From the NCBI RefSeq assembly GCF_000379665.1, contig NZ_KB903359.1, positions 1 to 64,000 of the forward strand: DNA of 64,000 nt, in the 5' to 3' direction. The notes beneath the pieces were generated by a model, which saw only the letters and a list, made by a program, of their open reading frames with translations, made no database searches and had not been told where the DNA came from. Source of the stretch: Butyricimonas synergistica DSM 23225 (GTDB taxonomy: Bacteria; Bacteroidota; Bacteroidia; Bacteroidales; Marinifilaceae). Positions 1 to 64,000 of the stretch are shown here, piece after piece (position 1 is the first letter of the stretch; every line of letters begins with the position of its first letter). The position numbers and the translations under genes were made by a program.

Positions 1-18
1 AATAAACGATCGTTTATT
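1..18. promoter_or_regulatory. Perfect 18-bp palindrome
   Basis: The first 18 bases are their own reverse complement (half-site AATAAACGA). It could be an operator or the stem of a hairpin for a gene to the left, but the window starts here, so its context is not visible. Seen directly; function unknown. Confidence 0.45.
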
Positions 19-84
19 TATACAAAAATTTCACCAGCATAAAAAAACACTATTTCATTAATCTTGAGCATATTATAGAAGGAC

Positions 85-110
85 GCCTCCTTCCCGGATG
101 GGAAGGAGGC
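85..110 (-). terminator. Hairpin downstream of the frameshifted gene
   Basis: An 11-bp perfect stem (85-95 with 100-110) and a 4-nt loop lie 8 bases after the stop of the minus-strand gene at 118. The stem is GC-rich. The downstream side on the minus strand is only moderately T-rich, so termination is likely but not textbook. Confidence 0.65.
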
Positions 111-117
111 GCCTGTA

Positions 118-557
118 TCAATCACTTACCGGATAGATACACTTTGAATTGGAAGCACGCCTATTGTCGTGAAACACCGCAAAAATATAAATGTAAATAT
201 TAGCGATAACCATCGCCTTGAAATCGTATTCCCGAACCGACTTGCCGTCCTCCCCGGCAACAGCCTTGCACAGGGTGCGTGCGTTGAGCTGCACAAACCG
301 GTTCCCGGCGAATTTCCCGCGGGCACGCTCTACTAACCCGACAAGAATGGCGTCGAGCACGACCGGCGCCATATGCCCGCATCCCCCGAAACCTTTAATA
401 CGCACATCGCATGCCTCCCGATCCTCGTCATTCCTGAACGTGGGTTTCGCCCCCCCTTCTTGGAACTGATAATTTTTCCGGAAAGACTCATGTGATACTT
501 TTTGTCCCCGATACTCCTACGTATCTCGAACAGGAAATCTGACTTAACTTCTGCCAT
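118..557 (-). pseudogene. Frameshifted small protein, unknown function
   Basis: An ATG at 557 opens a frame whose first 36 residues run to a GG pair coded within a run of seven G (450-456 on this strand). In the present frame the product continues as an unconvincing tail to 333. One extra G would join it to a second open frame that runs AKPTFRNDEDREACDV... to a TGA at 118, giving about 145 residues. The second half reads like a real protein (a Gly/Cys-rich GFGGCGH stretch followed by alternating hydrophobic segments). I do not recognise the family. The break is either a real frameshift, a length error in the homopolymer, or a phase-variable switch; the sequence alone cannot decide. A strong hairpin follows the rejoined stop, which supports the two halves being one gene. 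Confidence 0.6.
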
Positions 558-1160
558 AACTCATTTTTTAGTTAATAATAATTCTATTCCTCCGTGTTAG
601 CTTCGGATGCAAACAATCAAAAAAGGCTTCCATAGGAACATTGCGAATGACGGCCCCTTTATTATATAAAAAAAGCAAAAATTCCCCCCTCAACCCCACA
701 AAATCGTTCCCGTTTTATACTTCATTTACAATTGACCGTTTTTTTGAATTTTAATCGATTTTTTTCAGATATCGGCTTTCCCCTTGCCACACGCGGGATA
801 CAGCACTACTACGCTTTGCGTTAACCTGCTCTTGAATTGCCCGTGAATTGGTCTTAACCCGGCAGGGCTGTTTAACGACACGACAACGATACCTGACGCC
901 TTTTTGACAATAACCGCAACGCTTTCACCTCCCCCCGGACTATCGCCGTCAAAACCGTGAAAAACGGGGGCATAAACGACAGAATTACTTGTCTTTTTGT
1001 TTTTTTACCCTGCCAAGAGGGGAATTTTTCACAAAAAAATCTATTATACAATAAAAGAGCATTCTATGATACGAACAGATTTGGACTTGATAAACGTGAA
1101 AAACGGGTAAGAATAGGAGGAGCCGAAAACATTCAAAAAAGTAATATCCTAAAAAAGTAA
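558..1160. other. Gene-poor 600-bp gap
   Basis: No convincing gene on either strand. The only frame of any length (plus strand, 957-1160) has no recognisable content and points against its neighbours. The left part is AT-rich, with poly-T and poly-A runs around 660-770. It probably holds the promoter of the gene at 118-557. The polysaccharide trio to its right is read towards this gap and ends in it. Confidence 0.5.
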
Positions 1161-1180
1161 TTAAAAAAGGGCTCCTCCTA
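1114..1180. repeat. 11-bp inverted repeat around the end of the CpsB-type gene
   Basis: TAGGAGGAGCC at 1114-1124 is repeated in perfect inverted form at 1170-1180, with a 45-bp AT-rich spacer that contains the stop codon (1161-1163). The right arm overlaps the last coding codons. The loop is long for an intrinsic terminator and no T-run follows on the minus strand, so its role is open. Confidence 0.4.
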
Positions 1181-1844
1181 CCAATTTTTCCAGAATCATC
1201 TCCTGTCGCAAGTTATGAATATCGCCCGCGTAATAATCCACCAGACCCGTACAGTACAATTTTCGGGCACCGGCGAGCGCTTCTTTCCCGTAATACCCCG
1301 CAAACGAGAGCAGGTTGACTTGAATGCGGCATCCCAACACCTTCAGGCGTTCGCAATGCTTCACCAGGTCGGCTGCATAAAAAGCGTAGCGTTCCGGGTG
1401 AGCCATCACGGGCACGTATCCTCGACCAAGCAACCCGAAGATGATCTCATCCGCGTGGATCGAGGGAGCCACGAAACTATGCTCGACAAGTACTTCCCGC
1501 CCGGGAGAAGCGATAATCTCGTCCTGCAACAACAATCCCAACATGAACTCGCCCATGCGGTACTCTGCCCCCGCATCCACGGCGAGGCTTATCCCCTCTT
1601 GCGCCAATCGTGCCTTCAGCAACATCAGCATACTCTCTATATCCCGACGCCCGTTCATCAACGCCGGATAAGCCACGTGGGGCGTGCAGGTCAGATGCTG
1701 CAATCCCAACGCCACCAGCCGCCGGATGACCTGCACGGATTCGTCCATCGACCGCACCCCGTCGTCCAGCCTGGGCAAAAGGTGGGAATGAATATCCCGC
1801 CGGTAATCGAATATAAATTTCTCGTGGCGCTTAAAAAATAACAT
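1161..1844 (-). CDS. CpsB/CapC-type tyrosine-protein phosphatase (PHP fold)
   Basis: This 227-residue protein has the metal-binding signatures of the PHP-type phosphatases related to Streptococcus CpsB and Bacillus YwqE: HSH at residues 19-21, a DDG turn, CTPH at 53-56, AHPERY in the second half and a final GDIHN. These enzymes remove phosphate from the tyrosine-rich tail of bacterial tyrosine kinases that control polysaccharide chain length. The gene starts 3 bases after the kinase stop, so the two are surely co-transcribed. No signal peptide is visible, fitting cytoplasmic action on the kinase tail. Family assignment is firm; the substrate is inferred from the neighbour. Confidence 0.9.
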   Translation of the reverse strand: MLFFKRHEKFIFDYRRDIHSHLLPRLDDGVRSMDESVQVIRRLVALGLQHLTCTPHVAYPALMNGRRDIESMLMLLKARLAQEGISLAVDAGAEYRMGEFMLGLLLQDEIIASPGREVLVEHSFVAPSIHADEIIFGLLGRGYVPVMAHPERYAFYAADLVKHCERLKVLGCRIQVNLLSFAGYYGKEALAGARKLYCTGLVDYYAGDIHNLRQEMILEKLVGGALF

Positions 1845-1847
1845 ACC

Positions 1848-4169
1848 TTATTTATTATCATGTTCCCGGTAATACCCGTAACCGTATCCATAACTGTAAT
1901 AACCATAGCCTCCACCGCATTCGGCACGCACGCCGTTCAGCAATATTCCCATCACGGGCAAACGTCCTTCCCCGTTTATCGCCGCAACAATCCTCAACGC
2001 ATCCTTCCTCAACACGTTCGCCCGTACCACATACACGCAAGCATCCGACAACTTGCCCAAGGCGAATCCCTCGGCAAGAATCCCTACCGGGGGCGTGTCC
2101 AAGATGATACACGAATAACGTTGCTTCATCGCTTCCAGCAACTCGCTCACGCAGGAATCAGCGAGCAATTGCACCGGATTGGGTGGCACCACACCACCGA
2201 ACAGGACGTCCAAATGGTCATCCACCGGACAAATCAACCCCGCCACATCGTCCACAAGCCCTGCCAGGTAAGCGGACAAACCTTTATCGCGATTCTGCCC
2301 GACGAAATTATGCAGGCTAGGATTCCGCAGATCGCAACCAATCAACAAAACCTTCTTCCCTGTCTTAGCGTACGCATTCGCCAAATGCGTGGCGATTAAT
2401 GATTTCCCCTCGCCAGGAATAGTCGACGTAACCATAATCACGGGACAAGCTTGTTGCTTCAACATATAATTCAACTTTTCACGTATCAGGTGCATGGATT
2501 CCGACTGCACGAAATCTTCCCGTGTAATCAACTTCTCTCCAACCACTTCGGGGAACGTCCCGAGCTGGGGAACCCCAATTCCCCTCTCGATATCCTCAAC
2601 ATTCCTCACTTTATTATCCAGCATATCTCTAGCCAACACGCCCCCGACCGGTAACATGATACCCAACACCATCCCTACTAGCAACAGCATGGCTTTACGA
2701 GGCGACACGGGAGCATCCCCGGTATCCGGATCCTCGATGATTTTCGCTGTCGGCACGTACACCAGCTTCGCAATCTCCGCTTCCTCCCGCTTCTGCATCA
2801 GGAAAAGAAAAAGGTTCTCCTTCAATTCTTGTTGGCGGGCGATAGCACGGTATTGCTTTTCCTGGGCGGGCACGGACGTCAAACGTTTATCCACGGAAAT
2901 ATTCTCCAGTTCCATCGTATTTATTTTGATCTCCAACCTTTTTTCCACGTTGGCAACAGCCTCGCGGATACTCATTCTCATCTCCCGCAACTGCGCATCC
3001 AAGCCCGTCACGATAGGATTGTCCTCCCGGGCACTCAGCAAAAGTTTATTTCTCCGCAACACCATCTCGTTATAGCGGGATATACCGCCGTTCACTCCCT
3101 CGTCAGAAATACCCAAATTCTCCGGCAGCAAGCCGAAACTCGCATCCTCCCACTTTTCCAATAACACCCGGATACTACGTACCACGTCAAATTCGGTCTG
3201 CAATTTCAATAATTCCGTACCCGCCAATTTCTTACGTTCCATCACGAACTCGGCATCGGCAACGATGTTCGTCAACTTGTTCGTCCGCTTGAAACGCTCG
3301 GCATCATCCTCTATCGTACCCAACTCCCGGTTAATCACTTCCAGGCGGGCATTGATAAACTCCACGGTCTTGGCGGAAACCACCTGCTTGTCTGCCACCC
3401 CATTCTCGTTATAACGATCAACCAACGCACGAATCAAGTCGTTTCCCCGCCTCGGCACGGCATCCTTTACCGCCAAGCGAAGCGCATTCGTGTTTTTATC
3501 GAGAGGAGCCACTTCCAGTTTCTTGTAAAAATCCTTCGTTGCCGAGGCGTAAGAATATAAATACACACGAACCACGCCTGACGGACACTCCCCGTTCCTC
3601 TCCACCGAAATCGCATACCCATCCACCGGGATTCGTTCCGAAAAGCACCCCGCGTGAATGATCTCCCCGGACGGGGCTGTCACGACCGCCGTATCGCCCG
3701 AGAACGCCACCGTGAAGCAAGTATCCCTTATTGCCCCGGGGTTGTCTACAAGCACCTTAATAGGAGAGTCCTTGTACAATTCCGTAAACCTCAACATCCC
3801 CTCCTCGAAATAGCGGACGTTCAATTCCAGATCACTCACGGTTTCCCGCATCAGGTTTTTGGATTGCAACTCAACCAGTTCGTTTTCCACGTACTTGTCC
3901 CCCTGAAAGAACCCCATCTCTTTCATCATCACGCTTGTACCTAATTCCCCTTTCTTCGAATCACTAATCATGACCTTGCTCGAGACATTGTAAATAGGCT
4001 CCCGTGTTACACAATAAAACAACATCGCACCCACGCACAAGGGAATGGACACGAGAAACCACCTCCATCGTGCCATAATCTTGTAAAACAACACCCTCAA
4101 ATCAATCGTTTCTTCCTGCTCGGACACAGGAATCTCATTACCATTCACGTTCATACACGCTTGTTTCAT
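1848..4169 (-). CDS. Polysaccharide co-polymerase / BY-type tyrosine kinase (Wzc-like)
   Basis: Inner-membrane protein of about 773 residues that sets polysaccharide chain length and autophosphorylates. Order of parts: N-terminal membrane segment with a Wzz domain, a long coiled-coil periplasmic region, a second membrane segment (LLLVGMVLGIMLP) and a cytoplasmic kinase. The kinase has Walker A (TIPGEGKS), Walker A' (LLIGCDLRNPS) and Walker B (CIILDTPP). The C-terminus carries eight tyrosines within about 13 residues, the typical autophosphorylation cluster. The frame extends upstream to a TTG at 4187, but the ATG at 4169 (or 4154) is the more credible start. It sits between the export lipoprotein and the phosphatase and should work with both. 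Confidence 0.93.
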   Translation of the reverse strand: MKQACMNVNGNEIPVSEQEETIDLRVLFYKIMARWRWFLVSIPLCVGAMLFYCVTREPIYNVSSKVMISDSKKGELGTSVMMKEMGFFQGDKYVENELVELQSKNLMRETVSDLELNVRYFEEGMLRFTELYKDSPIKVLVDNPGAIRDTCFTVAFSGDTAVVTAPSGEIIHAGCFSERIPVDGYAISVERNGECPSGVVRVYLYSYASATKDFYKKLEVAPLDKNTNALRLAVKDAVPRRGNDLIRALVDRYNENGVADKQVVSAKTVEFINARLEVINRELGTIEDDAERFKRTNKLTNIVADAEFVMERKKLAGTELLKLQTEFDVVRSIRVLLEKWEDASFGLLPENLGISDEGVNGGISRYNEMVLRRNKLLLSAREDNPIVTGLDAQLREMRMSIREAVANVEKRLEIKINTMELENISVDKRLTSVPAQEKQYRAIARQQELKENLFLFLMQKREEAEIAKLVYVPTAKIIEDPDTGDAPVSPRKAMLLLVGMVLGIMLPVGGVLARDMLDNKVRNVEDIERGIGVPQLGTFPEVVGEKLITREDFVQSESMHLIREKLNYMLKQQACPVIMVTSTIPGEGKSLIATHLANAYAKTGKKVLLIGCDLRNPSLHNFVGQNRDKGLSAYLAGLVDDVAGLICPVDDHLDVLFGGVVPPNPVQLLADSCVSELLEAMKQRYSCIILDTPPVGILAEGFALGKLSDACVYVVRANVLRKDALRIVAAINGEGRLPVMGILLNGVRAECGGGYGYYSYGYGYGYYREHDNK

Positions 4170-4210
4170 TAAAATTAAAAAATGCAACCAACCCGGAGAA
4201 CCGCCGCAAC

Positions 4211-4978
4211 CTACCTCAGAATCAGAGCTAACACCGCCACGAATGTCGACACGCTGGATAGCACGTAAGGCAAAAAAGTTCCCGCATTCCCTCCCACAAT
4301 GCGTCCCCTGCTGGGCTCCACGTACACCACGTCATTCTGCTGAAGGTAAAAAAACGGGGAATAAACCAGATTGCCGGAGGTTAAATCCAAACGGGCAAAA
4401 GTCTTCTCTTTCCCGTTCTCGCGCATGACCAGCACGTTCCGCCTTTTGGCATTAATCTGTAAATCCCCCGCCATGCCCAGCGCATCGAATATGGACACTC
4501 GCTCACTGGTCACCTTGTAACTGCCCGGATTCCGGACTTCTCCCAAGACAGTCACCTTGAAATTCTGAAATTGTATCGTCACGATTGGATTTTTCAAGTA
4601 CACCGCAAGTTTCTCCTTTAGCATTTCCGACAACTCAACTCGAGAGATCCCGTCCACACGCAACTTTCCCAACACGGGGAAATCGATGTACCCTTCTTTA
4701 TCCACGAGATAGCCCGGAGGGGATTGCTGTCCCGTCGAGGCAACCTCTCTTCCCAAACCAATCATCGGAGTATTGAAAGGCAAAGCCGCCTCCGGGTCGT
4801 CACATGAAACCACGATAGATAGTAAGTCATCAATATGGATAACCGTTTTATACTCGAACTCCGATTCTAGCCGTCCATTCTCCTTCACGTCCTGCAAGTA
4901 AACAATATCTTTACTAGAAGCACACGAGAAAAAAACGATCCCACACGCTATCGACACAATCCACTTGTTTACAGACAT
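4211..4978 (-). CDS. Polysaccharide export outer-membrane lipoprotein (Wza-like)
   Basis: Outer-membrane export channel subunit for capsule or exopolysaccharide. A lipoprotein signal peptide ends in VFFSC. The Poly_export domain follows (DLLSIVVSCDDPEAALPF) and then SLBB-type repeats (VTVLGEVRNPGSYKV). A hydrophobic C-terminal segment (SSVSTFVAVLALIL) probably crosses the outer membrane. I prefer the ATG at 4978 over the in-frame ATG at 5002, because an AAGGAG Shine-Dalgarno sequence sits 6-7 bases before it and the signal peptide is then of normal length. It is first in a three-gene operon with the kinase and phosphatase. Confidence 0.9.
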   Translation of the reverse strand: MSVNKWIVSIACGIVFFSCASSKDIVYLQDVKENGRLESEFEYKTVIHIDDLLSIVVSCDDPEAALPFNTPMIGLGREVASTGQQSPPGYLVDKEGYIDFPVLGKLRVDGISRVELSEMLKEKLAVYLKNPIVTIQFQNFKVTVLGEVRNPGSYKVTSERVSIFDALGMAGDLQINAKRRNVLVMRENGKEKTFARLDLTSGNLVYSPFFYLQQNDVVYVEPSRGRIVGGNAGTFLPYVLSSVSTFVAVLALILR

Positions 4979-4982
4979 ATAA

Positions 4983-4990
4983 CTCCTTCT
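4983..4990 (-). promoter_or_regulatory. Ribosome binding site deciding the Wza-like start
   Basis: On the minus strand AAGAAGGAGT precedes the ATG at 4978 at normal spacing. It lies inside the longer frame that starts at 5002, so it supports the shorter product. Strong Shine-Dalgarno sequences are uncommon elsewhere in this window. Confidence 0.6.
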
Positions 4991-5002
4991 TTTATGTAAC
5001 AT

Positions 5003-5472
5003 TACGCTATCATTAAACCAACGTTTTTTGATTGTTAAATAAATGAGGATTTACACGGCAAGAAAAGATCGGAATATTATTTATAATTAAATGATTATTA
5101 TAGAATTAACCACTTACCAGGAATAGCTTGTTGTGGTCGATTTTACGATATTTATAATTGTTCATTTATTGAGCTACAAATATATATATTTTTCAATACA
5201 GTTTGAATTATATTCCATATTTTATATATACACATTTTACATCCAAGAGAAGGAAATACGATACAGAAAAGCCATGAAAGCCTTTGCACGAAAAGACAAA
5301 ACAACAAAACAGGTTTTTGTTTCTAAAAAATCGAATGTATTTCTTTAACAATATTTACGACAGTATACCCGTTTCCCGAACAGAAGGCATAAAAATAACC
5401 GCTTTCACCCGGCTATCAACTTCACCCCGAATGAAAACGGCTCTTGTAATACTTTTCCCCCGCAACGACTTT
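5003..5472. other. AT-rich gap upstream of the polysaccharide trio
   Basis: 470 bp without a convincing gene. The part next to the Wza-like gene is very AT-rich and should hold its promoter. A minus-strand TATATTTG (5177-5184) fits the Bacteroidetes -7 pattern TAnnTTTG, but I see no matching -33 element. Short plus-strand frames here have no recognisable content. Confidence 0.45.
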
Positions 5473-6279
5473 TCAGGCATCAAATCCCGGTCTTTTGAAA
5501 GAACGGGCATTCGGGAAGAAAGCGTCAATATCTTCTTCCAATTGTTCCAACACCACGATTGCTCGGGATGCCTCTAGCCCGAAGCCGGGTACATGATCTC
5601 GTATCACTGCCCATGCCACACGAGAAATCTCAACAGCAAGCAACATCACCTTTGCCGACCCGTTGTAATCCTCCTCCTCCTGCGTGGCATTCAACTTGTC
5701 CGCATAAAGAAAGTACCCGCAAAGGGCACGCTTCATCTTGGAGCGAATCAAATCCATGTACCAGTTCACTTCCAACAAGGCATCCTCCACCTCCCGTGTC
5801 CGGGGCGACTTCCCCTGTGGTATTTCAACAGAATCGAACCACTGGTAAATATCTTCCTGGCATTTGTCCGCCAGTGCGTGATAAATACGTTCACATTTCA
5901 TCATATCCTCGCTCTCGACTTGTCTTGCCACTTCCTCGTCCTGATCCTCCAAATCCTCGTAGTCTTCTCCCCAGAAGCCCTTGTCCACTTTTTCCGCCGA
6001 ATAAATCTCCTCGATCCCCATTCCCCGCTCGTCTGCCAATTCGCGCAACACATCAAAAGTCGAGTCAAATATATTCTTCAGACGGGCTAACGCCGACTCG
6101 TCATCGTCAGGCATATCCTCCCCCAGATTCACCCTCGTTCTTTCCTTCAATTTCTTCCCCATCATGTAACTCATACAGCGAATCTGGAGTTTACACCGTT
6201 CACACCATCTGTCGCAATAATTGTAGATACCCGGCACAAAGCCGTTATCTACAATTTTCTTTTCTTTCTTCTTAGACAC
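5473..6279 (-). CDS. Conserved-looking cytoplasmic protein with N-terminal Cys cluster
   Basis: I do not recognise a named family. The 268-residue protein starts at a GTG (6279) after a purine-rich stretch and has a lysine-rich start. A CxxxCxxCxxxxxC cluster at about residues 23-36 (CDRWCERCKLQIRC) is a plausible zinc or iron-sulfur site. A very acidic middle (EDYEDLEDQDEEVARQVESED) precedes a helical C-terminal half. No signal peptide. The start lies 11 bases after the ettA stop, so it is probably translated from the ettA transcript, which hints at a ribosome- or translation-linked role. That link rests on position only. Confidence 0.7.
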   Translation of the reverse strand: MSKKKEKKIVDNGFVPGIYNYCDRWCERCKLQIRCMSYMMGKKLKERTRVNLGEDMPDDDESALARLKNIFDSTFDVLRELADERGMGIEEIYSAEKVDKGFWGEDYEDLEDQDEEVARQVESEDMMKCERIYHALADKCQEDIYQWFDSVEIPQGKSPRTREVEDALLEVNWYMDLIRSKMKRALCGYFLYADKLNATQEEEDYNGSAKVMLLAVEISRVAWAVIRDHVPGFGLEASRAIVVLEQLEEDIDAFFPNARSFKRPGFDA

Positions 6280-6290
6280 GTTCTTTTCTC

Positions 6291-7967
6291 TTATCCGATT
6301 AATTTTTTATACCGTATACGCTTCGGGGTCACGTTCCCCAACCGCTTCCGTTTGTTTTCCTCGTACTCGGAGTAACTTCCCTCGAAATAAACCACCTTGG
6401 AATCACCCTCGAATGCTAGAATATGCGTGGCGATACGATCCAGGAACCAACGATCATGCGATACGACCACGGCACACCCAGCAAAGTTCTCCAAACCTTC
6501 TTCCAGAGCCCGCAATGTGTTCACGTCAATATCATTCGTCGGCTCGTCGAGCAGCAACACATTGGCATCCTCCTTCAAAGCCATGGCAAGATGCAAGCGA
6601 TTCCTCTCCCCGCCGGACAATATCCCGCACTTCTTCTCCTGGTCGGTTCCGGAAAAATTAAACTTGGAAACGTAAGCACGGGCATTCACCTCCCGTCCGC
6701 CAAGATTAATCATATCGCTTCCCCCGGATATCACCTGATAAACCGTCTTTTCCGGATCGATAGCCTTATGCTGTTGATCCACGTAAGCAATTTTCACCGT
6801 GGGACCGACCTCGAAAGTACCCTTATCCGGAGTTTCGGAACCCATAATCAAACGGAACAAAGTAGTCTTCCCCGCCCCGTTCGATCCGATCACCCCGACA
6901 ATACCCGCCGGTGGCAACTGGAATTCCAAGTCATCAAACAACACCTTGTCGCCGTAAGCCTTCGCCACGTGCCCCGCCTCGATCACCTTGTTACCCAAGC
7001 GCGGACCATTCGGTATATATATTTCAAGTTTTTCCTCTTTCTCCTTCACATCCTCGTCCATCATCCTATCGTACGCCTTCAAACGGGCTTTACTCTTAGC
7101 CTGACGGGCTTTCGGCGCCATCCGCACCCATTCCAGCTCCCGCTCCAACGTCTTTCTTCGCTTGCTCGCCTGCTTCTCCTCCTGTTCCAGACGATTGGCT
7201 TTCTGCTCCAACCAGGACGAATAGTTGCCTTCCCATGGAATACCCTCTCCCCGATCGAGTTCCAAAATCCATCCTGCCACGTTATCAAGGAAATAACGGT
7301 CGTGCGTGACACAGATCACCGTACCCTCGTACTGGTGCAAATGCTGTTCCAACCACTCCACCGACTCCGCATCCAAGTGGTTCGTCGGCTCGTCGAGCAA
7401 CAGGATATCCGGTTCCTGCAACAACAAACGGCACAAAGCCACCCGCCGCCGTTCACCTCCCGACAAGTTTTTCACCGGGGCATCTGGCTCCGGACAACGC
7501 AAGGCATCCATCGCCCGTTCCAACTTCTGGTCAATCTCCCAACCTCCATAATGCTCAATCAACTCGGTCAACTCTCCCTGCCGGGTCATCAACTTGTCCA
7601 TCTCGTCGTCACTCATCGGCTCGGCAAATTTCATGTTCACCTCCTCGTATTCCTTCAACAAATCCATCACTTGTTGAACACCCTCTTGCACGACTTCCTT
7701 GACGGTCTTCGTGTCATCAAGCTGGGGTTCCTGAGGCAAATAACCGATGGAATGCTCCTTCGACCAAATCACTTTACCCTCGTAATTCGGGTCCAACCCA
7801 GCGATAATCTTCAACAAGGTGGACTTACCCGAACCGTTCAAACCGATTACCCCAATCTTCGCCCCGTAAAAAAAGGACAAATAAATATCCTTAATAATCT
7901 TTCTTTGTGGCGGTATCGTCTTACTCACGCCCATCATGGAAAAAATAATTTTTTTCTCGTCTGCCAT
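6291..7967 (-). CDS. ettA: Energy-dependent translational throttle protein EttA (ABC-F ATPase)
   Basis: A 558-residue ABC-F protein with two ATPase domains and no membrane segment. Domain 1 has Walker A GLNGSGKST, signature LSGGERRR and Walker B ILLLDEPTNHLD. The linker carries the EttA-type arm region (RKTLERELEWVRMAPKARQAKSKAR). Domain 2 has GSNGAGKTT, LSGGERNR and VLLLDEPTNDID. Length, linker and the second DEPTNDID match EttA better than Uup or other ABC-F proteins. EttA binds the ribosomal E site and gates entry into elongation according to the ATP/ADP ratio. It is first of two genes, with the Cys-cluster protein behind it. Confidence 0.93.
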   Translation of the reverse strand: MADEKKIIFSMMGVSKTIPPQRKIIKDIYLSFFYGAKIGVIGLNGSGKSTLLKIIAGLDPNYEGKVIWSKEHSIGYLPQEPQLDDTKTVKEVVQEGVQQVMDLLKEYEEVNMKFAEPMSDDEMDKLMTRQGELTELIEHYGGWEIDQKLERAMDALRCPEPDAPVKNLSGGERRRVALCRLLLQEPDILLLDEPTNHLDAESVEWLEQHLHQYEGTVICVTHDRYFLDNVAGWILELDRGEGIPWEGNYSSWLEQKANRLEQEEKQASKRRKTLERELEWVRMAPKARQAKSKARLKAYDRMMDEDVKEKEEKLEIYIPNGPRLGNKVIEAGHVAKAYGDKVLFDDLEFQLPPAGIVGVIGSNGAGKTTLFRLIMGSETPDKGTFEVGPTVKIAYVDQQHKAIDPEKTVYQVISGGSDMINLGGREVNARAYVSKFNFSGTDQEKKCGILSGGERNRLHLAMALKEDANVLLLDEPTNDIDVNTLRALEEGLENFAGCAVVVSHDRWFLDRIATHILAFEGDSKVVYFEGSYSEYEENKRKRLGNVTPKRIRYKKLIG

Positions 7968-8032
7968 ACCAATAATTTACGCTATATTATGTTTCACATC
8001 TATCACACAACTAATTATTCTTAAAATGGATA

Positions 8033-8040
8033 CAAAGATA
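8033..8040 (-). promoter_or_regulatory. Candidate -7 element upstream of ettA
   Basis: Minus-strand TATCTTTG matches TAnnTTTG and lies 66 bases before the ettA start. No good TTTG is found 19-21 bases further upstream, so this is a partial match only. Confidence 0.35.
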
Positions 8041-8323
8041 CATCATATCTTCAAATTTAAAAATACGCTTGAATTGTTATACGAAACCAAAATAAAAATC
8101 GTTACAATATCACCCCGATTTTTTTATTTTCTTGCAAAACAGTAACAGCTCGAAGCTCAAACAACTGTCTATTAAAAACATAAAAAAAAAAAAAAATCCA
8201 AATCAACTTCCCGAATTCAAAAACATTCCGCATCACAATTTATAATACATATAATTAACAATAATTTAGATAAAATCAACACGACATTCAAAAAATAGGC
8301 TACACAGCCATATTGCGGCCAAC
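8041..8323. other. AT-rich intergenic region
   Basis: No gene seen. It contains a run of 14 A near 8180 and is very AT-rich. It separates the ettA promoter region from the terminator of the metalloprotease operon. Confidence 0.5.
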
Positions 8324-8353
8324 AAAAAAGGAGGTGTGTCAGAACACACCTCC
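8324..8353 (-). terminator. Intrinsic terminator of locus 1
   Basis: A perfect 10-bp stem (8330-8339 with 8344-8353) and a CAGA loop are followed on the minus strand by six T (8329-8324). It lies 22 bases after the metalloprotease stop. A textbook intrinsic terminator that ends the SusCD/protease operon. Confidence 0.9.
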
Positions 8354-8375
8354 CTATCACACTTATTCACACAGA

Positions 8376-10922
8376 TTAATCAAACAGATAATTCAATTTC
8401 AACACCAATAAACGATAATGTTCACGAATCTTATCGTTCCCGGCATTCGACCTTGCTTTGGCCATTTGGTACACCTTGCGCAAATACTTCATCACCACCG
8501 GACGCTTTGCCGTTTTATCTATTCTAGGCGACATCACGATCTCCGCCAAAATCTGCTCTCCCTCGTAATCAAGACTTCGTTCGCATCCATGCTTATGGCA
8601 ACTGCAAGTAGACTCACGCGACAACGCTTGCAACATATTCCCTTTCCCGCTGGCGAACTCCCCTTTCTCCACGAAATTTGCCAATCCCTCCACGAAAGAA
8701 TTCTGGTAAGCCATATCCATCATTTTCAAGTTACCCGTCTTCTTCACGAACATCTCGTCAAAAATCATCGCCATATACTCGTCCAGCGTGAACACGTTCT
8801 TCCCTTCCACCTCGCTGATCAGCAAGCGTCCCACGGTTTCCCGCTCCAGCAAACTGGCGAACATCTGTGTCGCGGCACGGTAATGCAATGCCGTGGGACC
8901 GACTATCGCAGTCACCTTCTCGTTCACCAGCCAATCCTCCACGCCATTCAAATTGCTCAACACGAACTTCAGCGCGGCTTTCTGCTTCTCCCGCGGCACG
9001 AACTCGTACAACTTCACCGGATCGCCCAGGTATTTCGGGTTCAGATACATCCCCCCCACGCTCACCATCGCGTGACTCATGAACCGCATGAACTGCTCCA
9101 CGATCTCCTTGTACATCGACTCCACCGCCGCGTACCCCTCGTCGTCCACCGCCAGCCAATCCGTGAAATTCGCCATCACGTACTTCAGATTCTCCATCCC
9201 GTACGTGTTCGCCTTCACCACGTCATCTCCCAGATCCTCCGCCTGCGAACGCGGGTCAAAACGGAAACGGAACACCTGTTTCCCGTAAAAACACATCTTA
9301 TCCCCGACCTTCTCTCTCACCCATCCCCGCAAAGTTTCCTTCTCGTCATCCGGGCTCTTCACGTCCGGCAACACCTGGTACCCGTACTTGATGGCAAACA
9401 TATCATACACCCCCACCAGCGGCGGCGTCAATTTCACCCCCTTTTCCACGTCGCCCGGTTGCGCCACGTAATTAAACCGGGCGTAATCCATGATCGACGG
9501 CGTAGTCCCGTACACCCGCGTAAACTCCGGATCCCGCAATTTCTCCACGGGATAAGCGGCAGACGCCCCGAAATTATGCATCAACCCCAGCGTGTGCCCG
9601 ATCTCGTGAGCCGCCACGTAACGCATCGCCTCACCCATCTTCTCCTCCGTCATCACCGGGCGGCGCACCTCGGCGTCCACCGCCCCTGTCTGAATCAACA
9701 TCCACTTGTTCAACAGGCTGGTCACCCCCGACCACGAAATCACATCCGCACACAAGATCTCCCCCGACCGCGGGTCTATCCACGACGGTCCCATCGAATT
9801 CTCCTTGGCCGAAGTCACGAAACGGTAACAATTGTAATGAATATCATCCGGGTCGAAATTCGGGTCATCCGTCGGGTAATCCTTCACGACAATCGCATTC
9901 TTGAACCCGATCGCCTCGAAAGCGATATTCCAGTCGGCAATCCCCAGCTTCACGTACTTCCTCCACTTCTCCGGGATTGCCGGATCCACGTACCACACGA
10001 TCGGCTTCACCGGCTCCACCAATTCTCCCGCCAAATACCTCTGCATATCCTTCGGTTGCAAATTCCAGCGATGAATAATACTATAATACTGCAACTGGTC
10101 GTAACGCTCGTCAAACACCTTTCGCATTTCCCAGAAATACCCCACCCGCTCGTCAGCATAACGGGGCATCATCGGCTTCTCGGGCAAAATAATGATATTC
10201 CGCGCCTCTATCGTCGTCAACGGTCCCTCGGCATCCGTCGTGTAAGTCATCATGCTCTTCACGATAACATTATCCTCGAAAGCCTTGCACTCCTCGATTC
10301 TCGAACGGTCACTCTGGAAATTTCCACCGAACGGGACGATCATCCGTGCCTCGGCAGGCAAATTCGGAAATGGCGAAAACTCCGCTATCGACGACAAGAA
10401 CAACGGCGTAGCATCAATCACGCAACTCGTGGAATCCTCCGGCTGCACCTCTATCTTGAACGCCTTCCAGATCGGCGGGTTACTATGCCGCTTGTACGCC
10501 TCGTACATCTCCGACCCCTCCTTGCACTCGTAATCCAGATGCGGAAAATGCATGTACACCTTATTCTCGTCACACGAAAACGTAATCAACACCGGGTCCC
10601 GATTTATCGTCCCTGGGTCTATCTGCCACGTCCGGCTCGTGGAGGACACTCTCGAACTGATCAAAAACTCCCGGCTCATCAACGCCTTCGGGATCTCCAG
10701 GTAAACCTTGTCCTTCTTCTTGATCACGTTAAACATCCCCCGCTTCACCTCCGCATCCTTGACAAACTTCTCGTAAGCACTCTCCGCCTTCACCCTCGTC
10801 GTGTCCGACGCCTCCACCGCCTGCTGCTTCTTTTTCTTTCTCTTCCCGAACAACTCCGTGGCAGAAACATCCGTGCACAACACGCCAGTACATAATAACA
10901 ATACAATACCTAATCCTTTCAT
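8376..10922 (-). CDS. Secreted zinc metalloprotease (DUF5117/DUF5118/DUF4953 type)
   Basis: An 848-residue protein with a Sec signal peptide (MKGLGIVLLLCTGVLC). The zinc-binding motif HEIGHTLGLMH is intact: His439, Glu440, His443 and His449 form an extended HExxHxxGxxH metzincin-like site. It is followed by the family's SIMDYARFNYVAQPGD block, which should hold the Met-turn. N-terminal and middle regions match the DUF5117/5118 pattern of Bacteroidetes 'zinc-dependent metalloproteases'. It is the last gene of locus 1, 17 bases after the lipoprotein, and likely supplies peptides to the SusCD importer from the periplasm or cell surface. Substrate unknown. Confidence 0.9.
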   Translation of the reverse strand: MKGLGIVLLLCTGVLCTDVSATELFGKRKKKKQQAVEASDTTRVKAESAYEKFVKDAEVKRGMFNVIKKKDKVYLEIPKALMSREFLISSRVSSTSRTWQIDPGTINRDPVLITFSCDENKVYMHFPHLDYECKEGSEMYEAYKRHSNPPIWKAFKIEVQPEDSTSCVIDATPLFLSSIAEFSPFPNLPAEARMIVPFGGNFQSDRSRIEECKAFEDNVIVKSMMTYTTDAEGPLTTIEARNIIILPEKPMMPRYADERVGYFWEMRKVFDERYDQLQYYSIIHRWNLQPKDMQRYLAGELVEPVKPIVWYVDPAIPEKWRKYVKLGIADWNIAFEAIGFKNAIVVKDYPTDDPNFDPDDIHYNCYRFVTSAKENSMGPSWIDPRSGEILCADVISWSGVTSLLNKWMLIQTGAVDAEVRRPVMTEEKMGEAMRYVAAHEIGHTLGLMHNFGASAAYPVEKLRDPEFTRVYGTTPSIMDYARFNYVAQPGDVEKGVKLTPPLVGVYDMFAIKYGYQVLPDVKSPDDEKETLRGWVREKVGDKMCFYGKQVFRFRFDPRSQAEDLGDDVVKANTYGMENLKYVMANFTDWLAVDDEGYAAVESMYKEIVEQFMRFMSHAMVSVGGMYLNPKYLGDPVKLYEFVPREKQKAALKFVLSNLNGVEDWLVNEKVTAIVGPTALHYRAATQMFASLLERETVGRLLISEVEGKNVFTLDEYMAMIFDEMFVKKTGNLKMMDMAYQNSFVEGLANFVEKGEFASGKGNMLQALSRESTCSCHKHGCERSLDYEGEQILAEIVMSPRIDKTAKRPVVMKYLRKVYQMAKARSNAGNDKIREHYRLLVLKLNYLFD

Positions 10923-10939
10923 AAATACCTATCTTATAT

Positions 10940-11884
10940 TTACTTATACCCAATATTACGATAATCTATTCCCAAATACTCCTTCAATGACTGATCCAAC
11001 ACATCATGAGCTTTTTTAAATTTCTCATGCTGAACTGCCCTCGCCACGGTTTCTGCATCCGTAGAAAACAAAAAATTTATAAACTGCGACAAATATGATT
11101 CTTTAGATGAAGCAAACTGGTAACCAACTTTATGCATTCCCCATTTGCCATCTACTTGAGTATACAATTCATAAATACTACCCCTCGGGTAACCTAATTC
11201 CCAAAAATTATCCTCACTCCACTCTTCATTGGTACGATAACTGAAATTTGCACGAAATTCGTCATCCGTCGAATAAAGATAAAACTCTTCAAGCACTACC
11301 CAACCCGACTTCTTCGTCAAATACTCGCTTAAAAAATTAGCATTCCAAATTGTTGACAATTCCACCTTTTTCTCTTCGGACAAACTCATTTTATTCTCGC
11401 TCACGGAAAAAGCCACATAATAATCCGATATATATATATCCCTTGGCTCTCCTTCCGGTTTCGAGGCATCCAGAGAACCAGTGTACACGATTGAATCAGC
11501 CAATAATATTTCAAGAGGGAAATATTTCTTACGGAATTCATCCGTGTAACCATTCAAAAACATCTCTTCAAAAAATTGAATTCTCCTTAACAACCCCTCT
11601 TGAGTTTGAACTGGTTTCGTAATCCTCAAAGCGTATTTTATGTCAAAATTATACAAGTAATCCGAACTATCCGGATCCGTGATCAACAACTTTCCGCAAT
11701 CGAAATAATACCGTGAAACATATTTCCACACGGGATCGCTCGAGGTTGTATCATAGACGCGTTTATAATGTTGATCTCCAACATTAATATCATCCTCTTT
11801 AAAACAACCGGTCAACAATACGCCCCAAAACGCTACAAACAATAAAGCATATTTTCTTCTCATAACAAATTCCACGTTAATCAT
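10940..11884 (-). CDS. SusCD-associated lipoprotein, possibly of the zinc-metallopeptidase-like family but without HExxH
   Basis: About 310 residues with a lipoprotein signal ending LLTGC. The ATG at 11884 overlaps the SusD stop by 4 bases (ATGA), which suggests coupled translation. The internal ATG at 11863 gives a more normal signal peptide (MRRKYALLF...). The C-terminal part resembles the end of the 'putative zinc-binding metallopeptidase' lipoproteins that often form the third gene of SusCD operons, but I find no HExxH motif. It is probably a surface accessory protein of the importer. Family link is tentative; lipoprotein call is firm. Confidence 0.7.
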   Translation of the reverse strand: MINVEFVMRRKYALLFVAFWGVLLTGCFKEDDINVGDQHYKRVYDTTSSDPVWKYVSRYYFDCGKLLITDPDSSDYLYNFDIKYALRITKPVQTQEGLLRRIQFFEEMFLNGYTDEFRKKYFPLEILLADSIVYTGSLDASKPEGEPRDIYISDYYVAFSVSENKMSLSEEKKVELSTIWNANFLSEYLTKKSGWVVLEEFYLYSTDDEFRANFSYRTNEEWSEDNFWELGYPRGSIYELYTQVDGKWGMHKVGYQFASSKESYLSQFINFLFSTDAETVARAVQHEKFKKAHDVLDQSLKEYLGIDYRNIGYK

Positions 11885-13335
11885 TTTACAATAGATTCCA
11901 CTCGCTCATTCCGTTCTATCGTTGCGTTTTGACGCACAACATCCAACGGAAGAGGTAAAACATAATTGGGGCTCTCTGCTTCCAAAACATAAGTAACAGA
12001 ACTATTCCTATCATTATAATCTTGATAAACATGTTCGATAGATAATCCCCAACGCCGGATATCAAACCAACGTATATCCTCGAAACAGAACTCCTTACGT
12101 TTTTCATTTCTAAAAATTTCCCATGCCTCATCATCATTATTTGCCGTCAACTTCGGATCTTCCTCATACATAATCCGCTCCCGGTAGACCTTGCTCAAAT
12201 CTGCCATTGCCAAATCCCGTTTTCCTGTGCTCAAGTAAGCCTCTGCACGGTTAAAATAAACTTCTTCCAAACGATAATTCATCCCATAACATTTTGAATA
12301 ACCGAACCCTTCGAAATCATACTTATATATTTTCTTTCCATCGTAATTCCAACAAGTATAAGATTTTCCCCTAACGTCATTCGAATTCTCTTTGACTAAT
12401 GCCATCAACTCCTGGGAAACAGTATATCTGCCATACCCCCAATCCACGCTGAATGTCGGTAAAACATCGCGATTCCACCAAGTAAACAACAAACTTCCGG
12501 CATCCCGTGCCACCATCGGGTGTTCTCCCGTCCAACTATCTTGATTCATAGACATCCACGTCAGAGGTACCACTATACTTTGGGTTTCCCGCAAAAGATC
12601 GCCGCAAACCGTGATCACATCGTTATAACGTCTTTGTTCCAAATAAATTCTCGATAAAAACAAACGCACAACATCTAAATTAGGACGGAATGCCGTGTTT
12701 TTCCTCTCTCCTTTTCCCAAATTCTCCAACGCACTCTTCAAATCAATTTCCATTAACTCGTAATTCCGTGCCAATGTTTCCCGGGCATAAGTCTTATCTT
12801 TAATACCGGTTTCCATATTTACCGGCACACCCATGGCTGTTGCGGCTTGTTCCTCGCTTCTCCAAGGCTCCCCGTACATGTTCACCAGATACCAATATGA
12901 CATCGCCCGTATTGCCTGCACTTCTCCAAGAATACGATATTTCACCCCTTCTCGATCATCTTCAAAAGCCATAACGTCATGTTCGATAACATTACACATC
13001 AATATTTTATGGTACAGAAATTCCCAAGCAGGGTCTATTTTTTCCGCCCCATCCGGGGTATACTGCGGTTCTTTCGCCCAAGTGAACCAATTCGAATACT
13101 CCCACCTGTAATCCCCTTTCTCTCCCTCGACCAAACTACCGATATCATCACTCATCCACAAAATATTATAACAAGACGATCCTGCGGAAGCATGTATCAA
13201 CTCGCCATATATCAATTCGCTATACTCATCTAATTTAGACGGTATCACCTTATCTTTGTCCTTGTAATCCAAAAAATCATCACAAGCGACCAACAACGTT
13301 GTCAACAAGGGCAATATATACTTATTCATTTTCAT
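11881..13335 (-). CDS. SusD/RagB-family outer-membrane lipoprotein
   Basis: A 484-residue surface lipoprotein with lipobox LLVAC followed by the typical CDDFLDYKDKDKVIPSK start. SusD landmarks include an AIRAMSYWYLVNMYGEPW helix (TPR-like core), the FRNEKRKEFCFEDIRWFDIRRWG motif and a terminal YVLPLPLDVV segment. SusD-type proteins form the substrate-binding lid of a SusC transporter. It starts 11 bases after the SusC stop and overlaps the next lipoprotein by 4 bases. Given the metalloprotease in the operon and no carbohydrate enzyme, a peptide ligand (as for RagB) is more likely than a glycan; this is inference. Confidence 0.95.
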   Translation of the reverse strand: MKMNKYILPLLTTLLVACDDFLDYKDKDKVIPSKLDEYSELIYGELIHASAGSSCYNILWMSDDIGSLVEGEKGDYRWEYSNWFTWAKEPQYTPDGAEKIDPAWEFLYHKILMCNVIEHDVMAFEDDREGVKYRILGEVQAIRAMSYWYLVNMYGEPWRSEEQAATAMGVPVNMETGIKDKTYARETLARNYELMEIDLKSALENLGKGERKNTAFRPNLDVVRLFLSRIYLEQRRYNDVITVCGDLLRETQSIVVPLTWMSMNQDSWTGEHPMVARDAGSLLFTWWNRDVLPTFSVDWGYGRYTVSQELMALVKENSNDVRGKSYTCWNYDGKKIYKYDFEGFGYSKCYGMNYRLEEVYFNRAEAYLSTGKRDLAMADLSKVYRERIMYEEDPKLTANNDDEAWEIFRNEKRKEFCFEDIRWFDIRRWGLSIEHVYQDYNDRNSSVTYVLEAESPNYVLPLPLDVVRQNATIERNERVESIVK

Positions 13336-13346
13336 ACTCTACCCGT

Positions 13347-16300
13347 TTAAAAAGTTACATTTAACATCAAAGAATAATTCTGTTGCGGAGGCAACGCACC
13401 GGAACCTAAAGTCACCTGCTCAGGATCTCGTCCTTTCAAGGCTTTTGATTTAATCACAAAAGGATTCGTTACTCCAAGGCTAAAAGAAGCTCCTGCGATA
13501 TGCAATTTTTTAGCAATCTCTCTTGATAAAGAATAATTCAAAGAGATATTCGTACACCGCACGAAATTCCCGGAAACCACCCGCAAATCACTATCATTAT
13601 ACATTTGCCAATAATTAGCGGCAACCTCATTATTATTTCTTATTATACTAGCAAGCTCCGGATTCATACTGGCTATAGTAACCGACTGATCCGACAACAC
13701 GGGAATATTCGTATTGTCCCCGGGTGCCTGCCAACGTCCCACAAACTCGGAAGACATGTTTTGAGCGGGATAAGGTAACCTGAAAAAATCCGAATCGTAC
13801 AAATCATTCAAACGAATCTTGTTTCCGAAAGACAAGGCAAACCTCGTATTCAACGACAAATTCTTGTAACTAAACGACATAGACAAACCTCCAGAAAGAT
13901 CTGGCTCACGCTTGCCACTATACTTTAACACGGATCTCAACGCTTGTTCGCGAGTCGTGATCACATTCCCATCCTCATCATAATCGCTCAAACCTTTAAA
14001 CCTCGGGAAACCGTTTTCATCCAAACCATCAAACTGATAAGAATAAAAAGAATTCAACGCATAACCATTCTTGACCACCGTTCCATTCAAATAATCCGAA
14101 TAAGTTACAGTACGATCTGCCGCATTAGACACTTCATTATACACTTTCGAAGTGTTAAACGTCAAACGCCATTCAAAATTTTTTGTCTTAATAGGAGTTG
14201 TTACCAAAGAAAGATCCCATCCCTTATTCGTTAAATCACCACCATTTATCGTCACAATCTTCCCTCCATTCGTTGATTCCACCTCTACACTCATCAATTG
14301 ATCTTTACTCTTCTTGTAATAAAAATCAAAACTTCCGGAAAGCTTACCCTTGAAAAAATCAAAATCAACACCAAGATTAAAACTATTCGTCTTCTCCCAT
14401 TCCAAATCCGGATTCGGTAACTGCAACAACGAGGCAGAATACTCTTCCGAATTACTATACAACTTCCCTAAAGAAATAATCATATTGGGATTATGCGCAT
14501 CCGTCACGTTAGCTTGAATCCCGTAAGAAGCCCGAATATCCATGTTCGACAACACGTTAAGCGCAGCGTCCATCCAAGGCTCTTCCGTCAAATTCCAACG
14601 TCCCGAGAATGACCATATCGGCAAGAAACGGGCACTCTCGCCCAATTTATTGGAACCATCCCCTCTAAGATTAGCCGAAATCACATATTTAGCTCTAAAA
14701 CTATAAGAAACCAACCCGTAATAAGATATTGTATTCGATGTATTGTCAGAAATAACAGGTTTCATCGTTTGCATCGCCAAAGATGCTGCTGGCCAATCGG
14801 TCAAATTCTCCAAGGCTACAAAATTCTTGCCTCGTTCCGGTAAATACCCCCACTCTTCTTTATCATACCCCTTATATTTGGAACTTGACATTTCCAACCC
14901 TGCGGAAAAAGATACGCTATGCACCTCTCTAAACAATTTATTCGCATTAAACGAAAATCGCAGGGAATAAGAATCATTGGAACTCTCGCCCGACTTCAAA
15001 ATCCCACCATAGGGCAATTTCGAATACTTGTGATAATTCGCATTCAATTCACTATCCCAATGATTCCTGTCATACCCGTAAGGTAACAAACGATATTGTG
15101 ACACGTAATGAGTACGCTCGTCATAATAAGTTTCCGAACGATAAGCACTCGTGTTATAAGACAAAAGCGCACTGGCACGTAACCAAGGAGTAATCTTATA
15201 ATTCAAATCCAAACGAGAATTTATGCTTCGCATTGTTTGGGAAACTCCCGAGTTATCCAACTCGTTAAAAACATTGTAATTCAAATTCACATTATCATTC
15301 ATCAGTACTAATACATCACTAACACTGTAAAAATGATATGAACCATCTTCATTATAAGCGGGAATCGCACGTGAAGTATTATAAGCGTAATCATACAAAT
15401 CCACTGTCGGGCGATCCGTCGAGTACACGCTGGAACTCAAATTAATACCGATATCCAACTTCTCGGACAATTTTAAATCAAGATTCGACATGAAACTAAA
15501 ACGCTCTCCTTGCTCCTGCAACGGGGAGCCCTGTTGATTGGAATAACCGGCAGAGAAATAATACGTTGCCCTTTCCGTTCCTCCGGAAACCGATAAAGAA
15601 TGAGAATGGCTAAAAGAATTACGGAACAACAAATCATACCAGTCCGTATTCATCTCTTTCATTTTTTTCACCTCTGAATAAAATTGATCCATACTAATAT
15701 TGCCACTCCACAAACGACGCAAAGCACCCTCGTATCCCACATCATCCGGGGCAAAACCTGAAAATTCCAACCCTCTCGCATGAATCTCCTCCGACACTTC
15801 AATACGCTCCTTTGAATTCATTCGATCCAACCCCTTGTAGCTCGGGCGCTCCATAAAACTCATCGACGTGCTGTAACGCACGGACGGTGTTCCCACCCTT
15901 CCCCGCTTGGTGGTGATCACGATCACCCCGTTTGCCGCTTTAGAACCGTAAAGGGCAGTAGCGGAAGCATCTTTCAAAACATCAATACGGTCGATATCTT
16001 CCGGGTTCAAACCGGAAATAGCGTTACCGATCAAGTTCACCCGGTCCATACTATTCAACTCCGTCGCGTCCAATTTCACCGGATCGGTCAAAACCACACC
16101 ATCCAACACCCACACCGGTTCCCGGTTGCCGATTACCGTCGAAGAACCCCGAATACGAATTTTAGGGGCAGCACCCACCGTCGAGGTCATCTGCATCACG
16201 GACATCCCCGGCACCTTCCCTTGCAACATCTGGTCCAAAGAACTACCCACCGGCTCGATAATATCCTCTGCCTTCAACGTCGAAATGGAAGATGTCAACT

Positions 16301-16934
16301 CCCGCTTGTTGATCACTTGGTAACCGGTGATCAACACCTCGTCCATCTCGTTCACCACCTCTTTCATCACCACCGTCACCGGCTTGTCCGAATCCACCAG
16401 CACCGATTTCGTCTCCATCCCGACAAACGAGAAAAGCAACACGCTATTCTCAGGAACTTTAATTTGGAAATTACCATTTGCATCAGTAGCGGTACCTGTT
16501 GTAGTCCCCTTGATAATCACGGAAACACCCGGCACGGGTTCCCCTTTTTCATCCTTCACCACACCCTTTGCCACGATAGATTTATCTTTCTGCACCACCT
16601 TGATCGTGATCAAATTGTTGTCCACTTTATATACCAAATCGGTTTCCTTGAAAGCCTCATCAAGCACTTGCGCAACCGTGGCTTTTTTCAAGTTCATCGT
16701 GACTTTTTTCTTACAGGCGTCGATCACCGCCGTGGAGTACACCAAGCGATAATCATGCTTCTTGATAATCTCCAAGACCTCCTTCATGGTTGCATCCTTC
16801 ACGTTAATATCGATAGCCTTGCCCGCTTGTTGTGCGTAACCGGAAAAGCTAAAACACAAGATCAAAAGGCATAACAATCCTTGGAGGGGAATTTTTTTGC
16901 CATAACTTCCCCAGGAATCAATCATTTTTTTCAT
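13347..16934 (-). CDS. SusC/RagA TonB-dependent receptor with STN signalling domain
   Basis: A 1195-residue outer-membrane importer. Order: signal peptide (LLCLLILCFSFSGYAQ), a secretin/TonB N-terminal (STN) domain at about 40-110, a carboxypeptidase-like CarboxypepD_reg domain (KGVVKDEKGEPVPGVSVIIKG), a plug with SIS-type and DVLKDASATALYGSKAANGV motifs, then a 22-strand barrel ending in NVTF. The STN domain is the part that contacts an anti-sigma factor, which fits the FecR and ECF sigma genes just upstream. It should import ligand captured by the SusD partner using TonB energy and signal its presence inward. Confidence 0.95.
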   Translation of the reverse strand: MKKMIDSWGSYGKKIPLQGLLCLLILCFSFSGYAQQAGKAIDINVKDATMKEVLEIIKKHDYRLVYSTAVIDACKKKVTMNLKKATVAQVLDEAFKETDLVYKVDNNLITIKVVQKDKSIVAKGVVKDEKGEPVPGVSVIIKGTTTGTATDANGNFQIKVPENSVLLFSFVGMETKSVLVDSDKPVTVVMKEVVNEMDEVLITGYQVINKRELTSSISTLKAEDIIEPVGSSLDQMLQGKVPGMSVMQMTSTVGAAPKIRIRGSSTVIGNREPVWVLDGVVLTDPVKLDATELNSMDRVNLIGNAISGLNPEDIDRIDVLKDASATALYGSKAANGVIVITTKRGRVGTPSVRYSTSMSFMERPSYKGLDRMNSKERIEVSEEIHARGLEFSGFAPDDVGYEGALRRLWSGNISMDQFYSEVKKMKEMNTDWYDLLFRNSFSHSHSLSVSGGTERATYYFSAGYSNQQGSPLQEQGERFSFMSNLDLKLSEKLDIGINLSSSVYSTDRPTVDLYDYAYNTSRAIPAYNEDGSYHFYSVSDVLVLMNDNVNLNYNVFNELDNSGVSQTMRSINSRLDLNYKITPWLRASALLSYNTSAYRSETYYDERTHYVSQYRLLPYGYDRNHWDSELNANYHKYSKLPYGGILKSGESSNDSYSLRFSFNANKLFREVHSVSFSAGLEMSSSKYKGYDKEEWGYLPERGKNFVALENLTDWPAASLAMQTMKPVISDNTSNTISYYGLVSYSFRAKYVISANLRGDGSNKLGESARFLPIWSFSGRWNLTEEPWMDAALNVLSNMDIRASYGIQANVTDAHNPNMIISLGKLYSNSEEYSASLLQLPNPDLEWEKTNSFNLGVDFDFFKGKLSGSFDFYYKKSKDQLMSVEVESTNGGKIVTINGGDLTNKGWDLSLVTTPIKTKNFEWRLTFNTSKVYNEVSNAADRTVTYSDYLNGTVVKNGYALNSFYSYQFDGLDENGFPRFKGLSDYDEDGNVITTREQALRSVLKYSGKREPDLSGGLSMSFSYKNLSLNTRFALSFGNKIRLNDLYDSDFFRLPYPAQNMSSEFVGRWQAPGDNTNIPVLSDQSVTIASMNPELASIIRNNNEVAANYWQMYNDSDLRVVSGNFVRCTNISLNYSLSREIAKKLHIAGASFSLGVTNPFVIKSKALKGRDPEQVTLGSGALPPQQNYSLMLNVTF

Positions 16935-16959
16935 ACATTTGCAAATTAGAATTTAACAT

Positions 16960-16979
16960 TAATGCCTACCTAGGCATTA
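16960..16979. promoter_or_regulatory. Near-perfect palindrome before SusC of locus 1
   Basis: TAATGCCTA and TAGGCATTA face each other around a central CC (16960-16979), 26 bases before the SusC start. It could be an operator or part of the mRNA leader structure together with the hairpin at 16986-17008. Confidence 0.45.
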
Positions 16980-16985
16980 GTACCG

Positions 16986-17008
16986 AGCGAGTGTTGGTAG
17001 CACTCGCT
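16986..17008 (-). terminator. FecR-SusC intergenic hairpin (attenuator candidate)
   Basis: An 8-bp perfect GC-rich stem (16986-16993 with 17001-17008) and a 7-nt loop lie 4 bases after the FecR stop. No T-run follows, so it is more likely a partial terminator, an mRNA-stabilising stem or a processing site that lets SusC be expressed differently from FecR. Confidence 0.5.
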
Positions 17009-17012
17009 TTTC

Positions 17013-18134
17013 CTATTTATATACACTTACCGTTTTTCCGTTAATTTTAAATTTGACATTACTAACATCCGAAATAACTTCCAAAATTTTATTTACCTCG
17101 GCATATTTATCAATTCGCACGAAATACTTCTCCGCCTTGGCTTCCGGGTTCTCGTAGAACACGGAGAAACCGTACCAGTCTGCCAATTTATCAAGTATGG
17201 TTTCCAACGCTTCGTCTTTGAAAAAGAAGATATTATCTTTCCAACTCACGAACTCCTCGACATCCACGTTTTCCACGCATATCGGAGCCGTAGTTTTAGC
17301 CACGAAAGCCTGTTGATTCGGAAGAAGTATTGCTTCTGCCTTGTCCCGGCTCACACGCACTTTACCCTCGACCAAAGTAGTGATGACGGAATGATCCGGA
17401 TTCGATTTCACGTTAAACTCCGTCCCCAACACATGCACATCCCCATTCACCGTGTGCACGATAAACGGATGCTCCTCATCCCGCTCCACGTCCAGGTAAA
17501 TTTCCCCGCTTTCAAGATAAATATCCCTAGTCGTCCCGGCAAAAGCTACCGGAAATCTTAACCGGGTTTCCTCGTTAAACCACACCTTTGTCCCGTCGGC
17601 AAGAGAAACATGATACTCGCCACCCTTGGGAACTTCTACCGTATTGTACTTGATGACTTTCACGGTATCAGCAATTTTATTTTTCTCGTACTCCAATTCA
17701 TTTCCCCGGTTCACGGCGTGAAGCGTGATCTGTTCGTCCTTAACCTCTCGTCCCAGATTCACCACTTTTCCGTCATCCAAGATCAGGCGAGGTTGCTTCC
17801 GTACCGGGGCAGACAAAATACTTTCTTGCTGGACCTGTGCAGTAACTATTGTCTTTGGTTGGGATTCTTGATTCAACCAAAAATAAACGGCTACAGCTAA
17901 CGGCAATGCCAAGATGGCTGCATAACGAGCCACGATCATCACACGACGGGGATGCTTGCGTGTGTTCACAATCTGCTCGTGCAATTCACGGCTTGTCACC
18001 CTTGCCTTCATCTCCCGGTAATCCTCGTCGCTGATATTCAATCTTGCCCGTATCTCTTCCAACTGCCGGGCATCCTCCTCCGACAAGCAATCGAAAATAT
18101 CTTTTGTTATTAATTTCCTCAGTTCTTTCATCAT
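17013..18134 (-). CDS. FecR-family anti-sigma factor
   Basis: A 373-residue inner-membrane protein. A cytoplasmic N-terminal segment (about 1-65) should hold the ECF sigma factor, one membrane helix spans about 71-87 (YAAILALPLAVAVYFWL), and the periplasmic part has the FecR domain (GGEYHVSLADGTKVWFNEETRL, HVLGTEFNV) and a C-terminal DUF4974 domain (ETILDKLADWYGFSV). FecR relays the ligand-loaded state of the STN-containing SusC to the sigma factor. Two adjacent ATG codons occur at 18134 and 18131; the first is used here. It lies 78 bases before SusC, separated by hairpins. Confidence 0.93.
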   Translation of the reverse strand: MMKELRKLITKDIFDCLSEEDARQLEEIRARLNISDEDYREMKARVTSRELHEQIVNTRKHPRRVMIVARYAAILALPLAVAVYFWLNQESQPKTIVTAQVQQESILSAPVRKQPRLILDDGKVVNLGREVKDEQITLHAVNRGNELEYEKNKIADTVKVIKYNTVEVPKGGEYHVSLADGTKVWFNEETRLRFPVAFAGTTRDIYLESGEIYLDVERDEEHPFIVHTVNGDVHVLGTEFNVKSNPDHSVITTLVEGKVRVSRDKAEAILLPNQQAFVAKTTAPICVENVDVEEFVSWKDNIFFFKDEALETILDKLADWYGFSVFYENPEAKAEKYFVRIDKYAEVNKILEVISDVSNVKFKINGKTVSVYK

Positions 18135-18246
18135 CTATTTCGTCTTTCTAACCATGATACACGCCAGAAAGAAAAATGTATGAAAAGAAATATCACTTTT
18201 AATATTAATTAACAAAATCACCAAATACCTCTAGTAAAAACTTATT

Positions 18247-19020
18247 TCACCACGTGTGAGGCTTATCCAGAATATCGATGCCGGCATACCCGTATACCCC
18301 GTCCCGGGAGATCATCGGAACCACCATCAAAGACTGAACACCTTGGGCGGTAAGGCGTGCCCTCTCGACGAAAGCCTCCGCCGGCAATTCGTCCAAACTT
18401 GCCAAAATAATGGGAGAAGCCTTCGTTGCCAACTGTTCCGTCCACCAGGGAATCTCCTTCATCGGGAAATTCTCCATGTAATCCTTTTTCTTGAAAGATT
18501 TATAACTCCCCGCCTCGTAGCAACAAGTTTGAGTTCCTTTCTCCCAGTCATACTCTATAATATAGGTGCACCCTTCCGGGTAATATTGCATAATATCCCC
18601 CAGTATCTTATTCACGACACCACTCATGTCGTCCGAACGCAATAAAGACAATAAAGAACGGGATATGCTATTTTGTTGAACGAATAAATTATTTACCCTT
18701 TGTATAGCGGAGGTACTGGTATCCATACTCTCCGGAATATCCAGGCACTCCATGAAACCGCACGTTCTCAAAAATCCTTCCTCGTCCACTTCCTTCGAAC
18801 ACAATTTCACGCGTATCCAGATAATCTCGCCATGAACCTCTACCGGATACACCTGATCGTAAACGTTCTGCGTCTTCCCGAAAACAAATTCATTCACCGT
18901 GCGCAGGCGATAATCCTTCCGGATGAAGGAATGAAAATCCTTGAAACTGACAATACCATCCTCTCCCAGATCAAGTAAATCACGAATAAATTCGGAACAC
19001 ACGTAATATTCTCCGGAAGA
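18247..19020 (-). pseudogene. PAS/GAF sensor-kinase relic
   Basis: The frame encodes the middle of a Bacteroidetes PAS-GAF hybrid sensor kinase: a PAS-like part (YYVCSEFIRDLLDLGEDGIVS, residues before and after a GTG at 19002) and a GAF part ending LMVVPMISRDGVYGYAGIDILDK. In such kinases the GAF domain continues with a TWxNEDYQW segment and a histidine kinase; here a TGA ends it at HTW. Upstream, the frame is open only to a TGA just past 19020, and there is no good start. A neighbouring frame (to 19115) reads into it with an ATG, suggesting a frameshift there. With both ends missing, I read it as a decayed gene. A short expressed sensor fragment cannot be excluded. Confidence 0.65.
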
Positions 19021-19145
19021 CGGGCATCACTTAACCGATCCTTGCTATCCACTTTATATTTTTTTTTAATTTCTAAAAACAAACACCTAACGTCACAGAA
19101 ATAGAAAAATATCAAGTAGTTGCACCTTTGGAGACAAAAATAATA

Positions 19146-19616
19146 TTAAATTTCATTTTTCAACGCTTGCCGAATCTTCGTGTAGGCTTCTTTCTTGTAA
19201 TGCCGTACCGTGTTGTATTCCATTTCAATTTGCTCGGCTATTTCCTTCGTGGAATACCCTTGCAAGGCAAGTTCAAGAATCACTCGTTCCCGCCGAGGCA
19301 AACGGTCTATCAGCTCGTGCATATAATCGTGCGTATCGACAACAACGAACTCTGTCATCAACTCCGGCGGAGTTTCCGTGTACACTGGACGAGCGTTGCG
19401 AAGGAAATTAAGACATAGGTTTTTCACCGTGGAATAAAGATAAGAGCGTTGTTCCGATTCGTTCCGTTCAGCCAAAATACGCTCGTAACCGTTCACGAAA
19501 GCCTGATGAACGATATCCTCCGCCTCCTCGGGACAGAATCGTGCCGCATAAACACGTAACTCGTGTTTCAACTTGCAATACAAATGCGCTATTATTTTCT
19601 CTTTATCCTCTATCAT
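19146..19616 (-). CDS. ECF-type RNA polymerase sigma factor
   Basis: A 156-residue sigma-70-family protein. Region 2 is seen in EEAEDIVHQAFVNGYERI and SYLYSTVKNLCLNFLRN, and region 4 in IDRLPRRERVILELALQGYSTKEIAEQIEMEYNTVRHYKKEAYTKIR (helix-turn-helix). The size and two-domain form are those of the FecI-like group controlled by FecR. Together with the FecR gene downstream it should switch on the SusCD operon of locus 1. A kinase relic lies between the two, so their usual tight coupling has been interrupted. Confidence 0.92.
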   Translation of the reverse strand: MIEDKEKIIAHLYCKLKHELRVYAARFCPEEAEDIVHQAFVNGYERILAERNESEQRSYLYSTVKNLCLNFLRNARPVYTETPPELMTEFVVVDTHDYMHELIDRLPRRERVILELALQGYSTKEIAEQIEMEYNTVRHYKKEAYTKIRQALKNEI

Positions 19617-19694
19617 ATTCTACCGATCCCCCGTGAAACACAAGACTTCTCCCCTCCAACGCCAGGATAGAAATAAACCTTCGTTTCGTGATTT

Positions 19695-19727
19695 CAAAAA
19701 TAACAATAATACCACACAAATACCAAA
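19695..19727 (-). promoter_or_regulatory. Candidate promoter of the locus 1 sigma gene
   Basis: On the minus strand TTTG (19727-19724) and TATTTTTG (19702-19695) are 21 bases apart, matching the Bacteroidetes TTTG-N19/21-TAnnTTTG promoter. It lies about 80 bases before the sigma factor start. Confidence 0.5.
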
Positions 19728-19859
19728 ATTAGTGTTTTTTTTATTCCACGCTTAGTATCATGCACATACGAGAATGTGAGATCAATATCCACTCGTGATT
19801 TATTTTCTTTAATCCACTATTATTAAACGAACCATTAATGATATTTTTCAAATTATACC

Positions 19860-19867
19860 TACTTTTG
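19860..19867 (+). promoter_or_regulatory. Candidate -7 element of the transglutaminase gene
   Basis: TACTTTTG matches TAnnTTTG and ends 27 bases before the ATG at 19895. No clear -33 TTTG is seen. If used, it rules out the in-frame ATG further upstream at 19838. Confidence 0.4.
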
Positions 19868-19894
19868 TTTTTCAACGAAGTAATTACATTTAAA

Positions 19895-21769
19895 ATGAAA
19901 ATTGCCAAGCAATTCCTTCACCCGACTCTAACGATCATCCTTTCCTGTATCATGTTCTGTTCCTGCCGGAATCATGATTCGAGATTGGAATACGCCCTGC
20001 AAGCCAGTGAAAACAACCGAGATGAACTCGAAAAAGTACTGACACATTATTCCCGTGACCCGAAAGACAGTTTGAAACGGCAGGCAGCCCTATTCCTGAT
20101 AAAAAATATGCCAGAACACTTCTCTTACAACGGGCAATACCTTCAAAACTTTAAGCAAGCCGTGGACACGAGCGTACAAGACTACTTGTTGAAAAAAGTA
20201 ATCCTCATGCAACCCGCGCGTTACACCCGTTCCCGGCAACAATTACAAATCGAAGCGGACATCAAACACGTGAAAGCCGATTATCTCATTCATAACATCG
20301 AAAAGGCGTTTCAACAATGGACTACCCGTCCGTGGTTGGAAGGATTATCCTTCAACGATTTCCTGGAATACCTCCTGCCTTATCGCATCGGCAACGAAAC
20401 GCTGGACTATTGGCGGGATTCACTCGCCCCGGAACAGGAAAAACGTATCCAAGAAGCGATACAGTATTTCGACGACCGAAAATACTCCGTTTATAACATC
20501 AGCCAGCAAATCAGCGACCATGCCCAAGCTTATCAAACAAACGTGAGTTTCGTGGTCGACATCCCGTTCAACACATCCGAATGCGTATTTATCAGTCGCT
20601 TGCAATTACTGGTATACCGCATGGCAGGAATTCCCGCCGCAACTGACCACGTCCCTTGCTGGGCGGACATGAATGGATTCCACGAGTGGACGGTCGTCAT
20701 CGACCCCAAGAAACAAGACATCCTCCACGGGCAACTGGAAGCCAAAAACGCCCCGAAAGTATTCCGCCGTACTTATGCCGTGAACAAAATCCCCATTCCC
20801 CGGGACAACGAATACGTCCCGCCTTTCTTCCGGGATCCTTTTAACCGGGATGTAACGAGCAAATACCAAGCGACGTCGAACATCACCGTGAAAACAGACA
20901 TTCCCCGCGGCAGTTTCCCGGTCTATCACGCGTACCTCGCCATTTTCAATGACAGCCGGCTACGCATCGTGGATTGGAGCGAAATACGACACGGGGAAGC
21001 CACGTTTCGCGATCTCGGGCGGGGTATTATCTATTTCCCCGTTTATTTCGAAGAGGACAATCAAAAAAACTTCTCTTATCCCTTTATCCTCCATGCCAAT
21101 GGAACGACCACGTCCCTGAGACCGGATAAAACACACCTGCAAACCGTGAAACTTACCCGAAAATACCCGTTACATAGTAATAAAGTATATCACGGGAACG
21201 CGCTTGTCGGGGCAAATTTCAGATGTACCAACGATCCCACGTTCAAGACTTCCCGACTCGTGCACCACGTAGACAAGAATCCCAATATGTACCCGGTAAT
21301 CGTTCCCGTCGACACGACATTTGAATGCCGCTACTGGCTATTCGACCACACGAAAATGGCAGAACTCTCTGAATGGGTATTTAAAGACAACCGGGGAAAC
21401 ATCATCCGGGGAAAAGGCATCGATCCCATCGGCGAAAGCGCACGTACCGAGAATATCTTTGACGGGAACGCCCTCAGCTACGGGCGACTCTCCCGACAAT
21501 TCATCGTTGATTTCGGGCACCCCGCCAGCATCTCGGAAATGCATTACCTGCCCCGCAACGATGCCAACGGCATCTACCCAGGCAACGAATACGAACTCTT
21601 CTATTTCGATCGTGACGGCTGGCAATCGCTCGGTTGCAAAATTGCCACGGGATACGAGATCCAATTTGACTCCGTTCCCGCCCATGCCGTCTATTGGCTT
21701 CAAAACCACACCACCGGAAAAGAAGAAAGAATATTTACTATACAGGACGGCAAACAACGATTCTGGTAA
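19895..21769 (+). CDS. Transglutaminase-like lipoprotein
   Basis: About 624 residues. I start it at the ATG at 19895, because this gives a clean lipoprotein signal (ILSCIMFCSC) and follows a candidate -7 element. The middle carries a transglutaminase/cysteine-protease-like core: Cys230 (NTSECVFISRLQLL), His263 (GFHEWTVVID) and a likely Asp270, in the usual order after the MAGIPA segment. The C-terminal third looks like a galactose-binding-type beta domain (FIVDFGHPASISEMHYLPR). The enzyme could cleave or crosslink proteins or act on peptidoglycan peptides; the substrate is not visible. It faces away from the locus 1 sigma gene. A broken paralogue lies at 60.2 kb. Confidence 0.82.
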   Translation: MKIAKQFLHPTLTIILSCIMFCSCRNHDSRLEYALQASENNRDELEKVLTHYSRDPKDSLKRQAALFLIKNMPEHFSYNGQYLQNFKQAVDTSVQDYLLKKVILMQPARYTRSRQQLQIEADIKHVKADYLIHNIEKAFQQWTTRPWLEGLSFNDFLEYLLPYRIGNETLDYWRDSLAPEQEKRIQEAIQYFDDRKYSVYNISQQISDHAQAYQTNVSFVVDIPFNTSECVFISRLQLLVYRMAGIPAATDHVPCWADMNGFHEWTVVIDPKKQDILHGQLEAKNAPKVFRRTYAVNKIPIPRDNEYVPPFFRDPFNRDVTSKYQATSNITVKTDIPRGSFPVYHAYLAIFNDSRLRIVDWSEIRHGEATFRDLGRGIIYFPVYFEEDNQKNFSYPFILHANGTTTSLRPDKTHLQTVKLTRKYPLHSNKVYHGNALVGANFRCTNDPTFKTSRLVHHVDKNPNMYPVIVPVDTTFECRYWLFDHTKMAELSEWVFKDNRGNIIRGKGIDPIGESARTENIFDGNALSYGRLSRQFIVDFGHPASISEMHYLPRNDANGIYPGNEYELFYFDRDGWQSLGCKIATGYEIQFDSVPAHAVYWLQNHTTGKEERIFTIQDGKQRFW

Positions 21770-22218
21770 CAGCCCCTAACAATCCGGAATCCCCCCGGGA
21801 GAAATCCAAGATTTAGCCTCTTGACCGGGTTGACTAACACTTTTGTCGGGCTATTGGCTGACTATTGGGCGACTATTAGGCGTCTTAGCCTACTACTCAC
21901 CTACTCTTAGCCCACACTTAGCCCACGTTTTAACGGAAAATATGCTTTTTTAATGTACACGGAAAATAAATCCCACGAGAGAACGGGACGACCGATCCTC
22001 GACAAGATTTATTCGGCGATTAAGGTCATCCCCGGCATATTCCCTAGTCAAGTCCATGGTAAGCGCAAATTCACGGAAGAAACAAGGAATCCATTAATTC
22101 CTTCTCTTTCAGAATCTATCGAACAAAAGAACGATTCCCCCGTAAATTTTATAACCATTTCTCCTTTGAATATCGGGAAAAATGGCTAATTTTAGGCTAG
22201 TCATTAAATTGAAAGGTT
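21770..22218 (+). other. Gap upstream of tilS
   Basis: About 450 bp with no convincing gene. It contains the 11-bp repeat array at 21850-21926. A 78-codon frame at 21953-22189 has no recognisable content and is not called. The tilS promoter should lie in the right half, but no clear TAnnTTTG was found. Confidence 0.5.
21850..21926. repeat. Seven 11-bp tandem units
   Basis: Three units of the type ACTATTGGGCG (21850-21882) are followed without a gap by four of the type TCTTAGCCCAC (21883-21926), so the 11-bp phase is kept over 77 bp. The two halves are partly reverse-complementary in their GGGC/GCCC cores. Confidence 0.7.
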
Positions 22219-23547
22219 ATGTTGGACACGATAAAAAAGTTCCTGAAGGAACATAATATTGATCAAAAGGCGGGATTTATCATCGCCGTTAGTGGCGGAG
22301 CAGACTCCATCACCCTGCTTCACGCGTTCAAGTATTTGAATTTAAACATCTTTGCCTTGCATTGCAATTTCAATCTCCGGGGCAAAGAATCCAACATGGA
22401 TGAACAATTCGTGAAACGTTTCTGCGAAACTTACGGCATCCCCATGAGCGTGAAACGTTTCGACACGCAGGAGTATGCCAAGAAAAACGGCATCAGTATC
22501 GAAATGGCGGCACGAGAATTACGCTATGCGTGGTTCGAGGAAATGCGCCAAAAGAAAAAAATGGACTATATTGTCGTGGGACACCATGCCGACGACCTAG
22601 CGGAAACACTCTTTATTAATATATGCCGCGGAACCGGAATAAGAGGACTAACGGGAATCCGCCCGGTCAAAGATAAAATATTGCGCCCGCTTCTGTCCCG
22701 TTCACGGGATGAAATCATCGCGTATATCGAGCAAAACCAACTCGGTTACCGTACCGATTCGACCAACAATTCACTCGATTACGTGCGGAATAAGATCCGC
22801 CATCTCATCATACCCGTTTGTAAAGAGATTAATCCCTCTTTCCTCCACACCACGCGGGAAAACTGCGACACGATGAAGGAAGTGGAACAAATCTACCAGT
22901 ACGGCATCTCCTGCTTGAAAGCAGACATCGTCAGCGAGGAAAACGGCGAGATACTCATTGACATCAAAAAAACGATAGCATCCCCCGCACCTTATACCTT
23001 CCTGTTTGAATTTTTAAAACCTTACGGGTTCAACTCCACGCAGATTGAAGACATTCTGAACAGTAACGAAGCCATACCCGGCAAACAATTCGAAGCGGGA
23101 GAATACCTGCTCACGAAAGGTCGGGTGTACTGGCGACTTTTCAATATTCTCGAGAAGGAAGAAGAACGCCAACTTCTAGCCGACAGCGGGGAATATCACT
23201 TGGACGATTTCACGTTCACCCTCGATGAACAAGAGATAGACGACTCGTTCACGGTTCCGCAGGACGCGGAACTCGGGTGCTTCGATCTGGATAAAATCAC
23301 CTATCCTCTCGTCCTGCGCCACTGGTCTACGGGGGACTGGTTCTGTCCTCTCGGCATGAAACGGAGTAAAAAGAAACTGAGTGACTTTTTCACCGACTTG
23401 AAATTCAGTGCCAAACAAAAGAAAGAGTGCCTCATTCTTCAATCGGGCAAAGACATTATCTGGGTCGTGGGACATCGCATCGACGACCGCTATAAGGTTT
23501 CTCCCACGACGAAAAGGATATTAACAGTGAAAAGGAAAACAAAATAA
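22219..23547 (+). CDS. tilS: tRNA(Ile)-lysidine synthetase TilS
   Basis: A 442-residue cytoplasmic enzyme that attaches lysine to C34 of the tRNA-Ile with CAU anticodon, changing both its codon and its amino-acid identity. The PP-loop ATP-binding motif SGGADS is at 25-30. TilS hallmarks follow: ALHCNFNLRG, a VVGHHADDLAET block, GIRPVKDKILRPLL and DSTNNSLDYVRNKIRH. The C-terminal TilS substrate-binding domain ends with LSDFFTDLKFSAKQKKECLIL. The ATG at 22219 follows an AAAGG sequence. Flanked by its own terminator downstream, so probably a single-gene unit. Confidence 0.96.
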   Translation: MLDTIKKFLKEHNIDQKAGFIIAVSGGADSITLLHAFKYLNLNIFALHCNFNLRGKESNMDEQFVKRFCETYGIPMSVKRFDTQEYAKKNGISIEMAARELRYAWFEEMRQKKKMDYIVVGHHADDLAETLFINICRGTGIRGLTGIRPVKDKILRPLLSRSRDEIIAYIEQNQLGYRTDSTNNSLDYVRNKIRHLIIPVCKEINPSFLHTTRENCDTMKEVEQIYQYGISCLKADIVSEENGEILIDIKKTIASPAPYTFLFEFLKPYGFNSTQIEDILNSNEAIPGKQFEAGEYLLTKGRVYWRLFNILEKEEERQLLADSGEYHLDDFTFTLDEQEIDDSFTVPQDAELGCFDLDKITYPLVLRHWSTGDWFCPLGMKRSKKKLSDFFTDLKFSAKQKKECLILQSGKDIIWVVGHRIDDRYKVSPTTKRILTVKRKTK

Positions 23548-23570
23548 AAAAGAGGCATAAGCCTCTTTTT
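23546..23570 (+). terminator. tilS terminator
   Basis: A 6-bp stem AGAGGC/GCCTCT (23551-23556 and 23561-23566) with an ATAA loop, A-rich on the left and T-rich on the right, directly after the tilS stop. The A/T flanks extend the stem and could work in either direction. Confidence 0.85.
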
Positions 23571-23700
23571 AACACACTAACAATAAATTTACTACACTTA
23601 TAAAAGCAAAAAACATTTCCTTTCATTACGGGGACAAAGATAATTATTTAAAACGTTTGCGCAAACTTTTTTCACAAAAAAAACGTTCGCGTATAACTAA

Positions 23701-24810
<1,110 letters not shown>

Positions 24811-24811
24811 A

Positions 24812-24835
24812 AAAAGGGGCAATCGCCCCTTTTTT
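24812..24835 (+). terminator. gap terminator
   Basis: A GGGGC/GCCCC stem (24816-24820 and 24825-24829) with an AATC loop, flanked by A and T runs, directly after the gap stop. A textbook intrinsic terminator. Confidence 0.9.
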
Positions 24836-24837
24836 AG

Positions 24838-24933
24838 TTCATAAAGTCTATAAAGTTCATAAGGTTTATAAAGTTTCAAACCTTGCTACTTTATGAACGT
24901 TATAAACTTCACAGACTTTATAAACTTCATAAA
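24838..24933. repeat. Paired 9-bp tandem arrays in inverted orientation
   Basis: Four 9-bp units of the type TTCATAAAG (24838-24873) are followed by a short spacer and five units of the reverse type CTTTATAAA/CTTCATAAA (24889-24933). The two arrays could pair as a long imperfect stem in DNA or RNA. They fill the space between the gap terminator and the patatin gene start. Confidence 0.75.
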
Positions 24934-24937
24934 TTAT

Positions 24938-25738
24938 ATGACAGATAATCAGCAAAAACGACCATACCGACTAGGTTTGGCATTAAGTGGAGGGGGAGCC
25001 AGAGGATTCGCTCATTTGGGAGTATACAAGGCTATGCAGGAGTTAGGAATCAAACCGGACATCATATCAGGAACCAGCGCGGGAGCGATAGCCGGGGTTA
25101 TGTTTGCAGCAGGGCGCACTGCAGAAGAGAGCGTGACTTTTTTTAAAGGAAGAAAACTTCTTGACTTTGCCCGTCCCCTCGTTTCTACAACCGGAATCAT
25201 GCACATGAGCGGAATGGGAAAACGATTATCCGAATTTATCGGGGTTAAAACATTTGAAGAACTGCAAATCCCGCTGGTTGTCACAGCCACTAACATGAAC
25301 TTGGGAATACCCACGCACTTCAATAGCGGTGAAGTCATTCCCCGCGTGTTGGCATCTTGTGCCATTCCCATTGTATTTACACCCGTGGTCATTGACAATC
25401 ACCAGTATTCCGACGGGGGCGTGTTCATGAACTTTCCCGTGCGCCCGATACGTGACCTTTGCGACGTGGTTATCGGGGTGCATATCGACCCGCTGGAACC
25501 CAGCAATCATATCAAGAGCATCGTTCATCTAGCCGAACGCTCTTTCCACATGGGCATTCTTTCCAACATGAGCATAGACACCCGGCTTTGTGATGTCGTC
25601 ATCGTACCGAAACACATTAGCCGTTACAGTATGTTCGACCTCAACAATGTCGAAAAGATCATGGAAGAGGGCTACAACCAAGCCAAGATAGTATTCTCCC
25701 GCCCGAGAATCATCAAGAAATTGAAAATGGAAAATTAA
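24938..25738 (+). CDS. Patatin-like phospholipase (RssA/NTE type)
   Basis: About 266 residues. Features: oxyanion hole GGGARG (18-23), nucleophile elbow GTSAG with Ser47, and the second dyad residue in SDGG (Asp159). These make it a serine/aspartate lipid acyl hydrolase, cytoplasmic or membrane-associated, since no signal peptide is visible. I use the ATG at 24938; the longer frame from 24893 runs through the 9-bp repeats and is unlikely to be translated. It ends 9 bases before the helicase gene, so the two probably share a transcript. Natural lipid substrate unknown. Confidence 0.92.
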   Translation: MTDNQQKRPYRLGLALSGGGARGFAHLGVYKAMQELGIKPDIISGTSAGAIAGVMFAAGRTAEESVTFFKGRKLLDFARPLVSTTGIMHMSGMGKRLSEFIGVKTFEELQIPLVVTATNMNLGIPTHFNSGEVIPRVLASCAIPIVFTPVVIDNHQYSDGGVFMNFPVRPIRDLCDVVIGVHIDPLEPSNHIKSIVHLAERSFHMGILSNMSIDTRLCDVVIVPKHISRYSMFDLNNVEKIMEEGYNQAKIVFSRPRIIKKLKMEN

Positions 25739-25747
25739 AAGTTGAAA

Positions 25748-27052
25748 ATGGATATTCGGGACTCCTTAAAAAATATTGGTATCACCTCACTGAACGAGAT
25801 GCAGGAAGCTTCTCTCGAGGCTCATCGGAAAACGGATCATATCGTGCTTCTCTCGCCGACGGGATCGGGCAAAACGTTAGCCTTTCTCCTGCCCTTGCTG
25901 GAAACACTGGACGCGGAGAATCCCGGCATACAGGCGTTAATCCTTACCCCGGCACGAGAATTGGCTATGCAGATTGAAAACGTCTTTCGTTCATTAAGAA
26001 GCGGTTTACGAGTAGTCTGTTGTTACGGGGGACACGACATCAACGTGGAAACCAGAAGCCTTGCGCACGCTCCGGCACTACTTATCGGGACACCGGGACG
26101 CATACTCGATCATATCGAACATGAAACAGTAGATATTAGCACTACGGCTACAGTTATCTTGGATGAATTCGATAAATCGTTGGAATTCGGTTTTCTAGGC
26201 GAGATGGAACGCATATTTTCCTACCTCCCGAATTTACACAAGCGGGTTCTGACCTCTGCCACGAATGTGGTTGAAATACCCGCTTTTACAGGGGTCAACT
26301 CTCCTTGTATTCTGGATTTTCAACATACAAAATCTCCTGATATCGCAATAAAATCGGTCTACACGGGAGGCGAAAACAAACTCGAAACTCTGTATAAATT
26401 ACTTTGTGAACTGGACGAAGCTCCCGTGCTCATATTTTGTAACTTCCGGGAACGAGCCGAAGAAGTCAGCAATTATCTTTGGGATCGGGGTGTCGACAAC
26501 GAGTTCTTTCACGGCGGCATGGAACAGGACGAACGGGAACGGGCTCTATGCAAATTCCGCAACGGAAGTACCAATATTTTTATATCCACCGACTTGGCTT
26601 CCCGTGGACTGGACATCCCGGAAATAAAATATATCATCCACTACCATCTGCCGCCAAAAGAAGATGCCTTTATCCATCGCAACGGGAGAACCGCCCGGAT
26701 GAACGCTTCCGGCACCGCATTCCTTTTGTTTGACGACGAAGAAAACCTGCCGGAATACCTGACAGAAGCCCCGGAAACTTTCACGCTGACAGGCAAAAGA
26801 ACCTCTCCCGCCGTTCCCCGCTGGACAACCTTGTATATCGGGAAAGGCAAAAAGGACAAAGTGAATAAAATGGACATCGTGGGTTTCCTCTGCCAAAAAG
26901 GGCAACTCAAGAAAGACGACATCGGTAAAATCGAAGTTAAAGATTACCATGCTTTTGTTGCTGTCCGACGAGGAAACATCCGTCAGTTACTCTCCCGTAT
27001 TAACGGGGAGAAGATCAAAAATACGCGGGCTAAAATTGATATAGCGCGATAA
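25748..27052 (+). CDS. DEAD-box-type ATP-dependent RNA helicase, DbpA-like
   Basis: About 434 residues with both RecA-like domains. Motif I is SPTGSGKT (36-43), Ia TPARELA, Ib GTPGR, II is DEFD (139-142) instead of DEAD, III is SAT (170-172), and domain 2 has STDLASRGLDIP and the HRNGRTAR motif VI. The C-terminal 70 residues look like the DbpA RRM-like RNA-binding domain (VGFLCQKGQLKKDDIGKIEV). DbpA binds 23S rRNA hairpin 92 during large-subunit assembly; a similar role is likely. ATG at 25748 is used; a TTG two codons earlier is also in frame. Confidence 0.88.
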   Translation: MDIRDSLKNIGITSLNEMQEASLEAHRKTDHIVLLSPTGSGKTLAFLLPLLETLDAENPGIQALILTPARELAMQIENVFRSLRSGLRVVCCYGGHDINVETRSLAHAPALLIGTPGRILDHIEHETVDISTTATVILDEFDKSLEFGFLGEMERIFSYLPNLHKRVLTSATNVVEIPAFTGVNSPCILDFQHTKSPDIAIKSVYTGGENKLETLYKLLCELDEAPVLIFCNFRERAEEVSNYLWDRGVDNEFFHGGMEQDERERALCKFRNGSTNIFISTDLASRGLDIPEIKYIIHYHLPPKEDAFIHRNGRTARMNASGTAFLLFDDEENLPEYLTEAPETFTLTGKRTSPAVPRWTTLYIGKGKKDKVNKMDIVGFLCQKGQLKKDDIGKIEVKDYHAFVAVRRGNIRQLLSRINGEKIKNTRAKIDIAR

Positions 27053-27079
27053 AAATGCCCCGTTGACTTCATGTAACGG

Positions 27080-27125
27080 ACAAAGCCATATCCGATTCTT
27101 GTGCCGAATCGCGATATGGCTTTGT
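27080..27125. terminator. Long hairpin between convergent transcripts
   Basis: A 13-bp perfect outer stem (27080-27092 with 27113-27125) stacks on a 6-bp inner stem (27093-27098 with 27106-27111) with one bulged base and a 7-nt loop. TTTT follows nearby on the plus strand. It sits between the helicase gene and the end of locus 2 and may stop transcription from both sides, more clearly from the plus side. Confidence 0.75.
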
Positions 27126-27156
27126 TCGTTTTATAGTTATAACCGGGAAACTCGTT

Positions 27157-28476
27157 TTATTTTTGAAGTATCTGTTCAAAAATAGCCTGAATAGCCGGAT
27201 CGGAAGGGCGAGGGGCGTTGGCATCGTACACTCGGCCTTCTTTGTCTAAAAGGATGAAACGAGGAATACCTTTGATGATGAAATATTCCGAAATCTCGGA
27301 ACCGGTCGGGCATTTCTCGATGAGTTGCACGCCTTTCAACTGTTCTTCTTTTACGGTTTTAGCCCATTTCTTTTGATCGTTGTCGCTTGAAATGCTCACG
27401 AACTCGATTCCCTTGCCGGCGTATTTTTTTTCCAGTTCTTTCAAGTACGGGATTTGGGCACGACAGGGACCGCACCACGTTGCCCAGCAATCGATATACA
27501 CGTATTTCCCTTTGAAAGAGGAGAGGGCAATTTCTTTGCTGTCGATATCCAAGAAGGTAAATTCGGGTATGGCTTTACCTTTCAGTACCCGGCTCCACTC
27601 CTCGTAGTCTTTCTTGATTTTATCCTGAAGTTCCGTGGAGGATACGCGACGGTTAAAAATATCCATTAACGGGTCGATCTGTTCCGCACCCCGCCATTGC
27701 ATATAATTGGTCAAAACGGATTCCATCAATAAATCCGTGATTCGTGGGTTTTGGAAATGCTTGTCAATGTAGTTCATCTGGCTTTGGGCAACATGGAACA
27801 GGTCATCTTTCCCGGCTTCGTGCCATGCCACGAAATAAAGGGCGTTGGTCATGAAATTCCGGTAATCCTCAGTGGGCAGGAGGGCTGTTTGTTCCAGCAT
27901 CTTCTCTTTCAAGAAGGGCACCAGTTCCTTACTCCATTGGCGGTAAGCAAAGATACGGCAAAGTCCTTGGTATTGCAACCGTTCCCGTTCGATGGTTTTA
28001 AACTCGGGCGAGAGGGTGGTTGCTTCCAGTATATCACAAGTACGGGCAATGCTGTCTTGTATGGTTTGCAACACCTCTTTTTCTCCCATGCCTTGCGAGA
28101 AAGGAATGTTAGAACGCTGGTGTGCATCGAGGAAATTATTTTCTTCGGCTCCTTTACCCGTGAATTTGTAACGGGAACTTCCCCCGGGGCGTTGGTATTG
28201 GATAGTCAGGTCATTTCCCGGTTGCAGAAAGACCATCTTATTCACGCTTCCCATGCGGAAAAACGCATAGCCGGGCGTCAACTCTTTGATGGTAAACACG
28301 GCACCTCGCACGCTATCGTAGGGAACGGTCAAGGTATGTCCGTCTATTTCCAATTGAGCCTCTTGGGAGTTATTAACATAACTCTTGAAGGTCAAGACGG
28401 TCTGTCGGGGTTGACACCCCGACAGGATTCCCGTCATCACTACAAAAAAAATAATTCGTATCGTTAAATTTCTCAT
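27157..28476 (-). CDS. TlpA-like thiol-disulfide lipoprotein
   Basis: A 439-residue lipoprotein (signal ending ILSGC). The N-terminal two thirds resemble the DUF4369-type beta domain plus helical linker found in Bacteroidetes TlpA proteins. The C-terminal thioredoxin fold carries the redox pair in CWATWCGPC (Cys335 and Cys338) and a GIPRF cis-proline loop. It is likely a periplasm-facing disulfide reductase. It is the last gene of locus 2, 3 bases after the S9 peptidase, and resembles the TlpA-like gene at 33182-34531 in overall plan. Confidence 0.9.
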   Translation of the reverse strand: MRNLTIRIIFFVVMTGILSGCQPRQTVLTFKSYVNNSQEAQLEIDGHTLTVPYDSVRGAVFTIKELTPGYAFFRMGSVNKMVFLQPGNDLTIQYQRPGGSSRYKFTGKGAEENNFLDAHQRSNIPFSQGMGEKEVLQTIQDSIARTCDILEATTLSPEFKTIERERLQYQGLCRIFAYRQWSKELVPFLKEKMLEQTALLPTEDYRNFMTNALYFVAWHEAGKDDLFHVAQSQMNYIDKHFQNPRITDLLMESVLTNYMQWRGAEQIDPLMDIFNRRVSSTELQDKIKKDYEEWSRVLKGKAIPEFTFLDIDSKEIALSSFKGKYVYIDCWATWCGPCRAQIPYLKELEKKYAGKGIEFVSISSDNDQKKWAKTVKEEQLKGVQLIEKCPTGSEISEYFIIKGIPRFILLDKEGRVYDANAPRPSDPAIQAIFEQILQK

Positions 28477-28479
28477 GAC

Positions 28480-30807
28480 TTATTCATTTTTGTAATCGTC
28501 TATGTCCGTGTAATAATCTGCACGGTTATCGTTTAGAAGATATTTGGCAAAATAGTACCAGATTTTGTATCGCCAGAAAAGATCTTTCTTCCCCTTGTAC
28601 AAGTGTGCCTGACCGGGTAACACATACATCTCGAAGTTCTTGCCGGCATCGATGAGCGCACTGACAAGACGAAGGGATTGTCCCGGGTGCACGTTATTGT
28701 CCTCGTCCCCGGTGATGACTAAAAGATGCCCCTTGAGTCGCGGTGCCAATTCCCCGGTGGTGGGTATTTTACACGAGAAGATCGTGTCTTTACCTTTGAC
28801 CGTTTGGGTCACCCCGTGATGCGTTTCTCCCCATGCCTGGTTGTAGATGTTGTTATCATGGTTTCCCGAGGAAGCCACAGCTGCTTTGTAAAAATCAGGA
28901 TACGTGCAAATGGCTGCTGCCGACATGAATCCGCCTCCCGAGTGACCGAATATGCCTACACGATTGATATCGATAAACGGATATCGGTCGGCCAATTGTT
29001 CGATACCGCTCTTGTCGTCGGCTAACGGGTAATCCCTGAGATTGCCGTACCCGTACGTGCGGTAAGCCTTGCTACGCAAGGGGGTTCCCCCCCGGTGTCC
29101 GAAGTTCACAACGATAAAACCGACTTGTGCCAAGGCAGCGTTATGATTGCCGGTAGCGGTGAAGTTCAAGTCCAGCGCATCCATCTGGGGACCGGGGTAG
29201 ACGTAAGAAATGATGGGGTATTGTCTGGTGGAATCGAAATCGAACGGTTTCCACATCACGCCGTACAAGTCGGTTACCCCGTCGGCGGCTTTTACCGTGA
29301 AACGTTCGGGCATTTTCCAACCCGACGCAAACAGAGCGGACAAGTCTGCTTCTGCCAACTGGCAGATTAATTTCCCGTTTTTATCACGCAGCACGGAACG
29401 AGGAGCCAAATCCACCCGGGAGAAGTTGTCCGTGAAGTAATTCCCGGAAGGGCTGAACGTCACGTCGTGATTGGCATCCTCGGGCGTGAGCAGTTTTATA
29501 TCGTTCTTCCCGTCGAGGTGCACTTTATACAGGCAGGCGTAATAGGGATGCATCTCTTTTTCCCGCCCGTGACCGATGACGTACGCTTCCCGCCGGTTCG
29601 TGTCGATGCGTACAATTTTTTCCGCCATCCAATCTCCCGCCGTGAGGGCTCTTTTCAATTTCCCGTCAGCGGAGTAAAGATAATAATGTCCCCATCCGCT
29701 GCGTTCCGACCACCAGATAAATTCGTTGTCATCATTGATAAAGGAAATGGATAGGTTTCGGTCATTGAAATTCGGTTTGCATACCTCATTCAACACGACA
29801 GTCACTTCGCCCGTTTTCGTGTCTACCCGACAAATATCCAATTCATCCCGCGTGCGTCTCATGCGTTGCACGTAGAGGTAGGCGCCGTCTTTGGTGGCGT
29901 ACAGGAAATTGAGGTACTGGTCTTGCCACTTCTCGATGGCAACCTTCGTGATTTTCCCGGATTCCGCATCAATTAAAGAGAGTTCATAGTGGGGCACTTT
30001 TTTGTCACCCGGCATGGTGTATTTTTGGTTCCCGGTCATGAACGTGACCATGCGGGGACGCCCCGCGGCAGAGGCACTTACCAATAGTAATGTTTCAAGT
30101 CCGCGGATGTCTTCCCGGATGACAAACATCCGGTGAGTGCCTTTTATCCATCTGGCTCGGGTGGTGAATATCCTTTTCCCATCCCCCGAGGCGTCATCCG
30201 AGTACGAGAACTCTTGCACCCCGTCCGTGGTGATTTGGCGGGCGAGAGAATCAGGTGCGCTCTCCTCGCGCAGCCAGAGGTTATGCTCTTTGGCGTAAGC
30301 GACATACGCCCTGTCTGAAGAATAGGAGTAGAGAATGGAAAGCGGATTATGCGGTTTCTGCTGTTGGGTTCCCGGCTTTTGGCGGGGCACCTCCGTGCAT
30401 TTGCCGGTCTTCATGTCATAACTCAATTGCACCTGATTCGCCCAAAAGGTAAATACGTTTTTGTCTTTACCAAAAGACGGGGTGATACTCAAGTCCCGGG
30501 CGTTGCACGGCTTGTGGGTCAACTCGCTGATCTGTGCCGCCATCTTCTCGCGGTCGAACAAGTGCACGGGTTTTCCCTTCCGCGGATCCACGTGGTAAAA
30601 TTTCCCCCCCCGGCTGGTTTTGTAGGAAAACCAAAAACAGTCGCTATCGGGTATATAGTTGGCTTTTACCGCCCGGGAGTAAAGCAGACTCCCCGCGTTC
30701 GCCACGGAATATTTATCCGCCAATTTATAGTTGGCTTTTTGTTGCCCGTCAACCGCAACAGGCAATAAAAAGAACAAACTCATCCATATACTATACCATC
30801 TCAACAT
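28480..30807 (-). CDS. S9-family prolyl oligopeptidase (dipeptidyl peptidase IV-like)
   Basis: A 775-residue exported peptidase with a cleavable signal (MSLFFLLPVAVDGQ). A beta-propeller (DPPIV_N-like) fills roughly residues 80-520. The alpha/beta-hydrolase domain has the catalytic Ser623 in GHSGGG, a likely Asp703 in GDEDNNVHPG and His735 in GQAH. Such enzymes remove dipeptides or cut short peptides in the periplasm. Placed behind metalloproteases and an importer, it probably trims imported peptides. It starts 7 bases after the thioredoxin-like gene. Confidence 0.93.
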   Translation of the reverse strand: MLRWYSIWMSLFFLLPVAVDGQQKANYKLADKYSVANAGSLLYSRAVKANYIPDSDCFWFSYKTSRGGKFYHVDPRKGKPVHLFDREKMAAQISELTHKPCNARDLSITPSFGKDKNVFTFWANQVQLSYDMKTGKCTEVPRQKPGTQQQKPHNPLSILYSYSSDRAYVAYAKEHNLWLREESAPDSLARQITTDGVQEFSYSDDASGDGKRIFTTRARWIKGTHRMFVIREDIRGLETLLLVSASAAGRPRMVTFMTGNQKYTMPGDKKVPHYELSLIDAESGKITKVAIEKWQDQYLNFLYATKDGAYLYVQRMRRTRDELDICRVDTKTGEVTVVLNEVCKPNFNDRNLSISFINDDNEFIWWSERSGWGHYYLYSADGKLKRALTAGDWMAEKIVRIDTNRREAYVIGHGREKEMHPYYACLYKVHLDGKNDIKLLTPEDANHDVTFSPSGNYFTDNFSRVDLAPRSVLRDKNGKLICQLAEADLSALFASGWKMPERFTVKAADGVTDLYGVMWKPFDFDSTRQYPIISYVYPGPQMDALDLNFTATGNHNAALAQVGFIVVNFGHRGGTPLRSKAYRTYGYGNLRDYPLADDKSGIEQLADRYPFIDINRVGIFGHSGGGFMSAAAICTYPDFYKAAVASSGNHDNNIYNQAWGETHHGVTQTVKGKDTIFSCKIPTTGELAPRLKGHLLVITGDEDNNVHPGQSLRLVSALIDAGKNFEMYVLPGQAHLYKGKKDLFWRYKIWYYFAKYLLNDNRADYYTDIDDYKNE

Positions 30808-30814
30808 ATCTTTG

Positions 30815-31987
30815 TTATTTAATATTAAACCTTAAGAATCCACGTCCAGGAATACTTTGCCTTGCTTTTTTAGAAACTACCGGTCCTTCGGCTGTTTCCA
30901 AGTCATGCAACACATTCTCACATTCCTCTTTAATTTTATCATTATGAGGCAATTCCAATGCTCTTTTTATCCATTCTGTCATTTTTAAACGAACCTCTTT
31001 ATTCCCACGTACCATACGTTCTCCCAGAGCTGCCCAATTACTTAATTCCCGGGCATCCGCTTTTTTCAAACATTGTTCTCCCCAAGCATACGCTTCTTCA
31101 TATTTGCGAGCCCGAAGTAAAGTTATAAATTCGATCTCTTGCTGCATTTTCTTATAATTCGGCAATTTACGATCTTTCAACAAATCAAAATACGTTTGTT
31201 TTTTCTCTTCATTGATAACTTCCTTTTTCCCATCGGTATCGTATAACGCCAATGTTTTACTTATACTGGCATACAAATTACGCATCGTCTGGTTCACTAC
31301 ATATTCCCCGTGAATCTTGCATAACTTTTTATACTCTTTCCCGACAGCAATAACCAAAGGTGTATTAATATCCTGCGCGCAACCATCAAATGCCGCCCAC
31401 AAATATTTATCATTCAATATACCTGTTCCTTGCTCCTCGTAAAGTTGATTCAACACGCTTTCTACAGCATCAGCTTGATAACACGAAAGTAATTCCTTTA
31501 CATACTCCTTCACGAAAGTTTCATCCCGTTCCCCTTTCACAAAACGAGCCTCTTTACCATTATTTCCGATGGCAACTGCTTTTTCCGCCAAAGCAATGAA
31601 AGGCTTAGTTTCCTTATAACCAGACCCTCTTAAAGCAACGAAACCATCATTTGAAATAAACAAATAAGTAGGCAAAGCAACTACCTTAAACTTTTCTTTG
31701 AAAGCTTTCCCCTCCTCACCTTTTCTTGTATTACATTTCAAATTAATGAAATGGCGATTGAAAAAATCTCCTACCTCTTTCAACGGGAATATCTTTTTTA
31801 CCATAGCAGCACATGGTCCACACCAATCCGAATAACAATCCACGAAGATCATTTTTCCCTCTTTCTTTGCCTGTTGCAAAGCCTCTTCCCAAGTACCTTC
31901 AAAAAAACGAATACCTTCATTTTCCTGAGCATACGCACCGCACGTGCAATAGGTAAATAATAACAATATATAGATGATCTTATACAT
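30815..31987 (-). CDS. Exported thioredoxin-fold protein (paralogue A)
   Basis: A 390-residue protein with a Sec-type signal ending around YAQ, a thioredoxin-fold domain with WCGPC (Cys56, Cys59), then a helical domain of about 230 residues with no family I recognise. The whole protein aligns with the product of 32019-33176 from end to end (shared QENEGIxFFxGTWEE, cysteines at the same residue numbers), so the pair is a tandem duplication. Codon use here is AT-richer than in its twin, which suggests the copies have drifted or have different histories. Probable periplasmic disulfide reductase or chaperone. Confidence 0.87.
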   Translation of the reverse strand: MYKIIYILLLFTYCTCGAYAQENEGIRFFEGTWEEALQQAKKEGKMIFVDCYSDWCGPCAAMVKKIFPLKEVGDFFNRHFINLKCNTRKGEEGKAFKEKFKVVALPTYLFISNDGFVALRGSGYKETKPFIALAEKAVAIGNNGKEARFVKGERDETFVKEYVKELLSCYQADAVESVLNQLYEEQGTGILNDKYLWAAFDGCAQDINTPLVIAVGKEYKKLCKIHGEYVVNQTMRNLYASISKTLALYDTDGKKEVINEEKKQTYFDLLKDRKLPNYKKMQQEIEFITLLRARKYEEAYAWGEQCLKKADARELSNWAALGERMVRGNKEVRLKMTEWIKRALELPHNDKIKEECENVLHDLETAEGPVVSKKARQSIPGRGFLRFNIK

Positions 31988-32018
31988 ATTCCTTCGATTT
32001 ATATCGAGCTTGTAATTT

Positions 32019-33176
32019 CTATTTCAAATACCCTCTGATAGGGATCGTGACGCGAGAACCGCCTTTCTGGTACGCGGGAGTTGCAGAAGTCGTCAAATCC
32101 TTCAGCACGCTTTGGGCCTCTTCTTGCAGGCTCGCGTCCACGCCGGCCGCGATGGCACGTTTCATCCATTCCGCCATTTGGGTCCGCACGACTTGATTCT
32201 GGCGCACCATGCGCTCACCCAAAGTTGCCCAGTTACCTAACACGCGGGCATCGGCGTTTGCCAAGAACTTCTCTCCCAAGGCGTATGCCGCCTCGTACTT
32301 ACCGCTCCGGAGCAGGTAGATGAACTCAATCTCCTGTTGCAGCGCCTCGCGATTCGGCACTTTCCGTTCTTCCATCACCTGGAAATACGCCTGCTTTTTC
32401 TCCTCGCTGAACACCTCCTTGCGGCCTTTCCGGTCGTACAAATCGATGACTTTGGAAATGCTCGCGTACAGGTTGCGTACTTTTTGATCCACGGCAAATG
32501 CCCCGTGTATCTTGCACAATTTCTTGTAATCTTTCAGGAAAACCAAGGAAAGCGGGGAGTCGATATTTTCCGCGCAACAGTCGAAAGCCGTCCAGTAATC
32601 CTTATCGCGCAGGATTTTGTGTCCCAGCTCCTTGTACAGTTGTCCTAACGTGGCTTCCGCCTGATCCGCCAGATGAAGGGTAAGCATCTCCTCGAAGTAC
32701 TCTTTCAAGAAAGCCTCGTTTCTCTCGCCTTTGGCAAAACGTTCCTCGTGCCCGTTATGTCCTATTTTCAAGGCTTCTTTTCCCAAGGCGATGAAAGCAT
32801 CCGCCTGCATCCCCCCCATACTGCGATGGGCGACGTAGCCTTCCGGTGTGACAAAAAGGAAAGTGGGATAGGCAACCACGTTATAGCGTTTTGCCAATTC
32901 TTTTCCCTCTTTTTCCATGTCTATTTTCATGCAGATGAAGTTCTTATTATAGAAATCACCTACCTCTTTTAGCGGGAACACGTTTTTCATCATGTAGGCG
33001 CAAGGACCGCACCAAACCGTGTAGCCGTCCACGAAAACCAGTTTATTCTCCTGCCTGGCTTTTTGCACCCCCTCTTCCCATGTCCCGTGGAAGAATTGGA
33101 TACCCTCGTTTTCTTGAGCCACTGCGGGAAGCGACAGGCTGAAAAACAAGATGAAGTGAAGGAATAATTTGTACAT
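32019..33176 (-). CDS. Exported thioredoxin-fold protein (paralogue B)
   Basis: A 385-residue twin of the product of 30815-31987: signal peptide ending AVAQ, WCGPC at residues 55-59 and the same helical C-terminal domain. The redox cysteines are kept in both copies. It lies 5 bases after the TlpA-like gene and 31 bases before paralogue A. In this context it probably keeps cysteines reduced in imported protein substrates or in the operon's own enzymes; this is inference from position. Confidence 0.87.
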   Translation of the reverse strand: MYKLFLHFILFFSLSLPAVAQENEGIQFFHGTWEEGVQKARQENKLVFVDGYTVWCGPCAYMMKNVFPLKEVGDFYNKNFICMKIDMEKEGKELAKRYNVVAYPTFLFVTPEGYVAHRSMGGMQADAFIALGKEALKIGHNGHEERFAKGERNEAFLKEYFEEMLTLHLADQAEATLGQLYKELGHKILRDKDYWTAFDCCAENIDSPLSLVFLKDYKKLCKIHGAFAVDQKVRNLYASISKVIDLYDRKGRKEVFSEEKKQAYFQVMEERKVPNREALQQEIEFIYLLRSGKYEAAYALGEKFLANADARVLGNWATLGERMVRQNQVVRTQMAEWMKRAIAAGVDASLQEEAQSVLKDLTTSATPAYQKGGSRVTIPIRGYLK

Positions 33177-33181
33177 GACGT

Positions 33182-34531
33182 TTAATTTTTAGCGTTTAAT
33201 AACTCGTGAAATTTCTCAGCCGTGGCTTTGTCTGACGGACGGGACATATTGGCATCTATAATCTTCCCTTCCCGATCCAACAATACAAAACGGGGTACGG
33301 ACATCGAGGCAGGCATAAAATTCTTCAACCACGCCCAATTCTCGCCCAAGTGCAACTGGATGCCGCCCAAGCCCATCTTCTCGATCGTCTGCTTCCACAA
33401 CTCGATATCTTTATTCTTATCCACGGAAAGGCTCACGAACAAAATATCCTTTCCCTCGAAACGCTTTTCCAGATCCAACAGGCTGGGCATTTCTCCCTTG
33501 CAAGGACCGCACCAGGTCGCCCACATGTCTATATACACGAACTTGCCTTTCAAGTCCGCCAAGGTCACCGTTTCCCCTTTGTTGTCCTGGAAACTGAAAT
33601 CCGGACAGGGCTGTCCCGGGGCGATCTTCTCCGCTTGCTTGCAAGCCTTGGCAAACAAAGCCAACCTTTCGGGATCTTGCACGTACTGGCGATACAAGTT
33701 ATTATATCTTTCGATACCGTCCGCCCCGAAATGGAAAAGAGTGATATCCACCAGATAGGACAACACGGCGGGATCTTTCATGTTTTCAAAAATAGATTCC
33801 AATCTCCGGTCTGCCAGTTCCGTTCCCTCCAACAACCGCTTCGTATCATTTTTCATCCGCACCAACAACCGGATATACTGGTCCAAAAATTCGCGATAGG
33901 CAGGAATCACCATAAACGTGGAATCATCAATCACCCGTTCACGCACCGTTTGCAAATACAGTGCCGTATCCCTCGTGAACACGCGCAACAATTGCAATAA
34001 TGAATTTGTCTGCAAACGTTTGTGCTCCAATTGCTTGAAATCCTTTGAAAAGGAGGTTCCCTCCAATTTTTGCCGATTAACCATCAAAATAGAATCGGAT
34101 GTATTGACGTATGCCTGTATTCCTCCAGTAGCGACCTGAACCCCTCCCCGACTGTAAAAATTTATCTGGTTCAAGAACTCCGTTTCTTTCGCTAACGACC
34201 CGCTATACCTGATTTCCTTCTCCCCCGGTTTCATGCTATAAGAGAGTTTCAAATCCTTGCCGGGTTCCAAATAAACCAATTTCGACTCAAATTTCCGCGC
34301 ATTCACGGTAGCGTAAACCGGAGATTGGATATCCAACTCGATACTTCCCTGACCGGTCACGGAATCTATCGCCACCGGCCGATCCGCCACACCGATTTTC
34401 ACGCGAGGCGCCGTACCGTTATAATCCCGAATGTCAAAAGACAACGTGGCAGTTTGCTTTCCCTTGCACCCGTAGAGTGCAAGAGAGAAGCAAAAAATCC
34501 ATAATATGTATTTCAATGGTTTCATTTTCAT
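33182..34531 (-). CDS. TlpA-like thiol-disulfide lipoprotein
   Basis: A 449-residue lipoprotein (signal ending LALYGC). An N-terminal beta domain with PVYATVNARKFESKLVYLEPGK and a helical linker precede a thioredoxin fold with MWATWCGPC (Cys341, Cys344) and a SVPRF cis-proline loop. The plan matches that of the product at 27157-28476. It starts 4 bases after the degenerate protease stop, showing tight operon packing. Confidence 0.9.
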   Translation of the reverse strand: MKMKPLKYILWIFCFSLALYGCKGKQTATLSFDIRDYNGTAPRVKIGVADRPVAIDSVTGQGSIELDIQSPVYATVNARKFESKLVYLEPGKDLKLSYSMKPGEKEIRYSGSLAKETEFLNQINFYSRGGVQVATGGIQAYVNTSDSILMVNRQKLEGTSFSKDFKQLEHKRLQTNSLLQLLRVFTRDTALYLQTVRERVIDDSTFMVIPAYREFLDQYIRLLVRMKNDTKRLLEGTELADRRLESIFENMKDPAVLSYLVDITLFHFGADGIERYNNLYRQYVQDPERLALFAKACKQAEKIAPGQPCPDFSFQDNKGETVTLADLKGKFVYIDMWATWCGPCKGEMPSLLDLEKRFEGKDILFVSLSVDKNKDIELWKQTIEKMGLGGIQLHLGENWAWLKNFMPASMSVPRFVLLDREGKIIDANMSRPSDKATAEKFHELLNAKN

Positions 34532-34535
34532 TATC

Positions 34536-36938
34536 CTATTTCTTTACCGCGTTTTTAGCAGCATTTTCAACCGTATTCCATTTCACTTTCATGATCACGC
34601 CCATCTCTTTGTAGTATTGACGGCTTCTCAAATCCGAGTGCGTGCGTCCCAACTCCTCGAACTTTTTGGTCATGAACGCCGCACGGTCCTGCAAATAGAA
34701 GCAAAGCTGGTCCACCCTTCCGGTCACGTTCAATTTCAAACAGGCCGTCAAGAACTCTTTCACGAAATTGTGTTGCAAACGGGCACGATACAAGTCTACA
34801 GGTTTTGACGCGCTGTAATTCAAGAATACCCCGTTATCAATCAACGCGAACAAGTCATCCAGCGTGTACGCCCGATCGCCCGCTTTTTCCTGAGCCTCCA
34901 TCAGACGCATCAGACGGGTGTATTCCAACATATTCTTGGCTACAGGCATGATCAACAGGTTCATCCCCATGGCAACATTCGCCCCATGCACGCTCTCCAC
35001 GTCCGGCGTATCCAACCAAGCCGGCATGCCCGAGAAAATATACTTGTTCACAAACTGCTCCATCTCTTTCTTTTGGCTCTTGGGCAGATAGTGCACACGC
35101 TCGTCGTTAAACCCGGCAAGCACCGGTTCGTACCAACTGTTTTCAAGATAATCCAACGCCACTTTCACGTATTCCCCGTAGCACGCTCTAAATACACCGA
35201 CCAATTCCGTGTAACGCATCCAATCATCTTTCTTGTCCAATTGATCGGCAATCTCTTCAATACGGGAAGAAAGGCGTTTCAAGTTTTCAAGCCCTAACAG
35301 GGCCGTCTGCAATTTATTTTGTCCCAAGTCGTTCGGGTTCACCCGATAACCGAAACTCTTTGCCGGAGCGTAATACAATGCCGGATTATTCTTTGCCTTT
35401 GCCGCGATAGCCTTCAAAGCCGAGTGCTCGGCGGTAGCGTCCATCCCGGGAAACTGGCGGTATCCCCACTCGATAGCCCAACGGTCGTAATCCGAAGCCT
35501 TGGAGAAGAGTTCCCGCAAGGTCATCCCGTCACCGGGTTGCGCGGCGAAATTGAAAATACATCCATCCGTCACGGATGCTGAAATCCCATGCTCGCGCAC
35601 CCAGGCAGCATCCCGCAACTGTTGTGTCGTGTAAGCCATGCTTCCGGCAAAATTGGGAAGCAATCCCAATACCTGTCCCAGCGTGTTGGACGTGCGATAA
35701 CGGAAATATTCGGTAAACACCACGGGCAACGAATCGGTAAATACTTTCGGTTCGTATCCGCCCAATTGCATGGTGTAGTTATCCATATTGTCATTCCAAT
35801 TCTGGCAAGATAAACCGACACACGCACTCAAGATCTCTCCGGTTCTCGCGTCGCTGACGATCGTCTGTTGCGGGGCACCCAATACATACGAGTAAACAAT
35901 CTGGTGGTAAGCGATTCTCACCTCCGGCTCCCCGTCCTGTACCTGCAACACGTTCTTGAATCCGGCTGCCTCAAAGCAACGATTCCACTCCTCGACTCCC
36001 CGGAGCACTTGGCTACGCAAAGCCGGACTGAACGTCTTGTCGAAATAGACCCGAATCGGAAGCACCGGTTCCACCAGCTCTCCCCGTTTGTATTTCTCCA
36101 TATCCTCGGGGGTCACTTGCAAATTCCAACGTTTCACGATCGTTTCTTTCTTCACGCCATTCGGATTTTTGTCGTAATCATTATAAGAGATCACGTCATA
36201 CCCGATCCGGGGATCCGCATGACGCTCGGCAATCGTGCGGTCCGGCAACTGCTGCAAGCTCCATTCCACCCATGCCGCATTATGCGTATCCCTTCCGGGC
36301 ATCCCGAATATCCCGGGCGTAAAGGTAGACTGGGCACGCAATGACATAAACTTCACCCCGTCATTGATCACCAACACCGTATCCAGGAAAGAACGGTCCG
36401 CGGCAGGTGTATTTATGACCGACTGGTTCGGGAATGAAAACAATTTCCCGGAAGCGTTCACGTCCGACGTGATGTCGATGATATATCCTTGTTTGTCTTT
36501 CCCGTAAGCAACGATAGGGTAAGAGAACAACACCGGCTTCAACGAAGCGGCAGCCACGGCTCCCGCCATGTCCCCGCTGGCACGGTCGGAACAAATCTGC
36601 TGTTTCACTTCCAGCTGGTCCCCTTTCGGACCCACGTTGAACACCAGCACGCTGGTGATGGAAGAAACCACGCCCGCGTTCTGCCCTTTCGTCAAGGCAC
36701 CACTCACCAACAAATCTTTACCGATAGAAGCCGCCGGTATTTCCACGTAACATTTTTGGGCATCCCGGTACACGGGAAAAGTTCCCTCCAGCTTCTTTAT
36801 ATCTTTCTTGAAAAACGCCTCGTAGCTCTTCGGGGCCTTTTTCATCGCTCCCGGCTTTTTCTCTTGTGCCACAGAGAAAAACGGCATGCAAACCGCCAGA
36901 AGTACGATTATATAACTACATCTCTTCATGATTTTCAT
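34536..36938 (-). CDS. Inactive paralogue of the zinc metalloprotease (pseudoenzyme)
   Basis: An 800-residue exported protein homologous over its full length to the active proteases at 36957-39473 and 8376-10922: DUF5118-like N-terminus, EKYKRGELVEPVLPIRVYFDK, ADPRIGY, a helix at the former active site and the NFAAQPGD block. The zinc site is gone. Where the others read HExGHxLGLxHNF, this one reads NTLGQVLGLLPNF (418-430), so all three histidines and the glutamate are replaced (N, T, Q, P). The frame is otherwise intact, with a signal peptide (VCMPFFSVAQ) and no stops, so it is kept under selection. Probable roles: substrate binding, a subunit or chaperone of the active sister, or an inhibitor. 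Confidence 0.88.
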   Translation of the reverse strand: MKIMKRCSYIIVLLAVCMPFFSVAQEKKPGAMKKAPKSYEAFFKKDIKKLEGTFPVYRDAQKCYVEIPAASIGKDLLVSGALTKGQNAGVVSSITSVLVFNVGPKGDQLEVKQQICSDRASGDMAGAVAAASLKPVLFSYPIVAYGKDKQGYIIDITSDVNASGKLFSFPNQSVINTPAADRSFLDTVLVINDGVKFMSLRAQSTFTPGIFGMPGRDTHNAAWVEWSLQQLPDRTIAERHADPRIGYDVISYNDYDKNPNGVKKETIVKRWNLQVTPEDMEKYKRGELVEPVLPIRVYFDKTFSPALRSQVLRGVEEWNRCFEAAGFKNVLQVQDGEPEVRIAYHQIVYSYVLGAPQQTIVSDARTGEILSACVGLSCQNWNDNMDNYTMQLGGYEPKVFTDSLPVVFTEYFRYRTSNTLGQVLGLLPNFAGSMAYTTQQLRDAAWVREHGISASVTDGCIFNFAAQPGDGMTLRELFSKASDYDRWAIEWGYRQFPGMDATAEHSALKAIAAKAKNNPALYYAPAKSFGYRVNPNDLGQNKLQTALLGLENLKRLSSRIEEIADQLDKKDDWMRYTELVGVFRACYGEYVKVALDYLENSWYEPVLAGFNDERVHYLPKSQKKEMEQFVNKYIFSGMPAWLDTPDVESVHGANVAMGMNLLIMPVAKNMLEYTRLMRLMEAQEKAGDRAYTLDDLFALIDNGVFLNYSASKPVDLYRARLQHNFVKEFLTACLKLNVTGRVDQLCFYLQDRAAFMTKKFEELGRTHSDLRSRQYYKEMGVIMKVKWNTVENAAKNAVKK

Positions 36939-36956
36939 TTCTTAACTTTCACGATA

Positions 36957-39473
36957 TTACTTACTCACTTTAGCGTAATTCTCACCACTTAAAACCTCTT
37001 CGATTTTACGGGCCACACCCAACAAGTGAGTTTTGGTCAACGGGTCGGTCACAGCAGCTGCCTTTCTCTTGGCACGAGCGGCAATTTTCTCCAACTGAGA
37101 AGCATACATCACTCCCATTTCCGGCACCACGTCCATCGGGCCGTCCTCCACGATCACCGAAGCCACGAATAAATACGCGTTTTGCACCATCCGCTCGTGA
37201 GCCGACAATTTCGTCTTGTTGTCCATGCAACTCCAAACCCCGTCGTACAAATCATCCATGAAATTCTGGATCGTGTAAGCTTTCTTGCCGTTATACTCCT
37301 CGTCTTTCAGCATATTTGTCATCTCGGTCATCACCTTCGGCATCAACTTGCTGGTCACCCGTCCGATATAGGCATCCATATTGCTGCTTACAAGTTGGGA
37401 AGTACGACAGTTGTACAACCAAGGCAACTCCTGGAAGAAATACTTCTTCAGGAACATCATCGCCTGATGCTGTTTCTCCTTCTCCACGGGAACAAACTTG
37501 GGCATCCCCTCCGAACGCAATGCCGCGTTCGTGTAGCGTCCCCCCACGTATTTCATCGCGTGCATCACGTAACGCATATACTGGCTCAACACGGCATTGT
37601 ACAAACTCTTCATCAACGTGTAGTTCTCGTCGTCCACGCCGGCAGTCCAGGCCTCCAGGTTCTCCATGATCACCTTCAGGTTTTTCATTCCCAACTCGTT
37701 GGCAGCAAGCGCATCAGCACTCAAATCCTCCGATTGGAAACGCGGATCCCATTTGTCGGTTTCCGTACCGAAGAACACTCTCGGGTTGGCTTTCCGTTGC
37801 GCGGTCACCCACTCTCTCAAATATTTCGTCTCTTCCTCGATGCTTTTCGTATCACCGAAGTAACGGTACCCCCAGTCGATAGCGAAGTTGTCGTACTCCC
37901 CGATACGCGGGATCATGTAATCCAAATCCAGGTTATCTTCCGGTTGGGCGGCATAATTGAAACGAGCGTAATCCATGATGGACGGGCAATGTCCGTGTTT
38001 CTTCACGAACTCGCGGTCGCGGATTTCAGACAACGAGCATGTCCAGCTACTGGCAAAGTTGTGGCGCAATCCCAAGGTGTGTCCCACCTCGTGGGCTACG
38101 ATGTATTTAATCAACTCCCCGGTCAATTTCTGGTCATACGGGAATTTACGGGCAATCGGGTTAATCACGGCTGTCTGGGCGAAATACCAGGATTGCACCA
38201 GACTCAACACGTTGTGGAACAATCCCACGTGTGAACAAATGATCTCGCCGGAACGGGGGTCTGCCACGTGAGGCCCGTAAGCATTCGGCATCGGCGAAGC
38301 CTTATAGGAAATCACGGAATAACGGGCATCCTCGATCGAGAATTCCGGGTCTTCTTCTGGGGTAGGCACCAATTTGGCCTGAATGGCATGCTTGAATCCC
38401 ACCTGCTCGAAAGAGGGTTGCCAACTCTCGACAGCGGCTATCACGTAAGGTTGCAAGTATTCCGGGGTATTCCGGTCCACGTAGAACACGATCGGTTTCG
38501 CCGGTTCCACCAACTCGCCTCTCTTGAATTTTTCCATATCTTCCGGTTTCGGCTCCAAGCGCCAACGGCTCACGACATTCACTTTCTCCGGTTGCGTGGA
38601 ATTATCCTTGTACTCGGTTCTGCCATACGCGAAGTATCCCACCCGGTCATCATAATAACGGGGACGCATCGGTTTTTCCGGCAACAAGTACCAGGAAGCG
38701 GCAACCTCCCAAGTCGTGGGATTCAATTTGGCCTTGGGATTGTTCTTGGGTGCTTTCCCTTGCGCGTAACTCCGCACGGAACGGAAGATCACGTTGTTCT
38801 TGAATGAACTGATGGTCGTGGGATAAGACTTATCAGCCTGGTAAGCTCCTAAATTCAACATCTCAGTCACCCCTTTCAACGAGAAATAGGCGTGATCCGA
38901 TTTATACATATCCGTGATGTCCACCAGCACGGAGTGATCCGTCTTTGCCTTCACGTCGAAACCCGCCACCAGCGGCATCATGCTGGACGCCTCCACGGCT
39001 CCCCGCATATCCGACTTTTCGTCCGGCATGCCTGTCGTGAAAATCGGCTCTTCCAAGAATAATTTATTTTTCGGCCCCTTGTCGAAACGAATAACCTTAT
39101 TAAATAGGGCATCCCCCCCGAATCCGAACATATCGTTGCTTCCTCTTGCCACTTGGGCGGAACCTTTCACCAAAGAAACGAACACCAATATATCTCTTCC
39201 CAGCAGTTCATCCGGCACCTCCATGAAATAACGGTCATCTTGCTCGTAAATATTAAACATCCCCATGTGCTTCACGGCAGAAGGCTTGATAAAGCTCTCC
39301 ACCGCGGGAATCCCTTTGGGAGCTATCTTCGAACTATCAACGACAACAGCAGGTTGTTGGCCTTTCTTCTTGTCATTCTTTTTCTTCCGGTCGGCAGCTT
39401 CTGCATACTGTCCCACCACAAGGAAACAAAGCAATAATGTTAAAAATTTCATGCTAAAATTAACTCTTTTCAT
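36957..39473 (-). CDS. Secreted zinc metalloprotease (DUF5117/DUF5118/DUF4953 type), active-site intact
   Basis: About 838 residues if started at the ATG at 39473 (another in frame at 39494, a third at 39452). A signal peptide (FLTLLLCFLVVGQYAEA) leads into the DUF5118/5117 region. The extended zinc motif HEVGHTLGLRH (about 461-471) is intact, followed by SIMDYARFNYAAQPED. It is the active member of a tandem pair with the degenerate copy 18 bases downstream. It should act in the periplasm or at the cell surface to cut protein for uptake by the SusCD pair. Start choice uncertain by 7-14 residues. Confidence 0.92.
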   Translation of the reverse strand: MKRVNFSMKFLTLLLCFLVVGQYAEAADRKKKNDKKKGQQPAVVVDSSKIAPKGIPAVESFIKPSAVKHMGMFNIYEQDDRYFMEVPDELLGRDILVFVSLVKGSAQVARGSNDMFGFGGDALFNKVIRFDKGPKNKLFLEEPIFTTGMPDEKSDMRGAVEASSMMPLVAGFDVKAKTDHSVLVDITDMYKSDHAYFSLKGVTEMLNLGAYQADKSYPTTISSFKNNVIFRSVRSYAQGKAPKNNPKAKLNPTTWEVAASWYLLPEKPMRPRYYDDRVGYFAYGRTEYKDNSTQPEKVNVVSRWRLEPKPEDMEKFKRGELVEPAKPIVFYVDRNTPEYLQPYVIAAVESWQPSFEQVGFKHAIQAKLVPTPEEDPEFSIEDARYSVISYKASPMPNAYGPHVADPRSGEIICSHVGLFHNVLSLVQSWYFAQTAVINPIARKFPYDQKLTGELIKYIVAHEVGHTLGLRHNFASSWTCSLSEIRDREFVKKHGHCPSIMDYARFNYAAQPEDNLDLDYMIPRIGEYDNFAIDWGYRYFGDTKSIEEETKYLREWVTAQRKANPRVFFGTETDKWDPRFQSEDLSADALAANELGMKNLKVIMENLEAWTAGVDDENYTLMKSLYNAVLSQYMRYVMHAMKYVGGRYTNAALRSEGMPKFVPVEKEKQHQAMMFLKKYFFQELPWLYNCRTSQLVSSNMDAYIGRVTSKLMPKVMTEMTNMLKDEEYNGKKAYTIQNFMDDLYDGVWSCMDNKTKLSAHERMVQNAYLFVASVIVEDGPMDVVPEMGVMYASQLEKIAARAKRKAAAVTDPLTKTHLLGVARKIEEVLSGENYAKVSK

Positions 39474-39577
39474 ACACTGATTTATAATAAACATCTGTAA
39501 TATCTTGGCGTGAAGAGGGAATGCCCAGTGGGTATCCGCTACCCACAGGCATCGCCTGCTTCACTATAATTTACTGA

Positions 39578-40645
39578 TTACTTGAAGATAAAACCGTATT
39601 CTTGCAATTTTGCCTTTATGGCTTTATATTTTGCGATGACCACGGGGAAATCCACGTAACGGTCTTTACTTGGATTTACTTCTTCAGGAGTATAATTCGG
39701 CCACATACCACCTCTCTCGTCATATCCCCAAATTTTTATATTCGTTGCATAACGCTCCATAAACTCCTCTTCGGTAAAGGCCAAAACCGCTTGACAATAT
39801 AACTGCAAATCCTGCTCTTTGGTAGGCACATACCACATTTCCGGGTGATAAGGATCGTGTGGTAGTGAGAGTTGTGAACTGCTAACCTTAGAAGCCGGAC
39901 TAAAGGGACCGATCATGCCCAAAGATCCCAAATGCCGAACTTCTACATTTGATCCGCAAGCTTGAGAAACCATATATTTGTATCTACTATCTTGCGAATA
40001 GATTCTCTCACTAGACGGATTCACAGCGTATGACAGAGCGTAAAAATTCTCATCCAACCATTCCGCCTCATCCAATGCCAACTTGCTAGTAATGGCAGAA
40101 GATAAAAATGCCCCTTTCATCAGACTTTTGGCAGCATCATCCATTTCATGGAAATGATGTACTTGTGCCAACACCGTTGTGTTCAATCCTTTGTAAACGG
40201 TAGTATCTCCGGATGGAGTAATCAATGAATCCACCAGTAAGATACTGGGCAAATAAGTGCCCTCCGGAATTTCCGGAATGATCTCATCGCGCACGAATTC
40301 CAAAACTTCTCTCACGTTCTTTCTTTCCGAGGAAACCAAAGAATAGCATGCGGTATTCCGAGCCGGGGTTTGGCTACCCGGGGAATAGAACACCTGCAAC
40401 ACTTCGTGGTAGGTGTACTCCCCGATTCCTGGGGAATAACGCGTTTCCGAACCTATCGTGTCGTTGTAATAAATCGGGAATCCCGTATCCTTGTATATTT
40501 TGTAACGTAAATTATCAATGGGATCTTCGGAATCTTCCAAAACGAACCAATTTTTTTCCAATCCGGAAGGAGATAAATTTCCTTCGTCATCCCCACAATT
40601 CCATAAAAGCAAAGCCAACAGGCATAAAAGAAAACTGTATTTCAT
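39578..40645 (-). CDS. SusCD-associated lipoprotein without HExxH
   Basis: A 355-residue lipoprotein (signal ending LLLWNC) in the same position as the lipoprotein at 10940-11884 of locus 1: 6 bases after SusD and before the metalloprotease. The N-terminal NLRYKIYKDTGFPIYYND stretch and the C-terminal YKAIKAKLQEYG end are reminiscent of the 'putative zinc-binding metallopeptidase' lipoproteins of SusCD loci, but no HExxH is present. Probably a surface-exposed accessory or ligand-binding subunit. Family link tentative. Confidence 0.72.
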   Translation of the reverse strand: MKYSFLLCLLALLLWNCGDDEGNLSPSGLEKNWFVLEDSEDPIDNLRYKIYKDTGFPIYYNDTIGSETRYSPGIGEYTYHEVLQVFYSPGSQTPARNTACYSLVSSERKNVREVLEFVRDEIIPEIPEGTYLPSILLVDSLITPSGDTTVYKGLNTTVLAQVHHFHEMDDAAKSLMKGAFLSSAITSKLALDEAEWLDENFYALSYAVNPSSERIYSQDSRYKYMVSQACGSNVEVRHLGSLGMIGPFSPASKVSSSQLSLPHDPYHPEMWYVPTKEQDLQLYCQAVLAFTEEEFMERYATNIKIWGYDERGGMWPNYTPEEVNPSKDRYVDFPVVIAKYKAIKAKLQEYGFIFK

Positions 40646-40651
40646 TGTACC

Positions 40652-42253
40652 TTAGTTATTTAATGGTTGTAATGTTCTTTCCGGGCGTACTTCATTGCTT
40701 AAGTTACCCTTGTTAAAATCGATGGCATCATCCGGAATCGGCAACACGTAAGCAGCCTTGTCTTGAGAATAAGGCTTCAACACGTACTCCCCTTCCGTGG
40801 TAATGGTTTTATTCGAGTAGAGAACACTCTTGTGATAAATTTCTTTCTCGAAAGGACGAACCCCGTTCACGGCATAACGGCGGAGGTCAAACCAGCGATG
40901 CCCCTCGAAACACAATTCCAACCGACGTTCATCCCGGATAGCGTCAATCAATTCGTTACCGCTCTTATCCATGGGTTTAAAGTCGGCGGCTTCAAAACGG
41001 AAAGCTCGTAACTCGTCAATCGTCGTGCGCGCTTCCTCGTCTCGGTGCAGGCAAGCCAAAGCCTCCGCCTTGTTCAGGTACACTTCCGGCAAACGGATGG
41101 CAAATTTGTCCGATACTTCGTTTGCCCAGTCCGCTGATTTCACGCAGCGGTAAGTACCTTTTGCCTGTGTTCGCTCAGTAAAAAAGGTTTTCAAACGGAT
41201 GTCGTGTTCATCGTATGAATCAAGTAAATCCACCGAACTGGTATACCCGGAACAATATACCCCATACCCCATTCCCGATACACTTCCCTTAAGAGCATCA
41301 GTATGCAAGAAGTGCATCAGATAAAGACCATGCGTGAAGAGGGTTTCCGTCGATTTCAATTCTACCACTTTATCCCCCTCTTGAAGACCTCGCATATCTT
41401 CCAATTCATAACCGAGTGCCAAAACACTATCGGCAGCCGCAACGGCAGCCTCGTAATTTTCCATATATAAATGTATCCGACTCAACAGGGTAAAGGCAGC
41501 CGCTTGGTTCGTGCGGTATTTCGTGACTTGGCTGACACCCCGCAGGCACTCGGCGGCACGGGTCAGATCCTCCACCATTTGCCCGTACACTTTCTCTGCA
41601 GTCGCCCGGGAGAAATAGATATCCTCTATATCTTCCGAAGTTTTCAAAGGAATACAAGGATCCGTGGCGGCAGTTGCTTTGCAATAGGGTTGCCCGTAAA
41701 TGTTTGCCATCCAGAAATAGAACTGAGCACGCAAGAAGCGGGCTTCTCCTTCCACCCGCAAGGCAGTTGCCTCCTCGTCCTTGTCAATGTCGATTTGGGT
41801 CAACTGGTAGATGATGGAGTTCATCGCAGCTATACGCGACCACATTTTAGTCCAGTTTTTATCCACAAACTCGTTGTTTTCTACATTGCGGAAAGGATCC
41901 GGTTGCCAACGGTAAATATTATAAGCATTCAAGCGAATATAATTGGAAGTTTCTGCGGGAATCCCATTCACGAATTCCTCCACGTCATCGTCCATCAGGT
42001 GAATGTAAGGGAAGTACCAGGGATCGGTATTGCTTAGATTCGTCCAAAAACCACTTGACTGGTCATCTTTAAAATACGAACTTGTAAGACCTCCTCTAAA
42101 ATATCCCTCTCCAATCAACAATTCATCCAAGTTGGTCACATTCTCCACGTAAGCCTGGTTTTGGGAGTATTCCTTCAAAAAATCCCCGCAAGCTGCCGAG
42201 GTAAACAGCAACCCGCAAAGTAGAGCTATTTGATATATATGCTTCAGTTTCAT
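40652..42253 (-). CDS. SusD/RagB-family outer-membrane lipoprotein
   Basis: A 533-residue lipoprotein with lipobox SAAC and the typical GDFLKEYSQNQAYVENVTNLDE start. SusD landmarks include ARFLRAQFYFWMANIYGQPY, a DERRLELCFEGHRWFDLRRYAV motif and a final AYVLPIPDDAIDFN. It begins 11 bases after the SusC stop. It should form the lid of the SusC2 transporter; the peptidase-rich operon suggests a protein or peptide ligand. Confidence 0.95.
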   Translation of the reverse strand: MKLKHIYQIALLCGLLFTSAACGDFLKEYSQNQAYVENVTNLDELLIGEGYFRGGLTSSYFKDDQSSGFWTNLSNTDPWYFPYIHLMDDDVEEFVNGIPAETSNYIRLNAYNIYRWQPDPFRNVENNEFVDKNWTKMWSRIAAMNSIIYQLTQIDIDKDEEATALRVEGEARFLRAQFYFWMANIYGQPYCKATAATDPCIPLKTSEDIEDIYFSRATAEKVYGQMVEDLTRAAECLRGVSQVTKYRTNQAAAFTLLSRIHLYMENYEAAVAAADSVLALGYELEDMRGLQEGDKVVELKSTETLFTHGLYLMHFLHTDALKGSVSGMGYGVYCSGYTSSVDLLDSYDEHDIRLKTFFTERTQAKGTYRCVKSADWANEVSDKFAIRLPEVYLNKAEALACLHRDEEARTTIDELRAFRFEAADFKPMDKSGNELIDAIRDERRLELCFEGHRWFDLRRYAVNGVRPFEKEIYHKSVLYSNKTITTEGEYVLKPYSQDKAAYVLPIPDDAIDFNKGNLSNEVRPERTLQPLNN

Positions 42254-42263
42254 AGATTATTTT

Positions 42264-45200
42264 TTAGAATGTCACGTTTACAGTAAAAGAATAATTGGGA
42301 CGCACGGACATATTCACCGTGGGGGTGATACCGGACTGGGTAACGTCCTGTCCTTTCAACTTTTTGCTGGCAATGGTAAAGAGATTGGTTCCCGTGATGC
42401 TCAAGTAAGCCGCTTGGATGCCGATCTGCTTGCAGAATTTGTCATGCACGTTGTAACGGAAAGAAAGGGATTGCAATTTCAAATAATCGCCTTTTACCAC
42501 CCGCAAACTGGAATTGTCATACATCTGGTAGACATCAGACGGGGCAAAAGTCGGCATCAAGCCGCTGGATGTATACTCGTGCGATGCCCACCACGGGGTA
42601 ACGGTCTTGGTCCTCAGGGCAGGAATATTGGTTTTCGTTTCATCCCCGGGAGTTCTCCAGCGACGAACAAATTCGCGACGCATGTTCTTTTCCCCGTACG
42701 GCGGGAAATCACTCGTGTTCCCGAACAACTTCAACAAACGGATCTTGTTCCCGAAACTATACGTGAAGTTGAAAGAAAGACCGAACTGGCGATAGCCCAA
42801 ATAACTGGAGATACCACCCTGCAACGTCGGCACGCGGGTACCGGACTCTTCCATGACGATTTCAAAAACATCCTCATCCTCCATTTGAGAGTATTTAGCG
42901 TATAATTCATCCGCGAGTTCCTCCTCCAAGTTGCCATAAATGGGACTTCCGTCCTTGGAACTTAACCCCTTGAAGCGGTAAGAGAAAAAGGTATTCAACG
43001 GTCTGTCAAGCAATTGCGCCGTACCGTTCAAGTAATCGGTATATTTAATCTCGTCGCGCAAAACATTGTTGCGGTTGTCAATGGCTTTTGAAATCAGGTT
43101 GTTCACCACCTGCCCGATCTGCGGGTCGATTCTCCACACGAAACCGCGCCTGCCGCTGGCATCCACCTTCTGGTTAATCGGCACGATATTCAAGGTCACC
43201 TCTACTCCTTGGTTGGTCAACTCTCCCTGGTTCACGGTATAGGATGTACGACCGTTGATGTCGGAGATCGATTTGGTCAGGAAGGCGTCTTTCGTGCGTT
43301 TGTAATAGTAGGACACCGAACCGCCGAGTTTGTTTTTCCACAACATGAAGTTGATTTCCGCGTTGTAGGAATGGGTCGTTTCCCATTTCAAGTTGGGATT
43401 GGGATAATAGGCTATTGAAGAAGAAAATTCATTGTACCAGCTATCCAACCCGCCTTGATTAATGATCATTTTAGAAGTCTGGTTGTCCAACATGTTTCCC
43501 TGGATACCGTAGGACAATTTCAACGCCAAGTCATTCACGAAGGCAGTGTTCGCAAACAGGTCTTTCTTCACGTCCCAACGACCGGAAACCGACCAGATGG
43601 GCAACAACTTCTCGTTGGAACGACTGCCGAATTGGTTGCTGGCATCCATACGGGTGTTGAAGTTCAAGGTATAGCGGTCGTTATAGGTGTAAGTCACGGC
43701 AAAATAAGCGGATGCCAAATTGGTCTTGGTATCGCCGATAACCGGTTTATTCAAGGCAAGCCATGTTGCATAACCGGTGTACTTGTTTAATAAGTCCTTG
43801 TAGGCAATCGTTCCGAAAGATTTCCCTCGATTGGGATAATAACCGCGGGTGATGTTCCGATAGGAGTGATATTCGGAAGAGGAAACCTCACCTCCCAAGG
43901 CAACGTTCACCAAATGCAAGTCATTGAACATCTGATTGTAATTCAATTGCAAACGCAACACGTAATTGTTCCGACGCGTGTCATTCAACGTCAACTCCCC
44001 TCCCTGCGGGCATTTGTTCCCCGAGTGCTTCACATCATCTCCCTCACCGAGAACATAAAGGTCATTCTGGCGTAACGCATGGATATAATAGGAACCCTCT
44101 TCAAACACGGTTTCATCATTCGTGGAACCGATCGTGTAGGAAGCGGTACCCTCCACGTTCAACACGGGCAAAATCCGGTACTTCAAGGTTCCCGTCAACG
44201 TGGCGGAATAGGTGTTGATTTTATGGTAGGTCTTGTCCATCTCGTTTTCCACGTTAAAAGGATAGGAATATGCTTTTATAGTCCCTTGCTGGTAGAAATA
44301 ACGGCTGCCGTCCTCGTTATAGGCGGGAATGGCACGGCTCATCTTGTAAGCGTAATCCGTCAATCCCATGGTTCCCCCGTTCTCGAATTTGATGTTGGGC
44401 GTGTACCGACGTTTGTTGTTATTCAATTGGATTCCGAATTGGAAATCCACTTTCGAGAAATTCCCGTTCAACTTCAAGTTGGCGGTATAGTTGCGGTTGT
44501 ACTCTTTCTTGATCACCCCTTTCTCGTCGGCATAACCGATGGAAGCGTAATACTTAATGGTTTCGGATCCCCCGGAAATACTCAAACTGTGCTTGTTGGA
44601 GAGGGAGTTTTGGCAAATGATGTCGAACCAGTCCGTGTTGATCGTCTCGTAACGATTGGTCAACCGGTTAAACTCGTCAAAACTGATACGGCCGTTCTTG
44701 TAGTCCACGTAGGCAGCCTCGTAACCAAGCCAGTTGCTGGACTCCTTGAATTCCATTCCGCGGGCAAACAACTCGCGGGATACGTCCACGCGTTCCTTGG
44801 AATTCATTAAATAGATTTCACGGTCGCTATAATACGGACGACGATTGACGGTTCCGGACAACGAATAAGTCACGTGCGGCTTCCCGGTCTTTCCTTTTTT
44901 CGTGGTGATCACAATGACACCGTTGGCAGCACGGGTACCGTAGATTGCCGTGGCGGCAGCATCTTTCAACACATCGATCTGCTCGATGTCGTCGGGGTTC
45001 AAACCGGAAATGGCGTTACCTAACAGGTTCACGAAGTCCAAGCTGTTCAACTCGGATGGGTCAACATTCACGGGGTCCGTCTGCACGATACCGTCTACCA
45101 CCCACAAGGGCTCCTGGTTACCCAACACGGTGGAAGTACCGCGGATACGAATCTTGGGTGCCGCTCCCGCCTGACCTGAGTTTTGCATGAAAATCATGCC

Positions 45201-45974
45201 CGGAATATGTCCTTCCAACATCTTGTCCACGGAGGAAAGACCTGCCACGTTTACGTCTTCCATTTTCAGTGATGTGATTGCCGAAGTATTCCGACGACGG
45301 TCGATGTCCTGGTAACCGGTTGAAATCACAGTCACCTCGTTAAGCGTTTCCACTTCGTCCTCAAGGACGATTTCATATTCTTTATTATCGGATTTTTTCA
45401 CGACAACTTCCTTGGTTTTCATACCGATAAAAGAGAGCACCAACGTATCGGTGGCATGAGGCACATTCAAAGAGAAAGCTCCATTGCCATTCGAGACCGT
45501 ACCGACAGTTGTACCCTTAATGCGGATGGTGACTCCCGGAAGAGGTTCTTTTTGCGAATCAATCACCTTACCGATGACCACCCATTTATTATCGGGCGCC
45601 GGTGCCGTGTAAGGCAAACGCTTGATCACCACAACGTCATTTACATACTCGTGTGTCAACTTCAAAGGTGTCAACACCTTATCCAGTACGACCTTCAGGT
45701 CTTCATTCGTCACATTCACCGTGATCAATTCTTTCATTTGTAGCAAAGAAGAATTAACCAAGAACTGGTTCTCCGTCTGCTCTTTCATCGCGGCGATAAA
45801 CTCTTCTAACGTCGCATTCTTCAAATCCACAGATACTTTACTCTGTGAAAAAACCAGAGCAGAAACACTCAGATTAAATACCACAATTAAAATACAAGTC
45901 AATTTCATAATCAACCATGTCTTTTTTTTACACATAATAAAGTCCCAGAACTTTAATAGTTCACTTTTTTCCAT
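42264..45974 (-). CDS. SusC/RagA TonB-dependent receptor with STN signalling domain
   Basis: A 1236-residue importer. A long signal region (KKTWLIMKLTCILIVVFNLSVSALVFSQ) is followed by an STN domain (VSVDLKNATLEEFIAAMKEQ), a CarboxypepD_reg domain (GKVIDSQKEPLPGVTIRIKG), a plug with DVLKDAAATAIYGTRAANGV and the barrel with final NVTF. The STN domain again pairs with FecR/ECF genes upstream. It starts 78 bases after FecR2 and leads an operon of about ten co-directional genes down to 27157. Function: TonB-driven uptake and signalling. Confidence 0.95.
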   Translation of the reverse strand: MEKSELLKFWDFIMCKKKTWLIMKLTCILIVVFNLSVSALVFSQSKVSVDLKNATLEEFIAAMKEQTENQFLVNSSLLQMKELITVNVTNEDLKVVLDKVLTPLKLTHEYVNDVVVIKRLPYTAPAPDNKWVVIGKVIDSQKEPLPGVTIRIKGTTVGTVSNGNGAFSLNVPHATDTLVLSFIGMKTKEVVVKKSDNKEYEIVLEDEVETLNEVTVISTGYQDIDRRRNTSAITSLKMEDVNVAGLSSVDKMLEGHIPGMIFMQNSGQAGAAPKIRIRGTSTVLGNQEPLWVVDGIVQTDPVNVDPSELNSLDFVNLLGNAISGLNPDDIEQIDVLKDAAATAIYGTRAANGVIVITTKKGKTGKPHVTYSLSGTVNRRPYYSDREIYLMNSKERVDVSRELFARGMEFKESSNWLGYEAAYVDYKNGRISFDEFNRLTNRYETINTDWFDIICQNSLSNKHSLSISGGSETIKYYASIGYADEKGVIKKEYNRNYTANLKLNGNFSKVDFQFGIQLNNNKRRYTPNIKFENGGTMGLTDYAYKMSRAIPAYNEDGSRYFYQQGTIKAYSYPFNVENEMDKTYHKINTYSATLTGTLKYRILPVLNVEGTASYTIGSTNDETVFEEGSYYIHALRQNDLYVLGEGDDVKHSGNKCPQGGELTLNDTRRNNYVLRLQLNYNQMFNDLHLVNVALGGEVSSSEYHSYRNITRGYYPNRGKSFGTIAYKDLLNKYTGYATWLALNKPVIGDTKTNLASAYFAVTYTYNDRYTLNFNTRMDASNQFGSRSNEKLLPIWSVSGRWDVKKDLFANTAFVNDLALKLSYGIQGNMLDNQTSKMIINQGGLDSWYNEFSSSIAYYPNPNLKWETTHSYNAEINFMLWKNKLGGSVSYYYKRTKDAFLTKSISDINGRTSYTVNQGELTNQGVEVTLNIVPINQKVDASGRRGFVWRIDPQIGQVVNNLISKAIDNRNNVLRDEIKYTDYLNGTAQLLDRPLNTFFSYRFKGLSSKDGSPIYGNLEEELADELYAKYSQMEDEDVFEIVMEESGTRVPTLQGGISSYLGYRQFGLSFNFTYSFGNKIRLLKLFGNTSDFPPYGEKNMRREFVRRWRTPGDETKTNIPALRTKTVTPWWASHEYTSSGLMPTFAPSDVYQMYDNSSLRVVKGDYLKLQSLSFRYNVHDKFCKQIGIQAAYLSITGTNLFTIASKKLKGQDVTQSGITPTVNMSVRPNYSFTVNVTF

Positions 45975-46007
45975 AACTTTGTAAAGTATTTAAATGATAA
46001 TACATGA

Positions 46008-46046
46008 AGCACGGACTCCAGACCTAGGAAATTTGTTGTCCGTGTT
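46008..46046 (-). terminator. FecR-SusC intergenic hairpin (attenuator candidate)
   Basis: A 7-bp stem CACGGAC/GTCCGTG (46010-46016 and 46038-46044), extendable by A-T pairs, with a 21-nt loop. It sits between FecR2 and SusC2 in the same place as the hairpin in locus 1 but has a different sequence. No T-run follows, so a differential-expression or processing role is more likely than full termination. Confidence 0.45.
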
Positions 46047-46051
46047 TCTTT

Positions 46052-47194
46052 TTATTGATATAAGATCACCACATTCCCATCTATTTTATATTTTACCTCT
46101 TCCGAAGCGGCAAGAACTTCCAAGAAAGTTCGGATAGAATCATACCGTTTCAAATAACCCGTAAACTGTATTTCTTTTACTTTCGGATTCTGGTAGAAAA
46201 CGGACACATCATACCATCTTGCCAAAGTATGCATCACTTCTTCAAGACGCTTTTCTTTAAATATATACCAACCGTCTTTCCATCCGACATACTCTTCCAC
46301 TCTCACCTCCCGCATCGTCAATTCACCCGTCAATGATGCCACAGCCTGCTCACCCGGTGATAAAGTGACTCTCTCACCCTTCTTACCCGTGAACATCACT
46401 TTTCCGGAAACCAACGTGGTCAACACAGATTCCCTCTCGTAAGCTCTCACGCCAAACGAAGTCCCCAACACGTTTACCTTTCCCAAATCCGTTTCGACAA
46501 CAAAAGGACGACCGTCTTTCGTTACGTCAAAATAAACTTCTCCTTTCACCGCAACTACCCGTTCTTTCTTCGAGAAACGTACCGGATATTTTATTCTACT
46601 CCCGGCATTTACCCACACCCGAGTACCATCGTCCAAGACCACGTAACACTCACCACCAAGAGGCACGATCAACTCATTGTACACGAGTTCGGATTCCCGG
46701 ACAGAATCTTGTTTATACAAGAGTTGCCCATTCTCCATTCGAATAGTTGAACCTCCCTGTTCTTTAATTTCATTTCCTTGGAGAATATCTACTACCCGTC
46801 CGTCCGACAATTTCAACTGTACGCTTTCTTTCTTTGCCAATACTACCGGACTCTCCTGTTTCTCTTCTTGCATCATCATCCACACGCCAAGTCCCAATAA
46901 TGGCAAAATGAAACAAGCCGCAACAGCCACTCGCCGTAGAACAAACCGTTTCTTATCTCTCCGCCGATTTCTCTCGAAAATCTCGTACGCTTTCTCGGGA
47001 GAATACTTCTCGTACCGGGCAAAATGCTTTTCCAGATAAGCATCATCCCCGACTTCCGAATAGACATCCCGTAAATGCTTATCCTTCAGCAATTGCTCGA
47101 ACTTCTTCTGTTCCTCGCCTTGCAACACTTCAGAATACGCTTTACGCATTAATGCTACTATTTTACCTAAATCTCTCTTCATATCCATGTTCAT
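46052..47194 (-). CDS. FecR-family anti-sigma factor
   Basis: About 380 residues. A cytoplasmic segment with many charged residues, one membrane helix (VAVAACFILPLLGLGVW), the FecR domain (GGECYVVLDDGTRVWVNAGSRI, VNVLGTSFGV) and a C-terminal DUF4974 part (LEEVMHTLARWYDVSVFY). The frame opens at a GTG at 47212, but the ATG at 47194 (MNMDMKRD) is more credible. It should receive the signal from the STN domain of SusC2 and control the sigma factor encoded 72 bases upstream. Confidence 0.92.
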   Translation of the reverse strand: MNMDMKRDLGKIVALMRKAYSEVLQGEEQKKFEQLLKDKHLRDVYSEVGDDAYLEKHFARYEKYSPEKAYEIFERNRRRDKKRFVLRRVAVAACFILPLLGLGVWMMMQEEKQESPVVLAKKESVQLKLSDGRVVDILQGNEIKEQGGSTIRMENGQLLYKQDSVRESELVYNELIVPLGGECYVVLDDGTRVWVNAGSRIKYPVRFSKKERVVAVKGEVYFDVTKDGRPFVVETDLGKVNVLGTSFGVRAYERESVLTTLVSGKVMFTGKKGERVTLSPGEQAVASLTGELTMREVRVEEYVGWKDGWYIFKEKRLEEVMHTLARWYDVSVFYQNPKVKEIQFTGYLKRYDSIRTFLEVLAASEEVKYKIDGNVVILYQ

Positions 47195-47266
47195 TACATC
47201 TCTAAAATGCACGACATTTCATTTAGGGTGACAGAAAAAGAAATTATTTTTCAAAAAAACTTTTCC

Positions 47267-47836
47267 TTAATGGAAAAACACGGCAAACCAGAATAAATAA
47301 GCAGAATCCTTCATTTTTTCCCGCAAGTACTTGAAGCCTCTACTCTTTTGTGTTTTTACCGTATTAATGGAAATACCCAATTCCTCGGCAATCTTGTTAT
47401 CCGAACATCCTTTCATTCTCAATAACAGAATTTTACGCCTTTCTTCTGGAAGATCATCTATCAGAAAATACAATTGACGCACCAATTCCTCCCTCACCGT
47501 ATCGGCAAACTCTTCATCCGAATATTCATTTTCCTCTCGTAACACCTGCTGCACGTAACGTTCCTGAAACTTCTCCCGGCGCAAATGCATCATGGCTTGA
47601 TTATAAGTCGACCGATATAAATAATAGGTCAGATCATCAATTGTAGGAAATTTCCGATCACTCTTCCAAATATTCATCAACACCTCCTGCACCAAATCTT
47701 CCGCCACAACCGTATTCTGAATAATCCGATCCGCATAGGAACACAATGCGGCATAATAATACGTGAAAACACTTTTCCATGCTTTCTCGTCCTTATCATT
47801 TACCCCACGTAAAATTTGTGTCACATCTATACCCAT
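47267..47836 (-). CDS. ECF-type RNA polymerase sigma factor
   Basis: A 189-residue sigma factor. Region 2: VVAEDLVQEVLMNIWKSDRKF and LTYYLYRSTYNQAMMHLRREK. Region 4: IDDLPEERRKILLLRMKGCSDNKIAEELGISINTVKTQKSRGFKYLREK. This is the form usually paired with FecR in Bacteroidetes SusCD loci, and it differs from the shorter sigma of locus 1, so the two loci are likely regulated separately. First gene of locus 2. Confidence 0.94.
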   Translation of the reverse strand: MGIDVTQILRGVNDKDEKAWKSVFTYYYAALCSYADRIIQNTVVAEDLVQEVLMNIWKSDRKFPTIDDLTYYLYRSTYNQAMMHLRREKFQERYVQQVLREENEYSDEEFADTVREELVRQLYFLIDDLPEERRKILLLRMKGCSDNKIAEELGISINTVKTQKSRGFKYLREKMKDSAYLFWFAVFFH

Positions 47837-47858
47837 AACAAAGAATACTCCATTGTTA

Positions 47859-47866
47859 CAAAGGTA
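47859..47866 (-). promoter_or_regulatory. Candidate -7 element of the locus 2 sigma gene
   Basis: Minus-strand TACCTTTG matches TAnnTTTG and lies 22 bases before the ATG at 47836. No matching -33 TTTG was found. Confidence 0.4.
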
Positions 47867-47941
47867 TATAATAAAAAGAATATTTTTATCTCCCCGAGAG
47901 AAAATTAATAATCCATAACATCGTCCCCCTATAAAACAATA

Positions 47942-47961
47942 AAAGGGGCTTTCGCCCCTTT
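47942..47961 (-). terminator. Terminator of the IMPase operon
   Basis: A GGGGC/GCCCC stem (47945-47949 and 47954-47958) with a 4-nt loop and A/T flanks overlaps the IMPase stop codon. On the minus strand it ends in TTTTATTG. Standard intrinsic terminator. Confidence 0.85.
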
Positions 47962-48733
47962 ATCTGATATACTCTTTGATTCTTTGTAATAACTGCGGAT
48001 TTGCCGTCATGATCGCTATCCCCCGGTCATACCGGAAATGCTCTATCGTTCCTCCGGCTTCCTGTACAATCAAAACTCCCGCACATACATCCCAAAGTTT
48101 TAACCCTAATTCCCAATAACCATCCAGGAATCCGGCAGCCACACAACAAAGGTCATAAGCCGCAGACCCCATACGTCGTATACCCCGCAAATGCGACAAT
48201 ATGCGACTCAGATTATCTATATTATTAATAGGATTTATCCCTTTATCGTATGGAAATCCGGTTGCTAACACGCTTTGATCCAAATCTGTCTTAGCCGCTA
48301 CACGAATCGGCTTACCATTCAGGAAAGCACCTTTCCCGCGAATAGCCGTGTACAACTCGTCCATATAGGGAGCGTACACGACACCCAACACCGTTTCGCC
48401 CCGGTATTGCAAACCGATAGAAACCGTGTACACGGGTAATCCTTGGCTATAATTATTCGTCCCATCCAAAGGATCGATCACCCAAAGGTAATCACTATGC
48501 AAATCATGCTCTCCACTCTCCTCTCCTAACACGCTATGATCGGGAAAATGTTTCCCGATACGCTCAAGCAACATGGATTCACTTAATTTATCCACCTTTG
48601 TCACCACGTCGTGCACGGTCGATTTGGTTTCAATATCCAAATGCCCGCCTCTGAAATAAGATCGTTGTACCTCTCCCACTTCTTTCGCCCAAACAATGGC
48701 TAATTCCAAGGTGCTTTCTAGACAAATATTCAT
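47960..48733 (-). CDS. Inositol monophosphatase-family phosphatase
   Basis: A 257-residue cytoplasmic Mg-dependent phosphatase. Metal-binding motifs are intact: GEES (70-73), DPLDGTNN (87-94) and the late WELGLKLWDVCAG. The family includes inositol-1-phosphatase (SuhB) and related sugar- or nucleotide-phosphatases; the exact substrate cannot be told from the sequence. It begins 10 bases after the FKBP-like gene stop, and its terminator overlaps its stop codon. Confidence 0.93.
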   Translation of the reverse strand: MNICLESTLELAIVWAKEVGEVQRSYFRGGHLDIETKSTVHDVVTKVDKLSESMLLERIGKHFPDHSVLGEESGEHDLHSDYLWVIDPLDGTNNYSQGLPVYTVSIGLQYRGETVLGVVYAPYMDELYTAIRGKGAFLNGKPIRVAAKTDLDQSVLATGFPYDKGINPINNIDNLSRILSHLRGIRRMGSAAYDLCCVAAGFLDGYWELGLKLWDVCAGVLIVQEAGGTIEHFRYDRGIAIMTANPQLLQRIKEYIR

Positions 48734-48743
48734 AGATTACTTA

Positions 48744-49736
48744 CTATTTGTCATTTGCTTTTTTGGACTTAATTTCTATTTCATATGCAAGTGTGGCATA
48801 AGGAGGAAAAACATATTGATAATAATAGTTCAAAATTCCTTTCCCATATCCTCGCCCGGAAGGAATAAGAATACAAGCCTTCTCCCCCACTTTCATTTTA
48901 AGCAAAGCATCTTTCATCCCTTGTATCAAACCAGACACTTTCCAAGTAGCCTCTTCATCTTCAAAAAGTTTACGATTGGTAAGATTTTCTTTATCCATTA
49001 TTTCATCCAGAATATAACCACTACCATACACTGTAACACTATCCGAAACTAAAATTTCATCACCACTCGGCTTCTCTATTAATTTTACAATTTGAGTAAT
49101 AGTATCATTCTCCTCTATCGCGGGAATTTGAATTAACTTCTTCTTATCAAAACCTTTTTTCTCCAAGTATTTGTCAATCAATTCATATTCATAATCTAAC
49201 AAACTCCCTTCAATAACCTTCTCCACCTTATATTCTCGATACAAATAAGTAGTACTGAAATTAAGTACACTTGGCAAAATAATTGATCCAGAGGTTCCTT
49301 CTGAAAAATATTTAAAAAAAATAGAGAATATATCCTTGTCATCTATAATTTCCTCATAAACGGGACCTCCCATAGGGTATTTAGGTAATTCTATTTTTTC
49401 TCCTCCAATAACCGACGATCTTGTATCATCTAAAATACTTCCACCTAAATTCCTATCCGTGTAATTCACCAATATAAATTGCCCGTCTTTCGGTTTTTTC
49501 TTATTAGCATCCTCACTGTAATTAAATACATAAGCTACAGGATTAATCTTAACTCCATTAATTGATGTGCCAAGAATAATAGAATCTTTTGGACTTTTAT
49601 CCTTCATAAAATCCTTTATAGCCGCTTGCTCTTTATCGTAAAGCTCCTTCCAAGTCGGACCGTTATCATCGTCCGAGCATCCTGCAAAACTGCCTGCTAA
49701 CAGGCAAAGACACATTAATAAATAATTCTTTTTCAT
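48744..49736 (-). CDS. FKBP-like lipoprotein (first of a duplicated pair)
   Basis: A 330-residue lipoprotein (signal ending GSFAGC). The C-terminal half matches FKBP-type peptidyl-prolyl isomerases (SGLIQGMKDALLKMKVGEKACILIPSGRGYG, FPPYATLAYEIEI). The N-terminal half repeats the same plan in weaker form (VNYTDRNLGGSILDDT, SGSIILPSVL), so this may be a double-FKBP protein with one degenerate domain. It would act on protein folding at the outer membrane or in the periplasm. Similar in plan to the upstream gene product at 49765-50775, and AT-richer than it. Confidence 0.8.
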   Translation of the reverse strand: MKKNYLLMCLCLLAGSFAGCSDDDNGPTWKELYDKEQAAIKDFMKDKSPKDSIILGTSINGVKINPVAYVFNYSEDANKKKPKDGQFILVNYTDRNLGGSILDDTRSSVIGGEKIELPKYPMGGPVYEEIIDDKDIFSIFFKYFSEGTSGSIILPSVLNFSTTYLYREYKVEKVIEGSLLDYEYELIDKYLEKKGFDKKKLIQIPAIEENDTITQIVKLIEKPSGDEILVSDSVTVYGSGYILDEIMDKENLTNRKLFEDEEATWKVSGLIQGMKDALLKMKVGEKACILIPSGRGYGKGILNYYYQYVFPPYATLAYEIEIKSKKANDK

Positions 49737-49764
49737 TTTCCGTTTTATTTAGCTGTTATAAAAA

Positions 49765-50775
49765 TTACTCTTCTTCATTATTTGGAGCCACAATCTTCAT
49801 TATTTTCACCCAATACCCAAACGTACAATAAGGAGGTTCATTATAATACGTGCCTCCTCCTTTTATACTCTGCACATTACCCTTTGCCCCATATCCCATT
49901 CCGTAAGGAATAACAATATGGGCGGAATCACCTTCCTGCAATTGTTGCAACCCCTTAACAAATCCGGCAGGAAAGTCCCGTTGCCACCGCTCGTTAAACA
50001 GTATCTTGGTTGTATCAAGGGCATTCATAAACTTCAATCGTATTCCTCCCCCCATATCATCCAATATCATCAAATGCTTACTCATAAGCACAGAATCTCC
50101 CACCTGCAATTTCCGCGTTCCTTCACCTTTCGTCATCAGAAGCGTATACGTAATGGTATCAGACTCTGCCTCACCGGGATAATCTTTAAAAGTTTCTGCC
50201 GCGGGGAACGTATTCAAATAACCTTGAATCATCTCTTTCTCGTGCTCCGCCACATCTTCAAATATCGTGCGGGAAACCAACTTGTAATGCAATGGTTTTC
50301 CATCCACAGCACCCAAAACCGATGGAATAATCACTTCACCGCCACTTTCTCCAACTCCGATATGCCGGAATGCTTCCGCCAGAAAATTATACCTCGCCGT
50401 ATCCACCCGAAACAAGACAGGTCCGCCATAAGCATATCCCGGCATATACGTTGAATCCCATTTCCCCAGATCAGAAGAATCCAATATCTTACCACTCAAA
50501 TCGGACATATCATAATCCATCATCACCCATCCGGAATCTTTAGCCACCTCTCCGTTAGTATTGTGATTGAAAATAAAAATGGAATCTATCAACAATCCTT
50601 TACGGCTGTAATAGGGGATAGCGACAACCTCCCCCGTCGCATATTGATTCAGGTAATCATGTATCGCCTGTTTCTCGTACGCGAGCACGTCAATTAAATC
50701 ATCCTCCTTTTCCCCGGAACAACTACTCAACGCAAAGGCTAAAAAACAACCTAAAATGACCAGATATTTATTCAT
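49765..50775 (-). CDS. FKBP-like lipoprotein (second of a duplicated pair)
   Basis: A 336-residue lipoprotein (signal ending ALSSC). Two FKBP-like halves are visible: an N-terminal one (MMDYDMSDLSGKILDSSDLGKWDS, GESGGEVIIPSVLG) and a C-terminal one (PAGFVKGLQQLQEGDSAHIVIPYGMGYG, PPYCTFGYWVKI). The C-terminal half is closer to the family norm. It probably catalyses proline isomerisation in exported proteins. It begins 23 bases after the PHP phosphatase stop and precedes its paralogue by 28 bases. Confidence 0.82.
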   Translation of the reverse strand: MNKYLVILGCFLAFALSSCSGEKEDDLIDVLAYEKQAIHDYLNQYATGEVVAIPYYSRKGLLIDSIFIFNHNTNGEVAKDSGWVMMDYDMSDLSGKILDSSDLGKWDSTYMPGYAYGGPVLFRVDTARYNFLAEAFRHIGVGESGGEVIIPSVLGAVDGKPLHYKLVSRTIFEDVAEHEKEMIQGYLNTFPAAETFKDYPGEAESDTITYTLLMTKGEGTRKLQVGDSVLMSKHLMILDDMGGGIRLKFMNALDTTKILFNERWQRDFPAGFVKGLQQLQEGDSAHIVIPYGMGYGAKGNVQSIKGGGTYYNEPPYCTFGYWVKIMKIVAPNNEEE

Positions 50776-50798
50776 CTTTCAGTTTCTAACTTTAGTTT

Positions 50799-51644
50799 CT
50801 ATTTCCCCGACAGGGGTACTTCTTCCCACACACCGCGATGCAGACGCATGGTACTCTTTATTCCGGCTTCCCGCAACCAACGGAATGCCAAATCCCGGTT
50901 ATCGTTCACCAACTGGGGTAAATGAGCATCCGAATTTACCATCACGGGAATATTCAATTCTTTCAACCATTTAAAATACTTCACGTTCGGAAACATCAAT
51001 CCTTTCTTCGTGTATGCTTTCGTGTTCACTTCCATCATCATGCCTTTCTCGGCAATCAGTTGGAAGTACTCCCGCAACAATCCGTTATACCACTCCTGCT
51101 CGATAAGAGAGGAATCCACCAACGAACCATTCATCGAAATCTTGTCCGGGTGAGCCACGAAATCAAAACCGCCCAACTCCACCATCCGGGCGGAAGAACG
51201 AAAATAATCCCGCACCAGATGTTTCAGATCATCCCGGTACACCTTTCGGAAGTTCTCCCGGAAATCATCAAAATTACCATCCATATCCATCATCTCACCC
51301 GTCTCCCCGTTCGTCACCAGATGCACGGAACCGATACGGTAATCCAACGGCATTTGCTGGAAATAATCACTAGACGGTCCCCAATCATCATTCAGATAAT
51401 CGATCTCCAACCCCACGTACAACTCGATTTGCCCGGCATACAACTTTTTCAACCGTTCGATCTCCTGCAAATATGCCTCCAGATTCGCCTTGCTCAACGA
51501 CCAGCGAGTTTCAAACGGAAGCGGCGAATGCGAAGATATTCCATAACTATGGAAACCGGCACTGATAGCCGCCTTCACGAATTCCTCCGCCGGAGCTTTA
51601 CCGTCACAAAAAGTGCAATGACTATGATACGTACACAAATCCAT
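50799..51644 (-). CDS. PHP-domain histidinol-phosphatase-family protein
   Basis: A 281-residue cytoplasmic PHP-fold protein. Metal-binding motifs: YHSHCTFCDG at the N-terminus, GLEIDYLND in the middle, GFDFVAHPDK and a C-terminal NSDAHLPQ. This arrangement is that of the HisK-type histidinol-phosphatases. No other histidine-biosynthesis gene is in the window, so the actual substrate may be another phosphate ester. The gene starts 3 bases after the flavin-reductase-like stop. Confidence 0.85.
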   Translation of the reverse strand: MDLCTYHSHCTFCDGKAPAEEFVKAAISAGFHSYGISSHSPLPFETRWSLSKANLEAYLQEIERLKKLYAGQIELYVGLEIDYLNDDWGPSSDYFQQMPLDYRIGSVHLVTNGETGEMMDMDGNFDDFRENFRKVYRDDLKHLVRDYFRSSARMVELGGFDFVAHPDKISMNGSLVDSSLIEQEWYNGLLREYFQLIAEKGMMMEVNTKAYTKKGLMFPNVKYFKWLKELNIPVMVNSDAHLPQLVNDNRDLAFRWLREAGIKSTMRLHRGVWEEVPLSGK

Positions 51645-51647
51645 CCG

Positions 51648-52157
51648 TTACTTCTTCACCCAAGCATTAACAATTTCAGCCACGTACATCTTGTGGAAAT
51701 CTTTCTGCCCGTATTGGGCATCCACAATCTTCGTATCCGCGAAAGCCTCTTCCTTCAAGAAATCGGCATACAACTTCCGGCATTCCAGCACGAGAGAAGC
51801 CTCCTCGAACGCGGGATTCCCCGCCTCCGTGAAATAAGGCGTCAACCCGCTCTCTTTCACCTTATCCGTATCCCTTCCGGAAACAGAACCACACACGCTC
51901 AATGCCTTGCGATAGGACTCGCCAAAGAACGATAACGTGAATGAATCCCCTTTCTCCGTGAACTCGAACGTGTACCGTTGCGGACGTACAAACACCATCA
52001 CCACCGGCTTGTTCCAAAGAAAGCCCATACTTCCCCAACTTGCCGTCATCATATTGAACTTCTCCCAGTCACCCGCCGCCACCAACATCCACTCGTCACC
52101 GATCAACCGGATCACGTTCTCGTCTATCTCTCTCGGATTAATCTTCCTCATATCCAT
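51648..52157 (-). CDS. Flavin-reductase-like FMN-binding protein
   Basis: A 169-residue protein with the split-barrel flavin-binding pattern: FNMMTASWGSMGFLWNKPVVMVFVRPQRYTFE, then FTLSFFGESYRKALSVCGSVSGRDTDK. These proteins bind FMN and reduce flavin or related substrates, often supplying a partner enzyme. No partner monooxygenase is nearby. ATG at 52157 used; a second ATG follows two codons later. Confidence 0.82.
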   Translation of the reverse strand: MDMRKINPREIDENVIRLIGDEWMLVAAGDWEKFNMMTASWGSMGFLWNKPVVMVFVRPQRYTFEFTEKGDSFTLSFFGESYRKALSVCGSVSGRDTDKVKESGLTPYFTEAGNPAFEEASLVLECRKLYADFLKEEAFADTKIVDAQYGQKDFHKMYVAEIVNAWVKK

Positions 52158-52210
52158 AAATCACTTAATCATAAATAACTTAATCGCAAATCACCCAATC
52201 ACTTAATCGG
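52158..52210. repeat. Short AT-rich tandem repeat
   Basis: Imperfect units of about 15 bp containing AATCACTTAATC repeat roughly three and a half times between the flavin-reductase-like gene and argS. A short slippage-type repeat, with no obvious function. Confidence 0.55.
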
Positions 52211-52211
52211 T

Positions 52212-53999
52212 CTACATTCTCTCCGGCATCTCAATCCCCAACATTCCCATCGCGTTACGGATAGCCACGCTACATTGTTGAGCCAACAACAAACGCAAAT
52301 TCCGAACCTGTGCGTTCTCCTCTTTCAAGATCGAATAATCATGGTAGAACTGGTTGAATTCCTTCGCCAGATCGTAAGCGTAATTCCCGATCAATGCCGG
52401 ACTATAATTATCCCCTGCCTCTTTCACCACGGCAGGCAACTTGGCGATCAACTTAATCAAGTTCTGTTCCTTCTCCGTCAATCCGGTATGTATATCACCC
52501 AACACGATCTGTATTCCGGCTTCTTCCGCCTTACGCAATACCGACCGGATACGCGTGTAAGTATATTGGATAAAAGGACCCGTGTTTCCATTAAAATCAA
52601 TCGATTCCTTCGGGTTAAACATCATGGTCTTTTTCGGGTCTACCTTCAAGATAAAATACTTCAATGCCCCGAGAGCCACCTTGCGGTACACGTCTTCCGC
52701 TTCCTCGACAGAATAACCGTCCAGTTTTCCCAACTCCTCGGAAGTCGTCCGTGCCGTGTGGATCATCTCCTCGATCAAATCGTCGGCGTCCACCACCGTT
52801 CCCTCGCGGGACTTCATCTTACCTTCCGGCAACTCCACCATCCCGTAAGACAAATGCTTTATTTTATCCGCCCAATCGAATCCCAATTTTTTGCAAACCA
52901 GCGATAATACCTGGAAGTGATAGTTCTGCTCGTTCCCCACCACGTAAATCTCCTGATCCATATTAAATTCATTGAAACGATCGTACGCCGTACCGATATC
53001 CTGGGTCATGTACACGGAAGTCCCGTCATCCCGCAACAACAACTTATGATCCAAACCGTCACCTGTCAAATCCGCCCACACGCTACCCGTGTCTTTCCGG
53101 TAAAGCACACCGTCGGCAAGTCCTTTCAACACAATATCGCGCCCTTTCTTGTAAGTTTCCGACTCGAAATATACCTTGTCGAACGCGATACCCATCATCT
53201 TATAAGTTTCATCGAACCCCTTCAACACCCAATCATTCATCTTCCGCCACAAGGCAACCGTCTTCTCGTCCCCGGCTTCCCATTGGCGCAACATCTCCTG
53301 TGCCTCCAGCAATATCGGGGCTTGCTTCTTGGCTTCCTCCTCGGCTACACCCTTATCCATCAATTCCTTGATCTGGGCTTTATACTCTTTATCAAAACGC
53401 ACGTAATAATCTCCCACGAAATGGTCTCCCTTTGTCCCCGTACTCTCCGGAGTGGCACCATTAGCAAACTTCTCCCAGGCGATCATACTCTTGCAAATAT
53501 GGATTCCCCGGTCATTCACCAGGTTTGCCATAATCACCTGATGACCATTCGCCTTCTGTATTTCAGACACAGACCATCCCAAGAAATTATTACGGATATG
53601 CCCGAGATGCAACGGCTTATTCGTGTTCGGGGACGAATACTCGATCATGTACGTCTTCCCGCTCGGTTCCTTCGCGTACCCGTACTTCTCTTCCCGCGCC
53701 ACCTCGTTCAACACCTCAATCCAGTAAGCGGCAGAAATCACCACGTTCAAGAATCCCTTGATCACGTTGTAAGTCTCCACTTCCTCAATATTTTGCTTCA
53801 AATACTCACCCAACTCCTTTGCCGTTTCTTCCGGTGACTTTCTGGAATATCGGGTAAACGGAAAAACAACAACGGTCAAATCCCCGGCAAACTCTTTGCG
53901 GGTTTCCTGCAATTGCACATCTTTCTCGGTCAATTCCACTCCATAACAAGCCTTCACGGCTTCCAGCACTTGCTGGGTCAGCATTTTCTCTATCGTCAT
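52212..53999 (-). CDS. argS: Arginyl-tRNA synthetase
   Basis: A 595-residue class I aminoacyl-tRNA synthetase that charges tRNA-Arg. The N-terminal Add-1 tRNA-binding domain spans about 1-90, and the catalytic Rossmann domain has YSSPNTNKPLHLGHIRNN with HLGH at 131-134. In place of KMSKS the enzyme has the ArgRS-type GKMKSREGTVV segment. The C-terminal anticodon-binding domain ends with MLGIEMPERM, typical of ArgRS. Length normal. A candidate -7 element lies about 40 bases upstream. Confidence 0.97.
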   Translation of the reverse strand: MTIEKMLTQQVLEAVKACYGVELTEKDVQLQETRKEFAGDLTVVVFPFTRYSRKSPEETAKELGEYLKQNIEEVETYNVIKGFLNVVISAAYWIEVLNEVAREEKYGYAKEPSGKTYMIEYSSPNTNKPLHLGHIRNNFLGWSVSEIQKANGHQVIMANLVNDRGIHICKSMIAWEKFANGATPESTGTKGDHFVGDYYVRFDKEYKAQIKELMDKGVAEEEAKKQAPILLEAQEMLRQWEAGDEKTVALWRKMNDWVLKGFDETYKMMGIAFDKVYFESETYKKGRDIVLKGLADGVLYRKDTGSVWADLTGDGLDHKLLLRDDGTSVYMTQDIGTAYDRFNEFNMDQEIYVVGNEQNYHFQVLSLVCKKLGFDWADKIKHLSYGMVELPEGKMKSREGTVVDADDLIEEMIHTARTTSEELGKLDGYSVEEAEDVYRKVALGALKYFILKVDPKKTMMFNPKESIDFNGNTGPFIQYTYTRIRSVLRKAEEAGIQIVLGDIHTGLTEKEQNLIKLIAKLPAVVKEAGDNYSPALIGNYAYDLAKEFNQFYHDYSILKEENAQVRNLRLLLAQQCSVAIRNAMGMLGIEMPERM

Positions 54000-54038
54000 A
54001 TCCTCTAATCTTTTTAAATACTAATATCCATTAGTCTG

Positions 54039-54046
54039 CAAAAATA
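54039..54046 (-). promoter_or_regulatory. Candidate -7 element of argS
   Basis: Minus-strand TATTTTTG matches TAnnTTTG, 39 bases before the argS start. A small inverted repeat ACTAAT/ATTAGT (around 54020-54035) lies between it and the gene. No -33 match was found. Confidence 0.35.
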
Positions 54047-54108
54047 CAATTTATTAGAAGAAATACCCGTAAAACACTAAAAATTTACCTGATTATAATC
54101 TAAAATCC

Positions 54109-55374
54109 CTACCTTCCTCCCAATATCTTCACGTACTCCGCGTAAGCCACCTTATACTGGTAATTAGCAGACACCACGCTCGTGTATGCCTGCAACCACG
54201 TGGCTTGCGATGAAAGCACATCCAGAATAGGCAATTTCCCTTCATTATAACTGAACGTGTTCAACTTCAAATTTTCCTTGGCTATATCCAACGTGGAATT
54301 GGCAATCTCCACTCTTTTCCACGTCTCGTTAAGTTTCACCCACGCGTTAGCCAATTCCTGCTTCACCTGATCTTTCATTTTACTCATCTCCAACTCCCTG
54401 CTCATCTCCATTGCCTTATTCTGGCGGACATACTGGCGTTTCTCGCCCCAATTGAAAACAGGCATGCTGAACTTGGCAAAAGCCGTCGTGGCAAATTTCT
54501 CTTTCCCATCCACGTTAATCAATGGAGTTCCCCACGATTCCTTCATTCCGACAGCGAATTGCGGCAAATATTTAGAACGGATAATCTTCGTCTGTTGCTT
54601 TGCCAGATTGAGATTTTGCGCCGCAATCTGGTAATCCGCCCTACGTTGCAAGGCTACCTCCAAAGGTTGCAAAGCAGGCACCACCACGGGTTGCTGGATA
54701 GAATCCACGAGTACCACGTTTTCATCCAACGGTGCCCCCATCATAATCTTCAGCGACTGCATAGCCATCCGGTAATTCATTGTTGCCGTGGACAATTGCA
54801 ATTCCGCTTCCTTCAACCGGGTTTGCACCATCAACAAATCGGTCTTACTAATCGCCCCTTCATCAAAACGCTTCTGCACAATACTGCCCAACTCGTTCAC
54901 AATCATCACGAACTCCCGGGCAATAAAAAACTGGCTCTCGTTCGCCGCCACCGTCCAATAATTCACGTCGGCAGCGTAAACAATATTATCCGTCGTCAAT
55001 TCTTCACCCAAACGGGCTATTGCCTCCTGCAACACGGCTGCATCCTTTTGCTTCCGCACGACACTTCCGGCATAAACATTCTGTGACAACGTCACCTCCG
55101 CCGCGTAATTATCGTGCTTCATATCCACTCCCTGCATAAACTCCACGTCCTCGATCTGGTAAGAATAATTTCCCCCGACCTGCAACTTCGGAAAGAAACC
55201 CGTCTTAATTCCCTTCAAAGCATACATGGCAGCATTCACCGCCTCCTTTGCCTGCTTTATATCCTGGTTATACTCCAACACCTTCGCCCGGTACTGCTCC
55301 ACGGTCAACGTCTGTCCCGTCACCGCACCCGCCAATACCAACAAAACCCCTATCGTAACAAAAACTCTCTTCAT
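54109..55374 (-). CDS. TolC-like outer-membrane efflux protein
   Basis: A 421-residue outer-membrane protein with a signal peptide (VLLVLAGAVTGQ) and the two-fold repeated helical pattern of the OEP/TolC family (LTVEQYRAKVLEYNQDIKQAKEAVNAAMYALKG... and VKQELANAWVKLNETWKRVEIANSTLDIAKENLKL). It should form the exit duct of the RND pump encoded just upstream (3 bases between genes). Last gene of the operon. Confidence 0.92.
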   Translation of the reverse strand: MKRVFVTIGVLLVLAGAVTGQTLTVEQYRAKVLEYNQDIKQAKEAVNAAMYALKGIKTGFFPKLQVGGNYSYQIEDVEFMQGVDMKHDNYAAEVTLSQNVYAGSVVRKQKDAAVLQEAIARLGEELTTDNIVYAADVNYWTVAANESQFFIAREFVMIVNELGSIVQKRFDEGAISKTDLLMVQTRLKEAELQLSTATMNYRMAMQSLKIMMGAPLDENVVLVDSIQQPVVVPALQPLEVALQRRADYQIAAQNLNLAKQQTKIIRSKYLPQFAVGMKESWGTPLINVDGKEKFATTAFAKFSMPVFNWGEKRQYVRQNKAMEMSRELEMSKMKDQVKQELANAWVKLNETWKRVEIANSTLDIAKENLKLNTFSYNEGKLPILDVLSSQATWLQAYTSVVSANYQYKVAYAEYVKILGGR

Positions 55375-55377
55375 AAC

Positions 55378-58300
55378 TTAACTAGCTTTTATCCTAAATA
55401 TCAAACAATACGTCACCGGAAGAACGACAATCGTCAACAAACTCGCCACAAGCAAGCCGCCCATGATACAAGCCGCCATCCCCCCGAACATCGCATCAAA
55501 CAACAAAGGCAACATACCCAGAATCGTCGTGCCCGAAGCCATCGCCACCGGAACAATTCTCGACTTCGTGGCTTGCAGCACGGCATCCAGCGGAGCCAAT
55601 CCGTTTTCCTGTTCTATACCGATCTGATCGACCAGCACAATCGCGTTCTTGATATTCATCCCGACCAGTCCCAACACTCCCAACAAAGCGAAAAAGTCGA
55701 ACATCTTACCCATCACCAAAAGCCCGAACACGACACCGATAAAAATCAAAGGCACCATCAGCAAAATAATCGTCGGCTTCCGGTAAGTCCTGAAAAGCAA
55801 CAGCAACACGATAAACATCAGGATAAACGTCAACGGCATATTGGCAGCCAAAGCCTCGTTGGACTCCGCCTGGCTCTCGTCCTCCCCGAAAATCTTCATC
55901 GTGTACCCCTCCGGCAAATCCATCTGTTTCACCTTACTCCACACTTGCGAGAATGCCGCTTTCGTGTTAGCTCCCCGTTTGGGGTCACATTGCGCCATCA
56001 TCACCCGGTCACGGTTATAGCGTTTAATCACGTTATAATTGTAATTGTAGGCAAAACTATCCACCACTTGTGCCAGCGGCACCGTGAATCCCCGTGTAGC
56101 GAACACGGGCAAAGTCTTCATATTATCCAGATTCTTGGCATCGAACCCGTCCTCTTTCAGCAGCATAGGCATAAACAAATCCTTCTCCCGGAAATCCCCG
56201 ATTGCCAACCCGTTCGTGGCAATCTTCAAAGCATAAGCCACAGACTGCCGGGTAATTCCCAAACGTTGTCCCCTCTCCTGCGAATAAGCGGGTTCCCACA
56301 CGGGCACCTTATTTCCCCAACTTCCCCGCACGTCGGTCACCATATCACACTCCCGCATCAACCCCATCGCCCGCTCCGTCAGTGCCGACAACGTATCTAT
56401 CTCTTCACCGATAAACCCGATCTCGATAGCCGCCTCCACTGCCGGCGACATTTTAAACAAAGAAGACCGGATCAACATATCCGGGTAATTCTCCCGCACG
56501 TAAGTATTCAGACGGTCTTCAACAACCGGCGATTGCTCTTTCTTCTGCACCTCGATCAACAAATTCCCGAAATTCGCTTTCGGACCGAAAGAAGTACTTG
56601 CCAGATAATACCGTAACGGCGAACCGCCAATCGTCACGGACACGTTCGTCACCTCCTCCTGCTTCATCAAATAGGACTCGATATCCGCCATCATCTTCTC
56701 GGACTCCCGTATACTGAAACCTTCCGGCAGAAAACAATCCGCCCGGAAATAAGGTTTATCCATACTTGGGAAAAAATTCTGCGGCATCACCCCCATGATA
56801 TACATGGAAGCCAGGAACAGACACACGACCGACACGATAGTCACCACCTTGTAGCGAATCAATCCCCGCAACATACCGACAAATTTATTATAGAACTTCG
56901 TATCGTAAGGATCTTTTGTCGCGTCACCGGAACTCTCCTTCAATATAAAATTACCGAACACGGTGGTCTGCGTCAATGCCAGAATCCAACTCAACGCCAG
57001 CGACACCGCCAACACGATAAACAAAGGCTTCACCATCTCCGCCACGGAAGAAGGAGCCAAATACAAAGGCAAGAAAGAAAATATGGCAATCAACGTGGCT
57101 CCCAGCAATCCCCATTGCGGTACGGTCGCCCCCTTTATCAAGGCATCCCGCCGCCGCATTCCTTTCTTGATCAATATCTGGGCATTATCCGTCACCACGA
57201 TAGCGTTATCCACCAACATACCCATCGCGATAATAAATGCCGCCAACGAAGTACGGTTCAACCCGACTCCCATAAACTGCATGATCAGCATGGTCCCCCC
57301 GATAGAGAAAATCAACGAAGAGCCGATCAACAACCCCGCACGGGCACCCATCACCAGCAGGATAATAAAAATCACGATCAGCACCGACTCCACCAAGTTC
57401 AACAAGAACCCGTTATTCGCCTCCCGCGCGATCTCGTTCTCCGGGTAAAGCGTCACCAGTTCAATTCCCACCGGCATCAACTTCTCCAACTGGCTCAACC
57501 GTTCCTTCACCAGATCACCCGTTTTCACCACGTCACGTTCCGGGTCTGTCGAAACGCCGATCCCGATCGCACGTTTACCATTTACCCGCATCAAATTGCC
57601 GGGTGGATCGAGGTATCCTTTCTCTATCGTGGTAATATCTCCCAAACGCACCTGCTGTCCCGCTTGCGTAACAATCAACTGGTTGCGTATATCATCCAGC
57701 GTCTTGTAAGTCCCGTCCGCCAATATCTTCAATTCCAGATTCCCCGCGCGCTTCTCCCCGGTATTAATCAAAGAATTCTGGGATTTTATCGTCTGTATCA
57801 AAGAATTCAAGTCAACCCCGGAATTCGCCAACTTCGACATCGTGATAAACACATTCACCACCTCCGTCTGCTCCCCGTACAAAGCGACTTTCTGAACCCC
57901 GTCGACCGACACCAATTGAGTTTTCAACTTCTGTCCCCATTCCCTCAAATCGTGATACGAGAACCCCTCCGCGGCAGTCAAACCGTAATAAATACCGAAC
58001 ACGTCACCGAAGTCGTCCGACACGCTGATCGTCGAAGCCCCTTGCGGCAAGGCAGGTTGAATATTCAGTACCTTCCGGCGCAACTCGTCCCACATCTGCG
58101 GCATCTCTTCCGGTGGGGTTGCCGGGCTCAACTCGATTTGGATCTTGGACATCCCGTAATAAGAGTCCGACTTGATCTTCTGTACCCGCCGCATAGACTG
58201 TATTTCCCGCTCTATCGGCTCCGTGATTAACTGTTCCACCTCGGCAGGCGTCGCCCCCGGGTACTTCGTGATAAGAACTGCCGTTTTAATCACGAAAGGC

Positions 58301-58413
58301 GAATCTTCCTTTTTACCCAACAAGTCAAAGGAAAGCACACCCCCGACCAACAAAATAGCCAAAAAGAAATAAATCACTTTCGTGTTATCCAGCGAATATC
58401 TTGCTATATTCAT
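55378..58413 (-). CDS. RND-type efflux pump inner-membrane permease
   Basis: A 1011-residue proton-driven transporter of the AcrB/HAE group. Features: the N-terminal helix and AVLITKYPGATPAEVEQLITEPIE segment, two sets of transmembrane helices with the AFIIAMGMLVDNAIVVTDNA and VGMNIKNAIVLVDQIG repeats, and two large periplasmic loops. It pairs with the adaptor (9 bases upstream) and the TolC-like duct (3 bases downstream) to form a tripartite pump. The substrate (drugs, bile salts, fatty acids or other) cannot be told from sequence. Confidence 0.95.
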   Translation of the reverse strand: MNIARYSLDNTKVIYFFLAILLVGGVLSFDLLGKKEDSPFVIKTAVLITKYPGATPAEVEQLITEPIEREIQSMRRVQKIKSDSYYGMSKIQIELSPATPPEEMPQMWDELRRKVLNIQPALPQGASTISVSDDFGDVFGIYYGLTAAEGFSYHDLREWGQKLKTQLVSVDGVQKVALYGEQTEVVNVFITMSKLANSGVDLNSLIQTIKSQNSLINTGEKRAGNLELKILADGTYKTLDDIRNQLIVTQAGQQVRLGDITTIEKGYLDPPGNLMRVNGKRAIGIGVSTDPERDVVKTGDLVKERLSQLEKLMPVGIELVTLYPENEIAREANNGFLLNLVESVLIVIFIILLVMGARAGLLIGSSLIFSIGGTMLIMQFMGVGLNRTSLAAFIIAMGMLVDNAIVVTDNAQILIKKGMRRRDALIKGATVPQWGLLGATLIAIFSFLPLYLAPSSVAEMVKPLFIVLAVSLALSWILALTQTTVFGNFILKESSGDATKDPYDTKFYNKFVGMLRGLIRYKVVTIVSVVCLFLASMYIMGVMPQNFFPSMDKPYFRADCFLPEGFSIRESEKMMADIESYLMKQEEVTNVSVTIGGSPLRYYLASTSFGPKANFGNLLIEVQKKEQSPVVEDRLNTYVRENYPDMLIRSSLFKMSPAVEAAIEIGFIGEEIDTLSALTERAMGLMRECDMVTDVRGSWGNKVPVWEPAYSQERGQRLGITRQSVAYALKIATNGLAIGDFREKDLFMPMLLKEDGFDAKNLDNMKTLPVFATRGFTVPLAQVVDSFAYNYNYNVIKRYNRDRVMMAQCDPKRGANTKAAFSQVWSKVKQMDLPEGYTMKIFGEDESQAESNEALAANMPLTFILMFIVLLLLFRTYRKPTIILLMVPLIFIGVVFGLLVMGKMFDFFALLGVLGLVGMNIKNAIVLVDQIGIEQENGLAPLDAVLQATKSRIVPVAMASGTTILGMLPLLFDAMFGGMAACIMGGLLVASLLTIVVLPVTYCLIFRIKAS

Positions 58414-58422
58414 AACCTCTCC

Positions 58423-59469
58423 TTATTTTAACAACTTCACTTTCTGTCCTTCCGTGATATAATTCACCCCGGCAACAACAATAATATCATCATTCGTGAG
58501 TCCCTTCTGCACCATAATCTTATCGCTCCCGAACAATTGCCCGATCTCCACGGCTTTACCGTGCACCGTTTCGGTCTTCGGGTTATACACCCACACCGAA
58601 GTTTCGTTCGTCGTCGGATTCTTGAACAAAGCACTCATCGGCACGATATAACTATTCTCCTCCGTTGTCTCTATTTTCAAATTCACCTTACAAGAAAAAC
58701 CGGGATAAATATTATGGACATCACGGGAGAAACGGCTATCGTCAATAACCAGTTTCACGGGTATTCCCGTCCCGTCGGGCGAAGCATCGATAAATTCCTT
58801 CACTCTCGCCTTAAACCAGATGCCCTTGTACGTATCAAACTCCACGGTCACCGTCATCGGCGTGCGAGTCAGATCGACACTCGTTTCCGGCAGAGTAAAA
58901 CCTACCGCCAGTTTATCGGGATTCACCAACTTGATGATAGACTCTCCCGGCATCACCTTCTGGTAATTCTCCACGAACTTCTTCTCCACGAACCCGTCGA
59001 AAGGCGCTCTCAGTTTCGTATCCTCCAACGTGTTGGCAGAAGTCTCGTAAGCCGATTTACCTTTTATATAATTTGCCTCCGCAATCTCGTACTCCTGCTT
59101 AGAAATAGCCTGCATCGACAACAATCTTTTATTCCTCTCCAACTGGGATTTAGCCGTCAGATAAGCCGCCTTATTCGCCTCGTACTGCAACTTGTAATCC
59201 AACGGGTCTACCGCCGCAATCACCTGTCCCTTCTTCACCTTCTGTCCCTCGTCCACGTTCATCGCCACGAGCGGTCCCGACAACTTAAAGGCAAGATTAC
59301 TATATTCCTCTGCCTCCACTATCCCCGTGTACACCTTATTGATCGCCCCCAACGCCTCCACGTTAACCACTCTCACGGGACGCACGACATCCTGGTACGT
59401 TTCCTTTTTTCCTTTACAACCCACCCATAAAAAAGCAGGTATCATGCAAACCATCCATGTAAATCTCAT
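58423..59469 (-). CDS. RND efflux periplasmic adaptor lipoprotein (MFP)
   Basis: A 348-residue lipoprotein (signal ending LWVGC). Barrel-sandwich and hairpin regions are seen in NLAFKLSGPLVAMNVDEGQKVKKGQVIAAVDPLDY and LRAPFDGFVEKKFVENYQKVMPGESIIKL, and the membrane-proximal domain follows. It joins the RND permease to the TolC-like duct and is first in the operon. Its first ten codons and upstream flank (42 bp) occur a second time at 61262-61303 next to hipT. Confidence 0.93.
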   Translation of the reverse strand: MRFTWMVCMIPAFLWVGCKGKKETYQDVVRPVRVVNVEALGAINKVYTGIVEAEEYSNLAFKLSGPLVAMNVDEGQKVKKGQVIAAVDPLDYKLQYEANKAAYLTAKSQLERNKRLLSMQAISKQEYEIAEANYIKGKSAYETSANTLEDTKLRAPFDGFVEKKFVENYQKVMPGESIIKLVNPDKLAVGFTLPETSVDLTRTPMTVTVEFDTYKGIWFKARVKEFIDASPDGTGIPVKLVIDDSRFSRDVHNIYPGFSCKVNLKIETTEENSYIVPMSALFKNPTTNETSVWVYNPKTETVHGKAVEIGQLFGSDKIMVQKGLTNDDIIVVAGVNYITEGQKVKLLK

Positions 59470-59480
59470 AAATCTATTTT
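59439..59480. repeat. 42-bp direct repeat, copy 1
   Basis: These 42 bases, covering the start of the adaptor gene and its immediate upstream flank, recur exactly in the same orientation at 61262-61303. They bracket a 1.78-kb block holding two gene relics. Confidence 0.85.
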
Positions 59481-59548
59481 TTTACACGTATACGGGAAAA
59501 TACAAGTAAGGTTTGCCACATAAAATAAATAAGAAAAAAAACGCACGG

Positions 59549-60175
59549 ATGGAACTCTGCCTATCTCCCGATAAAAATATTTATACCCCTCTTTCTTGGA
59601 ATATTAGCCCAAAACAAACAGTATTCGAGTTAACACCGAACGCAAAACTCTTTATACCGGTAACGACAATTCTACTCGCAGGATTATATTTTAACCTTAA
59701 AACTCACATCATGTATAACTATACATTCCGATTCCTGGACAAAAAAGAGTGCTTCCGAACACCTTTTTCACCCGAAGATAACACACGATACACATATATG
59801 TTACATAACAAAACATACTTGTACCGTCTTAGTGAACAATTAATTAGGAGTAACCAACCGGAACATGCCCTCACGGTAAAACGGCATTTGGCTCGTTTAG
59901 CACCGACCTCTTCCCTACTATGCGATATCGGCATATTACATCTAGAAAACGGGGAAATCCATGTAGCCGACAGCCTCTTCTCCAAGGCTCATCAAATGAC
60001 ACCCAATCACATCACTCCCGTGTACAACCGTTTTCTTGTTACCAAGCAAACAAACGATACTCTCCACGGGCTTCGTTTAGCTAAAAAAATCCTCCACATG
60101 CCTGTCCGTAAGATAAATAATATCGTATTAAGAGCCCGCCATGAAGCAAAGGAATATATTAAAGCACAGTCATAA
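59549..60175 (+). pseudogene. C-terminal relic of a TPR-tailed O-antigen-ligase-like protein
   Basis: About 208 residues from the ATG at 59549 (a TTG at 59513 is also in frame). It has a membrane helix (LFIPVTTILLAGLYFNL) and TPR-like repeats (ALTVKRHLARLAPTSSLLCDIGILHLENGEIHVADSLFSKAHQM). The end, with PNHITPVYNRFLVTKQTNDTLHGLRLAKKILHMPVRKIN, resembles the C-terminal TPR tail of Bacteroidetes O-antigen-ligase-family membrane proteins. The usual N-terminal polytopic membrane part is missing, so I read it as a 5'-truncated remnant. A short independent gene remains possible. It lies upstream of and in line with the broken transglutaminase gene. Confidence 0.5.
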
Positions 60176-60188
60176 TCAATATACAAAC

Positions 60189-61229
60189 ATGAGAACCACT
60201 TTCATTTATATCATTTTTACGCTAATCTCTTCTTGTTCAACAGATGAAACAAAATTAGAAAAAGCATTGCGTCTAGCTGGGAACAATCGTCACGAATTAG
60301 AAAAAGTCCTTCATCACTATTCCCAAAAACCGGCAGATTCCCTTCAACTCCATGCCGCACGATTCATTATTGAAAACATGCCCGGACACTACACTCTGGC
60401 GGGAAAAGAAATTGAACAATTTAAAGAAAAAATACACGCCGATACTTCCGTCTCCTATTTTGCTAAAAAACTTCTTGAAATATCAATAAGCAATATAGAA
60501 TCAATTCAAAAAAACGCACAAAAAACTGAAGATGTAGAAAACATTAAATCTGAATTTCTTATTCGCCATATAGATCGTTCCATCGAGCGTTTCATCACTT
60601 GCCCTTGGCTACGTGATATTCCTATTGATATATTCATGGAATATGTCCTTCCGTATCGCTTTGAGCACGAACAACCCGAACTTTGGATTGATTCTCTACG
60701 CATTACCCCGGATGCATGGAAAGAGATAAATGCATCCGGAATAGCAAAATACGCCGCATGGAATAATATTGAAAAACTGGATTTGACCCGATCAGAACCC
60801 CTTTTCCACAAAGACCAAATCATCCAGTGGTTACAACAAGATATTTACGATATGTGCCAACATTCTGCTCTCAAGGATTTATTCAAAAGCAGAGCTTCCG
60901 CCCTGCCCGCAACCATAGACTTTATTCCCAACTTTGCCAACCGAAACGGTTTCCATTATTGGAATCGAATCATCTCACCCGAAATAAAAAAGATATCCAT
61001 GCGGGGAACTCTCGAACGTAAAGCCGCAAAAATATACCGAAAAACATATTCTCTTCAAAATGAGATAATTCCTCTTAAAGGAGAATACATCCCTGAATTT
61101 TTTCAAAAATCATTTTACAAAGACGTCAGCGATGGATTAGGGAGCCCTTTATTGGTTGCATAATTGGACCTCCGGCATGGAAGAACGCATATTCACAATT
61201 AATGAAAATGACGAAATCCAATTCTGGTG
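60189..61229 (+). pseudogene. Broken transglutaminase-like lipoprotein gene
   Basis: A paralogue of the gene at 19895-21769. The N-terminal part is clear: lipoprotein signal FTLISSC and LEKALRLAGNNRHELEKVLHHYS. After SFYKDVSDGLGSP the frame stops at 61163, but the +1 frame from about 61150 reads YWLHNWTSGMEERIFTINEN...QFW and stops at 61229, matching the last residues of the intact paralogue. About 270 residues between these points are missing, so an internal deletion of roughly 0.8 kb joined the two ends out of frame. The core is also altered: the catalytic Cys position and the Asp are lost (HSALKDLF, NGFHYWNRIISPE), although the His is kept. Confidence 0.82.
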
Positions 61230-61261
61230 ACATGTATCCACCATCACAACTTCAAAATAAT

Positions 61262-61303
61262 GTATCATGCAAACCATCCATGTAAATCTCATAAATCTAT
61301 TTT
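61262..61303. repeat. 42-bp direct repeat, copy 2
   Basis: Identical to 59439-59480. It carries the first ten codons of the efflux adaptor gene without the rest, so it is a detached fragment. Two of the three bases of the hipT stop codon (61302-61304) lie inside it, so the hipT end is defined by this junction. Confidence 0.85.
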
Positions 61304-62243
61304 ATAGCCCTTGTGCAAGCCTCGCAAGCTGTTCCTTCAACAATTCGCCATACTTTTCCTTTAATTTTGCACTTAGGAAAGAGTTTTGAATGACAGTCTC
61401 AAACTTGGGCAATAGTTTGATATACTTATTTATCAGTCGTTCTACAATCACATTCTCTATACCCAGAGTAGCTGCTGACCTAATAAAATCTTCTCTTTGA
61501 AACTTTTTCTTCCGACCATTCAAAGTTAACGCCAACTCTTCATTATCCTTGGGATTGATGATAGCCGCATTTAGCAAATCGTAAGCAGGGGTCAAACGTA
61601 TCATATCCTCCACCTCATACAAAGAGAAGTTTTTCAAGTGCATATCGTTATTACCTGTCAACCAAGAGAAAAGTACCAGCTCGAAGAAGTTGGTAACATC
61701 CATTTTAGGTAAAGACGAGTATTTCAAAATAGCCTTGCCGATACGTTCATAACTACTTTTGTATTTATGCTCTGTTTGCCTTTCTGTCAATTGGCACATA
61801 TCTTCCATCGCGATCTTCTCTCCGGCTGGAGTCCTGTCAATCCGGCGGGTAAGATAGCATAGCGTATCATCTGCCATCCGCATCAGCGTATGAGGAACTA
61901 CCTCAATACGTGCCACCTCTGCAAGGTGCATGGTTAAATCCTCGACCTCTGGCATCATTTCATATTGCGAGGTCTGTGGTTTACAAATATAACCGCCCCA
62001 TAGCCCGACAATAGTCAATCGTTTGCTGCCCTCATGCTCATTCAAATGCAAGGATAATTTCGGCTGAACACCGGTCAAAGAGGTTTGGTCTCGAATGATT
62101 TGCAGAGCAAGCTGGTCAAGTTGTTCTATCGTATAATCAAGAACGGGCAATGTTGCTGTTCCGAAGAACTTCTTTATGCAAGCCGTGTGCATATCCTTTT
62201 CCCCCTTTAAAAGCGGACGATAACAGTATAAGCAATTACACAT
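61302..62243 (-). CDS. hipT: HipT-like serine/threonine kinase toxin (HipA C-terminal part)
   Basis: A 313-residue HipA-family kinase. The N-terminus is a small Cys-rich segment (CNCLYCYRPL...HTAC). The flexible Ser loop that is autophosphorylated in the family is at TSLTGVQPK (54-62). The catalytic loop GNNDMHLKN has Asp200, and the metal-binding DLLNA follows at 222-226. It lacks the N-subdomain 1, which is encoded as a separate gene upstream (8-base overlap). That split defines the HipBST type, in which HipT phosphorylates a tRNA synthetase (TrpS in E. coli) and growth stops. Target here unknown. The stop codon is formed at the 42-bp repeat junction. Confidence 0.88.
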   Translation of the reverse strand: MCNCLYCYRPLLKGEKDMHTACIKKFFGTATLPVLDYTIEQLDQLALQIIRDQTSLTGVQPKLSLHLNEHEGSKRLTIVGLWGGYICKPQTSQYEMMPEVEDLTMHLAEVARIEVVPHTLMRMADDTLCYLTRRIDRTPAGEKIAMEDMCQLTERQTEHKYKSSYERIGKAILKYSSLPKMDVTNFFELVLFSWLTGNNDMHLKNFSLYEVEDMIRLTPAYDLLNAAIINPKDNEELALTLNGRKKKFQREDFIRSAATLGIENVIVERLINKYIKLLPKFETVIQNSFLSAKLKEKYGELLKEQLARLAQGL

Positions 62244-62574
62244 GTTTTCCCTCCTTTTCTTCCAAAGGAATGACGCTTACCGCTCCGATACAATCCTTGC
62301 AGCATGTCAGCAACAACGACATCCGGTCAAGAATACTGATATCTGTATTCCGCAATGCAACATCCAACAGCCATCCTTCTGGAATCAAACCGTCGAAAAA
62401 TGGAAACAGCACAGGACTTGTATATGCTTCGTCTTGTAAAGGCAATGTCATGCTAACTGCCTTCGCCTTTTCAAGAGAGAGATATTCCGGTAAATAGCAG
62501 AACTCATACCCTGCATCGTTTTCTGTCAGAATACCAGCTAATTGGTCTTTGTAAAATATATGGGCTTGTCTCAT
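62236..62574 (-). CDS. hipS: HipS-like protein (HipA N-terminal subdomain)
   Basis: A 112-residue protein matching the HipA N-subdomain 1 (YKDQLAGILTENDAGYEFCYLPEYL, PVLFPFFDGLIPEGWLLDVALRN). In the HipBST systems this small protein, rather than HipB, acts as the antitoxin of HipT. It overlaps hipB by 4 bases and hipT by 8, so all three are translated from one message. Confidence 0.88.
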   Translation of the reverse strand: MRQAHIFYKDQLAGILTENDAGYEFCYLPEYLSLEKAKAVSMTLPLQDEAYTSPVLFPFFDGLIPEGWLLDVALRNTDISILDRMSLLLTCCKDCIGAVSVIPLEEKEGKHV

Positions 62575-62777
62575 TGATTATTCTTTTTTTGAGTGGCAAC
62601 CATTTCATAATTGAAAAAGTCAAGGAGCTGATTCACTTTATCGAGGCGTAGCGTTTCCTTTCCTTGTTCAAGGTCTCGCACAAAACGCAATCCTACTCCC
62701 GACTTCAACGATAGTTCTTCTTGCGTCAGATTATATTGCTTTCGCAACATTTTGACCGTAGTAGAAAGATTATTCAT
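62571..62777 (-). CDS. hipB: HipB-like XRE-family repressor
   Basis: A 68-residue DNA-binding protein with one XRE-type helix-turn-helix (LTQEELSLKSGVGLRFVRDLEQGKETLRLDKVNQLLDFF). It is first in the hipBST operon. Three palindromic sites with consensus TATACC-N6-GGTATA lie directly upstream at 41-bp spacing, so it most likely represses its own promoter. The ATG at 62777 is only 12 bases from the nearest site. Confidence 0.88.
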   Translation of the reverse strand: MNNLSTTVKMLRKQYNLTQEELSLKSGVGLRFVRDLEQGKETLRLDKVNQLLDFFNYEMVATQKKNNQ

Positions 62778-62789
62778 ATCATCATACTT

Positions 62790-62889
62790 TATACCTTTTC
62801 GGGTACAAAGCTAACACAAATATTTGATATTATACCATAAGGGGTATAATTTATTATTTCACCACTGCAATTATATCAGACTGGGTATA
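62790..62889 (-). promoter_or_regulatory. Three phased HipB operators
   Basis: Three sites of the form TATACC-N6-GGTATA start at 62790 (TATACC/GGTACA), 62831 (perfect) and 62872 (TATATC/GGTATA). Their starts are exactly 41 bases apart, about four helical turns, so repressors would sit on one face of the DNA. The middle site is a perfect palindrome. The candidate -7 element at 62806-62813 lies between sites 1 and 2 and overlaps the end of site 1. Confidence 0.8.
62806..62813 (-). promoter_or_regulatory. Candidate -7 element of hipBST
   Basis: Minus-strand TAGCTTTG matches TAnnTTTG, 29 bases before the hipB start and adjacent to operator 1. A bound repressor at sites 1 or 2 would cover the promoter. 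Confidence 0.45.
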
Positions 62890-62929
62890 ATATATCCTAC
62901 AAAAGTTTTCTGGTCTTATGACCAATTTT

Positions 62930-63355
62930 CTACCATCTAAGACCCTTCAAGAAATAAAAATGCTCAAAGTAATCCTCGTTCAGGAACGTACCGTTCTCCA
63001 TACGTTTCTTATCAACAATATATCCTCTAATTGCAAACTGACGTAATACAACACTTGTTGCCCATTGGCGAAATTGTGTTGCACGAGTAGAACTATCTTT
63101 TTGAACTACCGAGAATTCCTCGGTAGTTGCCTCTTTAGATAATTCTCCATTAGCATATATATTCTTTAAGTGCAATCCTACATTATCCGTGCTGCAATCA
63201 AAGAGCACTCCCATAGCCTTTTGAGTCATCCATAAAGTTTCATCTTTATAGTAAACTTCAATTCCTTGTTCCTTATTATCTAACTGAAATATTAGAAATT
63301 CAGCCGTACTGTTTCGTATAAACTTACGCTTATTGTTATTTTTATTCTCTTCCAT
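62930..63355 (-). pseudogene. RhuM-family gene relic
   Basis: The start (FLIFQLDNKEQGIEVYYKDETLWMTQKAMG, then LHLKNIYANGEL) and the later RATQFRQWATSV...LRQFAIRGYIVDKKRMENGTFLNEDYFEH are typical of RhuM proteins. The usual segment ending YNLDAIISVGYRVNSI between them is missing, a valine is added at ATSV-VLRQ, and after FEH the frame turns into an unrelated tail and stops at 62930, far short of the family's usual length of over 300 residues. RhuM-like genes often travel with mobile DNA and defence islands. Confidence 0.8.
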
Positions 63356-63495
63356 AAACGAGAACTAAGCAGTGTAAATTATTAATTTTCAGTCTATCAA
63401 GTATTACTTTAAAACAATATATCTTATGATTTTACTATTTTCAAGAAGAGGGACTAAATGAATAGCCCCTCTTCTCTATAATGTTACAAAATCAC

Positions 63496-64000
63496 TTACT
63501 TCACCAACCCCGCCGTCCGCAAACGAATCTCCGTCAATATCTTTTTCGTGTACAGCGGGAATTCCCCATTGAGCATCCAGGCAAAATAACCGGGTTGCTC
63601 TTTTAATACTTGTACCACGGGCACGCCCTTGTTCTTCCCGAAATTAAAGACTTCTACCCCGTCCTCGTTATACACGATAAACCCGGCAAAATCCGCCGTG
63701 TTATTCTGTGTCGAAAACTTACTCAAGAAAGCGATATTGTTCTCCAGCGTATCGCTATAACGATCCAATTGGGCTTTCAGCACCTCATAGGTAGCCGTCG
63801 TGTCGGCAGCGGCAGTATGGGCGTCTTCCAAATTCTTGTTGCAATAGAAACGGTACGCGGCACTCAACGTGCGTTGTTCCATCTTGTGGAAAATCGTCTG
63901 CACGTCCACGAACTTCCGTTTCCGCATATCGAAATCCACCTCCGCACGCAGGAACTCCTCCGCCAACAAAGGGATATCGAAACGATTCGAGTTATATCCG
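63496..64000 (-). CDS. 3'-5' exonuclease (DnaQ/RNase T type), partial
   Basis: The C-terminal part of an exonuclease that enters from beyond the right edge. YNSNRFDIPLLAEE matches the ExoII-type motif of DEDD exonucleases, and DAHTAAADTTATYEVLKAQL contains the ExoIII-type HxxxxD motif (DEDDh group). The C-terminal 70 residues (FIVYNEDGVEVFNFGKNKGVPVVQVLKEQPGYFAWML) are typical of Bacteroidetes 3'-5' exonuclease proteins linked to the DNA polymerase III epsilon family. The first DxE motif lies outside the window. Confidence 0.85.
   Translation of the reverse strand, partial: GYNSNRFDIPLLAEEFLRAEVDFDMRKRKFVDVQTIFHKMEQRTLSAAYRFYCNKNLEDAHTAAADTTATYEVLKAQLDRYSDTLENNIAFLSKFSTQNNTADFAGFIVYNEDGVEVFNFGKNKGVPVVQVLKEQPGYFAWMLNGEFPLYTKKILTEIRLRTAGLVK

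Follow-up and report, generated by a model that had tools for sequence, protein, structure and literature searches.

The gene at positions 34536..36938 (minus strand) of the window, meaning the whole 64,000-nucleotide stretch of the Butyricimonas synergistica DSM 23225 genome analyzed here, encodes an 800-residue DUF4953 protein whose zinc site has been replaced, and it lies directly behind a sister gene in which the site is intact. With moderate confidence, we read this pseudo-protease as a selected, catalytically dead subunit of an exported two-gene heteromeric metalloprotease. Comparable live/dead pairs recur in the same genome, across its genus and family, and in a second family.

A DUF4953 protein without its zinc site, behind an intact sister

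The two genes and the codons of their active-site segments are located as follows.

34536..36938, minus strand: HExxH-less DUF5118-DUF5117-DUF4953 protein of 800 aa, the pseudo-protease (open reading frame, Pfam, alignment)
35655..35687, minus strand: codons of NTLGQVLGLLP, at the place of HExxHxxGxxH (counted on the sequence)
36957..39494, minus strand: intact sister protease of 845 aa, preceding the pseudo-protease in transcription (open reading frame, Pfam)
38061..38093, minus strand: codons of HEVGHTLGLRH, the zinc site of the intact sister (HExxH at residue 468; computed from the reading frame)

The pseudo-protease frame starts with ATG, begins with a signal-peptide-like N-terminus and stays open for 800 aa. 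Its product matches PF16313 (DUF4953, "Met-zincin") with 193.2 bits against a gathering cut-off of 24.2, as well as PF17148 (DUF5117) and PF17162 (DUF5118) above the Pfam gathering scores, and this DUF5118-DUF5117-DUF4953 architecture spans its full length. The same three families are matched by the 845-aa sister. Judged by sequence, the pseudo-protease passes as a member of the DUF4953 family. The preliminary description of this DNA had stated that the full 800-residue frame, the signal-peptide-like start and the family blocks are kept, and the reading frame and the three Pfam matches confirm this. Membership of the M16 family was not found, as Pfam at E <= 0.001 returned PF16313, PF17148 and PF17162 only. 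A sequence search of the PDB for solved relatives gave none, returning one chance-level match (E 0.81).

The 800-aa and 845-aa proteins share 27% identity over 774 aligned positions, and a profile built from 16 HExxH-less copies matched one built from 58 intact proteins across 782 columns with a probability of 100. In the alignment with the sister, NTLGQVLGLLP stands opposite HEVGHTLGLRH, and SVTDGCIFN stands opposite the Met-turn SIMDYARFN. The pseudo-protease is without all three zinc histidines, the catalytic glutamate and the Met-turn methionine, so that both hallmarks of an active metzincin, the HExxHxxGxxH/D motif and the Met-turn methionine, are absent. The replacement of the histidines and the glutamate by NTLGQVLGLLP, as first described, is thereby borne out. 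The tight packing of the two genes also proved correct from the frame coordinates, with a gap of 18 bp from the intact sister to the pseudo-protease.

The surrounding SusC/SusD-type locus

On the minus strand, the genes run in the order ECF sigma factor, FecR, SusC, SusD, 355-aa putative lipoprotein, live protease and dead protease, followed by a TlpA-like protein, two thioredoxin-fold proteins, a DPPIV-type peptidase and a second TlpA-like protein.

47267..47836, minus strand: ECF sigma factor
46052..47212, minus strand: FecR-type protein (anti-sigma)
42264..45974, minus strand: SusC/RagA TonB-linked outer membrane protein (Pfam and further profile matches)
40652..42253, minus strand: SusD/RagB-family protein
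39578..40645, minus strand: 355-aa putative lipoprotein, no Pfam match, with nine relatives in other DUF4953 loci of the genome
33182..34531, minus strand: TlpA/ResA-like thiol-disulfide protein, 4 bp after the pseudo-protease
32019..33176, minus strand: thioredoxin-fold protein
30815..31987, minus strand: thioredoxin-fold protein
28480..30807, minus strand: DPPIV-type S9 peptidase
27157..28476, minus strand: second TlpA-like redoxin

This company of SusC/SusD, thiol-disulfide and DPPIV-type genes suggests disulfide-containing peptides as cargo. The window holds a second DUF4953 gene (8376-10922, minus strand), which is single, intact (HEIGHTLGLMH) and located behind SusC and SusD genes.

The putative lipoprotein at 39578-40645 belongs to a family of ~310-360 aa encoded beside DUF4953 genes (relatives at L011, L014, L018, L019, L028, L030, L035, L037 and L039) and characterized by a conserved NDT motif. 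Neither Pfam, run on ten relatives, nor NCBIfam, run on two, gave a family name over cut-off, which leaves the candidate reading as a degenerate Peptidase_Mx1 unsupported.

Live/dead pairs in the genome, genus and family

The B. synergistica genome contains 54 DUF4953 matches in 4.77 Mb. The 35 stretches covering them yielded 55 frames, two at contig edges and 53 full-length, the latter comprising 40 intact copies, 2 that keep HExxH with the third histidine lost, and 11 without HExxH. An intact copy immediately precedes every one of the 11, and all of them fall within the 19 downstream-tandem slots among the 53 (hypergeometric 1e-6, a value that assumes independent copies and, the copies being related, does not count independent events). 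These 11 cases rule out an isolated curiosity. A SusC-type gene is present in the stretch around every one of them, as it is around most DUF4953 copies of this genome.

We extended the tally to a ten-genome set composed of this genome, five more of the genus, and four of the family (G010, G015, G018, G028) picked for their many candidates. Copies of at least 600 aa were counted, leaving out the two contig-edge pieces of the own genome and the two pieces of the TAG-split copy in G018. Copies were called dead or intact from the aligned site, as a motif search alone gave a chance HE..H match in L206. Full-length HExxH-less copies were found directly behind an intact copy in 38 of 38 cases, and first or single-position copies were intact in 147 of 147. 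Of the downstream slots, 24 were occupied by intact copies, 4 by copies missing the third histidine, and 38 by copies with no site; the 24 show that a copy in tandem can keep its site. Gaps from live to dead gene ranged from -14 to +156 bp, with 32 of 38 under 30 bp.

A wider tally also took in the distant genome G196 and single copies from G143 and G205 (one each), and open full-length frames without HExxH came to 39 in total. The G196 pair (L227), from another family of the class, has the reverse order, with the dead copy first and a 4-base overlap.

Several arrangements were observed alongside these counts. The genus member G005 has 45 DUF4953 matches, and L206:2894-16154 carries five tandem DUF4953 genes alternating live, dead, live, dead, live. 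Tandem arrays in which every copy is intact (L010, L018, L022, L147, L173, L176 and L184) perhaps represent the stage before site loss. A DUF4953 fragment with stops (G004 C4:225757-226138) accounts for two leftover matches, the retrieved copies otherwise agreeing with the match totals, and shows that real decay occurs in the family.

Repeated origins of the dead copies

Phylogenetic reconstruction of 278 proteins with FastTree, active-site columns removed, requires 6 changes of the dead label. Clade A unites 16 dead copies, including the pseudo-protease, and is sister to their own live partners together with those of L167 and L103. Clade B comprises 18 dead copies; its nearest sister is the single live copy L178, and it shares a group with its own partners and the tandem arrays of live copies. 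The Met-turn methionine is mostly retained in clade B dead copies, unlike in the pseudo-protease at 34536-36938.

Approximately unbiased (AU) tests were performed on 51 proteins, with groups chosen after the trees had been seen. Joining clades A and B into one clade was rejected (p 8.7e-8). Joining all 18 tested dead copies was also rejected (p 8e-5), which excludes one origin for all of them. Placing clade A with L041/L203 (p 0.34) or with L227 (p 0.28) was not rejected. The zinc site thus appears to have been lost at least four times, with up to six losses possible, the range arising because L041/L203 and L227 may belong to clade A; separate losses in L182 and L146 derive from FastTree alone.

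Triple arrays display steps of site loss, with intermediates persisting. Among third copies, those of L118 and L186 are intact, those of L036 and L192 lack only the third histidine, and that of L146 has lost everything; among middle copies, L018, L147 and L184 still have the whole site, L014 and L165 are missing the third histidine, and L182 retains nothing of it. For four independent losses, the chance that all fell in downstream slots is 0.009 (67 of 215 slots downstream, eleven genomes); a six-origin figure is not used, since L227 lies outside the downstream slots. Where the third histidine would stand, 13 of 16 clade A dead copies have a proline, as do L041/L203 and L227 (examples are LGLLP, LGMKP and LGLKP), through either shared ancestry or convergence.

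The Hoylesella family and wider taxonomic spread

Hoylesella timonensis (L103) carries an intact copy followed, with a 4-base overlap, by an HExxH-less protein of 420 aa, which is 34% identical to the clade A dead copies L042 and L153 and 24% identical to the pseudo-protease. Searching 251 genomes of the Hoylesella family with this protein recovered relatives in 7 genomes at 8 places; the query being the dead form, live copies without a partner lie outside this count. In 8 of 8 places, the HExxH-less frame lies directly behind an intact one, with gaps of -4 to 28, the intact frame of L241 being cut by a contig end. Seven of the eight dead copies score better with the clade A dead profile than with the live profile, and the opposite holds for their neighbours; the remaining one (L244) falls outside the clade A type and retains two of the histidines. 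The stretch behind the former zinc helix is missing in 6 of the 8, so the dead catalytic region is not always kept, and the N-terminal half seems to be the part common to dead copies.

The check suggested in the preliminary description, whether HExxH-less copies always neighbour an intact one, came out positive throughout the genomes surveyed: they lie behind it in 38 of 38 cases in the ten genomes, before it in L227, and again behind it in 8 of 8 places in the Hoylesella family.

In the phylum sample, 81 of 148 genomes, the own genome included, had a DUF4953 match; against the 54 of the own genome, the other genomes had 1 to 5 each among the matches listed. This survey scored at most 14 candidates per genome (14 of 60 in the own genome), one other genome exceeded that number, and it is not a pair census. 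In the order sample, 12 of 79 genomes had a match (own genome included), 10 of them over the cut-off.

Partner fidelity

In the live clade that contains the neighbour of the pseudo-protease, 18 of 18 tips have an HExxH-less neighbour, comprising 16 full-length copies, one TAG-split copy and one of 420 aa. Among clade B live partners, whose node support is only 74, a dead neighbour accompanies 18 of 19, and the 19th is the last gene of the five-gene L206 array. Within the own genome, distances among clade B dead copies agree with those among their partners (6 pairs, r 0.98; of 720 permutations, the identity alone attained this value); clade A distances show no significant agreement (4 pairs, r 0.20, 9 of 24 permutations). 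Comparison of clade B partners with single live copies yielded no residues marking the partners, only one gap column.

Selection, conservation and the former metal site

Purifying selection acts on the site-less form. By the Nei-Gojobori method (own script; values with dS above 1.5 are rough), dS of the dead copies could be measured in 15 of 26 comparisons, being saturated in the other 11, and dN/dS in those 15 was 0.05-0.16; that of live partners was 0.02-0.14 in the 13 of 26 that could be measured. Where both sides were measurable, the dead copy had the higher value in 10 of 13 comparisons. Relative to an 88%-identical orthologue, the pseudo-protease gave 0.071 and its partner 0.037.

Three orthologues of the pseudo-protease were found (L044/L159, L045/L167 and L046/L193). 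One of them, L045/L167, comes from a metagenome-assembled genome (MAG) and contains a single in-frame TAG, reflecting either a MAG error or recent loss. The clade B copy L143 is without an N-terminal export signal and follows a 156-bp gap. The preliminary description had tied plain decay to dN/dS near 1 or to stop codons in close relatives: the measured values (0.05-0.16 in 15 of 26) are far from 1, and one stop, this TAG, does occur in a close relative. For the dead-copy group, plain decay is largely refuted.

Clade A dead copies have 38 invariant columns against 116 in their partners, and positions 451-500 form their best conserved window; in L042, the segment that follows the former zinc helix has been deleted. 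Only six Asp, Glu, His or Cys positions of the clade A dead copies reach at least 90% conservation: E66, E323, E368, D470, D485 and H767. The five acidic ones are likewise invariant, or nearly so, when 64 dead and live proteins are aligned together; H767, the sole conserved His/Cys, is absent from the 420-aa form. Clade B dead copies have many conserved acidic positions, one conserved histidine (H60, which seems to correspond to H62 of the partners) and no conserved cysteine. Sequence conservation therefore reveals no substitute His/Cys metal site in clade A or B, and the candidate explanation that dead copies rebuilt one is rejected at this level. The alternative metal site considered in the preliminary description accordingly appears to be absent from either main clade.

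All 16 clade A dead copies have a glutamine where leader cleavage is expected, consistent with the Bacteroidetes Q-rule (PMC10653852). A looser leader-site pattern is matched in clade A by 11 of 16 dead copies and 5 of 16 live partners, and in clade B by 1 of 18 dead copies and 1 of 18 partners, so it does not mark the pairs in general.

Proposed function and alternative explanations

Low dN/dS, constant adjacency and the lack of a conserved substitute metal site together support the initial proposal of a selected pseudoenzyme, and the heteromeric-subunit reading stated at the outset builds on it. The intact copy is presumably an active protease, and we infer a physical complex of live and dead chains, as we do its stoichiometry, substrate and compartment. 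The intact DUF4953 enzyme would be made first, followed at once by its dead homologue, whose translation is probably coupled to it; both chains would be exported and then assemble with each other. The dead chain could provide a wall or a substrate-binding surface, or stabilize the live chain, and, by analogy with M16B pairs and mitochondrial processing peptidase (MPP), might complete or tune its substrate site. The pair would trim oligopeptides imported by the SusC/SusD proteins of the same locus, while the thiol-disulfide proteins may open disulfides and the DPPIV-type enzyme may finish the peptides. The route could have led from a single gene to a tandem live array, in which one copy lost its zinc site, after which the pair spread as a unit, a course that would have been taken at least four times. 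We tentatively extend this to gut Bacteroidota, where this metzincin-like family might have repeatedly (at least four times) converted tandem homologues into heteromeric live/dead proteases; the eleven pairs of the own genome, each next to a SusC-type importer gene, would then be parallel two-subunit proteases whose dead subunit sets substrate choice. This broader picture is possible but on balance doubtful.

The main rival to the subunit reading is that the dead homologue acts as an inhibitor or safety subunit, blocking or restricting the exported intact protease until substrate arrives. Such a role would produce the same adjacency, gene dosage and downstream order, and a pure binder could tolerate loss of the region following the zinc helix, as in 6 of 8 Hoylesella-family copies. 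We nevertheless regard it as unlikely: these genomes also contain single live copies that do without a dead neighbour, and the only conserved His/Cys residues, H767 in clade A and H60 in clade B, include no cysteine for a Cys-switch-like plug. Alternatively, the dead homologue might be an exported peptide-binding or peptide-presenting protein that uses the former groove and forms no stable complex with the protease. The SusC-type gene near all 11 own-genome cases, the full-length homology of most copies and the strong conservation of positions 451-500 in clade A would all suit a peptide binder. This explanation seems improbable, as a free binder would not require an intact neighbour, yet none of the surveyed genomes has the dead form without one, and the region following the zinc helix is deleted both in L042 and in 6 of 8 Hoylesella-family copies.

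Two further explanations bear on whether the protein has a function of its own or any function at all. Purifying selection over the full length would also be expected if the pseudo-protease had acquired a new catalytic activity at a different site, but apart from H767, which the 420-aa form lacks, the conserved residues of clade A are shared with live proteins in the 64-protein alignment. Clade B offers one conserved histidine and no cysteine, though with its many conserved acidic positions a new site is conceivable there; overall, we consider a new activity very improbable. Equally remote in our estimate is plain decay of a redundant tandem copy. The TAG in orthologue L045/L167, the missing N-terminus of L143, the elevated dN/dS of dead copies relative to partners (10 of 13 comparisons) and the stop-bearing G004 fragment at C4:225757-226138 are what decay would produce. 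Opposing it are dN/dS values of 0.05-0.16 wherever measurable, the 39 open full-length frames without HExxH together with the occurrence of the form in a second family, and the finding that no surveyed genome has a solitary open-frame HExxH-less copy.

Comparison with known systems

Searches of the literature, with subscription journals mostly outside their scope, gave no paper on DUF5117 or DUF4953, and none of the matches listed was a paper on such live/dead pairs. Confirming the subunit reading would assign a function for the first time to a DUF family that has 54 matches in a single gut genome, and would provide a lead on protein and peptide handling by Butyricimonas.

The closest parallels are the M16B two-gene peptidases (SPH2681/SPH2682, TTHA1264/TTHA1265, AlbF/AlbE) and MPP alpha/beta, in which a zinc subunit is combined with a zinc-motif-less homologue; the M16B pairs form two-gene operons in prokaryotes, and the dead subunit of MPP is indispensable and gives the cavity its shape (PMC11266112, PMC12731061). 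The DUF4953 pairs resemble them in having adjacent, paired genes for a live protein and a zinc-motif-less homologue. They differ in family, DUF4953 rather than M16 with its HxxEH motif, and in that the arrangement apparently arose at least four times within it. Intact members of PF16313, PF17148 and PF17162 align with the pseudo-protease over its full length, which lacks their HExxHxxGxxH motif and Met-turn methionine. TldE is likewise a zinc-less partner, that of TldD, in a family unrelated to DUF4953. Inactive ADAMs and M14 homologues are metallopeptidase pseudoenzymes without catalytic or zinc residues (PMC11266112), and as described there they are not operon pairs with a live twin, unlike the DUF4953 pairs.

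At the level of the locus, the likeness is to RagAB/SusCD-type peptide-uptake loci, RagAB being described as a protein-uptake system of P. gingivalis (PMC11817032). Shared with them are SusC, SusD, ECF sigma factor, FecR and peptidase genes, all transcribed the same way; the locus described here additionally contains thiol-disulfide proteins and the live/dead protease pair.

The principle of a dead partner is thus already known, and what seems new is the family, the number of pairs and their repeated origin. The metallopeptidase examples of dead partners considered here are single pairs or pairs of one old family; DUF4953 offers several parallel conversions in one family, with intermediates in sister species and, as natural controls, live copies that have no partner, so that how a live/dead heteromer evolves from an enzyme becomes directly testable in it.
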